Source: Dendrolimus kikuchii (taxonomy: Eukaryota; Arthropoda; Insecta; Lepidoptera; Lasiocampidae). From it: 64,000 nt of DNA. The first letter of the stretch is position 1. Each line of letters begins with the position of its first letter. A program made the position numbers and the translations under genes. A model generated the notes under the pieces. The model did no database searches. It had not been told where the DNA came from and saw only the letters and a program-made list of their open reading frames with translations. Location of the stretch: the NCBI GenBank assembly GCA_019925095.2, contig CM034407.1, positions 2,024,210-2,088,209 on the forward strand. The letters are read 5' to 3'. This document shows positions 1 to 64,000 of the stretch, in pieces.

Positions 1-87
1 TAAGAATAAGCCTAAATGGCACTCTGTTGTCGTGCCTACCCCGCAAGGGAACTGGCGTGAAGTTATGTATGTATGTATGTATGTATC
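1..87 (+). mobile_element. RTE-like LINE 3' end, (TATG)n tail
   Basis: The piece encodes the last residues of an RTE-type ORF, ending YPARELA, and finishes in a short TATG repeat. The same tail recurs more than a dozen times in the window. This copy is cut by the window edge. Confidence 0.75.
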
Positions 88-94
88 TTTGAGG

Positions 95-560
95 AGTTTA
101 TTAAAAGAAGTAAGTGACTTGGCACTTCTGATGCTCATTGGCAATACATTCCACAACCTTACAGCCTGCACAGTAAAAGATTTCTGACAAAATTTGCGTA
201 GAATGTATTGGCGTTATTAGTCGCAGATTTGCTGATGATCTCAAGAGCCTTGTGCTACTGTCTTGAAAGAACTCAAAGTGTTCCTTCAGATAGGAGGGCG
301 TTTTTGGGCTAATTAGTACATTATACAAAAGGGATAAGATATGAGCATTCCGGCGAAGGCGGATGGGAAGCCATTCGAGCTTACTACGAAATTCAGAAAT
401 GTGATCATATTTGCGCAAACCAAATATGAAACGAATGCAGAAGTTTTGGAGTCGCTCTAGTTTATCTAATTGGCTTTCCGTGATATCTAAGTAGCTAATG
501 TCGCCATAGTCAAGGATAGGGATGAGTAGGGATTTAGTGATTTCACAGCTTTTATGCGTT
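95..560 (-). mobile_element. Jockey/CR1-like LINE reverse transcriptase C-terminus, fragment
   Basis: On the - strand the open frame reads ILDYGDISYLDITESQLDKL near 520, then IRFIFGL, then [14 protein letters not shown] near 330 and a degenerate end. This is the thumb/C-terminal part of a non-LTR reverse transcriptase. The same lineage left fragments at 21600-22230 and 31749-32114. Broken and 5'-truncated. Confidence 0.7.
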
Positions 561-889
561 TTGGGTTTTGTATAGAAATTACTAGGTTTTGTGATATTTT
601 ATGTCAGACGTATGCAAGGCGAGTGACATGTAGGATTTATAATCAAATCAAATGAAAATCAATTTATTGTCAAAAAATTTCACAGAAATAATGCTTACAT
701 AAGTTTTGCACTAGGATCAGCCCGTATCGCGGTACAGCAAGTACGTGTGACTGACTTGACAGTTTTTTCTCTAAAATTAAATTATTTTTAAAAATTGATG
801 TTAACTTGCTCGTGTGTGTTTGTGTGTATGTATGTGTGTATATGATAGATAACAACAAAATAATTATCTATATACATACATATAATAAA

Positions 890-1480
890 ACTGTAGAAGT
901 CGAATTTCTGTACAATGAAAAAAATGCTAAAAACCGAGTCAGGGGGATGTAAGAAGTGAAATAGAACTGATTTAGATTTTTTTTAATTTTTTGTTTCTCT
1001 GTTTGTCTGTTTGTACGAGCTAATCTCCGAAACGACTGGACCGATTTAAATGAAATTTTGTATGGTAGTAGCTTATATCCCTGGTCCCTGAAAAATTAAA
1101 GAGTTCCCGTGGGATAGTTAAAGAAACTTTAATTACTTAAACAGCTTATTATACAACTTGTACATACATACATACATAACTTCACGCCAGTTCCCTTGCG
1201 GGGTAGGCACGAACAACAGAGTGCCATTTAGGCTTATTCTTACACACCTCACTTGCCTCTTTGACATTCATAACTCTTGTCATGCAAGCTCGTCTGTTCT
1301 TAAGGCTCCTGACATCACCTTGTGCACCTAATTAAGTATTGATATTTTGCCGGTATTATCATACGTTTACGTTGAATGTCGTCTATAAAAAAGAATAAGG
1401 TATTGCGATCCATAAAATTTGAATTGAAGGAATAGTAAATACCACGAGGACGAAGTCGCGGGCATCAGCTAGTATTGTAT
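890..1480 (+). repeat. decayed non-coding retroposon (class with gtcgcgggcatcagctag end), interrupted
   Basis: The stretch contains a phrase common to many insect retroposon 3' regions (aaacgactggaccgattt) and ends in gacgaagtcgcgggcatcag. An RTE 3' end lies inside it at 1157-1325. The A/T-rich part from about 600 to 890 holds only a (TG/TA) tract. Confidence 0.5.
1157..1325 (-). mobile_element. RTE-like LINE 3' end
   Basis: The - strand carries the ORF tail (NRR..., then VCK, then YPARELA) and a TATG-type tail, seen as catacatacata at the left edge. It is strongly 5'-truncated and inserted in the decayed repeat at 890-1480. Confidence 0.75.
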
Positions 1481-1512
1481 AGTAAGGAAGTCGTGTTAAT
1501 CGCAAACACAAT

Positions 1513-1660
1513 GGCTACGTTCCATTAGGGACTCACAAAGACCACGTTAACGACCGCGATTTCTCCCGTTCCACTTGCTCGGCGGCATTACAATCGTAAA
1601 CCCAAGTGGAACGGCTATTCGACCCACTTTTTGACATGGGTCGTCGTATACTTAGTCGTG
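1513..1660 (+). repeat. left arm of a TIR MITE (family with copies at 23360, 25683 and 42150)
   Basis: It begins with ggctacgttccattaggg, the terminal inverted repeat of the MITE family. It is nearly the same as 42150-42288. The right arm is absent because the SINE that follows runs directly into dynein exon 1. Confidence 0.75.
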
Positions 1661-1921
1661 GTAGCGTAATGGCTAGCGCACGCGTCCCGAACTCAAAGGG
1701 CGCGGGTTCGATCCTGGCCGGAACGCATGCACCACTTAGGCAGTTTTCGGACCTAATGTGCATATTGTTACAATTACCATGTGCTAAAAACGGTGAAGGA
1801 AAACATCGTGATGCAACCTGCACATCGAGATAACCGATGTGTCAAACCTGCCAAGCCGCCTTGGACAAGCGTGGCGGGTATACTGTCTATTCCCCTATAA
1901 TGGGAGGCCCTAGCCCAGCAG
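1661..1921 (+). mobile_element. tRNA-derived SINE, 3' end truncated at a dynein exon
   Basis: A box TAGCGTAATGG is at 1662-1672 and B box GGTTCGATCC at 1705-1714, typical of a Pol III promoter from a tRNA gene. The body matches 42290-42555 almost base for base. The usual 3' end (cccagcagtgggacatttat) stops after cagtgg, and dynein sequence starts. Confidence 0.85.
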
Positions 1922-1932
1922 TGGAGGCATAG

Positions 1933-2029
1933 CGAAACTGAACGCCTACCTACAAGAGAAGGAAGACGAGAAGAGAAAGATGGAAGAGGATATCAATCAG
2001 TGCTTGGCGAGGATGGACCGAGCCAATAG
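1933..2029 (+). CDS. DNAH1: DNAH1 exon 1 of visible part: stalk coiled-coil helix CC2
   Basis: It encodes 31 residues of a charged heptad-like helix ([16 protein letters not shown], then [13 protein letters not shown]), typical of the second stalk helix before AAA5. The donor is AG|gtgttt at 2029 and the phase matches the next exon, completing an Arg codon. The left border is uncertain. An AG at 1931-1932 would serve, but the open frame continues upstream as GGIA, and an AG at the end of the abutting SINE (about 1917-1918) is an alternative acceptor. Confidence 0.8.
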
Positions 2030-5000
2030 GTGTTTGCATTTTTTTTTTTAAATAAAGCGTCTCACCTCTTTTTGAAGTGAAACTTCTATGCAGACGGAGG
2101 GTGTTAGGATTTTTTCTGTCACGAAAAAGCGTTACGGCCGCGTGGAGGAGTGGCATAAATTTAGACTAGACGTGGTGAGAGGCGGCATAATTTTAGCGTT
2201 TTTTTTATTGCAGGAGATCAGCAGACAGGCAGACGGCCCACTCGATGGAAAGCGGTTACCATCGCCTATAGACATTTGCAACACCAAAGTTGCTACAAAT
2301 GCGCTGCTGCTCTCTTAAGAGAAACTGGAACCTGGTCACTAATGCCGGAACACAACTCGAGGTTGTTATGGCGACATACTTTAGACCAGGGGTGGTGGCC
2401 ATCCAGTCGGGCAAATGCCCTACCACCTGGCAAAGACTATGGATGCGTTTTTTGGTTCCGGATCGAATTCAGTTTTTTTATTTGATAAAATATGTTTAAA
2501 TAAAAAATGCATTCATTTCAATGTACCTAATCTAACTAAATCATAGTTTGCAGTAAAGCTGCGAAAAATCGAAATGTCTGCTGGGACACGTAGTAGAAGT
2601 GAAACTTCAACGGACAAGTGGTAAAACGAATCGCAACAAAATTTTAACTTGGAGTTTTACGGGCAGATTGTTAATGTACTTGTCCAATTGGAAAAGCTGC
2701 CCGTAAGACTTCAAGTTAAAATTTTATTGCGATTCATTTTGCCACTTGTCTGTTGCGATTCGTTTTTCCACTTGACTGTTGCGATTCGTTTTTCCCACTT
2801 TTTTTTATTGCTTGAGTTCAGCAGACAGGCAGACGGCCCACCTGAATGGAAAGCGGTTACCGTCGCCTATGGGCATTTGTAGGCTACAATTGCGTTGCTG
2901 CTCTTTAAGGAAGGGAGACTGGAACCTGGCCACTAATGCCGGAACGCAACTCCAGTTTGGTGTGGCATACTCAATTTTTTTTTTACTAGGTGGGGGGGGG
3001 GAGGGGAAGTCGCGGCTGGTGTGTAAGATTCACCAGGTCGAGGTGGCACTATCACCTCGCATATGAAGTGCTATTGCCACACCGCGGTTAGGGATACCCA
3101 CTAAAACCCCTGTCCGATCGTCGAACGTCTCTTGCTCGTGTATTCACCTCCGGCCCGGATGGAGTCGTGGCATACTTAGACCAGGGGTGGTGGCTACCAC
3201 CTGACATATACTTATTTATATACTAGCCGTGTCCACAACTTCGTCCGCGTGGAATGCTTTTTCATGGAACCCTAATTTTAAGTAGTCCAAGTTACTCATT
3301 ATAACATCAGCTATCTGCCAGTGAAAGTCCCGTCAAAATTTGTCCAGCCGTTTCTGAGATTAGCTGGAACAAATGGTTTTAAATTTTTTATCGCGGAAGT
3401 CTAAAAAAAGCAGCATAAGTTACTCCTTATAACACATCAACATCCAGACAGATAGACAAACAGACAGAAAAAGATCTAAAAATTGCATTTTCGACATTTC
3501 TTGGTTCGAATTATCCCCCCTGATTTTTTTCACATTTTTATTTTGACATTACAAACAGACACTTCAATTTTATCTATCTGTATAGATTTGTAGTGTTTGT
3601 GTGACATTTCCAGATTATTAAACGGGTTGTCGAGCGAGCGCGTGCGTTGGATCAGAACTATAAAGGAGCTTGGTGTTGCCAACGTTAACCTCCTTGGAGA
3701 TATCCTAATCAGTGCCTGTAAGTAGCTCTGTTTTTTTGGTCTTCATTTTTATTATTTTAGTTTGAGGAATATGTCATTCTCGTCCGATAGAATTATTAAT
3801 TAAAAAAAAAACAGTATAATTTGTATAGGTTTATGGCGTCTTCTGATAAACGTTCGTTCTTTCTCTATCATCCCAATGGACGGACTTTATGGCAACGTGT
3901 GCAGTAGGTTATGGTGGTTTTACTCATTAAGTCTCCAAATTCATTACCTCTTCTATTTTAATGTCTAACAATATTTATATCCCATAGGATTTGAATTTAT
4001 TAGTAAACTCACTAGGATGCGTGGTTGTTTGCGAAAAAAATATTTGTAAAGTTCCTTAAAAATCTTAGTAAGAAATCAGCCTGCAACTGTAAAATGATAA
4101 AATATTTTTTATTGTTTCATTGTCATGTATTGTATAAGCGTGCAAAATTTTAACTAAGTTTAAAAAACTGGTTTTAATTCAGTTTGCAAGATGATTGATC
4201 TAAGAAACAAACAAACTTTGCAATATAGATAAAAGTTTGTAAAAATATCAGTTTTAAACCTAGCTTTTCCGTTACTTGGACAGGCGCAGTTGGTTACATA
4301 ACTCCCTTCACTGACGAGTTTAGGAGGGAGCTGCTATTACAATGGATGTCTCACATGCAGGTCTGTACAGATTCTATTTTGTCTTTTAATCCGGCTCGAA
4401 GGACCAATGGATGAGCTCGTCTCTTGGTGTTAACAGTAGGATTCTTAGAGTAACTAATGGCCTTTATAATTCTTCATGGTAAAAATATACACAAGCAGTT
4501 ACTATACTGCCAAGTAGCGTATGGTTCGGGGTTAGGGTTCGAACTGAGTCATTTGAAACGCGTGTAAGATTGTTTAAATCTTTATTGTCTAACTGGGATT
4601 TTGGCATTTTGTGATGTCACTCCGTCCAATCTTATAGTTATTTTCACTTATTTAAACTAACTCCGTTGGATCAGCGTGCCAAAATGTGTCTTGGCCTCCA
4701 AAATGAGAACATGCCACCTGTTTCTCTCCTGTGCGATTTCCCTCTCTGTCTTTTCTGTACTCTGTCCCTCCACCGATATTTGGGGTGACCGACCGGACGT
4801 CGCCCATCCAATCGTCCAAAATGGGGCCCTCTTCACGCTTCGATCCTCTCCCATCCGTTCCACGTGACCGAGTTTTTTTTTTTTTTATAGCTGGAGTACA
4901 GCAGACAGGCAGACGGCCCACCTGATGGAAAGCGGTTACCGTCGCCTATGGACGTTTACAACACCAGAGGTGTCATCAACGCGCTGCCGGCCTCGAAGAA

Positions 5001-8000
5001 ATTTTACGACGCCCTTTTTAAAAAAACCCATATCGTAGCGCTGTGGGAAAACCACGGCTGGGAGCTCATTCCAAATCCCCACGGTGCGCAAGAGAAACGT
5101 TCTAGAGAACCGTTGCGTACAAGAGCGAAGCGGCTCTAGGAAGTGGGGGTGAACGCCCAGCCGATGGCGTGCGGTGCGGTGGTAAAAAGAAGACGAAGGC
5201 ACCATTCTAAACAGTTCCTCGGAACACTCCCCATTGTATAGTCGGTAGAATACGCAAAGAGACGCGAAGTCTCTCCGAAGGCCAAGCGTATCCAAACCGT
5301 CTGTGAGTATGGGATCGTCGACAATGCGAACGGCTCGACGTTGAATGCTGTCCAGGGGATTTAGCTGGTAGGCGGGTGCTCCAGCCCACAAATGTGAGCA
5401 GTACTCCATATGCGGCCTCACCTGGGCTTTATAAAGCACAAGGCGTTGCCGCTGAGTGAAATACTGCTTGGACCGGTTTAGCACTCCCAGCTTCTTGGAG
5501 GCAAGCTTTACCTTGCCTTCAAGATGGCACCTGAACTGCACATCGTTCGCGATGTCAACTCCAAGGATCCCGATACTCTTGGAGGTGGTAAGGAGAGTTC
5601 CTTGGAACTGAAGCGCTTTTTCGAATGGAGTTTTCTTGGCGGAGAATACGCAGACCTGTGTCTTTGTGGGGTTGAAATGGACAAGGTTTTGTCTCCCCCA
5701 TTTAGAGACTCTCTCTAAGGAGTTCTCTACCTCAGACACAAGTCTAACCCGACTTTCCTCCACAAATGATCGAGGGACATTTGCACGTCCAGAGTAATGC
5801 GCGTCGCCAGTGCTGTCATCCGCATAACAATGAATGTTGTCGATGGACAACATATCATTGATATGCAAAATAAACAGCGTCGGCGACAGCACACAACCCT
5901 GGGGCACACCAGCATTGATGGGCTTGATACTTGAGCAGCAACCGTCGACAACGACTTGTATGCTGCGCCCATCAAGAAAGCTGGATAGCCAGGTGCAAAG
6001 TCCCTCGGGTATCCCGTAAGATGGTAGCTTCGACAGAAGAGCCTTGTGCCAGACCCGATCGAAGGCCTTAGCAATATCTAGGCTGACAGCCAGAGCTTCC
6101 CCTTTGCTCTCAATGGCTTCAGCCCAACGATGTGTCAGGTACACAAGAAGATCCCCAGCTGAACGACCATGGCGGAAGCCATATTGCCGGTCATTTAAGA
6201 GCTGGGAATCTTCAAGGTACCCTAAGAGCTGCACGTTGATAATTCGCTCCATCACCTTTGAGAGCAAAGAGGTTATTGCTATAGGCCTATAATTCGACGG
6301 GTCCGTTCGGTCACCCTTTTTGGGGATGGGATGTACATGGGCAATCTTCCACGAAGCGGGGACATGACCACTGCGGTAGGAGATAGTAAAAAGTCGGGCA
6401 AGGACTGGAGACAGCTCAGCAGAACACGTCTGCAGCACAATTGCTGGTATGCCATCTGGCCCAGATGACTTCTTGACGTCGAGGGAGCGGAGGGCACGTC
6501 GGACTGCTTTCTGAGTAAAGCGGATCTCCGGCATGCGAGACTCACACTCAGGGATCGTAGGTGGAGTTTCTCCCCCGTCGTCAAGAGTCGAATTGGCCGC
6601 AAAGATTTCGCCTAGAAGATCAGCTTTATCCTTGGCGGCGTGTGCCAGACGGTTGTCCGCTGTGCGCAGAGCTGGAAGAGACGCGTGACAAAAGTTTCCC
6701 TCGACAGCTTTGGCGAGGGCCCAAAAGGCTCTACTCCCGGAGGGGTAACTGGAAAGGCGCTCGCCAATTCTGCCGATGTGGTCGAATTTTGCTCTCGCGA
6801 GCTGCTTTTTGAGGAACCTGGAGGCAGCGTTGTGTCTCTTTTTCAGGTCGGTAGTACTTGGATCCTGACGAACCCGCGCTGTGGTCCAGGCCCGATAAGC
6901 TTGTTGCTTTAGCTTTACAGCCTCAGCGCAAGGCTTATCGAACCATGGTTTACTCGTACCACCGATGGGTACTGTTGAGTTTGGAATGAAACATTCCATT
7001 CCCTGCAGCACCACATCGGCGATCGAGTCTGCACATGCATCAGAATCTTCCGACGAGAAACATAACTGCCTCCATGGGTAGGATGCATAGAATTCACGCA
7101 GTCCATCCCAATCTGCTGACCTATATCGCCACACCTTCCGACGCCCTGCAGGGCGAGCCCGATCGGGAATAGGAAGGGGCACCAACGAAGATACCAGACA
7201 ATGATCAGATGTTCCTAATGGAGCACTGATCGAGATCTGATAATTCTCCGGGTGTGTGGTCAACAGAAGGTCCAACAAAGAAGGCTCATGATCCACTCTA
7301 TCCGGTATACGGGTGAACCCCGTGACCACCTGAGTGAATCCATGGGCGAGAGCAAAATCGTAGGCAGTAGTCCCTGGCAAATCAGTCCTCGGGGAACCCA
7401 ACCACTCTGCGTGATGAGCATTAAAGTCCCCAAGGATGACTACCTCTGCTGAAGGGTACTGCCCAAAAACCTTGTCGGTTGCCTCTTGGACGCGTTCAAA
7501 AAAAAATACACAGTTGCGCGTTTTGTTAATTTTCATTAGGTTAATTAACCTATGTGAATGCTTGCTCTCTAAATAAACTAGGGTTTAGCCGTGCCTAAAG
7601 TTATCTATAGCTTACTTGGTATTTTGATGTAAAACCTATATCGCTGAAGATTCATTAAAATTGGTTCTATATCTTTTTATTTAAAAATACAATACGCGCA
7701 AAAATTAAATTCACTTCGAGTGAAAATAACTCCTTTAGTTGGCGCATTTCCAGTCAAATTTTAACGTTTATTACACCTTACGGCGAGTTGTTTGAACCAG
7801 ATGGCATGCGAATCCGGATACCAGCCGAGGGAAAGCGCAACACTCTCCTCTTAGCACCGTTTGTTAACTTTATAAATGTGTTCTGAGCATGAACTTGTAC
7901 GAACTTCAAACACGCATTTAAGTTTTGCACGTTCTATAAAAATGTCTATCCTCGTAAACGCTTTCGTTTGTAATATTAATAAGATATATTCGTAGGACTT

Positions 8001-10997
8001 GGCAAATGTACGGTCTGCCCCGTGACCCCCTGTCAGTCGAATCGGCTGTGCTGATGTCCAACTCCAGACGTTGGCCACTTATCATCGACCCCCAGACGCA
8101 GGCCAACAAGTGGATTAGGGCTATGGTATGAAGTCTTATCATTGTCATATCATAACACAGAAAAACAAGAATAGATATATCAAGGTATATGAGGCTATTT
8201 GTTTCAAGCGCCATTTTGAAAAGCTGTTAGGAGTTTCTAATTACTCAAAAAACACATAATCAATTAATCAACTACATAAAATTTATAATGTTCGTAATTT
8301 GACGAGCATGGTAACCGTGACCATTTAGCTTGATAGACTGATTCTTCAGAATAAATCTGTGTTTATTCTCAAAAGCACAGACGTGTGTGTATCTTCTATC
8401 TTTGTTCACAAAATCATATAACATGTGTTCACATAATATTTTCTTAAGTTTTCGCGACTTGTATACATAATAAAACTACGTTTTAACGGTTTTAAGCGCG
8501 GGAATTTTATTTGATTTTGGTTTTTCCGACGTTTCGGCCACTTTTCAGTGGCCGTGATCACGGAAGCCAAAGATGTCAAGTGTCAACGAGTATTGTTAAA
8601 AATTATTGAGTATTGGAAAAAACCAAAATCAAATAAAGTTACCGCGCTTAAAACCGTTAAAACGTAGTTTTATTACATGTGTTCACTTCAAAGTTTGATA
8701 CAATAGTGTTTTCGGACGTTTTCCAATACGAATTTGTATAATTACTTCTGCTGTAATAGTATTAAGGTAGTAGTAACAGTGCAATATTTGAAAAAGAAAA
8801 ATGTCTACAGATTTCAATTGCAGACCAGGTTCTTTGTATTTCCTTATGTTTGAGATATTAGGACGTAATATACCATTATTAAATACCATATTTATAACTG
8901 GTTTGATGATCAAGTAATTTTTTTGAAAATGTCGCTTAAAGCAAATAGTCTTTCATCCATCAATATACATCAAGGTCTTCGTAGTGTAATGTCTTGAACG
9001 CTAGCCCTCTTGGTTCGGTAGAGCTTAGAGGTCAAAAGCCAGATCTGAAATATTTTAGTCAGTAATCCTTCAATATATATGTACTTGGGGGACTTTTTGA
9101 AACAACAGACTCCCTTAAGAAAGCAGCAGCGCATTTGTAGCAACTTTGGTGTTGCAAATGTCCATTGGCGATGGTAACCGCTTTCCATCAAGTGGGCCGT
9201 CTGCCTGTATGCTGATCTCCTGCAATAAAAAAAAACAACACTTTTCGTTTGTCCAGGGTAAAATCGAAGGCTTGGTGGTTTGTAAACCAAATGACCGAGA
9301 TTTGTTAAGAAACTTCGAGTCTGCGCTACGTTTCGGGAAGCCGATACTGTTGGAAAACGTTGGCCAAGAGTTGGACCCCGCCTTGGACCCGGTTTTGAAG
9401 GTAGGTCAAAAAGAAAGATTGGAGTGGAATGTAATATTTTGCTATGGTCTAATTCTGTAATCTCTGTAATGTACTTCTTAAAAAACAAAAAATGGATACC
9501 ATAGACTCTATATAATATAGGTAGACAAAAAAGAGATGGATGGATTGTGTAAAGCATACATACATAACTTCACGCCAGTTCCCTTGCGGGGTAGGCAGGA
9601 ACAACAGAGCGCCATTCAGGCTTATTGTTACACATCTCACTTGCTTCTTTGACATTCATAGCTCTTGTCATGCACGGTAGGTTACACAGACAACAAATAT
9701 TTTTGACCACTTTCCATCAGGTGGGCAGTTTGGCTAATTGCCAACTTTTGCTAATGAAAATGTGCTTTTGCTCGTGAGAATTGTTTTGGTACTTTCTAAA
9801 CAAAATTTAATTTAAATAGATAGATTTGTACACCGCTTAGGGTTGCCAGATGTGTTCGAAAAAATAGCCAGACAAGTATTTAATTTTTTTCACTAACATA
9901 TAAATTAACTGAAAACTTTTTTATTACTAAATTTGTATCGAATACCAAATCTAAGTTGTCATATATTTAGTAAAAAGTTATATTGCCTAAGATAAATAAA
10001 GTTTTATTGCCTAAGATGGCATCTTTGAATTCAGTGCAACTAGCAGTTATATTAAAGAAAACTCACTATTTACTTTTTATAGTGTTTACGCCGAGATGCG
10101 GACAGACTTCGCCAGATATTGAACGAATTTGCTTTAAAACCTTTACAGAAAAAAATTTTTTAGACTGGACAAACATAAAAACTGAACTGACCGGTCGAAA
10201 ACCATACATCTGGCAACTCTAACACCACAACACTACACTATTCTTGATTGTACACCGATTTTGATATTCCGATGAAACATTTCCAGCGTCAATATTTCCG
10301 CCAAGCCGGTCAGCTGGTGCTGAAGTTGGGCGATTCATTGATCCCGTATATGGCAGGCTTCCGTCTGTATATAACGACCAAGTTGCCCAATCCGAAATAT
10401 ACCCCTGAGACATCTGTCAAAGTGCAAATCGTGAACTTTGCATTGGTACCGAGGTGAGTTTCCACATTTGTCGGGTTATGACTGTTCTCTTGATAGTTTT
10501 AGTGTTGACGATAGAATCCTATAGATGAAAGGTGTACTCGGTGTTACCTGCAAAATAAATCTTTTTTTTTAATAAATAAAAACCTTAAGATGTGTTTCGG
10601 CATTAGTGGCCAGGTTCCAGTCTCCCTTACGAGAGCAGCAGCGTATTTGTGGCATCTTTGGTGTTACAAATGTCTATAGGCGATGGTAACCGCTTTCTAT
10701 CAGGTGGGCTGTCTGCCAGTCTGCTGAACTCTGCAATAAAATAAATAAATATAATACCCGGTACTTTTTGTCCTCATTACCCACAATCGTTTTACACTGG
10801 CCGGGGCTTGTCCTTGGGTGCATTACTATATAGTGTAGACAGGGATAATCGCCGGTCAGTGTCACGCCACATTTACATTAAATTGGTCAAGGGGCCTCTA
10901 CGTGTTGGCCTTCCCATAGCCCCAAGCTAGCTCTCCAAAAGTCCGGGCCATTTTTATGGCCCGTGGTCTCTAGAGACATACAATAAAATTTTAATAA

Positions 10998-11040
<43 letters not shown>

Positions 11041-14000
11041 GGATTCGAAGACGCATTCCAACTCGGTAGCCAGGCCACACATTATGTTTTTTAAATTTAT
11101 AAACCTGATATTGTAACTGTCAGTGTCAAAATAGAGTCAGAAGAGGTAGTCTATGAATAAACGATGTAAGACTGTTCTAAGGAAGTTTGTTTTGCTTTTC
11201 TTCAAACAAAACCCACAACTTTATGGAGGCTCGTGCCAGGATCATACCAGGATCATGTAAGAATCCTGCGAAGCATTGTTTTAACGTGAGTTTTGATCTG
11301 ATGATTACGAAACAACCTCGAAATTAAAATTCAAGACGAGTCATTGTGTGCTGTTTTACCGACACTAATTTGCATAATGATACCAGCGCATGAAATTTCC
11401 CAGAATTTGGAATAATGACTATTATTTTTCTTTTATGAAGACGTTTTATGAATTGGTTATTTTTTACGACTGAAAGACTTACAACCAATCATACAAGATG
11501 CCACCGAAGAAAAATAAAGATATCGAAGACTCAGATAGTAATTGTTCAGAAGCTGGTTACAGAGTACGAATTTCATTTAGCGACTTGGAAAAATCAATGA
11601 CACCGTTCACAGGCGATGATACCTACCCTATTACGAATTGGCTGACCGATTTTAATGACACTGCAAATTTAATGGAATGGAATAATCTTGAAAAACTTAT
11701 TTACGCGAAGAGACTGCTTTCAGGTACAGCTAAATTATTTTTACGATCGCTAGGCTCTATTACGTCATGGGATACATTAAAAGAATCTTTATTAGAAGAA
11801 TTTGGTTCGAAATTGAATAGTGCTAGCATTCACAAGAAATTAGCATCACGCAAAATGAAACCGGATGAGACATATCAACAGTATTTTTTACATATGAAAG
11901 AACTGGCGTTGCATGGAAATTTAGAAGATGAGGCACTTATTGAATATGTTATTGATGGGATTCGTGATTCTGAAATAAATAAGGCCATTCTTTACGGAGC
12001 CACTGATATCAAACAATTTAGAAAGAAACTTGAAGTATATGCACAGATTAAAGAACACAAGATGCAACAAAGACCTATTCAGATGACAACCGGACGTAAA
12101 AATCATACCATGAAAAGATGCTTCAATTGTGGTGAAACTGATCACCAATCACCAGCTTGTACTAAAGGTATAAAATGCTTCAAATGTAATGGATATGGAC
12201 ATAAGTCAAAAGAATGCCAAAGTTCTACGAATAAGACACTGAAAATTCAAGATGAGAAAGTTAGTACAGATGTTGTTAAGCCATATAAAGAAGCGAAAAT
12301 TAACGGAGTTACAGTTAAAACCTTTATTGATACTGGAAGCGATGCAAATTTGATTTGTGAGAGTTATTACAAACAAAATTTTCTCGAGAATAATGATTAT
12401 AATATTAAAGATACTCTCAAATTATCAGGAATAGCCGAGTACGAAATTTGCACGAAGGGATCTTTTATGGCAAAAGTTGAAATAGACAACGTTTATTTTG
12501 AGACCTTAATGCATGTTATCGACGATGATGTAATACCTGTTAATGTCATACTTGGAAACCCGATATTAAAAGACGTTGAAATTATTTTCTCTGCCGACGG
12601 GATCTCTGTAAAAAGAATATTACACCTTACACAAATTAATGACTACGAAGAAGAATTTGATGAGAAATATGATATCAAGAAGCTGAAATATAAAGACAAG
12701 ATTAAACATTTATTGGATAATTACGATAACTTGAAGACTAGAAAGAAAGAATCAAATGTTAAATTGAAAATCATACTTACTGATGAAGATCCTATACACC
12801 AGACTCCACGAAGGCTGTCACCTCTAGAAAAGGACATAGTTAATAAACAGATACAAGGATGGTTAGATCAAGAAGTAATTAAACCTAGTAAATCGGAATA
12901 TGCAAGCCCTATCGTGTTAGCGAAAAAGAAAAATGGAAGCTACAGATTATGTATAGATTTTAGAAAGCTAAATAAGAAGATTATAAAGGAAAGATATCCA
13001 CTTCCACTCATCGAGGATCAAGTAGACAAATTGAAAGAAGCAATACTATTTACATCACTTGACTTGAAGAATGGTTTTTTACATGTTGATGTCTGCGAGG
13101 ATAGTCAAAAATACACTTCATTTGTTACTCCACAAGGGCAATATGAATTTAAGAAAATGCCGTTTGGTTTATGCACCGCACCATCTGTATTCCAACGCTT
13201 TATCAATGATATCTTTCAGGATTTAATGTCAGAGGGCACTGTTCTTGCCTATTTAGATGATTTGATTATACCATCTAGGACAGAAGAAGAAGGATTTGTT
13301 AAACTAGAGAAAGTACTTCGAAAAGCTGAAGAGTTTGGCTTACAATTTAATTGGGCGAAATGTCATTTCTTACGGAACGAGATAAATTATTTAGGTTACA
13401 TAATTCGTGATAATCAGATAAGACCTTCCAAGGAAAAGATACATGCTGTTGCAAAATTTAAAAAACCTCATAATATCAAATCATTACGATCATTTTTAGG
13501 ACTGACTGGCTATTTTAGAAAATTTGTTAAGAACTACTCAATAATAGCAAAGCCACTAACAGAATTATTGAAGACTAATGTTATGTTTAACTTTGATCTA
13601 AAGTGTGAGAGAGCTTTCGAAGAATTGAAACATATTTTATGTTCCTCACCAGTTTTACGAATTTACAACCCTAATTTTGAGACAGAGTTACATACAGACG
13701 CAAGTATAGACGGATATGGAGCTGTTTTATTGCAAAGGAATTCACAAGACAATCAGCTACACCCTGTTCACTATATGAGCAAAAAGACTACTCCTGCTGA
13801 GAAGAAATACCATAGTTACTACTTAGAAATTTTAGCTATTGTAGAAGCTGTCAAGAAATTCAGAGTTTACTTACTTGGAGTCCGCTTTAAAATTGTGACT
13901 GACTGCTCAGCCTTAACTATGACGTTACAGAAAAAAGACTTACCTCCGAGAGTTGCTCGATGGGCACTCCTTCTTGAAGAATTTGACTATAAGATAGAAC

Positions 14001-14872
14001 ACCGATCTGAAACCCAAATGAGACACGTAGACGCTTTGAGCAGAAATCCTGTTAGTCTAATACTTACCGAAACTACAGCACGTCTGAAGAGAGCTCAAGA
14101 TGATGACCTGAAGATAAAACTATTAAAGAAAATTTTAGAAAAAGAGTGGTATGAAAATTTTATTCTGGAGAATGGAGTTTTATGTAAAGCTAAAGACGGA
14201 ACTAAACTGACTGTTGTACCTAAAAAGATGCAGAATGAAATAATAAGAAAATGTCATGAAAAGGGTCATTTTGGAATTTTGAAAACTGAGGAATTAATTA
14301 ATAGAGATTACTACATAGATAATTGTAAAGAAAAATTTGAAATTCAACGATTAGAACTTATAGAAAGGCGAGGCAAAATATTCAGAAAATTCAGGAAGAA
14401 AATAGGAAAGTTTATAATAAAAAGAGAACACAAGCTATACAGTACGAAATTGGAGATTTAGTTGCGATTAAGAGAACACAATTTGTACAAGGATATAAGT
14501 TAAACCCGAAATATTTAGGACCATATAAAATTATAGAGAAGAAGAAAAATGACAGATACGTTGTAAGGAAAATTGGCAATGGCGAAGGACCTATGAATAC
14601 CACCAGTTCAGCAGATTTGATGAAACCCTGGTCCAATGGCGATGAAGATGAAGTATCACATTCATCTGGGTCAGATGAATAATGCAGGATAGCCGTGTGG
14701 GATTCGAAGACGCATTCCAACTCGGTAGCCAGGCCACACATTATGTTTTTTAAATTTATAAACCTGATATTGTAACTGTCAGTGTCAAAATATAGTCAGA
14801 AGAGGTAGTCTATGAATAAACGATGTAAGACTGTTCTAAGGAAGTTTGTTTTGCTTTTCTTCAAACAAAACC

Positions 14873-14956
<84 letters not shown>

Positions 14957-15125
14957 TGGAACATATTTATCTATTCGTTTTTATTCATAAATAATGACTA
15001 GTTAAGTGCATAGAGAATAATCGAATGCACGAACTTCACTCGGGATCGTCTCAACTCAGTTGCCCGCGACTACCGACCGTGCTATACTTGTCATACATTT
15101 GATCTTCTCAGCACTCAATGGATAA

Positions 15126-15169
<44 letters not shown>

Positions 15170-15251
15170 TTTGTTTGTTTGTTTGCGTGGTGTGTGTGTT
15201 TGTTTGCGTGGTGTGTGTGTGTTTGTTTGTTTGTGTGGTGTTGTGTGTGTG

Positions 15252-15342
<91 letters not shown>

Positions 15343-18300
15343 ATGGGTGTGTTTGTGTGCTTTTTCGTTTCATCGGCTTTCAAATTACAACGATTCTCAA
15401 GTATCACTTTAACAAATAAAAATTTGCAGACTTCAACTTCTCGCTACAGAGAGATTGCGTATGACTTGATGTTCCGTAGGACGATGCGCATGCGCCGTTG
15501 GTTGCATTGTGACGTCTTATTCTTCTTCTGATATGTGTTCGTCTCCGGTACCGATGCGAACCTTGCTCGCTCCAATTCTTCCAGCATTATCCCACTGAAA
15601 GCGAAACTCGTTTACAGTGGCCTAGCAGAACAGTTGCTCTCGATAGTGGTGGCCCAAGAGAGGCCGGACCTGGAGGAGCTGCGTGGCCAGCTGATCGTGT
15701 CTCGGGCCCAGATGGCCTCGCAACTTGCCGAGATGCAGTCGGATATATTGTACGGGCTGTCGAACAGCGAGGGCTCGCCCGTTGACGATCTGCCGCTCAT
15801 TCTGACCCTCGAGGCGATCAAGATCAAGAGCGCTGAAATATTGGTATGTTTATTTCAGTATTTATATAATAATATAAATTCTATAAAAATGTTCGTATTA
15901 ATGAATAAGCTTTAGAATTACTTAAGGGTCAGTGCAGAACAGAACAGAACGGAGCGCGGCGGAGAGGATTTTATTAACGCACTTGAAAATAAACTTTAAA
16001 ATGATTGCAATAAAGTGCATAAATGCTTGAACCTGACAAACGTGTCCTCGAAGATACGCGGGAATCCGCAATCCGCGCCCGCGTCGTACGCGTACTTTCA
16101 GTGTTGTCAATGAGTTTAAAGAGGGATGACGTCATTTTTTTAGATTTTGAATTCGAAGTACCTACATAACGAATAATAATATAACCATCATTATACATTT
16201 ATGAAGTCGCTTTGATTGTTAAAAATAATCTACATTTATACACTAAATGCAACAGTAAACGACATAACAGCTACCTGCTTTCACTTCCTTCAAAAACCAC
16301 TTTGTTTCAAAACAGTCTATTCTGTATAGAGACTAAAATTTACTATAAATTACCACTGAAAATTGAGGAACTCAACATCAAAAGCTTTAAATTAAAATTA
16401 AGATAATTACTAATAAATAAAGCATATCACACAATACATGAGTATCTTTCTGACCCAAATACTGATACAGGAGTATGATTTTGTGACATGAGGAATCATA
16501 ATTATTATTAAGCATTATTACTAAAAATTCAATATTAATCCAGGCATTAATGGGATAATCATATCCCAGTCCACCATCGTTGAGGAACTTTCGCGATAAA
16601 CTGGCATGTTTACTGTAGAGTGGCAACCCAGAACGGTTTACTCGCGCAGGCTCGCAAGGTCGCGCGCAAGCTCGAGCATACGCGATCCGTAAAGAGAATG
16701 TCCGAGACCGCGCGGGGATTATTCCTCTCTGTCTGCGCTGACCCTAACAAGTCATCTTTATTCAACTGAGTCACGAAATTTAAAAAATAATAATATGTAC
16801 AACAAACACCATGTACAGGTTGACCAAAAAAAGATGAAAATATTATATCAAGATTAATTTTGATACTTGGTAGCCATTGCAAGCTTTTATTTAACTTGCA
16901 ATGGATGTACCTATGTGTGTATGTATGTAAGTTCGGGTGGAATCTTGCACGTTAAATTTGACCAACTTCTCGGTTATCGATTGAGCTGAAATTTTGCACG
17001 CATATGTATATCGCGTGACAATACAATAATATGGTGCCATGGAGCTGATCTGATGATGGAGTCGGAAGGTGGTCATAGGAACTCCTGCACTAAACAAGAT
17101 AGACCGTCGTGTTTGGGCTCGTTTCACTTGTCTTTGACATTTGTGGGCTGTTATTATTTGTTTTGTTTACATCGATATTCTTAACTGGTAGATAAAAGTA
17201 GAAGACATTGAGCGCACCACGCTGGAGATAGACGAAGCACGCGACGGTTACGTGCCTGTGGCGAATCGCGGGCAGATTCTCTTCTTCTGTCTGTCGGGGA
17301 TGGCGAACGTGGACCCCATGTACCAGTATTCCCTCGAGTGGTTCGTCAAGTTGTTCGTCAGGAGTATGGCGGAGACGGAACCCAATGGTGTGTCACGCAC
17401 TTGGCTTGTTGAATGCTTTACTTGAAATTCCCGCGGGATTCTCGGGATACAAAGTATCGCAGCGTTTGAAAAGGATATGTAATCCATTGTTTAAGTGGAA
17501 ACTGTGTCGGCAATTTTTTTTTTTTTTTTTTATTGCAGGAGATCAGCAGACAGGCAGACGGCCCACTAGATGGAAAGCGGTTACCATCGCCTGTGGACAT
17601 TTGCAACAGCATAGTTGCTACAAATGCGCTGCTGCTCTCTTAAGGGAAACTGTAACCTGGTCACTAATGCCGGAATGCAACTCAAGGTTGTTATGGCGAC
17701 ATACTTTAGACCAGGGGTAATATTATAATAATAGTGATTCGGACTTAGATATCGAAATAATATATGATTTGTACAATTTATATAGATAACTGGCTTCTGC
17801 TTCTTCTTCTAGCTCCCGGGGAAAAAATATCATACATTTTATTGCATTAAGTTAGCTATTGATCAGTAACAAAATAACGCTAGAATGCGATTTTTTTTTA
17901 TATGGCCATTTTAATTCATTTCCAGGAAAATTCCCAGGGTAAAAAGTAGCGCATAAGTCTAGAAATTAGCTGTCGATCAACGAAGACCTCATCGAAACCG
18001 GCCCAGTAGTTTTAACGTGAATCCCCAACAAACAGACAAAACGACCAACAGACAAGAACTCTAAAAAAATTGCGTAGTTTTCTCCATCGTTTGTATAATC
18101 TATTCCAGTTGTTTTTTTTAACACCTTCAATGTACAGACATGGCTTGTTTAGAATTTTGTAATGGTGTAGATAGATTAGGATTCCACGCGATTTCGTCCA
18201 CGTTAGACGAGATAAGCTAATTTATACGTGTATTAACAACTTGAATTCCCTGGATATAAAGCATCGCAGATCTTAAGTCCGGGAGTTTGCTATCGATCAG

Positions 18301-21300
18301 CGAAAACCGCATACAAATCGGTCCAGTAGTTTTTACGTGAATCCCGAACAAACAGACAAACATAAAATAACTAAAAAACAAAAGACTACATTTTTGTAAT
18401 ATCATAGACTAGCATGTACCAATATGGTAGTATAGTGCTTAGCTCAGGTATATTTCTGACCTAATGTGCATATTGTTACAATTATCACGCGCTAAGGGAA
18501 AACATCATGATGAAACCTGCACATCGAGATAACCGATGTGTTAAACCCGCCAATCCACCTTTGACGAGCATGGGGCGTGTTTGTTCCTCTATAAATGGGA
18601 GGCACGAAATCGGTAGTGAGCCGGCTATGGACTGTTATTATTATGTGCCAACGAGACTTCGTTCCCGTTATCATAATGATGTGTTTGTAGAGGAATACTT
18701 ACAAGCCGATAGATGGCGCTGTACAATAATTGAGGCTACAAACGTACGTACAAAGAAATGTATACAAATTTCCAACAGTAATAGATGGGCCTCGGCCTGC
18801 GAGGAATAACAATGATATTCTTTTGAGCCGGAGGAGCATTCCATCTCGCTCCTCCACCGCATATGGGGGGAACTCTCTTCGTGTTTTTTAGTGAATTGCA
18901 ATGGCGGCATAAAAAAAAATTGACTGCAGCGTCAAATTCTTGAGTCTTCGTCTATATTAAGGAAATTATGGTATTGATCGGGATAGAAAGTATCCTAAGT
19001 GTTTGTTCGGGATATAAGCTACCTCTGTGTCCAGTTGCACTCATTGCAAACCCGTTCGGTACTTTTCAGGTGAGGCTCTAACAGGGAGACAGAAAAAATA
19101 TCAAAATTGCTTTTTCGAAAACTGTAAAGAATGCTGGGCATAAGATGAGAGAAGATATATAAGATTTTCCTTCTTTCAGAGGACATTGTGGAGCGCGTGG
19201 AGATAATAATAGAACATTTCACGTTCTTGCTGTATCAGAACGTGTGCAGGAGTCTGTTTGAGAGGCACAAGCTCTTGTTCGCCTTCTTGCTATGCGCGAG
19301 GATTTTACTCGACAAAGGAGTCGTAAGAGCGACGGAGTTTAATTTCCTTCTCAACGGTGGGAAAATTGAAGAAGTGAGTTTAATCTTTTTTTTATTGTTG
19401 GACTACAGTAGATAGGCTGACGGCACACTTGATGGAAAGTAGTTGCCGCCGGCGGCATAGGTGCTGTCAATCTGCTGTTGGCCTCGAAGGGGGACTGGAA
19501 CCTGGGCCATTAATGCCAGTAAACACAGCTCAAGGTTGTTATGACGGCATACTCTAGACTCGGGGTGGTGACTATTCAGTCGAGCAAATTCCCTAACACC
19601 TTTTTTTATAGCTGGAATGCATCAGACAGGCCAACAGCTCACCTGATGGAAAGCGGTTATCGTTGCTTATGGACATCTGCGACACCAGATATGTCACGAA
19701 CGCGCAGCCGGCCCCAAATGAATTTTATGAAATCCTTTTCACAAAACTCCATATCGGAGCGCTATGGGAAGACCTCAGCTGGGAGCTCATTCTGAATCCC
19801 CACGGTGCGTAAGAGAAACGTTCTTGAGAAACTTTGCTGGCTCAAGGATATGCGAATGGACGCCTGGTGGTAGGTTTATTATTCGCCTCTTAACGACAAG
19901 CCATCCGGCCGCAGATGTTAGTATTCTCTTTCCGCTCTTCTCACGTCTGTGGCAGAACCATTGGCCGATGGAGAACTCTGATCCTGGAGTGGATTTCGTG
20001 TCTCGGTAAATGTAGTGTAGGACGCCCTCCAGCCTGTGGATGGGTGACCTGGTTACTGTCGTCCGAATCGTCCGAAATCGACCGCGATTTGTGTCGCGAA
20101 CTGGTGGAGGCCTACGTCCGGTAGTGAACTGCGATTGAGTAATTCGTACAAACTGCAAGAACCGGCCTTAACATGGGGTTCTGTAAGAAGGGCATGTTTC
20201 GGGATCAGTGGCCAGATTTCAGTCTCCCCCTTCGAGGCAGGCAGGCTTCTGCTCTTACTATTTCGTCAAAATCGCCTGACACTATCGTATCAACGGAGAA
20301 AGAATACAATTTCCTGCGGTCGGGCAGCCTGTCGTAAGAGGCGACTTAACAACCCACAGCCAGGTGGTAGGGCATTTGCCCGATTGGATGGCTACCACCC
20401 CTGGTCTAAAGTATGTCGCCATAACAACCTTGAGTTGTGTTCCGGCATTAGTGACCAGGTTCCAGGCTCCCTTAAGAGAGCAGCAGCGCATTTGTAGCAA
20501 TTTTGATGTTGCAAATGTCCATAGGCGATGGTAACCGCTTTCCATCAAGTGGGCCGTCTGCCTGTCTGCTGATCTCCTGCAATAAAAAAAATAAAAAAAA
20601 AGTTTTTCTTGATTTCAATATTTTGTCAAATCCAATGGCGTGTCCGTGGCACATTACTCTATGTTTATAAGGGAAAACTCGCGAAATAATGTTTAAATTT
20701 TTTGGGAGCTTTCCAATATTCATTTTGGGTAACGCCATTTCTGCTAATGGTAATATATTTTTTTTCTACTATTATTCTTTGGCGACGATATCGATAAGAC
20801 ATAGATTTAGTAGAATATGACTCTGACACTATCGCAGCGGAATCTTACTTTGAATATCTTCATAATGTCAAGATATTTGAATAGCAGAACTGGGCCCTGG
20901 TCTTGCAAATGTCCATAGGCGACGGGAACTATCTTCTATGAGGGCGGCTATACTGTCCGTTCCCCCTATAATGGGAGGCCCGAGCCCAGCAGTAGGACAT
21001 TTATGGGCTGATGTTATTATATTATACGTTATGCGAGCTATGTCGGTGTTCTCTCTCTTGCCGATATTCACGTTTCACACACTTTGTCTCGGAGAGCAAG
21101 ACCCAACATAGCCCTCTTGTTTTAAAGATACAGTTAACATGTGGATGGAGCTGCAGCAAATAAAATTTTACAATCGCGACAATAGGCGGTCTTATCGCTA
21201 TTAGCGATTTCTTCCAGACAGCCTTTGGATGGACAAAAAATTTGATAAGAACAGAGGTATGTTGCAGAAATTATTCTCACTGCCGAATTAGTATCTTAAA

Positions 21301-24300
21301 AATATATACTCATACATTATAAATATATAAATGATACAATATAGATACATTAAATATATAATACGATATATGTAAATAAAATATATATAGTAAACGCGGT
21401 GAGCACTGCGCAAAAGTGACGCTCGCGGACCGCGTTCGTAATACCGAAGTAAGATAGAGTTGCTCTGAATAGGGTCTTACACTAAACAATAAAAGGCCAC
21501 GGCACACCTTCCATGATCGGATTGGTCGTGTACTAGCAGAAGGTGATGTCAGGAATATGACGAGAGCTATAATTGCTAAGCATCTGTTGTAAATTGTATG
21601 TATGTAAATATTATAAAATACACTTACACATAAATATAAAACTAGAAAAATATAACTGTAATAATTCTTCACAAGTCTATTGAAAATAGGCAGTGATTTG
21701 GCTATCTTTATATTAACTGGCAGCGCGTTCCAAAGACGAACTGCTTGGACTGTGATGGATTTGCCATAAGAGCTAGTTGTATGCAGAGGAGTTTTAAGTA
21801 ATAAATTTTCCGAGGATCTGAGAGACTTTAAGTTACCGGAATACATACATACATACATAACTTCACGCCAGTTCCCTTGCGGGGTAGGCACGAGCAACAG
21901 AGCGCCATTTAGGCTTATTTTTACACACCTCACTTGCTTCTTTGACATTCATAACTCTTGTCATACCGGAATAAAGGTAATGACATTGTTCCTTGAGGTT
22001 AAATAATGTATTATACAGAAGAGACAGTATATGAGCATTCCGCCGAAGACGTATTTGAAGCCACTTGAGTTTGGCGCGGTACATTGTGTTGTATTTAAAA
22101 GTAGTTTCTATATATTTTTGCGCTGTAGAAGATATGATTATGATGGAGGTACTCTGGTAATTGAATTTGAATAAAAAAAGGCTAATATCGTGTATTGTCT
22201 CGTAACTGAGTTTTGTTAAGGCAGGCAAATCCTGTAACGGCTCTCATAACCAACACAGAGTAGATAATTTAAAAAAATATACACGCAGGGTGTTATAGAG
22301 ACGTAAAAGAAAAATCAAGATGTTTAATGTATATCAATACATAAATACTAAATAGAACCCACAAGATATTATCCGTGAGAAAGAATACAATTTCCTGCGT
22401 TGGGGCGGCCTGTCGTAAGGGCCGACAAAACAACCCACAGCCACCACTGGTCTAGAGTATGCCACCATAACAATCTTGCGTTGTGTTCCGGCATTAGTGA
22501 CCAGGTTCCAGTCTCCCTTAAGAGAGCAGCAGCGCATTTGTACTGCCTTTGGTGTTGCAAATGTCCATAGGTGATGGTAACCGCTTTCCATTAAGTGGGC
22601 CGTCTGCCGTCTGCTGAACTCCTGCAATAAAAAGAACCGCTAACGCTGTCAATATTTGAACCGCGCGTTCCGTGTTCATTTGTCTTGACGTTTGGCGTAA
22701 GATCGCGAACAGGTTATAAGAATGATATTAAAGTATTACGTTATGCCTATTGTATTATAATTAATGTACTTACATACATACATAACTTCACGCCAGTTCC
22801 CTTGCGGGGTAGGCACGAACAACAGAGCGCCATTCAGGCTTATTCTTACACACCTCACTTGCTTCTTTGACATTCATAGCTCTTGTCATGCACGCTCGTC
22901 TGTTGCCCGACTGGATGGCTACCACCCCTGGTCTAGAGTATGCCCCCATAACAATCTTGAGTTGTGTTCCGGCATTAGTGACAAGGTTCCAGTCTCCCTG
23001 AAGAGAGCAGCAGCGCATTTGTACTGCCTTTGGTGTTGCAAATGTCCATAGGTGATGGACAAATTAATGTACTTAATTTTCAATAAGTCCAAAATATATT
23101 AATCATCGAAAAAGACGATCTCATTTTCAGGCATAAAAGGACAGTTGATTAAGCTGTCAAGTACCTACCCCTATTATTTTTGTGTTTAAGGTTGCCATAC
23201 CCGAAACCGATGGACTCCCAACTTGACCATTTCCAAAAGTTACTAGTGCTGAAATGTCTAAGACCTGACAAACTGGTGCCAGGATTGCAGGTAATTTTAA
23301 AAAATATCTACTTAGTTTATTATTTCGAAAGCATTAAAACATCTCCATAAATTACAACGAGTGCGTTCCACTAAGTTAGAACAACCACGCTCGTGTCTGC
23401 AATTTTTTCCGTTCCACTTGTTTGCGACCGTTACAATCATAAATTCAAATGGAATGGATTATGGTGCGTTGTTGTCGTTAATGAAATATACAAATAACAT
23501 TGGTTGACTGGAAAATCATGCCTTTGTCAATGTCTCGATGGAAAGTAATAATGTTCTGTGGTCAACGTCTACTTTGACGAACCTCTTCTGATGGTTTGCT
23601 GTGAGCACCGTAAACAATCGCGGTCGTTATGTGCAACGGCTCAATGAGCATTTTGAGCGTTAGGACTGTCTAGTGGAACGTACTAAATATGTATAAGAAG
23701 TCTGTGCCAACAATGTTATGCTTTACACTAACATAATGGATGAAAAAATTTCATTTTCAGGATTATGTGGTAAGCGGCCTCGGCGCCAGATTCGTGGAGC
23801 CTCAACCGGCTGACCTGGCCGCACTGTACGCGGAATCTGATCCACTGGCCCCCATCATATTCGTGTTGTCAACCGGCACAGACCCTGCTGCTGGTATTAT
23901 TTTTTTTTTAAATAAAAAATCTAAGAAAGCCTTTTTGTAATTACTGATTCGTGCACTTTTATACGTGGTAGAATCGTGCTGGCATTATTATCTCTAAGGG
24001 AAGATTTATATTAGACCGGGCCGTGTCCGGGCCGGGGCGGGGCCGGAGCGGAGCCACTCCGTGCTGCACGTTTATATTACTCCGGGTGCTAAACGGGCGA
24101 TACAAAATGTATGTAACGTTTCAAATTCGTGCCCCGTCCGGGCCACGTACACGGCACGCCCCGGACACGGCCCGGTCTAATATAAATCTTCCCTTAAGGT
24201 GCTCTTTCACGGGCATTTTTTGAGCAACTATTGCTTGGCAACAGTAATGGAATAATCGGGAGCAATTGCGGCATATTTTTAGTGTGCTTGCTGCCGTGGA

Positions 24301-27300
24301 AGTGGGCTTTTAAAACATTCGCACTGCAATGTTTCAGATCTTCTCAAGTTCGCGGATAAAATGAAGATGGGCAAACGCTTCGAGAGCATATCCCTGGGCC
24401 AAGGCCAGGGGTCGTTGGCCGAGACCATGATGAGGGTGGGCTGCGATTTTGGCAACTGGGTCTTCTTCCAGGTGAGTCGAGTCGATACGCGTGACGGGAT
24501 AGGTACACTGTCTGACCACTGATATTGAGGCTGCCTGAATCCAGCAGTGGGTCGTGTATGGGCTGATATCATTATATAATTAATGTAAATTAATTAATAC
24601 AAATTAAGTTATGTAAATTACTCATATTAATTAAATTAATATAAATTTATGTAAATTAGTAATTTTGTTAATTAGGTATTGTAAATTAGTAATTTTATTA
24701 ATGTAATTTAATCAATTCATATAACCCTAGTGGTTGGTACCTTTTCAATATATGCAAAATATTGTTAAAAAAAAATCTGTTACACGAGAGGTGAAAGTGA
24801 CATATTTAGGTATGAGATGATTTGGCGCACGAGCGTAGCGAGGGCGTTAATAGTTCGAGTGCCTAAATAGGTCACTTTCACCAGAGGTTAACAGTCTGCG
24901 TTTCATTTCGAATATGAGGAAAGTAAATAAAAACTGATTAGTTAAACAAACAACTACATCTTCAATTAAATCAGGCGTTAAATGCATATCTAAATCTGAT
25001 GAATACATTTAATACGTCGCATATGTTATAAGTTTTTTTTCTGTGGTATTTTACTAGACAGTATTTTTTTTATCACTGCTGATAATAAATATTTAGCTCA
25101 AATCTATGTAAATTAAATAATAATCTACTGAAAAGTAATTTATAATTATAAAATGATTTTTTTTTTACAATTTATGTCGTTATTTAACAGGGTCTGTAAA
25201 AAAAAACTTGAGACATGAGTCGCGTGTATTGACAGCAATAAAAGTCGTTTCCCAGAGACGAAAATTACCGTTTTCATCCCTGTGATCAGGCAACTCCAAG
25301 CGTACTTACAGACTATGAGAAATGAAAAAATTATAAAAGCCTGCATAAATATTATGACAATTCTGTTAGCGCGTGTTTCTTCACCACAAATATCAGGCTC
25401 CAACATGTGCCATCCAATCCATGAGTGGGGATAAAAAACATTGTTTATGCATTTTGACGTAGAACTGTCACCTGTCACCATCCTGGATGCCCGTCCTGGA
25501 ATCGAACGTGGAGCATATTCAGCCCGAGTTGGTGCACAAAGACTTCAGGCTGTGGCTCACTTCGACGCCTTCCCCGCATTTCCCGGTCGCATTGCTTCAG
25601 AACGGTGAGTTTGGTCATTTTGGAAGAAGTGGAGCCCCTCTACGATTTTACCATTTACGCCTTTTTGTCTGTTTTTTTTTATAGCTACGTTCCATAAGAG
25701 GCTCACAACGACCGCGATTTTTCCCGTTACACTTGTTTGCGGGCATTACAGTCATAAATTCTAGTGGAACGAATCATAGAGCGTTGACGTCATAAACGAC
25801 AAAATACATAAATGTCATTGGTTGATTTGAAAATCGCGCCTTTTTCAATGTCAGTCGGTAGAGAGAATTAATACTCTGTGGTCAACGCCTATTTCGACCC
25901 AGCCCTTGACATAGTCGTCGTGAGCGCTGTGTGATTGAAAATGGTGACGTCTTATACTGACGGTTATATTGACGGTATATTAACATATATATATATGTTG
26001 TTGTTCGTCCCTACCCCGCAAGGGAACTGGCGTGAAGTTATGTATGTATGTATATATGTATATATATATATATGTGGGTTTTGTTTGAAGAAAAGCAAAA
26101 CAAACTTCCTTAGAACAGTCTTACATCGTTTATTCATAGACTACCTCTTCTCACTATATTTTGACACTGACATTTACAATATCAGGTTTATAAATTTAAA
26201 AAACATAATGTGTGGCCTGGCTACCGAGTCGGAATGCGTCTTCGAATCCCACACGGCTATCCTGCATTATTCATCTGACCCAGATGAATGTGATACTTCA
26301 TCTTCATCGCCATTGGACCAGGGTTTCATCAAATCTGCTGAACTGGTGGTATTCATAGGTCCTTCACCATTGCCAATTTTCCTTACAACGTATCTGTCAT
26401 TTTTCTTCTTCTCTATAATTTTATATGGTCCTAAATATTTCGGGTTTAACTTATATCCTTGTACAAATTGTGTTCTCTTAATCGCAACTAAATCTCCAAT
26501 TTCGTACTGTATAGCTTGTGTTCTCTTTTTGTTATAAACTTTCCTATTTTCTTCCTGAATTTTCTGAATATTTTGCCTCGCCTTTCTATAAGTTCTAATC
26601 GTTGATCTTCAAATTTTTCTTTACAATTATCTATGTAGTAATCTCTATTAATTAATTCCTCAGTTTTCAAAATTCCAAAATGACCCTTTTCATGACATTT
26701 TCTTATTATTTCATTCTGCATCTTTTTAGGTACAACAATCAGTTTAGTTCCGTCTTTAGCTTTACATAAAACTCCATTCTCCAGAATAAAATTTTCATAT
26801 GACTCTTTTTCTAAAATTTTCTTTAATAGTTTTATCTTCAGGTCATCATCTTGAGCTCTCTTCAGACGTGCTGTAGTTTCGGTAAGTATTAGACTAACAG
26901 GATTTCTGCTCAAAGCGTCTACGTGTCTCATTTGGGTTCCAGATCGGTGTTCTATCTTATAGTCAAATTCTTCAAGAAGGAGTGCCCATCGAGCAACTCT
27001 CGGAGGTAAGTCTTTTTTCTGTAACGTCATAGTTAGGGCTGAGCAGTCAGTCACAATTTTAAAGCGGACTCCAAGTAAGTAAACTCTGAATTTCTTGACA
27101 GCTTCTACAATAGCTAAAATTTCTAAGTAGTAACTATGGTATTTCTTCTCAGCAGGAGTAGTCTTTTTGCTCATATAGTGAACAGGGTGTAGCTGATTGT
27201 CGTGTGGATTCCTTTGCAATAAAACAGCTCCATATCCGTCTATACTTGCGTCTGTATGTAACTCTGTCTCAAAATTAGGGTTGTAAATTCGTAAAACTGG

Positions 27301-30300
27301 TGAGGAACATAAAATATGTTTCAATTCTTCGAAAGCTCTCTCACACTTTAGATCAAAGTTAAACATAACATTAGTCTTCAATAATTCTGTTAGTGGCTTT
27401 GCTATTATTGAGTAGTTCTTAACAAATTTTCTAAAATAGCCAGTCAGTCCTAAAAATGATCGTAATGATTTGATATTATGAGGCTTTTTAAATTTTGCAA
27501 CAGCATGTATCTTTTCCTTGGAAGGTCTTATCTGATTATCACGAATTATGTAACCTAAATAATTTATCTCGTACTGTAAGAAATGACATTTCGCCCAATT
27601 AAATTGTAAGCCAAACTCTTCAGCTTTTCGAAGTACTTTCTCTAGTTTAACAAATCCTTCTTCTTCTGTCCTAGATGGTATAATCAAATCATCTAAATAG
27701 GCAAGAACAGTGCCCTCTGACATTAAATCTTGAAAGATATCATTGATAAAGCGTTGGAATACAGATGGTGCGGTGCATAAACCAAACGGCATTTTCTTAA
27801 ATTCATATTGCCCTTGTGGAGTAACAAATGAAGTGTATTTTTGACTATCCTCGCAGACATCAACATGTAAAAAACCATTCTTCAAGTCAAGTGATGTAAA
27901 TAGTATTGCTTCTTTCAATTTGTCTACTTGATCCTCGATGAGTGGAAGTGGATATCTTTCCTTTATAATCTTCTTATTTAGCTTTCTAAAATCTATACAT
28001 AATCTGTAGCTTCCATTTTTCTTTTTCGCTAACACGATAGGGCTTGCATATTCCGATTTACTAGGTTTTATTACTTCTTGATCTAACCATCCTTGTATCT
28101 GTTTATTAACTATGTCCTTTTCTAGAGGTGACAGCCTTCGTGGAGTCTGGTGTATAGGATCTTCATCAGTAAGTATGATTTTCAATTTAACATTTGATTC
28201 CTTCTTTCTAGTCTTCAAGTTATCGTAATTATCCAATAAATGTTTAATCTTGTCTTTATATTTCAGCTTCTTGATATCATATTTCTCATCAAATTCTTCT
28301 TCGTAGTCGTTAATTTGTGTAAGGTGTAATATTCTTTTTACAGAGATCCCGTCGGCAGAGAAAATAATTTCAACGTCTTTTAATATCGGGTTTCCAAGTA
28401 TGACATTAACAGGTATTACATCATCGTCGATAACATGCATCAAGGTTTCAAAATGAACGTTGTCTATTTCAACTTTTGCCATAAAAGATCCCTTCGTGCA
28501 AACTTAGTACAAGCTGGTGATTGGTGATCAGTTTCACCACAATTGAAGCATCTTTTCATGGTATGATTTTTACGTCCGGTTGTCATCTGAATAGGTCTTT
28601 GTTGCATCTTGTGTTCTTTAATCTGTGTATATACTTCAAGTTTCTTTCTAAATTGTTTGATATCAGTGGCGCCGTAAAGAATGGCCTTATTTATTTCAGA
28701 ATCACGAATTCCATCAATAACATATTCAATAAGTGCCTCATCTTCTAAATTTCCATGCAACGCCAGTTCTTTCATATGTAAAAAATACTGTTGATATGTC
28801 TCATCCGGTTTCATTTTGCGTGATGCTAATTTCTTGTGAATGCTAGCACTATTTAATTTCGGACCAAATTCTTCTAATAAAGATTCTTTTAATGTATCCC
28901 ATGACGTAATAGAGCCTAGCGATCGTAAAAATAATTTAGCTGTACCTGAAAGCAGTCTCTTCGCGTAAATAAGTTTTTCAAGATTATTCCATTCCATTAA
29001 ATTTGCAGTGTCATTAAAATCGGTCAGCCAATTCGTAATAGGGTAGGTATCATCGCCTGTGAACGGTGTCATTGATTTTTCCAAGTCGCTAAATGAAATT
29101 CGTACTCTGTAACCAGCTTCTGAACAATTACTATCTGAGTCTTCGATATCTTTATTTTTCTTCGGTGGCATCTTGTATGATTGGTTGTAAGTCTTTCAGT
29201 CGTAAATTATAACCAATTCATAAAACGTCTTCATAAAAGAAAAATAATAGTCTTTATTCCAAATTCTGGGAAATTTCATGCGCTGGTATCATTATGCAAA
29301 TTAGTGTCGGTAAAACAGCACACAATGACTCGTCTTCAATTTTAATTTCGAGGTTGTTTCGTAATCATCAGATCAAAACTCACGTTAAAACAATGCTTCG
29401 CAGGATTCTTGCATGATCCTGTTATGATCCCGGACGAGCCCCCATAAAGTTGTGGGTTTTGTTTGAAGAAAAGCAAAACAAACTTCCTTAGAACAGTCTT
29501 ACATCGTTTATTCATGGACTACCTCTTCTCACTATATTTTGACACTGACAGTTACAATATCAGGTTTATAAATTTAAAAAACATAATGTGTGGCCTGGCT
29601 ACCGAGTCGGAATGCGTCTTCGAATCCCACATATATATATATATATTAATGACTAATAAATCATTTTAATTGTATCATCGTCGCTTGTTCATGTAACTAC
29701 TAAAATCAATTTGATAGATGTCAAATGTGGCTTTATAGAAAGGCTGAAGTTGAAGTACCTTTAGTAATTAAAAAAATTCTTTCGAAGTCTCACTCTTTTC
29801 TTTCACCATATCCCAATTAATTGGGATATGCAATGCAGGGTTGCAACACCCAAGGGGCTGCTGTTCTCTTAAGGGAGACTGGAACCTGGTCACTAATGCC
29901 GGAACACAACTCAAGGTTGTTATGGCGGCATACTCTAGACCAGGGGTGGTAGCCATCCAGTCGGACAAATGCCCTACCACCTAGCTGTGGGTTGTTTTGT
30001 CGCTTTTTACACCTGGCCGCCCAGCCGCAGGAAATTGTATTCTGTCTCCGTTCCTGCACGGATAAAAGTTTGGGAGGTATTCGACATATCGAGGTTCTAC
30101 TGTTTGTTACGTACGTACCCGCGCACTGGGTCGTTTTTCCTATTGTTTTTATCTATCTACCTGATGGAAAGCGGCTACCATTGCCTTGGAATATTTCTAC
30201 CATTAAAGGTGCTACTAATGTGCTGCAGCGCTCTAAAGGGAGATTGAAACCTGGCCACATACTATAGACCAGGGATAGTAGCCATCCAGAAACCCTACCT

Positions 30301-33300
30301 ACCACCTGGTTGTGGGCCGCACGAATGGATTATAGGGGATGGGATAGAAGGATAAAACAAGAGAAATGCGATAGAGAGCATGAGAAAGGAAAATGGATTA
30401 GGGGACTGATTTTACGTGTTATCTCGGAAAGTTAGACCAGGAAGAAAGTAAAGACTAGTGAAAATTGTTTGATTCGTTTCAGGATATAAGATGACGGTGG
30501 AGCCGCCTAGGGGCATTAAAGCGAACCTGTTGAAGGCGTACATGAACCAAGTGCCAGATTTCATTGATTATTTCAACTCGGCCGATACCAAAGTGGCCAA
30601 TTTCAAGGTCCCGAAACTCAATTAGTTTTCTTAAAACATTCCACTCTGTAAATTATTTATTTAACTTCATTATTTATTTATTTATTTTTTCTAATTTTTT
30701 TATGTACTTGATATCTATATATAATGCATGCTGTGTTTGCTTCAAGAAGGAATGGCCTTAAGCAGCAACCATATTCTCTGTCTTCTAGTTTTGTTTAAAA
30801 GTACGTAAGCTGAGTTGGGCAGTTTGCGAACCAAACAAAAAAAATATATTTTTAGTGTATTTTGTGATGTCGTAATACTTTCTTTATAATACCTTGAGTC
30901 CAGCAGGCAGGCAGACGGCCCACCTGGTGGAAAGCGATTACCATCGCCTATGAATATTTGCAACACCAAAGCTCCTACAAATGCGCTGCTGCTCTCTGAA
31001 GGCAGACTGGAACCTGGCTCCTAATACCGGAACGTAACTTAATACTACACTCTGTCCAACAATTTATTTCACTTTTGACATTAGCACGGTATTTTTTGAT
31101 AGTAAACTTCATACAGTAGAGTCCACGCCAGCAAAGGTGCTACTAATATGCTGCAACGCTCTAAAGGGAGACTGAAACTTGGCCACTAATGCTGGAACAC
31201 AAATCAAGGTTGTTATGGTGGCATACTATAGACCAGGGATGGTAGCCTTCCCGACGGGCAAATACCCTACCATCTGGCCGTGGGACGTGTGCACGTCTAT
31301 CGTGACGTATTTTTTGACAGTAAACTTCATATGTCACCAAAGGAGTCTCACGGACGCGGTGCTGCAATCGCTGTACTAAATCCTACCAGTTTATGCACAT
31401 GCTAGTAAAAAAGAACAGAGAAAATGGTGTTTGTCGTGCACAAACTGGTAGCAGAAAGTATGGTAACGTTACAACTGCCATCTAGGTTAGAAATGAGATA
31501 ACAACATAGTTAATAAATTGTTTATCTACTTTAGCAATTTTATACTAGATGGCGCTTTAATGTGTCGCCTATTTTTTTTCTCTTTATTTATTCTAGTTAT
31601 ATTGTACTCCGTAATATTTATAGATGTAGACGAGTGATCTTTTCCTGACAACCCGGACTGTGGATTGTGTGAAAGGAATCGACAGTGTATGATGGTGGTG
31701 TGCAAATTAAATACATGTAAATAGGTTACATAAATATAAACATCTATCTCACTTCGCCGGAATGCTCATCTTCTCAGTTTACTATATCGTATACTGTTTA
31801 TACCTTATGCCCCTCCTTATCTTAAGGAATGTTCCAACTTCCTTCATACATCACATACACTCAATTTGCGTTCCACTAATAATCTCCTGTCTAATCTAAT
31901 GGCACCTGCACACTCTTCAACATTTTATTCCAACTCCTTCGCCATGCAGGCTGTCTCACTTTGGAATTCTTTGCCCACTGACGTCAGAAAAGCTAAATCT
32001 TTTGCCATATTTGAAAATTCACTCGGGAATCATTATGTTGTTTACAATATTTTAAACTGTAATCTGCTGTTCATGTATGTCACTTTTTTTCCTCTTTCTT
32101 TTTTTTATGTTTAAGGCTTGGCAACTAGGCCTTTAAGCCAGGCGCCATTGTATTATAGGCTACAATCGACGTCATTCAACGGAGTTCTTGTGAAAACTCG
32201 AAAGGCCACATTTGGCTATATAGTTCACATTTCTCGCAAAAACACATAATTACTACTCAAAAACTATCAATATCCGACAACTATTGTTCATTTTAGAGTA
32301 ATTTTACATATTTTTAGAAAATAAAACTGCACAGCACAATGCCCCCTTTCGGTTCTCGCCAAAAACTCCTTCTTTTTCTTTGTTGCATAATAATTACAGA
32401 TAATTTAAGAATTTCCTTTGAGTCAGGTTGCCTGGAAGAGATCGCTTTTAGCGAGCGTGGTAAATCAATGGGCGGCTTTTGTTTTACCACGTAACTATTG
32501 TCCTGTTGTGCATTTATGTAATTTTTGTTTTGGTGAACAATAAAGTGTTATCTCTCTATCTATCCATCTATCCATCTATCCGTCTATCCGTCTATCCGTC
32601 TATCCGTCTATCCGTCTAGCCGTCTGGCCGTCTAGCCGTCTAGCCGTCTGGCCGTCTAGCCGTCTAGCCGTCTGGCCGTCTGGCCGTCTGGCCGTCTAGC
32701 CGTCTAGCCGTCTAGCCGTCTATCCGTCTAGCCGTCTATCCGTCTATCCATCCATCCATCCATCCATCCATCCATCCACCTATTCATCCATCCATCCATC
32801 CATCCATCGATCGATCCATCCATCCATCCATCTATCTATCTATCATACAACATTTCTTTTCTCTGAACAGTGGCTCCTGTTCTCGCTGTGTCTGTTCCAC
32901 GGCGTTGTGCTCGAGCGCCGTAAGTTCGGTCCGCTCGGTTTCAACATACCGTACGAGTTCACCGACGGCGACTTGCGTATATGCATTTCTCAGTTGCACA
33001 TGTTCCTGAACGAGTACAGCGAGGTGCCGCTGAGGGTGAGTCGTTTCATGTGGGCTACGACTAGATGGCGTTGTGGTCATTATAACCTGACCATAACGTC
33101 TAGAATGAGAACTGTTATTATCGCCTTCTGGCAATATTCTGTTTTATCTGTAGTCAAGGTCAGTGAATCATAAACGAGAGAGTTTTTGGCGGGAACTGAA
33201 AGGAGATGTTGTGCTGTGCAGTTTTATTTTCTAAAAATGTGTAAAATTACTCTAAAATGAACAATAGTTGTAGGATATTGATAGTTTTTGAGTAGTAATT

Positions 33301-36300
33301 ATGTGTTTTGTGAGAAATGTGAACTGTATAGTCAAATGTGACCTTTTGAGTTGTCACAAGAACTCCGTTGAATGGCACTAGCTGATAACCTACAGTTCAG
33401 CTGTGCTACACATAGGCTTAGAAAATGAAGAAACTATATTGTAACTTAAGAAATGGCTTAAAGGCCTAGCTGCCAAGCCATATACCTGAATAAATAATAA
33501 TAATCATAAACGAAGCGAATTTATCCATGTTATTTTATTTATAAATGTCGATCCGAGTCTAAAATCCGATAAAAATAACTAAATACGCATGTAACAATAT
33601 CATGTCTCATGTGAGCAGTGATTTTTAAATATTAACCAAGCATGTCTATTGGAATTCGAAGCAAAATTTTTTTAGATATAATAATTCGACGATATTTACC
33701 AAAGAACAGACGATATGATAGGTTTGTAATGGTTAGTTGAGCTTTTTGTTAATCAAGTGATTGTTTACATTACACGACACGACACTCCTTCCATGATCAA
33801 ATTGATCGTGTACTAGCAGAAGGTGATGTCACGAGCTTTAAGAACAGATGAGCGTACATGACAAGAGCTATGAATGTCAAAGAAGCAAGTGAGGTGTGTA
33901 AGAATAAGCCTGAATGGCGCTCTGTTGTTCGTGCCTACCCCGCAAGGGAACTGGCGTGAAGTTATGAATGTATGTATGTATAAGTAATTGTTCTGTTAAT
34001 TATTACAAGGTGTTAAAGCTATTGCTTAGAAAATTATAGCCATTATTATTAAACTAAACATCATACATCAATACAACAAAGCCGTTGACAAAATGCGTAC
34101 GGCGTAACTAACGCAACTTGATACTTGCACGATGTTTGTTGTCGTACTAAAAATCACTAGCAAGTATCTAAATCGCTCTTGACTTTATATTGGAGTTGCT
34201 AGAGTTTAGACGCATTTGAGAAAGTGCCGCCGCTATTATTTTCTACTTTGCCAGCCTGTATTTATTTATTTGCTCTCAATCAAGCAAACACTGTTACGTT
34301 AAGTAATTATACATATTAAATTGCCTCGCATCTACTCTTAATATCAGAAATGTTAAAGAGAGGTCAGGTAAAAAGCATCTCAAATAAACGTGCATATATG
34401 AGGAGGTTAATGAAAGTAGATGAAGCGAAAGTTGTTTGTCAGGATCGTCATAAGTGGAGATCCATAGTTTCTGCCTACCCCCATGGGAAACAGGCGTGAT
34501 ATTATGTATGTATGCTTCTCTTCAAGCCACATTGTTTTTCGAAGCGGTGATAAATTAGATTAGACTCGTATGCAGTAAATAGTAACCATAAACAAACATG
34601 ACATACATACGTAACTTCACGCCAGTTCCTTTGCGGGGTAGGCACGAGCAACAGAGCGCCATTCAGGCTTATTCTTACACACCTCATTTGCTTCTTTCAC
34701 ATTCATTTGTTATTAGTAGAGAGAGGGGGGGAGAGAGGGAGAGGGGGGAGAGAGGGAGAGAGAGAGGGAGAAAGAGATATGGAGAGAGAGGGAGAGAGAG
34801 GGGGGGAGAAAGAGAGGGGGGCAGAGAGAGGGAGCGAGAGGGGGGGAGGGGGGGGAGATAACACTTTATTGCACACCAAAATATACAATTACGAAAACAG
34901 ACCGTATTTACAATATTTTCTAGGCAATATAATAGGCAGCTTTATCTTCCAGGCAACCTAAATCATAGAAATTACAGAATACCAAATCAGATAAACCTAC
35001 GACTGATAGGATAGGGGCCGGCGATTTTGACGAGATAGTAATAGCAGAATGGTGGCCCCTGATCAGTCTTTCTCTGGTACTCCAGAAATAAAAGAGAGCC
35101 ACAATTTCCAGATGCTAACATACACGGCCGGTCACATAAACTATGGCGGTCGGGTCACCGACGACTGGGACCGGCGTTGTCTGTTATTCCTGCTCGCAGA
35201 CTACTATACAACCACTGTGTTGAACGACAAATACGTGTTTGATGAGAGTGGCGCTTATAAACAGGTCAGTTAAATGTATGTGTGAATCTGTTTAAAAAAT
35301 ATGTGTAATGTGTAATTCTTAAATTTTTGGAAGTGTAAATTCTATATAGACGTCTTAGGATTTTTCTGTCACGAAAAAGCGTTACGGCTGCGTGGAGGAG
35401 CGGAAAACATTAGACTACACGTGGTGACAGGCGGCATAATTTTAGAGTAGACTATGGATGTGTTTTTTGGTTCGGGATCGAATTCAGTTTTTTTGTTTGA
35501 TAAAATAATATATTGTTACGAGTTGCTGGACTCGAATTAAAATGCCGTTAGAATTATTATAGAGTTTATTACAACTATACAAACACGTATAACACAGGTA
35601 CAAATTTAACCGAACGCAACAAGTCCAAACGTAATGCAGAAGATCGTAATTCAATAAAACGCGCAAAGTCCGTCACTAATAGATTCCCGAATGTACATAC
35701 CTTTCGTCTTGATCGTGGTTCTCGCTCGACTACTCCCTCTCCCCATCAGGCTGTCGTTTTATACCTCACAAATACAAATGTGCCCGTATCGTAGTCTACG
35801 TAATCCGCAACACCTGGCTAATTATTCTGCCGCAATCGGCCATAAACGAGTACAATAAAACGATGGGCTGGCTTCCTAGAAACGTATGCCAATAAATAAT
35901 TAAACAAAAGGAGACGATAATAAAAGAATTACAATTAGTTCAAGTGGCAACAGGTAATAAAATGTGTTTTTACAGATATGCAGGTGGAAATAGTTTTTGT
36001 CGAAACCTAAGTTGTAACAATATGTTCAAATAAAAAATGTATTAATTAAAATGTACCTAACCTAACTAAATCATAATTTGCAGTAAAACTGCGAAAAAAG
36101 CGAAATGTGTGCTGGGACACATAGTAGAAGTGAAACTTCAACGGACAAGTGGCAAAACGAATCGCAACAAAATTTTAACTAGAAGTTTTACGGGCAGATT
36201 TTCAAATTGGACAAGTACTTTGACAATCTGCCCGTAAAACTTTGCCAGGTGGTAGGGCATTTGTCCGACTGGATAGCTACCACCCCTGGTCTAGAGCATA

Positions 36301-39300
36301 TCACCATAACAACCTTGAGTTGTGTTCCGGCATTAGTGACCAGGTTTCAGTGACCCTTAAGAGAGCAGCAGCGCATTTGTAGCATCTTTGGTGTTGCAAA
36401 TGTCCATAGGCGATGCCAACCGCTTTCCATTAAGTGGGCCGTCTTTTTTTTTTATTGCAGGATATCAGCTTGATACATTGTTTTCACTTCTGACGTGCAG
36501 TCGTACGAGTGACAGTTTTTGACAGCCATTTTTTTAAAATCGTTTACTTTAAAAATGCTTATAAATTATTTTATAACTCTTAAAACTTATAATTGGTAGA
36601 TGGTACATGTTACAAATAAATTTAAATATTATGAATTGCAGCAACCTTCGTCTGCCACGATCGACGACTACACGAGGTACATCCGTACTTTGCCACTGAA
36701 CGACGACCCCTCCCTCTTTGGGTTGCACAGCAACGCCAACATCAGCTACGCCATGTCCGAGACCAATTCGTGTTTAAGTGAGTTTATAATTTCACTAGGA
36801 TATGCTCGCGACTTTGTCCACGTTTGACTTGAAATTCCCGAAACAAAAAGTACCGCGGCGTTTAAACAAGAATGCAAGCTATCCTTTATAATATGAATAA
36901 ATATGAATATAATATGAAATATGAATAAGTAAATTTTTATGCACCCCCAATGACTTCAAATCGCTCCTGGGATCATTCCCGCTTGCTTCCCGGGATAAAA
37001 ACTAGGGCAGATTTTAAGTCTTAAGGATTTGCTGTCGATGAGTGAAAACCTCATCGAAATCGGCCCAGTAGTTTTTACGTAATATCCGAACAAACTGACA
37101 AAGCGACAACCAGACAAGAAATCTTAAAAATTGCATCGTGTTCTCCATCGTTTATATAGCATATTCCATTTGTACAGACATGGCATGTTTAGAATTTTAT
37201 CTAATATATAAATATCTCGTGTGGCGGTGTTTCCGGTCGTACTTCTCTGAAACGGGTATTCTCGTCTGTTTATCTGTAAATTAAATAAATGACTAAAATG
37301 ACAAATTATCGAAACGACCGAAACGACTGCAATGACCAAAATGACCGAAATTACCAAAATGACGAAAATAACAAATCACAAAAAAATATCCTACTTTCTG
37401 GGATAACCTTTACATAAATCTATCCCATTATCCGGGATGAAAAGAATCCCTTGTCCACCCACGGTATTAAAATTACATATACAGGATGTTTCAGCAAACG
37501 GAACACCTGCTTGAAACCGTTCTAGTATCTAATACCTTAATTAAGATGCATTATAATTTTATTATTTAATAATAACAAAGATACAGGATGAAAAAATAGT
37601 AATTTTGGTTGTGCTTCTCCTTAACATTGTACACTAAGAATGAGCGAACTTTGCATAACACATTTGGTAAATTCGTTGCCCTTTAATGATGCCGCCAAAC
37701 ACAGACAACGCCGACGAAGCAACCGCGCATCCGGCTTACCGATAGTCGGCGTTTTTATAAAGTTCAGCTGGCAGCTCGTGACCTCGACGATCTGTAAACA
37801 TTGTTAAGGGGGATCCTATCAGAAGTACGTCGCTGCCGAAGTTAGTTTTCATGCGTTTTTTCAATACCGGATGAATAAATTTGAAAAGAAAAAAAAATAT
37901 GTTCGATTTAAAATCTTTTACTGTTCACGTTCCATCAGGTTTTATGCGAAATTATGGTGATAAGAAGTGAAAGTTTAAACGGTCATAACTCGAAAACTAA
38001 ATGTATAAAAAAATTCCCTTTTGTAACTGTACGCTAGTCTTATGCCCTTTCACCCATTTAAGTAGGTGTTCCGTTTGCTGAAACATCCTGTATATTGAGT
38101 GTCAGCCAAATCGGTCCAGTAGTTTTTCCGTGACAGCGTAACAGACAGAGTTGCTTTCGCATTTATAATATTAGTAGGGGTAGAGCAGTAGATATAAATA
38201 TGATTTGTGTACCTAACAGATACACTTCGCGACCTACAGCCCAAGGAAGTGAGTGGCGGCGAGGGTCTCTCTGCCGAGGAGATGACCCAGCGCGCCGCCA
38301 AAGAGATCTTAGAGGTCATACCGCCTTTACTGGACCAGAGACATATCGCTGAAACGTTGGTGTATCATTTTTTTTTAATTCACTTTCCTTCCTCTATAGT
38401 CAGTTTCCGGTGATATGTGAAGGGGGTGCCCCGTACGGGATAGAGGAGCGAGATGGAATGCTCCTCCGTCTCAAAGGAAGATCTTTCAGCGAAGCTAATG
38501 TTGTTCCTCGCAGGTCTAGGCCCTTTTTTTTATTGCAGGAGTTCAGCAGACAGGCAGACGGGCCACTTAATGGAAAGCGGTTACCATCGCCTATGGACAT
38601 ATGCAACACCAAAGGTGCTACAAATGCCTTGCTGCTCTCTTAAGGGTCACTGGAACCTGGTCACTAATGCCGGAACACAACTCAAGGTTGTTATGGCGAC
38701 ATACTTTAGACCAGGGGTGGTAGCCATCCAGTCGGTCATAATGCCCTAACACCTGGCCCTTCTATTATAGTTGAAATGTTATATATATATTATTTGTATG
38801 TTTCGGGAAACGTTTGTGACATCAATTATCGCACAACGCCATCTATTGGCTTGTAAGTGGTCCACTACATATGAAAATGAATGTATTTAATTCAAAATGG
38901 AATCTTACAGATAACTTATTGAATGTCATGAGTCTACCGCCGCCTGCAGAGCAATTTTAGTCACTGGTAAAGGAGAAGCAGCAAACTTCCCAGCAACATA
39001 TATATATCTTTACTTCTCTTATTAATACGTGAAGCAAAAACTTTGTACCCCTTTTTAGGAAAATTGCGCGGACGGAGTAGTATGATATTTCACACATTTA
39101 TAGTTTACTAGCTGTCCCGGCAGACGTTGTTCTGCCCTGAAGGAATAAAATTTAGAACCCGATTGCAGCGCCACCTACCGGGTCCAAATGTGAACTATTC
39201 TATCTTTCAAGTCGGATCAATCTGCACACGGTGTGCAAATTTGATTAGAATCGGTCAAGTAGTTTAGGAGTCCATCGCGGACAAACAACGTGACACGTAA

Positions 39301-42300
39301 TTTATATATACTAAGATATAGAGGATTATTTTTAAATTATGCATAAAAAATACATTGAATCTGTAAAAAAAACATTACACACACTGCCATGTATTTGACA
39401 CACAGACGCATATATACTCTTTTGTTTATTGTTCAAGTCAAATTAACAGTGTAGCCTTGGCGAAATCTGTGATTATAGAAGTATAGTCTTTGACATCAGA
39501 ACCTTAATAATGTTCAAACTTATAACTTAAATTAATTATTATAGTCGAATTTCGACCACAGGCGGCCACTAGTAATAATAAACACACCAAAGTGTGTGCG
39601 TGCCGAATCCGCAGGTAAAAAAACCCCCGGATATTCCGGTCACACGAAGCCGCTGAAGATAATAGTATAATTTTGTTGTCTACGGTGGTTGTGTAAATGT
39701 TTGTCAAAGAACAATAAATGAATAGAATCGACTATTATATAGACCCACGCAAAACCCCGTCAACTGAGAACGTCCACCTTGGCTTCAGAAATAGATATCA
39801 CACATACACGGAAACTGCAACCCCCTTAAGCAATCATTCAAACAATAGCAATAAGTATAACAAATCCGCAGGGGGGCTTTGTGGCGAAGCCTTAGGTGAG
39901 TAGCGACACCTCGCACCTGACTCCGGGGGCCAAGGCAAGGCCCCCGCCTCCGTGCTTGCCTTAATCAGCCGGCTCGGAATGGAGATCGCTAGAGCTAAGA
40001 CTCAAGCTCCAGGGGTGGAAGTGATAAATGGCATCACGTCAGAAGTAGCTTCGGTGAACCTGCAGCCCACCTCTCTACACCCCTTAGCCGCTCACACCCA
40101 TGTTGCCCCTGTCTTCTATGGCATTTTTTGGGGCCCATGCAGGGAGTGTCGAGTCACCGTCTGCCCATTTTTCCATGTTCCTTGAACATTGCGACGGGCA
40201 GACGCCATAGTCCCCATATTCCCAGACCCCCAGTACCACTAACAGTTCACCCCAATAGCCCGGTACTTTTTGTCCTCATTTCCCATAATAGTCCTACACT
40301 AGCCGGGGTTTGTCCTTGGGTGCATTACTATATGATGTAGCCAGGGATAATCGCCACCGGTCAGTGTCACGCCACATTTACATTAAATTTGTCAAGTGGC
40401 CTCTACGTGTTGGCCTTCCCATGGCCCCACGGAAGCCTTCCAAATGTCCGGGCCATTTTTATGGGCCGTGGTCTACAAAGACATACGTTGTAGTATAACC
40501 ACAGTAAGTATAGTCTTTGACATTAATTATTTTGGTCGAACTTCGACCACGTGCGACCACTAATTATTATTATTCGTTTTTTTTAAATAAATAATTACTG
40601 AAATAATGATGATATGTCCATAGGCGACGGTAATCACTTTCCATCAGGTCAGCCCACCTACGCGTCAGCTTATCTGCTGTACTCATCTTTCATCATCATC
40701 ATCATATCAATTAACGAGATTGAAATGAAACTCACTAGGACTTCCTTCGCCTCGTGACAGGTATCCGGTGTCGTACAAGGAGTCGCTGAACACGGTGCTG
40801 GCCCAAGAGGCGATCAGGTATAACAGGCTTTTGGGCGTGATCAGAGGTTCTTTGAGGTAAGTTTGTGCGCTGAACTACGTTTACTGTGTGCAGGGCCGGC
40901 CCTAGGATTTTTGCCGCCGTAGGCAAACTCGAAGCCCCCCCCCCACCCCCGAAGCTTAAGAAATTTCGTTAACTAGAAACCCCTATTGATATAAAACTAC
41001 GGGACCGGTTCGGTTGAAACTCGTGTATATATATTTTCGATGGCGAGGATGTACATAGGATACTTTTTATCCCGAAAAATGGGATAGTTTTCGAGATAAA
41101 AATATATTTGTCTCTCTTTTTGTTATGCTTTCAGGGAAAAATTATTGGACCGATTTGGCTGAAATTCGGTATATATATATATATATGTCATTTTAATATC
41201 GAGGGTGAACAAGGGATACTTTTCAACCCGGATAATGGGATAGATTTATGTAAAGGTTATGCCAGAAATTAGGATAGGTTTTTTTTGTGATTTGTCATTT
41301 TCGACATTTTGGTCATTTAAAAAAATGCGATACTAACTCCATATGTCTATCTGTTAAGCTGTCAAGGAAACTACTAGGACTACTGGATCGGTTTTGCTCT
41401 AATTTTGTTTAAATGTAGTTTTAATACCGAAAATGGACATAAATATTTTTCATGCTGGGAGATGGGATAGATTGCGATATAAAATGAAGTGAATCTTCCG
41501 GGGCAAATAGCACGAACATAAAAATTTTATATTTACAATGTAACCTGTATTAACGCCTGCTGTTTAAACAAGAGGCACGCACTAGAGGTTGACCTTCGGC
41601 GCAGCCGCGGGATAAACTAGTATCATATATAGTCCATTGAAAAACAAAATTTACATTTCTTTTTTTGGCTTTCAACGTTTTTGCAGACATTTTTGCGACC
41701 GTAGGCAGTTACCTACCGTCTCGAACCCCCCTGCTGTGTGTTTCTTTAGACTCTGTGGCAATCTGGCTCGTGGGCCACAAGATTTTAGGGTACTAATTCT
41801 ATCGTAAAGTTAATAACATCGGCAAACAAAGAGAAAAATTCCTCTGAACATTTGACCAGACCCACCTACCTTCGCGCATTTCGACGCACTGAATCCGAAT
41901 CTGAGGTCCGTTTGGCTCGTACATTCTCAAAATGTTGAGTAAACTGCGAAAAGCCACTAAAAATGGCGTAAAATTGGAATTGTGGAGATGCAAAAAAAAA
42001 TACCTTGAATTGGAATCCGTAGTTTGTTTTGACCATATTTTGAGTGAAATGCGAAAAATTCAACAAATTGCCATTTATAGCGGTTTTTCGATATATTTTT
42101 AGAAGGTGTCCTTACATAGAATGTTGACGCTAGAGAAATGTTTATCTAAGGCTACGTTCCATTAGGGACTCACAACGACCACGTTCACGACCGCGAATTT
42201 ACCCGTTCCACTTGCTCGGCGGCGTTACAATCGTAAACCCAAGTGGAACGGCTATTCGACCCACTTCTTGACATGGGTCGTCGTATAGTCGTGGTAGCGT

Positions 42301-45300
42301 AATGGCTAGCGCACGCGTCCCGAACTCAAAGGGCGCGGGTTCGATCCTGGCCGGAACGCATGCACCACTTAGGCAGTTTTCGGACCTAATGTGCATATTG
42401 TTACAATTACCATGTGCTAAAAACGGTGAAGGAAAACATCGTGATGCAAGCTGCACATCGAGATAACCGATGTGTCAAACCTGCCAAGCCGCCTTGGATT
42501 GGACAAGCGTGGCGGGTATACTGTCTATTCCCCTATAATGGGAGGCCCTAGCCCAGCAGTGGGACATTTATGGGCTGTTATTATATTTATATTTATGAGC
42601 GTTGTGTGATCGGAAATGATGACGTCATCAGTGACGTTTTCGCCACGACCACAACGATCGCGGTCGCTTTGTGGAACGGCTAATTGAGCATTTTGGGCGT
42701 TGTGAGTTACTAATGGAACGACCTGTAAGTCTATTATTGATATTTACATGTCTATTATTGATATTTACATGTCTATTTCACTTCTCTTTAAAGAATCTTC
42801 ATTAAATATTGTAATTTGGCACCTAGAGACCTGCTGAAAGCCCTTAAAGGGTTGGTGGTGATGTCCGAAGCTTTGGAGAACATGGCCAGCAGTCTGGCCC
42901 GAAACGCTGTTCCCCTTATGTGGAGTTCTAAGGCTTACCCGTCCTTGAAACCGTTGGGTTAGTTTTCAGTATCAAGGCAATTTATAAAAAAAAATATATA
43001 TGACCGTATTATATGTACGATGCCAAAAAAAAATATAGTTGTGTAAATTCAAGCCACGCGGGAATGAAGTTACGCTGACAGTTTTTTTTTTTTACTTTAT
43101 TAACATGAAGTGTCAAAGTCATTCGCGCCATCTTAAAATGTCAGTGTCAATGTCAACAATCGTATTATATCGATTTGTAGATTCTAGAGACCACAGGCCA
43201 TAAAAATGGCCAGGACATTTGGAGGGCTTGCGTGGGGGCCATGGGAAGGCCAACGCGTAGAGGCCCTTTGACAAATTTAATGTAAATGTGGCCTGACGCT
43301 GACCCGCGATTATCCCTGTCTACACCATATAATAATGCACCCAAGGACAATCCCCGGCCAGTGTAGGACTATTGTGGGAAATGAGGACAACAAGTACCGG
43401 GCTATTGGGGTGAACTGCTAGTGGTAGTTGGGGTCTGGGAATATGGGGACTATGGCGTCTGCCCGTCGCAATGTTCGGGGAACATGGAAAAATGGACAGA
43501 TGGTGACTCGCCACTCCCTGCATGGGCCCCAAAAAATGCCATAGATTATATACAATATTATTAAGGTAATTACATAGTGCTGCCATTTGTTGCGATTTGT
43601 ACTAGTGCTTCCATCTGTTATTCAATATAAACAAGTCGCTATTTGTTAAAATAAACATATTCTTTAATTTCTTTCTGTCTTTTGTCATTCGAGAAATAAC
43701 CTCACTAAGTCTGTCCATGTTTGTAACTTAAGATATTTAAAGGATTTTTTTTCTACAACACCTTGAAGTCGGCGTCAAGTAAAACAAAAAACAACTACAA
43801 CATTGCAAAATGCACCGACTTCAAGATGTTGAAAAAAATACTATTTGTTCGTTACTTTTTTATTACAAGCTTTTATTTAACTTGCAATGGATGTCCCTAT
43901 GTATGTAAGTTTGGGTGGAATCTTGCAAGTTAAATTTAACCAACTTCCCGGTTTCCGATTGAGCTGAAATTTTGCACGCATATGTTTATCGCGTGACAAT
44001 GCAATAATATGGTACCGTGGAGCTGATCTGATGATGGAGTCGGAAGGTGGCCATAGGAACTCCTGTACTAAACAAGATAGACCCGTCGTGTTTGGGCTCG
44101 TTTTACTTGTCTTGGCTAGCACTCTGCTGTACAGGATCTCAAAAGCTTGTATTTCAAAACCTTTTTAAAAAAGCTTATTGTCGCATGTTTTTCTTGGTAA
44201 TAAACTTTTTTTTTTACCACAGCGGCATGGGTGAAGGACCTGCTCCTCCGGGTGCAGTTCATGCAGCAGTGGGCCGAAACCGGGATCCCGAAGGTGTTCT
44301 GGATCTCTGGGTTCTATTTCCCGCAGGCGTTCCTCACTGGCGCCCTGCAGAACTATGCCAGGAAGCATGTGATCGCCATTGACACTGTCGCGTATTGCTT
44401 CGAGGTTGGTGTTTGGCTTCTCTTCTTTATTATTTCTATTGTGAAGCAGGCAAATGGTCGGCCTAATGGAAAGTGGTGGTCTTCGATAGACGTTTGCAGC
44501 ACTAGAAACAAAGCCAACAAGTTGCCATCCCTATGAGCTCTAACCAACCAAGATAATGATTCCTGTGTAGCTGATCATAGAAGACGGCCAGGTGGTAGGG
44601 TATTTTTGCTCGACTGGATGGCGACCACCCCTGGTCTAGAGTATGCCGCCATAACAACCTTGTGTTGTGTTCCGGCATTAGTGACCAGGTTCCAGTCTCC
44701 TTTAAGAGAGCAGCAGCGCATTTGTAGCACCTTTGGTGTTGCAAATGTCCATAGGCGATGGTAACCGCTTTCCATCAAGTGGGCCGTCTGCCTGTCTGCT
44801 GAACTCCTGCAATAAAAAAAAAGACGAATGCCGTTTTTTTTATTTTTGTAAATGCTAGCTCATTCATAACTCGTCGCACCTGGTCTCCAATCTCCACTTC
44901 CTGCTACCAGTCCTCGCATTTTCTAACAATCCCCACTCCTCGACTTCAATCCTCACCAATCTACACCACTCCCATTTACAATATACATCGATTCCTTTAC
45001 TTTCCACGATAAAAGCAATCTCCGGTATAATAATAATAATAAAAACAGCCTAGAAATGTCCCACTGCTGGGCTCGGGCCTCCCATTATAGGGGAACGGAC
45101 AGTATACCCGCGACGCTTGTCCAAGGCGGCTTGGTTAGTTTCACACATCGGTTATCTCGATGTTCAGGTTGCATCACGATGTTTTCCTTCACCGTTGTTA
45201 GCAAGTGGTAATTGTAACAATATGCACATTAGGTTAGAAAACGGCCTAAGTGGTGCATGCGTTCTGGCCAGGATCGAAACCACGCCCTTTAAGTTAGGGA

Positions 45301-46300
45301 CACGTGCTCTAGCCATTACGCTACCATGACTTATCCGATATTATATCTAGGTGAAATTATGATGTGACGTTAATTGAAACTGTTGCAGGCCCTCCCCGGT
45401 CCGCCGCCGAAGAAACCGGAAGACGGGTGCTGCGTCCGAGGGCTTTACTTGGAAGGGGCTAAGTGGAACATGGCGGATATGTTCCTCGAGGAATGCCGTC
45501 CCAAGGAGCTTCACACTGGTATTGCTATATTTAATTAATCTATGTATAGAAAATTCTGCAAACAGACGTGCAGGTACGAAGAGATTAATGAAAGTAGATG
45601 AAGCTAGTGCGAGTGTCTGGCTGTGTGTGCGCCGTGAATGAGAGTGCGAATGCGTGCATGAGCATGCGAGTGTGTGTGCATGTGAGTGCGAGTGTGTGTG
45701 CATGTGAGTGCGAGTGTGAGTGCGAGTGTGTGCATGATAGTGCGAGTGTGCATGTGCATGAGAGTGCGAGTGAGTGTGTGCATGAGCATGCGAGTGTGTG
45801 CATGATAGTGCGAGTGTGCATGTGCATGAGAGTGCGAGTGAGTGTGTGCATGAGCATGCGAGTGTGTGTTTGCAGGAGAGTGAGAGTGTGTGCATGATAG
45901 TGCGAGTGTGCATATGCATGAGAGTGCGACTATGTGCATGAGAGTGCGAGTGAGTGCGTGCATGAGCATGCGAGTGTGTGTGTGTAGGAGAGTGCGAGTG
46001 AGTGCGTGCATGAGCATGCGAGTGTGTGTGCATGAGAGTGCGAGTGAGTGCGTGCATGAGTATGCGAGTGGGTGTGTACGCATGAGAGTGCGAGTGTGTG
46101 CATGATAGTGCGAGTGTGCGTGTGCATGAGTGCGACTGTGTGCATGAGAGTGCGAGTGAGTGCGTGCATGAGCATGCGAGTGTATGTGTGTATGAGAATG
46201 CGAGTGTATACATGATGGTGTGGCTGAGTATTTACATAAGAATGAGTGATTATTTGCATGATAGTGTCAGTGAGTGTGTGCATAAGTGCGTATGTGTGTG

Positions 46301-46376
<76 letters not shown>

Positions 46377-46997
46377 TGCGTTCGTGCGTGCGTGCGTGCG
46401 TGCGTGCGTGCGTGTGTGTTGTCGATAAGAAAGATATCCATAAGATACTTTCTATATTTAGAATATAGGATATTTTCATAGGACACCCATCCGAAGTTTA
46501 CAAAATCCAAGCGGCGTTAATAGTTTTAGCCGTAGAAGACATCGCCCACTAAATATCCTAACTCGTAACAAACAGTCCCGATACAGTTAGCGCCACTAGC
46601 TCTTGTCTTTATAGAAAATATCGACTCGGTATTCAATAAACATATCATAATTTAAAATATATTTTAAAAATTAAATCTTATGTATAAATTTCTTTTGAAA
46701 TTTATGAAACAAATGATCACGTGTTCCTAGTGACGTAATATTCTTCCGCTGCGCTTCTAAAAGTTTATCATTTTCTATCCAGAAATGGCGATAATCTACA
46801 TGAGACCGGAGCAGAACCACCGTTTACGCGAGAACCTGTACGAGTGTCCCACTTACAAGACCCTGGTGCGGGCTGGCACTCTGTCCACCACTGGCCACTC
46901 CACCAACTACGTGATGACCATCGAACTGCCCACCCACAAGCCTCAAGCGCACTGGATCAAGCGCGGAGTAGCCTTGTTCTGTGCCCTAGATTATTGA
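1933..46997 (+). CDS. DNAH1: axonemal dynein heavy chain 1-like, 3' part of gene (23 visible exons)
   Basis: This is the motor end of an axonemal inner-arm dynein heavy chain, the ATPase that slides doublet microtubules in cilia and sperm flagella. The visible exons encode, in order, the end of stalk helix CC2, AAA5, AAA6 and the C-terminal domain. Family landmarks seen include [106 protein letters not shown] and the terminal CALDY. The match to DNAH1, as I remember that family, is better than to DNAH3, 6, 7 or 12. All listed exons are open, use AG/GT borders, and join in phase except at two gaps where short family segments are not found. The 5' two-thirds of the gene lies outside the window to the left. 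Introns are loaded with transposons, yet no exon carries a stop or frameshift, which suggests the gene is functional. Confidence 0.9.
2065..2612 (+). repeat. MITE-like repeat with nested SINE (paralogue at 35345)
   Basis: The repeat shows gttacggccgcgtggaggag and a later segment with ctgctgggacacgtagtaga. Both are found again at 35345-36140. Its ends carry TTGAAGTnnnACTTCTA-like inverted termini. The SINE at 2194-2439 is absent from the paralogue, which gives an empty site. Confidence 0.6.
2194..2439 (-). mobile_element. LINE-tailed SINE, antisense copy
   Basis: It starts with T8 and attgcaggagatcagcagac on the + strand, which is the reverse complement of the SINE 3' end and poly(A). The body ends at ctaccacctggc. 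It is 5'-truncated. Confidence 0.8.
2613..2755. repeat. hairpin repeat, about 50-bp arms
   Basis: The arm around aaaacgaatcgcaacaaaat and ttacgggcag is repeated in inverse orientation at ctgcccgtaag and ttgcgattcattttgcc. A second, truncated copy is at 36145-36240. It is a foldback MITE fragment. Confidence 0.65.
2800..3222 (-). mobile_element. LINE-tailed SINE, antisense, split by another retroposon
   Basis: SINE sequence runs 2801-2971 and resumes at about 3168 with gtggcatacttagaccaggg. The interruption (about 2972-3167) starts with poly(T) and is flanked by the repeated gtggcatact, a 10-bp target duplication. The inner element is an unrecognised short retroposon. Confidence 0.7.
3225..3600 (+). 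repeat. decayed non-coding retroposon (actagccgtgtcc...cttcgtccgcgt class)
   Basis: It has the common insect pattern of cttcgtccgcgtgg at the left, a tccagccgtttctgagatta block, and acagacaga-rich sequence. It occupies most of the intron before DNAH1 exon 2. No protein is seen. Confidence 0.5.
3614..3717 (+). CDS. DNAH1: DNAH1 exon 2: end of stalk, start of AAA5
   Basis: The exon encodes 34 residues starting [12 protein letters not shown], the conserved end of the stalk/strut before AAA5, and ending GDILISA. The acceptor is tttccag and the donor is T|gtaagt, a strong consensus. Phase is 1 nt in and 1 nt out, consistent with both neighbours. Confidence 0.92.
4284..4360 (+). CDS. DNAH1: DNAH1 exon 3: AAA5
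   Basis: The exon encodes 25 residues, [17 protein letters not shown] then LQWMSHMQ, matching the dynein segment VAYLGPFT..YR. The acceptor is ttggacag and the donor is CAG|gtctgt. It ends in phase 0, while the next exon found needs a two-base phase, so one small exon is missing between 4361 and 7995. Confidence 0.9.
4389..4406 (-). other. lone tRNA-Tyr 3'-end match (BEL-type primer-binding site fragment)
   Basis: The 18 bases on the + strand equal the 3' end of an insect tRNA-Tyr including CCA. Read on the - strand this is a primer-binding site like the one in the BEL/Pao element at 52546. No clear LTR or BEL coding sequence is visible beside it, so it may be a small decayed remnant. Confidence 0.4.
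4652..4870 (-). mobile_element. LINE ORF C-terminal fragment, frameshifted
   Basis: On the - strand the pieces ...[13 protein letters not shown] and [16 protein letters not shown] lie in different frames. This resembles the degenerate tail (K.RW.D.V...) of RTE/other LINE ORFs. It lies just left of the larger LINE. Confidence 0.45.
4872..7505 (-). mobile_element. 5'-truncated Jockey/CR1-group LINE with EN (partial) and RT
   Basis: One open frame (4936-7536, 866 codons) holds the C-terminal half of the apurinic-like endonuclease ([10 protein letters not shown] near residue 36, SDHCLVSS near 110). A complete reverse transcriptase follows ([33 protein letters not shown], catalytic YADD near residue 570). 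The frame ends GVVNVHRRR, followed by a 3' UTR of only about 50 nt and poly(A) at 4872-4885. ORF1 and the EN N-terminus are missing by 5' truncation, and the first dozen codons are flanking DNA. It lies antisense in a DNAH1 intron. An intact reading frame suggests recent insertion. Confidence 0.88.
7540..7995. other. AT-rich intron, no gene recognised
   Basis: I see no repeat family or clear exon. An AG after a pyrimidine tract at 7752-7753 opens only 13 codons before a stop in the expected phase, so I do not call it an exon. The missing small AAA5 exon could lie anywhere in 4361-7995. Confidence 0.3.
7996..8125 (+). CDS. DNAH1: DNAH1 exon 4 (visible): AAA5
   Basis: The exon encodes 43 residues, [19 protein letters not shown] then [20 protein letters not shown]. 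The [16 protein letters not shown] block is one of the most conserved in dynein heavy chains. The acceptor is attcgtag and the donor is ATG|gtatga. Confidence 0.95.
8470..8673. repeat. MITE with 32-bp perfect terminal inverted repeats
   Basis: The left end ataaaactacgttttaacgg is exactly inverted at the right end, through gcgcgg on the inside. Length is 204 bp. No transposase is present. Intron location after DNAH1 exon at 7996. Confidence 0.85.
8680..9090. other. AT-rich intron, nothing recognised
   Basis: No open frame, RNA gene or known repeat is visible in this stretch. Confidence 0.3.
9098..9240 (+). mobile_element. LINE-tailed SINE, sense, 5'-truncated
   Basis: The copy reads from the agcagcagcgcatttgtag segment to the tail gatctcctgcaataaaaaaa. 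Its poly(A) ends about 16 bp before the acceptor of the next dynein exon. Confidence 0.8.
9257..9400 (+). CDS. DNAH1: DNAH1 exon 5 (visible): AAA5
   Basis: The exon has 48 codons in phase 0 on both sides: [20 protein letters not shown] and the conserved [18 protein letters not shown]. The acceptor gtttgtccag lies only about 16 bp downstream of the poly(A) of a sense SINE copy, so the SINE edges the splice-site region. The donor is AAG|gtaggt. Confidence 0.94.
9553..9680 (-). mobile_element. RTE-like LINE 3' end
   Basis: It carries the TATG-type tail at the left and the ORF tail on the - strand. Short, 5'-truncated copy. Confidence 0.75.
9836..10226. repeat. MITE-like element, inverted ends (ttagggttgccagatgt)
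   Basis: The left end ttagggttgccagatgtg pairs with the right end catctggcaactctaacacc. About 390 bp, AT-rich, no long frame. Confidence 0.55.
10287..10453 (+). CDS. DNAH1: DNAH1 exon 6 (visible): AAA5/AAA6 link
   Basis: The exon has 55 codons plus AG. It encodes [16 protein letters not shown], then [17 protein letters not shown], then VNFALVP, matching the dynein GD..I.Y...[11 protein letters not shown] block. The acceptor is catttccag and the donor is AG|gtgagt. The large intron that follows holds the first Gypsy element. Confidence 0.95.
10588..10752 (+). mobile_element. LINE-tailed SINE, sense, diverged
   Basis: SINE body from ttcggcattagtggccagg to tctgcaataaaataaataaa. More diverged than most copies. 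Confidence 0.75.
10756..10982 (+). repeat. dispersed repeat (copies at 40080-40495 and 43180-43545)
   Basis: Shared phrases include ccggtactttttgtcctcat and catttttatgg..cgtggtctc. The origin is unknown. The short frames in it differ between copies, so I do not regard it as coding. Confidence 0.6.
10995..11036. repeat. (TA)n microsatellite, left of Gypsy insertion
   Basis: An uninterrupted TA tract that continues at 14877-14946 on the other side of the Gypsy element. The element inserted within the TA array. Confidence 0.9.
11037..11217 (+). repeat. Gypsy copy A 5' LTR
   Basis: 181 bp, TGTGGG...CCCACA, with aataaa near its 3' half. It is identical to the 3' LTR except for g/t in caaaata(g/t)agtcag. 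Confidence 0.93.
11498..14461 (+). CDS. Gag-Pol of Gypsy copy A, integrase catalytic core missing
   Basis: A single 987-codon frame. Gag ends with two CCHC zinc knuckles (about residues 208-221 and 227-240). The aspartic protease motif DTGSDANLI lies near residue 277, reverse transcriptase with YLDDLI near 585, and RNase H starting at TDAS near 732. The integrase N-terminal HHCC region begins at CHEKGHFG near 918. The frame then jumps to sequence of the integrase C-terminal region, so the DDE core is absent, and the last 35 or so codons are out of frame with the C-terminal tail, which continues in another frame to about 14680. Gag and Pol lie in one frame with no slippage site. It cannot supply its own integrase. 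Confidence 0.9.
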   Translation: MPPKKNKDIEDSDSNCSEAGYRVRISFSDLEKSMTPFTGDDTYPITNWLTDFNDTANLMEWNNLEKLIYAKRLLSGTAKLFLRSLGSITSWDTLKESLLEEFGSKLNSASIHKKLASRKMKPDETYQQYFLHMKELALHGNLEDEALIEYVIDGIRDSEINKAILYGATDIKQFRKKLEVYAQIKEHKMQQRPIQMTTGRKNHTMKRCFNCGETDHQSPACTKGIKCFKCNGYGHKSKECQSSTNKTLKIQDEKVSTDVVKPYKEAKINGVTVKTFIDTGSDANLICESYYKQNFLENNDYNIKDTLKLSGIAEYEICTKGSFMAKVEIDNVYFETLMHVIDDDVIPVNVILGNPILKDVEIIFSADGISVKRILHLTQINDYEEEFDEKYDIKKLKYKDKIKHLLDNYDNLKTRKKESNVKLKIILTDEDPIHQTPRRLSPLEKDIVNKQIQGWLDQEVIKPSKSEYASPIVLAKKKNGSYRLCIDFRKLNKKIIKERYPLPLIEDQVDKLKEAILFTSLDLKNGFLHVDVCEDSQKYTSFVTPQGQYEFKKMPFGLCTAPSVFQRFINDIFQDLMSEGTVLAYLDDLIIPSRTEEEGFVKLEKVLRKAEEFGLQFNWAKCHFLRNEINYLGYIIRDNQIRPSKEKIHAVAKFKKPHNIKSLRSFLGLTGYFRKFVKNYSIIAKPLTELLKTNVMFNFDLKCERAFEELKHILCSSPVLRIYNPNFETELHTDASIDGYGAVLLQRNSQDNQLHPVHYMSKKTTPAEKKYHSYYLEILAIVEAVKKFRVYLLGVRFKIVTDCSALTMTLQKKDLPPRVARWALLLEEFDYKIEHRSETQMRHVDALSRNPVSLILTETTARLKRAQDDDLKIKLLKKILEKEWYENFILENGVLCKAKDGTKLTVVPKKMQNEIIRKCHEKGHFGILKTEELINRDYYIDNCKEKFEIQRLELIERRGKIFRKFRKKIGKFIIKREHKLYSTKLEI
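14696..14876 (+). repeat. Gypsy copy A 3' LTR
   Basis: 181 bp partner of the 5' LTR, followed directly by the continuing TA tract. Confidence 0.93.
14877..14946. repeat. (TA)n microsatellite, right of Gypsy insertion
   Basis: About 70 bp of TA repeats, continuing the tract at 10995-11036. Confidence 0.9.
15128..15345. repeat. (GT)n microsatellite with GTTT interruptions
   Basis: About 215 bp of TG repeats with blocks of tttg and gcgtgg. Long frames of Cys-Val or Thr-His across it are artefacts. It lies in the intron before the exon at 15618. Confidence 0.95.
15618..15843 (+). CDS. DNAH1: DNAH1 exon 7 (visible): helical segment before AAA6
   Basis: The exon has 75 codons: [20 protein letters not shown], then [13 protein letters not shown], then [15 protein letters not shown]. 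This is the conserved dynein GLEDQLL..VV..ERP.LE region. The acceptor is cgtttacag and the donor is TTG|gtatgt. The exon is GC-rich beside AT-rich introns. Confidence 0.95.
15921..16205. other. intron, no gene recognised
   Basis: Includes a GC-rich patch (acagaacggagcgcggcgga). No family recognised. Confidence 0.3.
16212..16410 (+). mobile_element. possible LINE ORF C-terminus fragment
   Basis: A 64-codon frame with [18 protein letters not shown] resembles the end of non-LTR reverse transcriptases (YN.LP..I..L....FK). No upstream RT motifs remain. Confidence 0.45.
16410..16876. other. intron, no gene recognised
   Basis: A GC-rich patch at 16640-16740 (gcaaggtcgcgcgcaagctc) stands out from AT-rich flanks. 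I cannot assign it. Confidence 0.3.
16878..17136. repeat. dispersed repeat (second copy at 43865-44117)
   Basis: Both copies begin caagcttttatttaacttgc and share the gagctgatctgatgatggag segment. About 90% alike by eye. Non-coding, class unknown. Confidence 0.7.
17192..17387 (+). CDS. DNAH1: DNAH1 exon 8 (visible)
   Basis: The exon has 65 codons plus [41 protein letters not shown], then [14 protein letters not shown]. It matches the dynein [16 protein letters not shown] block. The acceptor is ctggtag with a weak pyrimidine tract and the donor is G|gtgtgt. Confidence 0.94.
17513..17717 (-). mobile_element. LINE-tailed SINE, antisense
   Basis: It starts with about 17 T and attgcaggagatcagcagac on the + strand. 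Antisense to DNAH1, so it presents a strong splice-acceptor-like tract in the gene's direction. Confidence 0.85.
17780..18410 (+). repeat. two decayed non-coding retroposon tails in tandem
   Basis: Two blocks share tcgatca(a/g)cgaa.acc and cggtccagtagttttacgtg, then acaaacagacaaa. Copies of the same class occur at 36790-37480. Confidence 0.5.
18430..18615 (+). mobile_element. tRNA-derived SINE, decayed, tRNA part lost
   Basis: It matches the tRNA-SINE body (cctaatgtgcatattgttac, tgcacatcgagataaccgat) but has no recognisable A or B box. Confidence 0.65.
18620..19170. other. intron, no gene recognised
   Basis: Short frames only. No known repeat apart from weak retroposon-tail resemblance at 18950-19100. 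Confidence 0.3.
19180..19373 (+). CDS. DNAH1: DNAH1 exon 9 (visible)
   Basis: The exon has 64 codons after a split Glu codon. It includes [20 protein letters not shown], then [11 protein letters not shown] and LLNGGKIEE. It matches the dynein [16 protein letters not shown] segment. The acceptor is ccttctttcag and the donor is GAA|gtgagt. The exon that should follow (about 60 residues) was not found. Confidence 0.94.
19386..19600 (-). mobile_element. LINE-tailed SINE, antisense, diverged
   Basis: tttttttattgttggactac, then gacggcacacttgatggaaa and ggaacctgggccattaatgc, are diverged SINE segments. It starts 12 bp after a dynein donor. Confidence 0.7.
19603..20130 (-). mobile_element. LINE 3' end related to the 4872-7505 element
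   Basis: From the T-rich left end, sequence through gatggaaagcggttatcgtt to gggagctcattctgaatccc matches 4880-5090. On the - strand GVHSHILEP near 19860 parallels GVHPHFLEP of the intact LINE. Beyond about 19880 the match fails, so another LINE piece may be joined. Confidence 0.6.
20297..20602 (+). mobile_element. LINE-tailed SINE, near full length, sense
   Basis: It begins near acggagaaagaatacaattt and ends in gatctcctgcaataaaaaaa. Good reference copy. Confidence 0.85.
20603..20930. other. AT-rich intron, nothing recognised
   Basis: No repeat or exon is visible. It is one of the few stretches where the missing dynein exon could lie. Confidence 0.3.
20935..21030 (+). mobile_element. tRNA-type SINE, 3' part only
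   Basis: Matches ctataatgggaggcccgagc and cagcagtaggacatttatgg of the SINE tail. Confidence 0.65.
21040..21480. other. AT-rich intron, nothing recognised
   Basis: TA-rich with short GC patches. No feature supported. Confidence 0.3.
21490..21555 (+). mobile_element. RTE-like LINE internal scrap
   Basis: aaggccacggcacaccttcc and tgtactagcagaaggtgatg match the RTE ORF tail region. Both ends are lost. Confidence 0.6.
21600..22235 (-). mobile_element. Jockey/CR1-like LINE RT C-terminus, split by RTE insertion
   Basis: The - strand reads [20 protein letters not shown] at about 22070-22010, then after the RTE insertion [14 protein letters not shown] and [19 protein letters not shown] at about 21820-21690. 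Same lineage as 95-560. Confidence 0.75.
21842..21967 (-). mobile_element. RTE-like LINE 3' end inside LINE fragment, with target duplication
   Basis: The insertion is flanked by accggaata at about 21836-21844 and 21965-21973. Tail of catac repeats at the left. 5'-truncated to about 125 bp. Confidence 0.8.
22377..22636 (+). mobile_element. LINE-tailed SINE, sense, internally deleted
   Basis: From agaaagaatacaatttcctg to ctcctgcaataaaaagaacc. The ggtggtagggcat segment is deleted after acccacagcc. Confidence 0.75.
22773..23061 (-). mobile_element. chimeric insertion: RTE 3' end joined to SINE sequence, 14-bp target duplication
   Basis: RTE tail (22773-22905, - strand) runs directly into LINE-tailed SINE sequence (22905-23057). 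The whole is flanked by aattaatgtactta at 22759-22772 and 23062-23075, so it entered as one unit. The RTE (TATG)n tail is the 3' end. Confidence 0.8.
23191..23290 (+). CDS. DNAH1: DNAH1 exon 10 (visible)
   Basis: The exon has 33 codons: [20 protein letters not shown] then [13 protein letters not shown], matching the dynein FQKLL.LRCLR.DK motif. The acceptor is gtttaag (uncommon AAG, preceded by T-rich sequence) and the donor is CAG|gtaatt. It needs a two-base phase from the missing exon upstream. Confidence 0.88.
23360..23683. repeat. TIR MITE, complete
   Basis: Left gcgttccactaagttagaac pairs with right ggactgtctagtggaacgta. About 320 bp. Same family as 25683 and 42150. Confidence 0.7.
23761..23893 (+). 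CDS. DNAH1: DNAH1 exon 11 (visible): AAA6
   Basis: The exon has 44 codons plus [21 protein letters not shown] then [14 protein letters not shown]. It matches the AAA6 PLIFVLSPG.DP strand. The acceptor is cattttcag and the donor is G|gtatta. Confidence 0.94.
23995..24196. repeat. MITE with long perfect GC-rich inverted ends
   Basis: The left 37 bp starting taagggaagatttatattag is exactly inverted at the right end through gacacggcccgg. Total 202 bp, GC-rich inside. It lies in the intron between dynein exons at 23761 and 24338. Confidence 0.9.
24338..24471 (+). CDS. DNAH1: DNAH1 exon 12 (visible): AAA6
   Basis: The exon encodes [20 protein letters not shown], then [11 protein letters not shown] and GNWVFFQ. 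The SLGQGQG motif marks AAA6 of dynein heavy chains. The acceptor is tgtttcag and the donor is CAG|gtgagt. Confidence 0.95.
24777..24894. repeat. short foldback MITE
   Basis: ctgttacacgagaggtgaaa pairs with tttcaccagaggttaacag over about 33 bp with a few mismatches. 118 bp in all. Confidence 0.75.
24895..25460. other. AT-rich intron, nothing recognised
   Basis: No exon, repeat family or RNA gene seen. Confidence 0.3.
25463..25604 (+). CDS. DNAH1: DNAH1 exon 13 (visible): AAA6
   Basis: The exon has 47 codons plus [20 protein letters not shown] then [20 protein letters not shown]. The NCHL..SWM and FRLWLTS motifs are family-wide. The acceptor is tgacgtag and the donor is G|gtgagt. The following intron contains the inverted Gypsy copy. 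Confidence 0.95.
25683..25950. repeat. TIR MITE, right end truncated
   Basis: Begins gctacgttccataagaggct and shows the internal cttgacatagtcgtcgtgag segment where the SINE sits in the 42150 copy, giving an empty SINE site. Confidence 0.65.
26003..26060 (+). mobile_element. RTE-like LINE 3' tip
   Basis: ctaccccgcaagggaactgg, then TATG repeats that grade into the TA tract holding Gypsy copy B. Confidence 0.7.
26073..26253 (-). repeat. Gypsy copy B 3' LTR
   Basis: 181 bp, downstream LTR of the - strand element, preceded on the + strand by a TA tract. Confidence 0.92.
26488..28482 (-). pseudogene. Pol part of Gypsy copy B (RT, RNase H, partial integrase)
   Basis: The 664-codon frame begins past the lost protease region. 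It keeps reverse transcriptase (YLDDLI near residue 262), RNase H, and the HHCC start of integrase, then the same core-deleted end as copy A. Open despite lacking Gag linkage. Confidence 0.88.
28464..29171 (-). pseudogene. Gag part of Gypsy copy B, truncated by deletion
   Basis: The 235-codon frame matches copy A Gag through the first zinc knuckle ([14 protein letters not shown]). It runs out of frame after the 281-bp deletion. Confidence 0.88.
29427..29444 (-). promoter_or_regulatory. Gypsy copy B primer-binding site, tRNA-Pro type
   Basis: The - strand reads tgggggctcgtccgggat, complementary to the conserved 3' end of tRNA-Pro and six bases from the LTR. Copy A has a diverged version at 11224-11242. 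Confidence 0.85.
29451..29631 (-). repeat. Gypsy copy B 5' LTR
   Basis: 181 bp, upstream LTR of the - strand element. Followed on the + strand by TA repeats. Confidence 0.92.
29843..30062 (-). mobile_element. LINE-tailed SINE, antisense, 5' end present
   Basis: Runs from ctgttctcttaagggagact to ctccgttcctgcacgg, the SINE 5' end. The 3' tail is missing. Confidence 0.8.
30150..30312 (-). mobile_element. LINE-tailed SINE, antisense, diverged
   Basis: ctacctgatggaaagcggct and agaccagggatagtagccat mark a decayed copy. Confidence 0.65.
30483..30607 (+). CDS. DNAH1: DNAH1 exon 14 (visible): AAA6
   Basis: The exon has 41 codons: [19 protein letters not shown] then [12 protein letters not shown]. 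The KMT.EPP.G...NLL motif is diagnostic. The acceptor is tcgtttcag and the donor is AAG|gtcccg, which is weak after +2. Confidence 0.93.
30886..31045 (-). mobile_element. LINE-tailed SINE, antisense
   Basis: gagtccagcaggcaggcaga to cggaacgtaactt. 5'-truncated. Confidence 0.75.
31135..31290 (-). mobile_element. LINE-tailed SINE, antisense fragment
   Basis: gcaacgctctaaagggagac to taccctaccatctggccgtg, without tail. Confidence 0.65.
31290..31745. other. intron, no gene recognised
   Basis: No repeat or exon identified in this AT-rich stretch. Confidence 0.3.
31749..32115 (+). mobile_element. Jockey/CR1-like LINE RT C-terminus
   Basis: The frame reads [20 protein letters not shown], then [18 protein letters not shown], then [18 protein letters not shown]. 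It is 5'-truncated; its 3' UTR probably continues into 32116-32370. Confidence 0.8.
32173..32368 (+). repeat. left arm of inverted repeat pair around a dynein exon
   Basis: About 195 bp from cattcaacggagttcttgtg to gccaaaaactc, inverted at 33180-33374 with roughly 93% identity by eye. Probably 3' UTR of the LINE at 31749. Confidence 0.85.
32551..32850. repeat. tetranucleotide satellite (TCTA/TCCG/TCTGGCCG)
   Basis: About 300 bp grading from tctatcca to ccgtctatccg, ccgtctagccgtctgg, then tccatcca. It ends about 20 bp before the acceptor of the exon at 32871 and is pyrimidine-rich on the gene strand. Confidence 0.95.
32871..33035 (+). CDS. DNAH1: DNAH1 exon 15 (visible): AAA6 to C-terminal region
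   Basis: The exon has 55 codons: [40 protein letters not shown], then [15 protein letters not shown]. These blocks are close to DNAH1. The acceptor is ctctgaacag and the donor is AGG|gtgagt. A 300-bp tetranucleotide satellite ends about 25 bp upstream, and a pair of inverted repeats flanks the exon. Confidence 0.96.
33180..33374 (-). repeat. right arm of inverted repeat pair around a dynein exon
   Basis: Inverse partner of 32173-32368. A third, shorter copy in this orientation is at 47717-47825. Confidence 0.85.
33790..33982 (+). mobile_element. RTE-like LINE 3' end
   Basis: cacgacactccttccatgat to TATG-type tail. The ORF tail includes [13 protein letters not shown] and YPARELA in decayed form. 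Confidence 0.75.
33985..34395. other. intron, no gene recognised
   Basis: No family identified. Confidence 0.3.
34400..34515 (+). mobile_element. RTE-like LINE 3' end, second subfamily
   Basis: Encodes [20 protein letters not shown] then [12 protein letters not shown] and ends in TATG repeats. Differs clearly from the common subfamily. A scrap of the same subfamily is at 45566-45603. Confidence 0.7.
34600..34703 (-). mobile_element. RTE-like LINE 3' end
   Basis: catacatacgtaacttcacg to cttctttcacattcat, 5'-truncated. Confidence 0.75.
34715..34858. repeat. GA-rich purine tract
   Basis: About 145 bp of GAGAGGG-type repeats. Open frames across it are artefacts. Confidence 0.95.
35112..35264 (+). 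CDS. DNAH1: DNAH1 exon 16 (visible)
   Basis: The exon has 51 codons in phase 0: [20 protein letters not shown] then [12 protein letters not shown] and SGAYKQ. The [12 protein letters not shown] motif is characteristic of axonemal dyneins. The acceptor is aatttccag and the donor is CAG|gtcagt. Confidence 0.95.
35345..36240 (+). repeat. MITE-like repeat, paralogue of 2065-2755, with nested solo LTR
   Basis: Shares tctgtcacgaaaaagcgtta and gtgctgggacacatagtaga with the 2065 copy. A 506-bp LTR splits it at 35514. Confidence 0.65.
35514..36019. mobile_element. solo LTR, 506 bp, 4-bp target duplication
   Basis: Starts TGTTACGAG and ends GTTGTAACA, flanked by ATAT on both sides. The paralogous repeat at 2490 shows the unoccupied site. 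Related LTRs are at 56222 and 59482. No internal region. Confidence 0.85.
36245..36444 (+). mobile_element. LINE-tailed SINE, sense
   Basis: tgccaggtggtagggcattt to tccattaagtgggccgtc, then poly(T) with attgcagg of another antisense tip. Confidence 0.75.
36642..36777 (+). CDS. DNAH1: DNAH1 exon 17 (visible)
   Basis: The exon has 45 codons plus [21 protein letters not shown] then [20 protein letters not shown]. It matches the dynein LP....P..FGLH.NA.I block. The acceptor is gaattgcag and the donor is A|gtgagt. Confidence 0.94.
36790..37478 (+). repeat. decayed non-coding retroposon tails
   Basis: gctcgcgactttgtccacgt, cggcccagtagtttttacgt and acaaactgacaaag are typical phrases, with a second related piece near 37430. 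Confidence 0.5.
37480..38092. repeat. mariner-type MITE, TA target duplication
   Basis: Ends tacaggatgtttcagcaaac and its exact inverse, about 30 bp, flanked by TA. 613 bp with no transposase frame. Confidence 0.85.
38220..38355 (+). CDS. DNAH1: DNAH1 exon 18 (visible)
   Basis: The exon encodes about 45 residues: [20 protein letters not shown] then [14 protein letters not shown]. The segment is variable in dyneins but ends in the usual LP.P.D-type position. The acceptor is ctaacag. The donor I chose is AC|gttggt, since it alone keeps the frame into the next exon. It is a weak site. Confidence 0.85.
38524..38757 (-). mobile_element. LINE-tailed SINE, antisense
   Basis: tttttttattgcaggagttc to ctaacacctggcc. 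It lies about 170 bp after a dynein exon and offers an acceptor-like tract. Confidence 0.8.
39110..39330 (+). repeat. non-coding retroposon (actagctgtcccggcagacg class)
   Basis: From tagctgtcccggcagacgtt to gacaaacaacgtgacacgta. It contains agaacccgattgcagcgcca, the same motif that is amplified in the 49.7 kb tandem array. Confidence 0.65.
39480..39670 (+). repeat. dispersed repeat R (inverse copy at 56806-57000)
   Basis: Shares atagtctttgacatcagaac, cggccactagtaataataaa and gaagccgctgaagataatag with the inverse copy. A partial direct repeat is at 40505-40565, so R may be the end of a larger element 39480-40565. Confidence 0.65.
39720..40495 (+). repeat. dispersed repeat, GC-rich; second part shared with 10756 and 43180
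   Basis: 39900-40080 is GC-rich (ccgggggccaaggcaaggcc) and unrecognised. 40080-40495 is one of three copies of a repeat with ttggggcccatgcagggagt and gtgcattactatat. No consistent coding frame. Confidence 0.55.
40610..40685 (+). mobile_element. LINE/SINE 3' tail fragment
   Basis: atgtccataggcgacggtaa to gctgtactcatc, the shared LINE/SINE 3' end only. It lies about 75 bp before a dynein acceptor. Confidence 0.65.
40761..40856 (+). CDS. DNAH1: DNAH1 exon 19 (visible)
   Basis: The exon encodes [20 protein letters not shown] then [11 protein letters not shown], matching the strongly conserved dynein YPV.Y.ES.NTVL.QE..R(Y/F)NRL. The acceptor is tcgtgacag and the donor is AG|gtaagt. Confidence 0.95.
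40890..41740. repeat. decayed composite repeat in intron
   Basis: ttgccgccgtaggcaaactc near the left and ttgcgaccgtaggcagttac near the right bracket retroposon-tail sequence. A C-rich run (ccccccccccaccccc) is inside. Confidence 0.4.
42150..42724. repeat. TIR MITE, complete, with nested tRNA-SINE
   Basis: Left end ggctacgttccattaggg (from 42149) is inverted at the right end ttactaatggaacgacc. The SINE occupies about 42289-42590. It is the full-length counterpart of 1513-1921. Confidence 0.8.
42289..42590 (+). mobile_element. tRNA-derived SINE, full length
   Basis: A box at 42295-42305, B box GGTTCGATCC at 42338-42347, body ending gggacatttatgggctgtta and TTATAT-type tail. Confidence 0.88.
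42827..42957 (+). CDS. DNAH1: DNAH1 exon 20 (visible): C-terminal domain
   Basis: The exon encodes [19 protein letters not shown] then [15 protein letters not shown], matching the dynein D..KA.KGLVVMS and YPSLKPL motifs. The acceptor is gcacctag and the donor is G|gttagt. It starts only about 100 bp after the right end of the MITE/SINE composite. Confidence 0.95.
43180..43545 (-). repeat. dispersed repeat (inverse of 40120-40495)
   Basis: ggccataaaaatggccagga to ctgcatgggccccaaaaaat, the reverse of the 40 kb copy. Confidence 0.65.
43865..44117. repeat. dispersed repeat (second copy of 16878-17136)
   Basis: caagcttttatttaacttgc to cgtgtttgggctcgttttac. Located about 105 bp before a dynein exon; the first copy is 56 bp before another. 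Confidence 0.7.
44223..44404 (+). CDS. DNAH1: DNAH1 exon 21 (visible): C-terminal domain
   Basis: The exon has 60 codons: [40 protein letters not shown], then [15 protein letters not shown]. The [16 protein letters not shown] motif is universal in dynein heavy chains. The acceptor is tttttaccacag and the donor is GAG|gttggt. Confidence 0.96.
44440..44512 (-). mobile_element. LINE/SINE 3' tail, antisense scrap
   Basis: gaagcaggcaaatggtcggc to tttgcagcactag, much diverged. Confidence 0.5.
44587..44822 (+). mobile_element. LINE-tailed SINE, sense
   Basis: gccaggtggtagggtatttt to gaactcctgcaataaaaaaa. Close to consensus. Confidence 0.82.
45045..45335 (-). mobile_element. tRNA-derived SINE, antisense
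   Basis: Reverse of the SINE: aaatgtcccactgctgggct at the left, and the tRNA-like part with B box near 45280 at the right. Confidence 0.78.
45389..45518 (+). CDS. DNAH1: DNAH1 exon 22 (visible): C-terminal domain
   Basis: The exon has 43 codons plus [21 protein letters not shown] then LEGAKWN and CRPKELHT. It matches the G.Y..GL.LEGA.W block. The acceptor is actgttgcag and the donor is G|gtattg. A tRNA-type SINE ends about 55 bp upstream. Confidence 0.95.
45600..46420. repeat. GTGCGAGTG/CATGAG minisatellite grading into (TG)n and (TGCG)n
   Basis: Units of about 20-28 bp (catgagagtgcgagtgagtg, gtgtgcatgatagtgcgagt) repeat irregularly for about 650 bp, then pure TG and TGCG. Long frames on both strands are compositional artefacts. 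It begins at the broken end of an RTE scrap. Confidence 0.95.
46425..46780. other. last DNAH1 intron, right part; nothing recognised
   Basis: AT-rich, no repeat family seen. Confidence 0.3.
46783..46997 (+). CDS. DNAH1: DNAH1 last exon: C-terminus and stop
   Basis: The exon encodes [51 protein letters not shown], then [12 protein letters not shown] and TGA. The [20 protein letters not shown] ending is that of DNAH1 as I know it. The acceptor is tctatccag. The 3' UTR is short, with AATAAA 41 bp after the stop. Confidence 0.96.
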
Positions 46998-47037
46998 TTT
47001 TTGACGTCGACGATGTACTGTGCAATTTTTTTTTCCT

Positions 47038-47043
47038 AATAAA
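47038..47043 (+). terminator. DNAH1: DNAH1 polyadenylation signal
   Basis: A canonical AATAAA lies 41 bp past the stop codon in a T-rich 3' UTR. An RTE fragment begins about 15 bp later, so the transcript end lies at the edge of a retroposon. Confidence 0.7.
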
Positions 47044-47059
47044 ATTCTAAACCAAATCG

Positions 47060-47236
47060 ATCGTGGTACTAGCAGAAGGTGATGTCAGGAGCCTTAAGAA
47101 CAGACGAGCGTGCATGACGAGAGCTATGAATGTCAAAGAAGCAAGTGAGGTGGGTGAGAATGGGCCTAAATGGCGCTCTGCTGTTCGTGCCTACCCCGCA
47201 AGGGAACTGGCGTGAAGTTATGTATGTATGTATGTA
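47060..47236 (+). mobile_element. RTE-like LINE 3' end
   Basis: tcgtggtactagcagaaggt to TATG repeats. It begins directly after the DNAH1 polyadenylation signal. Confidence 0.78.
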
Positions 47237-47279
47237 AAATTCAAAAAATATTAATCTAAAATCCTTACTTCTCACTGAA

Positions 47280-47715
47280 TATTATAAACGCGAAAGTTTG
47301 TAAGAATGTATGGATGTGTGTTTGTTAATCTTTCACGCAAAAACTACTGAGTGGATTTTGATGAAACTTTACAATAATACAGCTTAAACATCAGAATAAC
47401 ACATGCGCTATAATTTGTAAAGATATCGTGTGAATTATTCAAAACAAGCATCTGCCCGCGACTTTGTCAGCGTGAAATAAATTTTTGAAATATTCTTCAT
47501 TGGTGCTCCGCTCATATTGGTCTTAGCGTGATGATATATAGCCTATAGCCTTCCTCGATAAATGGGCTATCTAACACTGAAAGAATTTTTCAAATCAGAC
47601 CAACAATTCCTGAGATTAGCGCGTTCAAGCAAACAAACAAACTCAACTTTATATATTATTATAAGATATAACGATTTTTCATCACCACGCAGGTGAAACC
47701 GCGGGCGCAGCTAGT
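47280..47715 (-). repeat. non-coding retroposon (gcgctaatctcaggaa class), inverse
   Basis: The - strand carries gaacgcgctaatctcaggaa and atagcccatttatcgaggaa; other copies at 51425, 51730 and 55385. Confidence 0.6.
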
Positions 47716-47861
47716 GAACAATAGTTGTAGGATAATGATAGCTTTTGAGTAGTAATTATGTGCTTTTGTGATAAATATGTACTGTATAACCTTTTGAGTC
47801 GTCACAAGAGCTCCGTTGAATGGCGTCAGTTGAAGATCTACAATTGAGATGAGCAATACGA

Positions 47862-48096
47862 AAAGTGGATGGATGCAGAAGTCGTGGAAGGCCACGACAC
47901 ACCTTCCATGATCAAATTGATCGTGTACTAGCGGAGGGTGATGTCAGGAGCCTTAAGAACAGACGAGTGTGCATGACAAGAGTTATGAATGTCAAAGAAG
48001 CAAGTGAGGTGTGTAAGAATGGACCTAAATGGCGCTCTGTTGTTCGTGCCTACCCCGCAAGGGAACTGGCGTGAAGTTATGTATGTATGTATGTAA
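47862..48096 (+). mobile_element. RTE-like LINE 3' end
   Basis: Encodes [20 protein letters not shown], then [12 protein letters not shown], then [17 protein letters not shown] and YPARELA, then TATG repeats. Open to the stop. Confidence 0.85.
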
Positions 48097-48134
48097 AGTA
48101 TGTGAGCTTGTGACGTTGTAGGGGGTAATCTTTT

Positions 48135-48446
48135 ATCCGTGCAGGAACGGAGAAAGATTACAATGTCCTGCGTTGGGGCGACCTGTCGTGAGAGGCGACA
48201 AAACAACCCACAGCCAGGTGGTAGGGCGTTTGCCCGACTGGATGGCTACCACCCCTGGTCTAAAGCATGTCGCGATAACAACCTTGAGTTGTGTTCCGGC
48301 TTTAGTGGCCAGGTTCCAGCCTCCCTTGAGAGAGCAGCAGCGCATTTGTAGCACCTTTGCTGTTGCAAATGTCCATAGGCGATGGTAACCGCTTTCAGTG
48401 GGCCGTCTGCCTGTCTGCTTAACTCGTGCAATAAAAAATAAAAAAT
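48135..48446 (+). mobile_element. LINE-tailed SINE, full length, with paralogous empty site
   Basis: Starts ccgtgcaggaacggagaaag and ends aactcgtgcaataaaaaata. The host repeat (gtgacgttgtagggg... atctctggatctac) is uninterrupted at 51255-51420, which defines both SINE ends. Confidence 0.88.
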
Positions 48447-48599
48447 ATCTCTGGATCTACTAAACAGATTTTAAAAATTCTTTTACTGTTGGAAAGCTAC
48501 GTTAACAGGGAGTGTCATAGGCTATATAACATGACGCTATATACCATGGGAGCGGGACAGAGCGCGGGTGAAACCGCGCCGGGCCGCTAGTTTTAAATA

Positions 48600-49165
48600 A
48601 AGATAAATCCCCGTTTCAAAAATTCATTACCTATGTTTTATTTATATAATTCACTAGCGCTTTTGTCGCGACTTTGCATATGTAATTTTATTGCGAAGCT
48701 GGAAAACACGCAGACGGCCTATCTGATGGAAAGTGGTAACCTTCCCCTATAACACTAGTTGTGGGTGTGATGCGATGGCCGGGAGAAGGCAAAGGGAGGT
48801 GGAAGAAGAAGCAAGGGGAACTTACCTCGTCACCATTCCACCGTCACACTGCACTTGTTAGGGGTTCACACACTTTACTAGGTTTTGCTTAGGTGAATTC
48901 AAATTCAAGTTTTTATTCAAAATAAGTTCCACTGGAGATCACTATTTGAAGGTCATACATGTAAGTTAAAATTTAATTTTACTTCCATTCTATGTACGCC
49001 GCTTCGCAACGTGTTGATGCTGTAAAGGAGAAGAAGCGGCAAGCAACTCCCCAGCAACACGTCTAGCTAAATATTATTTTTCTTTATATTTCATATTCTA
49101 TTTATATCTCAAATTCTTTTTTTTTTATACGTTTTGTACAGAAGTATGTTACAGAATTACTTTTT
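48600..49165. other. intergenic, nothing certain
   Basis: A SINE tail scrap (acgcagacggcctatctgat) near 48710 and AT-rich sequence. No gene. Confidence 0.3.
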
Positions 49166-49169
49166 GAAG

Positions 49170-49411
49170 AGTTAATGGAGTTGTAGCAAACAATGCAACG
49201 CTCGTCTGTTCTTAAGGCTCCTGACATCACCCTCCGCTAGTACACGATCAATTTGATCATGGAAGGTGTGTCGTGGCCTTCCACGACTTCTGCATCCATC
49301 CACTTCTGCATTGTATATCTGTTTAGTCATTCTTTCATCATGCATTCTTTCCACATGCCCGAACCACCGGAGCATTCCTTTCCTTACCTTCACCCCGACA
49401 CTTTGTGAAAT
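49170..49411 (-). mobile_element. RTE-like LINE ORF C-terminus, 3' tip missing
   Basis: The - strand reads KVRKGMLRWFGHVERMHDER then QIYNAEVDGCRSRGRPRHTF. It extends further 5' than most copies but lacks the YPARELA end and TATG tail. Confidence 0.8.
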
Positions 49412-49674
49412 AAAGTTATTAAATTAAAATAGTTTTCTTTTATACTGTGCGAACTATATTATTTCACTATATATAGCGGTGACAGCACTAATAGAAGATG
49501 AATGTTTTGCTTCTTTTGCGCATTCTTCTTTTGAAAGTTTATTCTTTTCTTGATGCCGAGGATCGGGAGGAAGAATTTATAAAGTGTTCCTCGGCGCAAC
49601 CAACAGAAGGTAAACCAACGCGTTTGCAGCTTTTAGGATGCGATGGGATAGATAGATAGATCAGGCAGAAGAAT

Positions 49675-50410
49675 TGAGACTAGAACCCGATCTCAGCGCC
49701 ACCTACCACTGTGAATCTAAACGATGCGGGAACCCATTCAAACACACAAAAACAAAATCACCAAAATCGCTCTCGGTGATCAGGAGGATTCTAGAACCCG
49801 ATCTCAGCTCCACTTACCGGTTCTAACTGTGAATCTAAACCATCCGGGAACCTATTCAAACACAAAAACAAAATCACCAAAATCGCTCTCGGTGATCAGG
49901 AGGATTCTAGAACCCGATCTCAGCTCCACCTACCGGTTCTAACTGTGAATCTAAATCATCCGGGAACCTATTCAAACACAAAAACAAAATCACCAAAATC
50001 GCTCTCGGTGATCAGGAGGATTCTAGAACCCGATCTCAGCTCCACCTACCGGTTCTAACTGTGAATCTAAATCATCCGGGAACCTATTCAAACACAAAAA
50101 CAAAATCACCAAAATCGCTCTCGGTGATCAGGAGGATTCTAGAACCCGATCTCAGCTCCACCTACCGGTTCTAACTGTGAATCTAAATCATCCGGGAACC
50201 TATTCAAACACAAAAACAAAATCACCAAAATCGCTCTCGGTGATCAGGAGGATTCTAGAACCCGATCTCAGCTCCACCTACCGGTTCTAACTGTGAATCT
50301 AAACCATCCGGGAACCTATTCAAACACAAAAACAAAATCACCAAATTCTAGAACCCGATCTCAGCGCCACCTACCGGTTCCAATTGTGGCTGTAAACTAT
50401 CCCGGGACCC
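49675..50410. repeat. 116-bp tandem repeat array
   Basis: The phrase attctagaacccgatctcag starts at 49788, 49904, 50020, 50136 and 50252, a constant 116-bp step, with partial units at both ends (last step 93 bp). Inner units are nearly identical. Each holds tcgctctcggtgatcaggag. The frames in it are not genes. Confidence 0.95.
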
Positions 50411-51240
50411 ACTCAAACACACACCAAAGAGGAAATAGGTTACGGGGACGGAAGGAAGTGAGCCATCGGAACTCGCAGTAGAACGAAATACGAGTAGCTC
50501 AAGGTTAATCGTTTCATGCCGGTATTCTGTGAGAGCGTGGATTCAGATTCGTATCACACCGAGCGAGTCGCCTCTAAGAGCTAATCAACTCCAGCATGGC
50601 TCTACTGTGTTGTACAATGTGTTTTTCCTACTGAATAGATTCTTATTATTGCTAGCAGTGCCGTAAATAGCCTTTATGCGCCCTATGCGAGCTTCTATAA
50701 CTGAGTCCTTGTTTTTTTTAGATATTATAGGTACCCTAGCTAGAGAAGGGCTATGTATAGGCCTACTTTATTTCATTCAGGGTGATAAAATAACGCACAA
50801 GGACCTTGGTGTTGGTGGACCAGTTATCTAATATTCTGGAAGAAAAATCTATTTCTTTAAAGAACTAGAAGGAAAAATGAGCGCGATGTTTTGTTTAATT
50901 TAACAGACGTTTTTGATGATACTGGCATGTAGGTACGTATGTGTTGGAATCGAGCACTAAGGGCGCAGCGGGAGCTTATCAGGAGTAAACCGAAAAAAAA
51001 TAATAGTCCCGCCTGGTCTGGTCATTCTTGCGCCACCAAAGTCTACGCCCTGTGCTTGGGCACCGGTAACACCGCCCTATCTACGGCACTGATTGCTAAT
51101 AAGGTCGTTGACAGTCGAAACCGCTAGGAAACTTATTGTCATCTAATGTTGATATAAGACTGATCACTGACGGCTAGGCACACTACTCTTCAGGATAGGC
51201 ACTGGTGCGCTATGTAATCTTATATCTATATACTAATATA
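50411..51240. other. intergenic, no gene recognised
   Basis: A 62-codon frame at 50939 lacks any family resemblance. I do not call it. Confidence 0.3.
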
Positions 51241-51249
51241 AAGAGGTAA

Positions 51250-51420
51250 AGTTTGTGACGTTGTAGGGGTAATCTCTGGATCTACTAAACCGATTTTAAA
51301 AATGCTTTTACTGTTCGAAAGCTACGTTAACAGGGAGTATCATGGGCTATATATAACATGACGCTATATACCACGGGAGCTGGACACAGCGAGTGTGAAA
51401 CCGCGCCGGACCGCTAGTAA
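51250..51420 (+). repeat. non-coding retroposon, uninterrupted copy of the 48100-48600 repeat
   Basis: gtgacgttgtaggggtaatc to gtgaaaccgcgccggaccgc. It provides the SINE-free site. Confidence 0.75.
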
Positions 51421-51424
51421 TATA

Positions 51425-51860
51425 TAAAGCTGAAGAATTTGTTTGCTTGAACGCGCTTATCTCAGGAACTACTGGTCTGATTTGAAAATTTCTTTCAGTC
51501 TTATGATAACCCATTTATGGAGGAAGGCTATAGACTATATATCATCACGCTAAGACCAAACTTTTTATTAACTTCCACTCGGACGAAGGCGCGGGCAGAA
51601 GCTAGTAGTATAATAAAAGCATAACCTGTGGTGGTATATATGTGAATGTCTGAATGTGAATATGTATGTATGTGTTATTTTTTAAAATTATATGTATGAA
51701 TGTAATTCTGTATAATCTATACTATATAATATTATAAAGCTGAAAAGTTTGTTTGTTTAAATGCGCTAATCGCAGGAACCGCGGGTCCGATTTGAAAAAT
51801 TCTTTCAGTGTTGAATAGTACATTCATCGAGGAAGGCTATAGGCTATATTATATTTTCAA
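51425..51860 (+). repeat. two non-coding retroposon copies (gcgctaatctcaggaa class)
   Basis: Copies at about 51425-51610 and 51730-51860, each with the gaacgcgct/aatgcgctaat phrase and gaggaaggctatagactata. Confidence 0.6.
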
Positions 51861-52191
51861 AAAAATTAGGGATCCTTACTAAAAGTCCAATAATGTAACG
51901 CACGGTGTAAATAATGACCCGAAAAAATCCTTATACGACGTGCGCTGCGAAAACTATTGATTATAGAACAAAACAATGTAGTACCACTTTGCAGAACATA
52001 TAAGTGTCTACAAAAAATATCGCGTAACCATGTCTAACTATTGTAGTTACCTCACAATAAGTGTATTCTTTTATTTTTTAAATAATTAAAATGCCGTCGC
52101 TTCAAAAACTCTTTATTTTGTACCTTGGTATTAATCCTTATCATAATAAATTACTCCATATTCGAGACGAATTCAATACCTTTCTAGAACT
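51861..52191. other. intergenic, nothing recognised
   Basis: AT-rich host DNA left of the BEL insertion. Confidence 0.3.
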
Positions 52192-52196
52192 TTTTG

Positions 52197-52543
52197 TGTT
52201 CACGCCACCGCGTAACGAACGATGATTCCCCGAAAAAGTAATTTACCCCGCACTTCCGCGTCTCAACGATCAGTCTGAATCGACCCGTCGTAAAGACATT
52301 CACGCATCGCGCGCGCATTTGAGATATCCACCCAATTGCAATACTAATCGGGTTCCAAGAGCTTGGTGATAAGTGGCAAGTGAATCTAGTTGTGAAGCGG
52401 GAGATATATAACAAGAGAACACGCACTGCTGCTCCTGTATCGCAGACGCTCCGGTTACTCAGCTCATATTATTACGGGTGAGTCCATTTATCTCCATTCC
52501 CTCTTACCCTTGCACCCTTGAAATCTGGCAATCGGCCAGATCA
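52197..52543 (+). repeat. BEL left LTR (normal orientation)
   Basis: 347 bp, TGTTCACGCC...GGCCAGATCA, followed by TA and then the primer-binding site. The identity with the right LTR extends five bases inward (TATGG). Confidence 0.9.
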
Positions 52544-52545
52544 TA

Positions 52546-52584
52546 TGGTCCTTCGAGCCGGATTTGAACCAGCGACCTATGGAT
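52546..52584 (+). other. BEL primer-binding region: 39 nt complementary to tRNA-Tyr
   Basis: It starts tggtccttcgagccggat, the usual 18-nt site, and continues ttgaaccagcgacctatggat. This is complementary to the T arm, variable loop and anticodon stem of tRNA-Tyr. Normal copies carry about 18 nt because reverse transcriptase stops at methylated A58. Confidence 0.75.
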
Positions 52585-52693
52585 TCTAAAGTTAGACTGG
52601 GATGAATCGGCTCCCAATGATGTCACATTTCAATTTCAGCACATTTTTGAAGACTTACCTCTACTCTCTGCTCTTCGACTCCCCAGAACCCCA

Positions 52694-54946
52694 GTGACCA
52701 ACTGTAAGAGCTCTAATGGTGTCAGTCTTAATGACTGTCTGCACACTGGCCCACCGCTCCAACGTGATATTACTGACATCATTCTAAATTTTCGTACTCA
52801 CAAAGTGGTCTTTAGTACAGACATCCAGATGATGTTTAGAAATATACTAGTTCACCCAGACCACAGACGGTTCCAACTCATTCTATGGCGCTCTTCTCCA
52901 GATCAACCTCTGCTCACTTACGCCCTGTCCACTGTCACGTATGGCCTACGACCCAGCCCCTTCCTCGCCAATCGATCTATTATACAGCTGGTCACTGATG
53001 AAGGTCACCGTTTTCCCCAGGCTGCACAGGTTCTTACGCACTCCATATTCGTGGATGACATTCTGACTGGGCATGATTCAGTTGACAAGGCAATAGCTCT
53101 GCAGACTGAACTCATTGAGTTACTAGCCCTAGGGGGATTTCATTTGCGAAAGTGGACCTCAAACTCTCGTCAGCTTTTAGAACGCTTCCCGGATGATCAA
53201 TGTGACATACCCAAGGATTTTGATGTTGTACCCGACTCCAATGCAATCAAGGTACTTGGTATGCAATGGATACCCCAAACGGACGAATTTACATATCACA
53301 TTTCGGTACCTACACTGGAAAAATTTACCAAAAGGTCAATACTCAGTACCATCGCTCGTTTATACGATCCTAGTGGATGGATCAGCCCAGTTATTTTCCG
53401 CGCAAAACTGCTCATTCAGCACCTATGGACTCTAAAGTTAGACTGGGATGAATCGGCTCCCAATGATGTCACATTTCAATTTCAGCACATTTTTGAAGAC
53501 TTACCTCTACTCTCTGCTCTTCGACTCCCCAGAACAATTTGCACCAGCAAAGATTCCACCTACACCCTACACGGTTTTGCCGATGCATCCGAATCCGGAT
53601 ATGCAGCCGCAGTCTATCTTCATGAAACGAATATCACGGGTCAGGTACACGTCAGACTACTTGTTTCTAAATCCAAGGTAGCCCCCATTAAAACCCGACA
53701 GACTATACCAAAGCTGGAACTTTCAGCTGCACACCTCACTTCGCTGCTCATTTCTCGCGTCTCTGTTCAACTTTCTGCCCACATTACCATTCAGCAACAC
53801 TTTTGTTGGTCAGACAGTACTATCGTACTCGCCTGGCTTAAAACTCCTTCTCAATCCCTACAGGTCTTTGAGGCCAATCGAGTCTCTGCCATTGCAGCCA
53901 ATCCATGTAACCCTACTTGGAGACATGTACCCTCAGCTCTTAACCCTGCCGACTGTGCTAGCAGGGGAATATCAGCACAGGAACTCTTAGCCTATGACCT
54001 ATGGTGGTCGCCTACTTGGCTCAAGGCCCCACCTGATACCTGGCCCACGATGCCCCCTGCTTTGGGTCATCACGTACTGCCTGGTCTAAAACCCAGAAAA
54101 ATGGTAGCTCACATCGCGGTTCCTGATCTAGACACGGATTTACTCACGAGATTCAGCTCCTTAGACACACTTGTAGGCGTAACCGCATGTATTAAACGTT
54201 TTGCACACAATTGCTTGGTATCTTCTCACTCTCGCATCGTTGGTCCCATTACCGTAGACGAACGTAAGAAAGCGCTCTTACACTGGGTACGCTCAGTCCA
54301 ACAAAATATGTTCGCTGAAGACATCCACCGACTGCAAACTAACAAATTATGTACAGTGCGAATACAACGCCTCTCGCCCTTTCTCAAGGATGGTCTTCTT
54401 AGAGTAGGAGGGCGCTTGTCCAACTCAGCCCTTAGATATGACACACAACATCCCCTCATCTTACCCAGTTCAAGCCCCCTTGTGGACCTAATTATAGATC
54501 ATTTCCACACTATACACTGCCACCCGGGCGCAGATACACTACACGCACTACTCCGTCAACAATACTGGATTTTATCTGGAAGGCGAGTCATTCGTCACCG
54601 TGTCTTTAAATGTGTACGCTGTTTTAGGCATCGAGCTCAGCCGAATCCCCCTTTTATGGCCGACCTACCGGCTGATCGAGTCAGCCCACAACCGGTGTTT
54701 AGTCAAGTGTCCACGGATTTTGCCGGACCATTCCTAATTAAATCAAGTACTCTACGCAATGCCAAACTTCTCAAAGGCTACTTTTGTGTTTTCGTTTGTC
54801 TCGCCACCAAGGCAGTGCACTTAGAGGCTGTCTCGGAACTTTCTACGGACGCCTTTTTTGCGGCATTGCAAAGGTTCGTTAGTCGGCGCGGAATCCCTAC
54901 CCTAATTCGCTCTGATTGCGGTACAAACTATGTCGGCGCCATATGA
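52694..54946 (+). pseudogene. BEL/Pao Pol fragment (RT, RNase H, integrase N-part)
   Basis: A 750-codon open frame. Reverse transcriptase enters mid-domain and keeps the BEL-type catalytic FVDDILTG near residue 120. RNase H-like sequence (HGFADASESGYAAAVY) begins near 292, and the integrase zinc-binding region (HCHPGADTLHALLRQQYW) lies near 605. The integrase core shows STDFAGPF and SDCGTNYVG, the first two Asp of the triad. The frame stops at the LTR before the catalytic Glu. It cannot encode a working integrase. No stop or frameshift within, which implies recent origin. Confidence 0.9.
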
Positions 54947-55290
54947 TCTGGCCGATTGCCAGATTTCAAGGGTGCAAGGGTAAGAGGGAATGGAGATAAA
55001 TGGACTCACCCGTAATAATATGAGCTGAGTAACCGGAGCGTCTGCGATACAGGAGCAGCAGTGCGTGTTCTCTTGTTATATATCTCCCGCTTCACAACTA
55101 GATTCACTTGCCACTTATCACCAAGCTCTTGGAACCCGATTAGTATTGCAATTGGGTGGATATCTCAAATGCGCGCGCGATGCGTGAATGTCTTTACGAC
55201 GGGTCGATTCAGACTGATCGTTGAGACGCGGAAGTGCGGGGTAAATTACTTTTTCGGGGAATCATCGTTCGTTACGCGGTGGCGTGAACA
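54944..55290 (-). repeat. BEL right LTR (inverted)
   Basis: Exact inverse of the left LTR. It joins pol at ...GTCGGCGCCA, sharing CCA with the tRNA 3' end. Confidence 0.9.
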
Positions 55291-55384
55291 TTTTGAATTA
55301 TGCAATTCAGACGTTTCATTCAAAAGATATCGCGATATTTAAAATGTAAGTATTAGTGTTGTAGCCAAATATACTAATATTGTT

Positions 55385-55590
55385 TAATTGAACGCGCTAA
55401 TCTCAGGAACTACTGGTCTAATTTGAAAAATTCTTTCAGTGTTTGATAGCCCATTTATCGAGGAAGGCTTTAGGCTATATATCATCACGCTAAGATCAAT
55501 AGGAGCGGAGCACCAATGAAGAACGTATCAAAATCGGAGGGTTTTGAAAGCAAATTCCACGCGGACGACGTCGCGGGCACAGCTAGTGTA
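55385..55590 (+). repeat. non-coding retroposon (gcgctaatctcaggaa class)
   Basis: gaacgcgctaatctcaggaa to gacgacgtcgcgggcacagc. Confidence 0.65.
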
Positions 55591-56220
55591 GTATGTATTA
55601 GAACTATGGGACATGTTTTCCTGAAATAAAATTATTAATAAATAGTGAATTAAGGATAGTGAATGGGCTCCTTAATATCAGCTTTAAGGAACGCCAAAAT
55701 TATCAAAATATCTTACGAGTGTAGAGAGTTGTGACGTCATACCTTGAACAAGTCGAATACCGTGTTATTATTTCAACAGCAATTACAATTATTTAGAATT
55801 TATAGTAGAATATGTCATACCCAATTTGCATTCTAATTACTCGCCGTATTAAGTGCGTGAAAGAATAATACAAACAAATACAATGGGAGCGGTCATGTTT
55901 ACAAAGAATGAAATAATTGAACATCACCATCGAGCGAGGCGTAATTAAGAGACGGGATTGTGGGGGAAATGCGAATTCATATTTAATTACTTAGTCCCGT
56001 GATGGAGGTTCGTTTCCATATAAATTAGAGCTGTATGGAAAATGGGGGATGCTCGTGTCATACGCAGCTGAATATAAACATCACTATCCAACGCGTGATG
56101 TACCGAAAGTCAACAGAGAGAGTAAAAGTTATAAACTTAAATCAGTCCGACATTGGCAACATCAACACGAATAAAAAGTTGGAGCCATCGCCGCACAAGA
56201 ATTGAGTAGAATAATAAATA
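55591..56220. other. intergenic, nothing recognised
   Basis: AT-rich. No gene or family assigned. Confidence 0.3.
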
Positions 56221-56221
56221 G

Positions 56222-56805
56222 TGTTACGAGTGTGGGACTCGAATTAAAATGCCGTTGGAATTACTATAGAATTTATTAGAACTATACAAACACGTATAAC
56301 ATAGGAACAAATATAACTAGACACTACTAATACAAACTGCACGATTCAATAACACGCGTAGAGCCCGTCACTATATCGCTTGTCGAATTTACTTCTTACT
56401 CGTATCGTAATTCTCGCCCCACCCCTCCGTTCGGGCATTGTTTTATAGTAAACTGTACAATTCACAATGGAAGCTCGTGGGCTGGTTTCCTCCAAGAAAA
56501 TGTAATTTGCACACCTGCGAACGGCCAACAAAGTCGAAAACAATAACAATAAGGATTAGTTCGACACTAATGTCGGCCATAAAACAAGTAGAAAAACAAT
56601 AGCATATTTTTCTTAATTACAAATTCTAAACACAAAGTAAACAAAAGAATTTCTAAATCCGTGAAGGCAATAAACCGCGTTTTTCCGACCGGCAGGTGTG
56701 CGCATTTCTTTGTCGGTATTACCTATGTTATACGTGTTTGTATAGTTCTAATAAATTCTATAGTAATTCCAACGGCATTTTAATTCGAGTCCCAGACTCG
56801 TAACA
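56222..56805. mobile_element. LTR (TGTTACGAG family) with its first 84 bp inverted at the far end
   Basis: 56222-56724 is an LTR like 59482-59965, ending at cttctttgtcggtat. 56724-56805 is the inverse of the LTR start with one mismatch, so the block begins TGTTACGAG and ends CTCGTAACA. Flanks are aatag and ctatt, which are inverse rather than direct. Confidence 0.75.
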
Positions 56806-57000
56806 CTATTATCTTCAGCGGCTTCGTGTGAACGGAATATCCGGGGTTTTCTTTTACCTGCGGATTCCGCACGCACATACTTTAGTGTGTTTATTATTAC
56901 TAGTGGCCGCCTGTGGTTGAAATTCGACTATAATAATTAATTTAAGTTATAAGTTTGACCAATTTTAAGGTTCTGTTGTCAAAGACTATACGTCTATAAT
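56806..57000 (-). repeat. dispersed repeat R, inverse copy
   Basis: ctattatcttcagcggcttc to gtcaaagactatacg, inverse of 39480-39670. More of the R element may follow to about 57240. Confidence 0.65.
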
Positions 57001-57289
57001 CACATATTTCGCCAAAGCTACACTGTTAATTGGACTTTAACAATAAACAAAAGAGTATATATGCAGGTGTGTTAAATACATGGTAGTGTGTGTAATGGTC
57101 TTTTATGCATAATTTAAAAAAAATAGCATTCTGCACTCCTTCTAAATCAACTATAAAAGTGCTAAATTTCATACTCCTCCGTCCGCGCAATTTTCTTAAA
57201 AAGAGGTACAAAGTTTTTGCTGTGTTTTGCTTCACGTATTAATATATAGGTTAGCAATTTTAAAAAAAGTGTAAAACATATCAAGCAAT

Positions 57290-57545
57290 AGAGTCCCACT
57301 GCTAGGTTCGGACCTTCTCATTTTTTATCGAAATCACTATAACAGCCACGTTTGACTGGCGAGTGAAATACATCGGTATCTCGATCAGGTATCATTACGA
57401 TGTTCAAAATACCAGCACGTAGTTACTGTAACAATATGCAAATTAGATTAGAAAACTGCCTAAATGGTGCGTGATTCCCGGCCAGTATTCAAACCCATGT
57501 CTCTTCAAAACGCAAGTCTGAGACTCCAGAGCATTAGCCACTAAC
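57290..57545 (-). mobile_element. tRNA-derived SINE, strongly decayed, antisense
   Basis: gagtcccactgctaggttcg at the left and gtaacaatatgcaaattaga inside correspond to the SINE inverse. Confidence 0.55.
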
Positions 57546-57686
57546 AAAACTAACTAAAAGCACTAGAAAACATTGTTTATTTTCTTTAAGTTGTAGTGAA
57601 ATGTTGTAAATACACATCCACAATTGGAGGCATTCGGTCGTGTGTCACGTGTCGTCCTTAACAGGGTTTCTGATGCTACACATGAT

Positions 57687-57956
57687 CTTTTTTTTTTATT
57701 GCAGGAGATCAGCAGACGGCCCACTTGATGGAAAGTTGCTACAAATGCGCTGCTATTCTCTTAAGGGAGACTGGAACCTGGTCATTAATGCCGGAGCACA
57801 ACTCAAGGTTGTTATGGCGACATGCTTTAGACCAGGGGTGGTTGCCATCCAGTCGGGCAAATACCCTACCACCTGGCTGTGGGTTGTTTTGTCGCCTCTT
57901 ACGACAGGCCGCCCGGCCGCAGGAAATTGTATTCTTTCTCCGTTCCTGCACAGACA
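57687..57956 (-). mobile_element. LINE-tailed SINE, antisense, internally deleted
   Basis: tttttttttattgcaggaga to ctccgttcctgcacag, nearly both ends. It lacks the gttaccatcgcctatggaca segment. Confidence 0.83.
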
Positions 57957-58055
57957 TTGAAGGTGTTATAAAAAATCAATTTGATAACTGGTGAACATTA
58001 TTATACGACCACTGTATCTACAGACCGAAAGATGCGGGAAGCAAATTTTTTTTAT

Positions 58056-58400
58056 ACTACATACATACATACATACATAACTTCACGCCAGTTCCCTTGC
58101 GGGGTAGGCACGAACAACAGAGCGCCATTTAGGCTTATTCTTACACACCTCACTTGCTTCTTTGACATTCATAACTCTTGTCATGCACGCTCGTCTGTTC
58201 TTAAGGCTCCTAACATCACCTTCTGCTAGTACACGATCAATTTGATCATGGAAAGTGTGTCGTGGCCTTCCACGACTTCTGCATCCATCCACTTTTGTAT
58301 TGTATATCTGTTTATTCATTCTTTCATCATGCATTCTTTCTACATGTCCGAACCACCGGAGCATTCCTTTCCTTACCTTCACCCCGACACTCTCTTTCAG
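58056..58400 (-). mobile_element. RTE-like LINE ORF C-terminus, longest copy
   Basis: The - strand frame of 99 codons reads KVRKGMLRWFGHVERMHDER through [20 protein letters not shown] to [13 protein letters not shown], then TATG repeats at 58056-58078. It shows the end of the RTE ORF intact. Confidence 0.88.
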
Positions 58401-58499
58401 ACCAACTGTCTTTCTTACTTCGGTATTACTACGCGTTTTTTATACTATGTAAAGAAAATGCGTTGCAGACAATAATAAGGTCGAAGATTAATATAAATA

Positions 58500-58970
58500 A
58501 ATAACATACCCTCATCATTGATCGGACGACGTTTTTTGATTTGACAATGACAAATTGAGTTGAGATTCGTAATAAAGTATTTTTCCAGGAACACTGATTA
58601 CCTTTCGAGGCAATTTGATATGTTTGTATTGTATTATTTCTAATGCCCAGCAAATTGACTTCGTTACGATTTCACTCAAAGTCCTGGGGGAATAAAGACT
58701 CATTATTGGGAGACAGTTAATAATATTGAGGTATTTTTCGATCAGGTAAAATATTGAAAAACGATTGTTTGTGAAACGATCCGAATGTGAAATGTTTTTA
58801 CATTTATAATAGAAAACAGAAAGAAAACAGGTTTGTTTTTAGAACATATACACGTGAAACAAACACATTATGGACCGCTTGCATAACGTTGCTTAAATTT
58901 ATTTAAGAAACACTAAACGCATTTAGTACCCTTAATTACAATTAGCGTCTTGCACAACTATCCGTGTAGG
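58500..58970. other. intergenic, nothing recognised
   Basis: AT-rich, no gene. Confidence 0.3.
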
Positions 58971-58974
58971 AACC

Positions 58975-59238
58975 TGTCGTAAAAGGCGACAAAACAACCC
59001 ACAGCTAGGTGGTAGGGCATTTGCCCGATTGGATGGCTACCACCCCTGGTCTAGAGTATGCCGCCATAACAACCTTGAGTTGTGTTCCGGCATTAGTGAC
59101 CAGGTTCCAGTCTCCCTTAAGAGAGCAGCAGCGCATTTGTAGCACTTTTGGTGTTGCAAATGTCCATAGGCGATGGTAACCGCTTTCCATCAAGTGGGCC
59201 GTCAGCCTGTCTGCTGAACTCCTGCAAAAAAAAAAACA
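58975..59238 (+). mobile_element. LINE-tailed SINE, sense
   Basis: ctgtcgtaaaaggcgacaaa to gaactcctgcaaaaaaaaaa. Confidence 0.83.
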
Positions 59239-59481
59239 ATGCAGTGTCACTAATTACCCAAAATTGGGTATTTAACTGCCCTAAATGCATTTAAGGGCAA
59301 AACAATAGATCCGCATTCTGTTTTGAAAAATAGAACTGCCAGATGTATTCGGATTTTAGCTGAAGCTAGTTCATTTAGTTATTCCGTCGAATATGTGATA
59401 AAGCGATTGGGAATATATGTAGATATGCCAGGTATACCTTATTAATTAAAAGAATATAAATTGTAATTAATTTTAAAGTAT

Positions 59482-59965
59482 TGTGACGAGTGTGGGACTC
59501 GAATTAAGAATTTATTAGAACTACACAAACACGTATAACATAGGTACAAATATAACTAGACAATACTAGTACAAACTGCACGATTTAAAAACACGCGCAG
59601 AGTCCGTCACTATATCGCTTGTCGAATGTACGTCTTACTCGTATCGTAATCCTCGCTCGACTGCCCCAGCCCTCCGTTCGGGCATTGTTTTATAGTAAAC
59701 TGTATAATACACAATGGAAGCTCGTGGGCTGGGTTCTTCCAAGAAAATGTAATTTGCACACCTGCGAACGGCCAACAAAGTTGAAAACAATAACAATAAG
59801 GATTAGTTCGACGCTAATGACGGCCATGAAACAAGTAGAAAAACAGTAACATTTTTTTCGTAATTACAAATTCTAAACACAAACTAAACAAAAGAAATCC
59901 TAAATCCGGGAAGGCAATAAACTGCGCTTTTACGATCGCCAGGTGTGCGCACTTCTTTGTCGGTA
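59482..59965. mobile_element. LTR of the TGTTACGAG family, internally deleted, right end lost
   Basis: TGTGACGAGTGTGGGACTCG to cttctttgtcggta. About 35 bp near the start (aaatgccgttg...) is deleted relative to 56222. The Gypsy LTR that follows may have inserted at its right end. Confidence 0.7.
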
Positions 59966-60681
59966 TGTAATAGAATAATCACAACCCTGGTGTCCATAGT
60001 GGCGATAACTAATATTCTAGTAAAATATTTATTGGTCTTTATGATTTGTGTATTTAGCCAGGGTCAAGTTAGAATTTGGTTGAGGCTCATTGTTTATCTT
60101 GATATATTTAATTTTTTTATTACTATTTATTAATTTACACATTTAAGTTAAACATTGAACATATAAAAATCATTATACAATAGTGAATGCATCCAACTCA
60201 TTTTGTTTCTGCCGTGTTCGCCGATACCCAATAAGCGATCGACGGCCATCTTACGGTCAACTGAGTCGGCTGTGTCACTTTTACTGCGCCCATATTAATA
60301 TTTTAATATAAACCCAACTAATATTGCTTTAAGTACTCAGTCTAACATTTATAAATGCAGCAAATATAACTTTTGCAATTTATTTTCCCAATTCGGGAAC
60401 TACCTTTGGGTTTTTTTTAATAAGCTTTGCCAGAAAACAAAAGAAGATACCTGAGAGGACTACCAACCTAACTGGAACGCTGCCTTCTCTGCCTAGAGGA
60501 AATTGCCTAGGGGAGTGCGGTATATCAGACTGACTGAAGCGGAGTCTAGCCTAGATGAACCTTTTGTTCTTTTATATATTATTCGTTTTTCTTCACAGTG
60601 CTTGTTGTATATGTTTCAGTAAATTATTAATAAATTATTATTCCTTTTTTTTATATTTTTGTTCACATTTAAACTGTGACA
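59966..60681 (+). repeat. probable 5' LTR of the right-edge Gypsy element
   Basis: The right end, ...aactgtgaca, is two bases from a primer-binding site. TATA-like ttttatatatt (60571) and aataaatta (60629) fit an LTR promoter and poly(A) signal. The left end is a guess from the break in the preceding LTR, since the 3' LTR lies outside the window. Confidence 0.45.
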
Positions 60682-60683
60682 AA

Positions 60684-60701
60684 TGGCGCCCAAATACGTG
60701 G
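60684..60701 (+). promoter_or_regulatory. Gypsy primer-binding site, TGGCGCCC type
   Basis: tggcgcccaaatacgtgg follows the putative LTR. The tggcgccc start is shared with tRNA-Lys-like sites of several LTR elements, but the last ten bases do not fit a tRNA I can name. Confidence 0.5.
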
Positions 60702-61013
60702 TCTATGGTTAGGCTCCGCACTCGGTTTTGCTTGCATCTTAGTAGTTTGCCTTGGTGTTGGTTTTGTTTTTTTAAGGTGAGTGTATTGTAAAGGCGATAC
60801 AATCACATGTAAAAAAATAATTGTATCGTTTTATCATTACATTAGTTTGTAACAGAACGGATCTTTCTTTATTCTGCTTTTTCTTTTTTTTCTTCCTCTC
60901 TGTGTATATTAACATTATTCAAATTAATTTGTGCACAATATATCTAGATTGAGCGATTACTTTTTCTTATTCTTTATCTTGTTTAAATTGTTATTATATT
61001 TTTATAATCTGTA

Positions 61014-62321
61014 ATGGCCATTCAAATAAAATTTCTACTTCTTCAGAAATCTGAACTTATGTATGAAGTGGCGATTAGAGGCGAATCTCCTTCTGATAAT
61101 GTTGCAGGGTTACGACGTCAAGTTAATAAACTGACGCAATTATATCCTTCAGATGACATCATAGATTCCGTGTATGATTTTTCTGATGACATAGAAGGTG
61201 TTCAAGAAACATTAGAAAAAATTAAAACTAACCTCGATTTACTTAAAAATAATTTTAATGAACCATTATTTAACAGAACTAAATCTCTTTTACACCATTT
61301 ATTTTACAGACTGCAAAGAATAGAAAAACCGGAAACTGTTGATGAGACGTCTTTATTAAAAAAGTGTAAAAAATGTTACGAAACCTTTTATGAAAATCTT
61401 GTAACCTTGCCTGGATCTAAAATTAGAGAGCCTAAAGATTTAGCTTCAACATCTGATGATGATTCTTTACCTACTAATGTTCCAAATATATCTGGCTTAA
61501 ATATATCTGTCTCCTGTGATCGAGGCTTAGTCGGTGAATTCGCTAAATTGAAATATGATGGGAAAACTTGCGTAAGGTCTTTCATACAAAAATTAGAAGA
61601 ATTTCGGCTATCAAAAGGTATCTCTGAAGACAAAATGCTTACTTCCGCCTTTGATATATTCATAGGAGATGCGCTCCATTGGTACCGTAATGTTAGGAAT
61701 AAAGTAAACCACTGGAGCGATCTTATTGTCGCTCTTAAGGATGATTTTGATCGTCCGGATTATGATTACCTTATGACTTCAGAAATACGACAGCGTACAC
61801 AAGGTGATGATGAAAGCATAACAATATATCTATCAATAATGGACGGTATGTTTTCCCGCCTAACTAAGCCTTTATCTGAAGAAACTAAATTAGAAATTTT
61901 ACTACATAACATACGTCCTTCATATTCGACAATTATAGCTGCGAGTCCTTTTATAAAAACTATAGATGATATTCGAACCGTTTGTAGAAATTATGAACGT
62001 ATTAAAGTAAGGTCGGAAAGCTTTAAAGAACCGCCCCCAGCTAGTATGAGCACTCTAGCACCCGAATTTAGTTATCAGTCTTCAAAGCACAAGAACTTAA
62101 GTCACCAAAATACGTCCTCAAATGCACAAAAGCGATTCGAATATCAACAAAATGAATCTTATAAAATAGCTACAATCAAAAAGAAACCATTTTGTTTTCG
62201 GTGCCGCGTTGACACTCACACTATGAGAGACTGTACAGCAGAGCGTTCAATATTTTGTTTTAAATGTGGTAAGAAAGATGTTCGTATTCCTGATTGTCCT
62301 GTTTGTAATCCAAAAAACTAG
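61014..62321 (+). CDS. Gag of Ty3/Gypsy element at right edge
   Basis: A 435-codon frame with a capsid-like region (HWYRNVRNKVNHWSDLIVAL near 220). Two zinc knuckles are at the C-terminus: CFRCRVDTHTMRDC (canonical CCHC) and CFKCGKKDVRIPDC, where Val replaces the His ligand. The ATG at 61014 is the first in frame. Pol starts 57 bp after the stop. Fits a nucleocapsid-bearing Gag. Confidence 0.85.
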   Translation: MAIQIKFLLLQKSELMYEVAIRGESPSDNVAGLRRQVNKLTQLYPSDDIIDSVYDFSDDIEGVQETLEKIKTNLDLLKNNFNEPLFNRTKSLLHHLFYRLQRIEKPETVDETSLLKKCKKCYETFYENLVTLPGSKIREPKDLASTSDDDSLPTNVPNISGLNISVSCDRGLVGEFAKLKYDGKTCVRSFIQKLEEFRLSKGISEDKMLTSAFDIFIGDALHWYRNVRNKVNHWSDLIVALKDDFDRPDYDYLMTSEIRQRTQGDDESITIYLSIMDGMFSRLTKPLSEETKLEILLHNIRPSYSTIIAASPFIKTIDDIRTVCRNYERIKVRSESFKEPPPASMSTLAPEFSYQSSKHKNLSHQNTSSNAQKRFEYQQNESYKIATIKKKPFCFRCRVDTHTMRDCTAERSIFCFKCGKKDVRIPDCPVCNPKN

Positions 62322-62377
62322 TTATTGAAAATTGTAGACCAACCAATTACAGAGATAGCTCGGACTGGAAAGATTGG

Positions 62378-63961
62378 TTGCTAACAATCAATAATTTATT
62401 CTCAAGTTGTTCTATATCTACAATTTTCAACAATAAGCCGAGTAATGATCCTCGTCCTTATGTCAAAGTTCAAATAAATAATGACCTATTCTTACATGGT
62501 CTTTTGGATTCCGGTTCTGCTGTTTCTATCTTAGGTCAAAATAGCCATAAACACTTCCTAAAATATGGTATGCTCTTGTGTACAGATGAACTTATTACAG
62601 TCACTGCTGCGGGTGGACAAAAGATAATGTCCGTTGGTTATGTCCTGCTACCCATAACTTTCGAAGATCAATTTTTCTTATTAAAAACACACGCCATTCC
62701 AGAAATCGAAACTACTCTAATTTTAGGAATAGATTTTTGGAAAAAGTTTAACCTTTGTCCAAAATACCTTTGTAAAAAAGAAAATTTACATGAAATTGAC
62801 CCTGGTCTTTCAGAAATTTTAAATTCTCCTTATTCTTACTTATATGACTATGATAATTTAAGCGATATCCAAAAAGCTGTGGCTGATAAAATTGTAAACA
62901 AATTTAAAGATATCTCATTTGCGGAAAAAGGGTTAGGTAGGACTAATCTTATTAAACATCGCATTAATACAGAGGACGCCGAACCTATACGACAACGATA
63001 CTATCGCATGTCACCTGAGAAGCAGCGCATTGTCACGGAGCAAATTGATGAGATGCTTGCTTTGGATGTAATTGAGCCTTGTAAAAGCCCGTGGTCTTCT
63101 CCTGTACTGGTAGTAGGCAAAAAGGACGGAAATCCACGGTTTTGTTTAGACAGCCGAAAGCTCAACTCTGTCACGAAAAAGGATGCGTACAGTCTGCCAT
63201 ACGTATCTGAGATTTTGGATAATCTAAAGGATGCTCGATACTTGTCTAGTATAGATTTGTCTAAAGCTTTTTGGCAAATCTTAATCGAAGAACCAGACCG
63301 GGAGAAAACGGCATTCTATGTTCCTGGTCGTGGTACTTTTATGTTTAAGGTTACTCCATTTGGTCTTACTAATGCCCCGGCAACACAACAAAGACTAGTT
63401 GATATTTTGTTTGGACCTGAGTTTGAATTAAAAGTTTTTGCATACCTTGATGATATTATTGTTATTAGTAAAGACTTTGATGAACACGTAGCTTTGCTTG
63501 AACAAGTTCTCGACAAATTACGCTCAGCAAAACTTACTGTCAATCTCGATAAATGTCAATTTTTTAGAAGCAATTTACGTTACCTTGGCTATGTCGTCGA
63601 TGCTCAAGGATTGCGTACCGATCCTGAGAAGGTTCAGGCTATTCTTGGCTTTCCAACACCTTCTAGTAGAAAAGAAGTAAAACGTTTTTTAGGGACTGCT
63701 TCTTGGTATAGACGTTTTATTCCTCATTTTAGTACAATTGCTGGGCCTCTAAACAAACTTACCTCTAATAAAAAGAATGCTCCTCCGTTCCAATGGACTG
63801 GCGAAGCTGATAAAGCATTCCTTGAGCTTAAATCTAAGCTGATACAGGCACCCGTTCTAGCCTGCCCCGATTTTAATTATCCATTTGACGTACACACTGA
63901 CGCTAGTAGCTTTGGTATAGGTGCTATGTTAGCTCAGACTATAAACGGTAGCATCCTATAG
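62378..63961 (+). CDS. Pol of Ty3/Gypsy element (protease, RT, start of RNase H), frame broken near the end
   Basis: Aspartic protease LLDSGSAVSIL lies near residue 46. Reverse transcriptase carries FCLDSRKLN, SSIDLSKAFWQI and catalytic YLDDI near residue 357, and RNase H begins at HTDASSFGIG near 510. After NGSIL the frame meets a stop at 63959-63961. The adjacent frame continues with the normal RNase H sequence (HPIAYMSRSLTKPEK), so a small indel near 63945 breaks Pol. The rest is off the window. Confidence 0.87.
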   Translation: MLTINNLFSSCSISTIFNNKPSNDPRPYVKVQINNDLFLHGLLDSGSAVSILGQNSHKHFLKYGMLLCTDELITVTAAGGQKIMSVGYVLLPITFEDQFFLLKTHAIPEIETTLILGIDFWKKFNLCPKYLCKKENLHEIDPGLSEILNSPYSYLYDYDNLSDIQKAVADKIVNKFKDISFAEKGLGRTNLIKHRINTEDAEPIRQRYYRMSPEKQRIVTEQIDEMLALDVIEPCKSPWSSPVLVVGKKDGNPRFCLDSRKLNSVTKKDAYSLPYVSEILDNLKDARYLSSIDLSKAFWQILIEEPDREKTAFYVPGRGTFMFKVTPFGLTNAPATQQRLVDILFGPEFELKVFAYLDDIIVISKDFDEHVALLEQVLDKLRSAKLTVNLDKCQFFRSNLRYLGYVVDAQGLRTDPEKVQAILGFPTPSSRKEVKRFLGTASWYRRFIPHFSTIAGPLNKLTSNKKNAPPFQWTGEADKAFLELKSKLIQAPVLACPDFNYPFDVHTDASSFGIGAMLAQTINGSIL

Positions 63962-64000
63962 CTTATATGAGCCGTTCATTAACTAAGCCTGAGAAGAATT

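Follow-up and report, generated by a model that had tools for sequence, protein, structure and literature searches.

Structure of an insertion bounded by inverted LTRs

In a 64-kb stretch of the Dendrolimus kikuchii genome (the window), positions 52192-55295 hold a 3.1-kb fragment of a BEL/Pao retrotransposon that extends from reverse transcriptase to integrase (Table 1). Comparison of sequences within the 64-kb window shows that the two arms of this copy (52197-52548 and 54939-55290) form perfect inverted repeats, complementary at 352/352 nucleotides and separated by a gap of 2390 nt. Each arm comprises a 347-bp LTR (TG...CA) followed by TATGG, the 2-nt spacer and the first 3 nt of the primer-binding site (PBS). 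The initial annotation of this DNA had described two inverse 347-bp LTRs without any difference, and their alignment is indeed perfect, with the identity running on for the 5 nt of TATGG. The same U3 terminus, TGTTCACG, is the outermost sequence at both the left and the right end, and TTTTG stands on both flanks (52192-52196 and 55291-55295) as a directly repeated 5-bp target-site duplication, both as had been described; the computed probability that two sites in the window agree in a random 5-mer is about 0.0012-0.0014. Neither the flanks nor the interior of the copy is palindromic.

Table 1. Features of the inverted-LTR copy (window coordinates)
Feature	Position	Strand	Basis or remark
Target-site duplication, left copy, TTTTG	52192-52196	+	Sequence; chance 5-mer match ~0.0013
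Left LTR, 347 bp, TG...CA, U3 outward	52197-52543	+	Also 347 bp in relatives L002-L010
Spacer TA, 2 nt, from LTR end to PBS	52544-52545	+	Sequence; identical in relatives
PBS, 18 nt, complementary to tRNA-Tyr 3' end, nt 76-59	52546-52563	+	tRNA comparison
tRNA-Tyr read-through copy, nt 58-38, ending before nt 37	52564-52584	+	Match to Drosophila tRNA-Tyr primer
pol segment duplicated from 53431-53535	52585-52689	+	Sequence comparison
Filler, 12 nt; CAGTGACCA matches opposite pol strand at 52989-52997	52690-52701	+	Weak
pol fragment (mid reverse transcriptase, RNase H region, early integrase), open frame	52702-54939	+	Pfam, sequence; both ends compared with canonical copies
PBS start and spacer, TATGG, joined to pol with 1-nt overlap	54939-54943	-	Sequence
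Right LTR, inverted, U3 outward, identical to left LTR	54944-55290	-	Sequence comparison
Target-site duplication, right copy, TTTTG	55291-55295	+	Sequence

Three joints lie inside the copy: tRNA to pol, pol to pol with the filler between them, and pol to PBS. The first uses a 9-nt homology, ACCTATGGA, together with a terminal T that mismatches pol; the last shows a homology of 1 nt only, which is compatible with priming, copying or ligation. The 12-nt filler has no exact match in the family loci fetched from the genome. Its extended match to the opposite pol strand reaches 14/16 positions, a score equalled by 1/150 random sequences, and is suggestive only. The copied tRNA-Tyr sequence of 39 nt, the pol duplication (52585-52689, equal to 53431-53535) and the filler at 52690-52701 go beyond what the initial annotation had noted.

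Family assignment

The open reading frame at 52697-54943 encodes 749 amino acids and matches the Pfam family Peptidase_A17, 'Pao retrotransposon peptidase' (E = 1.7e-47), in agreement with the BEL/Pao identity first proposed; it also matches Integrase_H2C2 (4e-7) and, below that family's own cut-off, RVT_1 (7e-4). The closest named protein matches are lepidopteran, and D. kikuchii protein P0010 is identical along a run of 431 residues. The copy descends from a BEL/Pao family without retaining the canonical structure. It spans mid-reverse transcriptase to early integrase only, with gag, the full integrase and the region from pol to the 3' LTR absent, and its LTRs are inverted, whereas BEL/Pao elements have direct LTRs, as do the relatives L010, L015, L020, L022 and L031. 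The short target-site duplication characteristic of these elements is present as TTTTG and measures 5 bp in six relatives too. A search for a complete parent element, advised at the outset, has led as far as canonical relatives. In the viral contigs scanned, neither pol relatives nor the PBS had a usable match.

DIRS-type elements possess a tyrosine recombinase and inverted terminal repeats and make no target duplication, and are ruled out here by the integrase-type pol and the 5-bp duplication. Foldback DNA transposons carry long inverted repeats of non-LTR origin; they are ruled out by the arms, which are LTRs of a family represented by 649 exact LTR starts in the genome.

The left joint contains a copy of the primer tRNA

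Positions 52546-52584 constitute a 39-nt exact antisense copy of tRNA-Tyr, from nt 76 to nt 38. A Drosophila melanogaster tRNA-Tyr primer (MPG1045; PMC7704012) is matched exactly over nt 56-38, with departure thereafter, and a published human tRNA-Tyr probe agrees with the PBS region at 19/21 nt by hand count. ARAGORN predicted no tRNA in the 64-kb window, and the Rfam matches near the PBS all fell below threshold. Among the relatives compared, canonical leaders of the family lack the sequence of nt 58-38. The presence of copied primer tRNA at the junction argues for an origin in reverse transcription, as a genomic rearrangement is not expected to make such a joint.

The genome contains 115 LTR-PBS junctions, of which 100 were listed; 82 were examined, copies fetched earlier included. 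A matching PBS with a normal leader is present in 59 of the 82, and the other 23 have non-canonical leaders, five of which (L061, L064, L067, L090 and L100) could be explained by plain leader deletion. Clear tRNA sequence past nt 57 occurs in four leaders among the junctions examined, and all four stop at nt 38, each against a different partner, with the last base common to the partner in two. Thirty leaders of the tRNA type exist in the genome, and the 24 examined span the present family and apparently other LTR families. In these, the copy ends at nt 38 in 14 and at nt 40-48 in five; the remaining five continue past nt 37, where the base is non-templated in every case (5/5). Human and bovine cytosolic tRNA-Tyr carries m1G37, from which we infer that the moth tRNA-Tyr probably does as well. 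The Drosophila primer, which spans nt 37 of tRNA-Tyr, worked, though the paper expects m1G to hinder priming (PMC7704012).

In the samples compared, odd leaders were confined to copies with a matching PBS. A first survey scored 40 relatives of 1161 candidates, and 16 of these 40 first-listed copies combine a normal leader with a PBS bearing 2-3 mismatches to tRNA-Tyr. Odd leaders in that survey number 0/16 for mismatched against 13/24 for matched PBSs (P = 0.0003), and 0/16 against 23/82 when all 82 examined junctions with a matching PBS are used (Fisher P = 0.020; P = 0.038 without the five deletion-like copies), values that are only indicative because the samples were picked by similarity to the present window.

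A second insertion and the case against rearrangement in the genome

A genome search for further inverse-LTR insertions with 5-bp duplications, as recommended in the initial annotation, returned one, in the region 26337150-26340420 of contig C7, which likewise has two U3 ends and is flanked by a duplication of its own, CATTT. Its inner structure differs from that of the window copy, with inverted arms (546 nt, 99.5%) that include a common LTR-pol junction, and with foreign repeat pieces inside. These two are the only U3-U3 insertions known. The search for U3-outward pairs covered the first 100 of the 649 starts and the 224 whose flanks are T, C, G or HA; it therefore reached only a minority of the pairs in which one start is GA-flanked. 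Only three pairs within 10 kb occur among the 224 starts without GA flanks, and two are U3-outward, compared with about 0.18 expected. The first 100 starts form 19 such pairs (18 direct, one U3-inward and no U3-outward).

Two ordinary insertions in opposite orientation, followed by a deletion and a chance recurrence of TTTTG, could in principle leave a similar arrangement, as could in-place inversion or gene conversion of an LTR. With 649 exact LTR starts, opposite neighbours might arise by chance, and one U3-inward pair does exist, on C1. Such an origin is nevertheless very unlikely: the TTTTG match has a chance probability of ~0.0013, the deletion must have ended no more than 5 nt from an LTR end, the arms are identical at 352/352 positions, the pair on C7 likewise has a perfect 5-bp duplication, and U3-outward pairs exceed expectation. 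Still less credible is a fold-back artefact of assembly, given that the arms stop at LTR-specific points between non-palindromic flanks and interior, that a target-site duplication is present, and that other contigs hold similar rearranged copies.

Autointegration, in which a cDNA inserts into itself, is a recognized source of inverted segments, but it too has only a minimal chance of accounting for this copy. On its inner side the right LTR does not finish in a processed CA end; the copied sequence continues across TA and into the PBS (352 nt, not 347), and these additional bases largely refute the idea. Two free U3 ends would not be expected as an outcome. The pol site, moreover, would have to read GGCGCCATA, whereas GGCGC is followed by AAG in 13/13 rows, representing 11 other copies. 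Nested insertion, autointegration and assembly artefact thus all fit poorly.

Rearranged relatives and competing routes within the cDNA

Other members of the family show related irregularities. Among 12 rearranged copies whose far ends were read, six (L007, L010, L015, L020, L022 and L031) retain an intact far LTR end, and all six have a 5-bp duplication; four others lack a clear 5-bp duplication and one lacks a far LTR. In L008, an inverted leader terminates in the mismatched PBS variant, while the LTR end of the copy itself has tRNA sequence. L009 shows an LTR, 16 nt of PBS and then an inverted LTR, and L118 shows a tRNA copy followed by the inverse of that copy.

The last two structures are of the kind expected from snap-back copying, in which a plus strand with a strong-stop start folds its 3' end onto its own PBS and uses its own 5' LTR as template; second-strand synthesis and integration of the resulting panhandle would follow. 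The C7 insertion, whose arms share the LTR-pol junction as self-copying predicts, suits this route better than does the window copy, in which the arms match only over the LTR and TATGG and the left arm continues into tRNA. A panhandle would also provide a single double-stranded end, and two-ended integration would still call for a second primer. For the window copy we regard snap-back synthesis as possible, although on balance improbable.

A somewhat weaker candidate is the joining of two partial cDNAs by host repair before integration, after which integrase would use the two U3 ends. The 1-nt overlap at the right junction is a frequent outcome of end joining, and the foreign repeat pieces within the C7 copy are in keeping with it. 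The left junction, in contrast, has kept a mismatched terminal base beside its 9-nt homology, and the tRNA copies mostly end at one position; together, these features point to primer extension by reverse transcriptase, at least at the left junction. Repair is an unlikely source of the copy.

Proposed origin

We consider the copy to have arisen by aberrant reverse transcription of a young BEL/Pao element, with integrase using two U3 ends to insert the product (probability roughly 0.7). The exact U3 termini, the 5-bp duplication and the second case on C7 bear out the initial proposal that the molecule used by integrase was a cDNA bearing U3 at each end, and the copied-tRNA junction and the sister copies with similar junctions make inversion before integration, during reverse transcription, the best-supported reading. 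The palindrome-ended cDNA envisaged there survives in part: two U3 ends are present, but three joints, and arms with only a pol fragment between them, do not describe a simple palindrome-ended copy. Most simply, the ends are two separate plus-strand strong-stop DNAs.

On this scheme, the linear cDNA joined by integrase would have had polypurine-tract-primed plus-strand strong-stop DNA at both ends. Synthesis of the first would have run across U3-R-U5 and on into the primer tRNA for 39 nt, beyond A58 (m1A in primer tRNAs), to halt before G37 (m1G in mammals). Rather than undergoing transfer at the PBS, this DNA would have annealed to minus-strand pol at the 9-nt match and been extended along pol, switching backward once. 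A further strong-stop DNA, made after cleavage of the tRNA near the junction, would have supplied the other end, entering either as a primer on plus-sense pol or as a template for the growing strand; the route by which the right arm was produced is the more conjectural part. With strong-stop DNA at both ends, each strand of the duplex would start with U3, and integrase could therefore join both. The mirror-image ends thus apparently exist because reverse transcriptase used two by-product strands as ends, one of them with a tRNA copy. The window copy shows both types of strong-stop end, in an order of synthesis that its sequence does not record.

Relation to known systems

The window copy would fit the recycled-priming model for yeast Ty1 and Ty3, in which, as far as the available part of the source describes it, the polypurine tract is reused and dead-end plus-strand strong-stop DNA is made (PMC5371799). 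The model comprises successive strong-stop DNAs, the first reaching into the tRNA and the next stopping at U5 once the tRNA has been cut away, and a PBS that is not renewed from the tRNA, features that the moth element may share. For the PBS, the 16 of 40 moth copies with a mismatched PBS and a normal leader would be in line with a lack of renewal, yet 59 of 82 combine a matching PBS with the same leader. Ty1 and Ty3 are Copia and Gypsy elements that use tRNA-iMet and copy 12 nt of it, in contrast to tRNA-Tyr and 39 nt in the moth BEL/Pao element, and that part of the account does not describe an integrated element in which their by-products form the two ends, as the two U3 ends here imply (PMC5371799). 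HIV-1 strong-stop DNA primed by tRNA-Lys3 stops at m1A58 and, less often, at modified nt 37, a likeness to the present stops; according to the portion available, those are known from in vitro and cell work, whereas the moth stops are fixed genomic junctions (PMC13191261).

Complex LTR insertions in Triticeae, attributed to template switching in the section of the report at hand, are likewise non-canonical elements with similar outer LTRs and a 5-bp duplication, and are therefore held to have formed before integration; that section describes a third, internal LTR and not inverted LTRs (PMC1950507). Drug- or mutant-induced aberrant integrations of HIV and RSV resemble our copy in their abnormal proviral ends but, in the excerpt available, have one end inserted by host enzymes and usually, in place of a short repeat, more extensive rearrangement of host DNA (PMC5041404). 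Mentions of inverted, palindromic or oppositely oriented LTRs occur in, for example, PMC3536649, PMC5633606, PMC2151762 and PMC8786324. Within the open-access literature, outside which much work on reverse transcription lies, titles, abstract openings and terms indicated no insertion of this kind. We file the insertion as a variant of already known strand-transfer errors, with two examples.

Implications

To our knowledge, reverse transcription in BEL/Pao elements has hardly been studied. The window copy indicates that the integrase of an LTR element can naturally insert cDNA with two identical U3 ends, and plus-strand strong-stop synthesis in this group can be read from fixed genomic junctions. 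More broadly, and with about even odds, BEL/Pao elements of the moth may make successive plus-strand strong-stop DNAs that are often used as cDNA ends, leaving many of their 3' ends stored in the genome. On the same reading, these ends would chart where the primer tRNA-Tyr is methylated, through stops beside nt 58 and at nt 38 and through wrong bases at nt 37 and, often, nt 58, and the extreme product with U3 at both ends would be a regular substrate of integrase. Search tools that consider only direct LTRs would probably overlook inverted-LTR insertions. With such junctions, sequence alone can be used to test whether animals, too, employ the recycled plus-strand priming that has been proposed for yeast Ty1 and Ty3, and whether fossil footprints of tRNA methylation persist in genomes.

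Structure of an insertion with two U3 ends

Two inverse 347-bp LTRs without visible difference, presenting the same U3 terminus outward and flanked by a direct 5-bp duplication, ttttg, had been described in the initial annotation of the BEL/Pao fragment. Comparison of the inverted arms in the window (52197-52548 and 54939-55290) bears this out and extends the perfect inverted identity to 352/352 nt, each arm consisting of a 347-bp LTR (TG...CA) followed by TATGG, in which a 2-nt spacer precedes the three opening bases of the primer binding site (PBS). The U3 terminus TGTTCACG forms the outer end of both arms, and TTTTG lies directly outside each; agreement of two 5-mers from the window by chance has a probability of about 0.0013. 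Because the arms lack any difference in 352 nt and the interior holds an open frame, the sequence suggests that the insertion is young, although the arm identity may instead stem from gene conversion between the arms.

Between them lies a fragment of pol whose open frame spans 749 aa. In it Pfam recognizes A17, the Pao peptidase domain (1.7e-47), along with an integrase zinc-binding domain and, under the cut-off, a weak reverse transcriptase (RT) match; its protein shares an identical run of 431 aa with a Dendrolimus kikuchii protein. Read from left to right, the LTR is followed by TA, the 18-nt PBS corresponding to the tRNA-Tyr 3' end, 21 nt more of tRNA-Tyr, and pol. Alignment to the D. melanogaster tRNA-Tyr primer (nt 56-32; PMC7704012) is exact from nt 56 to nt 38, where the match ends; the next template base is G37. 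Since the window retains the terminal T opposite A38 at a position where pol has C, the simplest reading is that nt 38 was the end of the copied strand. At the tRNA-pol switch, 9 nt are common to both sequences (ACCTATGGA), and a shared run of this length or more turned up in 33 of 2000 shuffled versions of pol and in 0 of 1000 stretches taken elsewhere in the window. After the tRNA come a copy of pol 53431-53535, a 12-nt filler and then pol 52702 to 54939, which at the right joint passes with a 1-nt overlap into the TATGG of the inverted LTR, unlike all 13 rows (11 other copies) at this position, which go on with AAG.

Other repeats in the window
Feature	Position	Strand	Remark
Retroelement copy, gag, RT and integrase zinc-binding domains	11474-14458	+	similar to 26494-29195
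Retroelement copy, gag, RT and integrase zinc-binding domains	26494-29195	-	opposite orientation to 11474-14458
gag/RT LTR-type element	61008-63958	+	domain matches
Non-LTR element, endonuclease and RT domains	4942-7584	-	domain matches
89-nt inverted repeat pair, 416 nt apart, 99%	56217-56305 / 56722-56810		like small inverted-repeat element
116-nt tandem repeat	50000-50440

A second U3-U3 insertion in the genome

The 28-base LTR start of the family has 649 exact occurrences in the genome, of which 425 (by subtraction) are GA-flanked, like 3' LTRs, and 224 have other flanks, an excess that may mean that many copies lack an intact 5' end. Sorted by preceding base (G 70, C 49, HA 31, T 74), the 224 starts include three pairs less than 10 kb apart: the window element, C7:26337187-26340376 and a direct pair on contig C4; about 0.18 U3-outward pairs are expected among them by chance. 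The initial annotation's suggestion to look for further inverse-oriented insertions with 5-bp duplications was thus answered by a second U3-U3 insertion, on C7, with CATTT on both flanks. Among the first 100 listed of the 649 starts, 18 pairs are direct, 1 is U3-inward and none is U3-outward.

On the left of the C7 insertion, inverted pol adjoins U3 1-172, and this junction is repeated inverted on the right (inverted arms of 546 nt, 99.5%); the right end also contains pieces of foreign repeats, among them a 44-nt stretch resembling L121, the leader (sequence after the PBS) of apparently another LTR family, and then a shortened inverted U3. In site as well as structure, the C7 insertion is independent of the window copy. 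Two 65-nt stretches of the window, 43899-43963 (94%) and 16921-16985 (91%), resemble a foreign piece in the C7 insertion and may be parts of another LTR family's leader.

Two further arrangements were observed. At C1:36410256(-) and C1:36414810(+), two family LTRs lie 4.55 kb apart with U3 ends inward; as both starts are missing from the T, C, G and HA lists, they seem to be preceded by GA, as in 3' LTRs, and the pair may be a U5-U5 outward insertion. L136 (G000:C21:16164460-16165010) is a further inversion based on the PBS, with a single U3 end facing outward; it has inverted pol on the left and a partial LTR, an 18-nt PBS and an inverted U3 (about nt 90 to 1) that leads into other DNA.

tRNA-Tyr footprints at rearranged leaders

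The normal leader, ATTCCAACTGGCGACC..., is not tRNA sequence, yet resembles tRNA further on. In the genome, 115 junctions combine the LTR end with 14 matching PBS bases; of the 82 examined among them, 59 carry the normal leader and the other 23 do not. Scored by exact match with a search floor of nt 63, the last copied tRNA base in the 23 odd leaders is nt 38 in four (window, L008, L016, L104), nt 58 in one, nt 59 in 11, nt 60 in two, nt 61 in one and the floor in four; by this measure no end falls between nt 57 and nt 39. The L008 copy has one mismatch, at nt 58; the final T at nt 38 is common to the partner sequence in L016 and L104; L018, scored at nt 60, reaches nt 55 with one mismatch in an alternative reading; and five of the nt-59 group (L061, L064, L067, L090, L100) continue in leader, a structure that could reflect plain deletions.

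The next segment is inverted in six of the 23 (L008, L009, L010, L020, L095, L097) and in L031, outside this set, L074 being ambiguous in this respect; in these copies plus-sense templates were thus apparently used to extend plus-strand strong-stop DNA. The PBS has two or three mismatches to tRNA-Tyr in 16 of the 40 first-listed copies, and in L008 a mismatched PBS stands in the inverted leader, beside the tRNA-copied end; such mismatches may favour mis-transfer. The three-mismatch variant TGGTCTTTCGAACCGAAT is frequent among copies whose leader is otherwise normal (L017, L019, L021, L023 and 12 others), the L017 variant being TGGTCCTTCGAACCGAAT, with two mismatches. Five odd copies (L007, L010, L016, L022, the end of L009) have breakpoints no more than about 30 bp from a single site in the protease region (AACAAAATTTTTTTGGGCCCC), possibly a stop of minus-strand synthesis or an RNA break point.

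Genome-wide, CATATGG followed by the PBS and NTGAACCAG occurs 30 times, four of them in the window element's family; the other 26 differ before the PBS and therefore apparently belong to other LTR families. Twenty of these were read as 121-base stretches, giving 24 copies with the family's four. In 14 the tRNA copy stops at nt 38 and in five at nt 40, 41 or 48; the five that run past nt 37 have A, A, T, T and G at nt 37 and in no case the templated C. At nt 58 the templated T occurs in seven, A in 13 and C in four; a Bombyx small RNA over the same stretch (PMC3699532) has T there by our reading. Across nt 50-39 the 24 copies hold four mismatches in total, the remaining positions being fixed by the search pattern. 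Given shared ancestry of some copies, possible passage of nt 37 by 1-2 bases in a few, and an A at nt 58 that in the window element's family could derive from its own leader, these counts are not independent events. In L118 (G000:C2:4827508-4827628), apparently of another LTR family, a tRNA copy to nt 38 is followed, a few bases further on, by its own inverse, as if a strong-stop tail had folded back.

The modification m1G37 is given for human and bovine cytosolic tRNA-Tyr in PMC7200024, and PMC7704012 states for a plant tRNA that m1G blocks base pairing; against a block at nt 37, however, the same source describes a Drosophila tRNA-Tyr primer across nt 37 that worked.

Integration of sister copies and a proposed origin

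Apart from the window element, far ends were taken for 12 rearranged copies (L007-L010, L013, L015, L016, L018, L020, L022, L024, L031). The outer end of the far LTR is intact in six (L007, L010, L015, L020, L022, L031), all of which have 5-bp duplications (TCTGG, TAGGA, ATTAG, GAGTG, ATCGC, ACATA). The truncated far ends of L008, L009 and L013 have no duplication, whereas L018 has GTAAT and L016 4 bp at most; the far LTR of L024 was not found in the fetched far-end sequence. Four 3' LTRs are broken at nearly one place, nt 104 (L016, L018) or nt 111 (L007, L008). Because the far LTR is direct wherever visible, L077 and L104 included, and L009, with an inverted LTR adjoining its PBS, appears one-ended, the U3-U3 form is rare even among rearranged copies.

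For HIV-1 plus-strand strong-stop DNA, PMC13191261 describes m1A58 as the main stop, with modified nt 37 giving a minor product. In the model proposed for Ty1 and Ty3 (PMC5371799), the polypurine tract is primed repeatedly: a first strong-stop DNA copies the tRNA and is a dead end, the tRNA is then cut at or near its junction, and the strong-stop DNA made next stops at U5. Set against that outline, the window element has one end of each kind, with tRNA to nt 38 on the left and U5, spacer and two to three PBS bases on the right, and we propose on this ground that both ends would be plus-strand strong-stop DNAs. The right arm could have been primed, self-copied or ligated.

A literature search, mainly of open-access sources, recognized no report of an inverted-LTR insertion of this origin. 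The ingredients are already known; the integrated product with two U3 ends, found twice in one genome, and the footprint of tRNA positions in genomic junctions both appear to be new.
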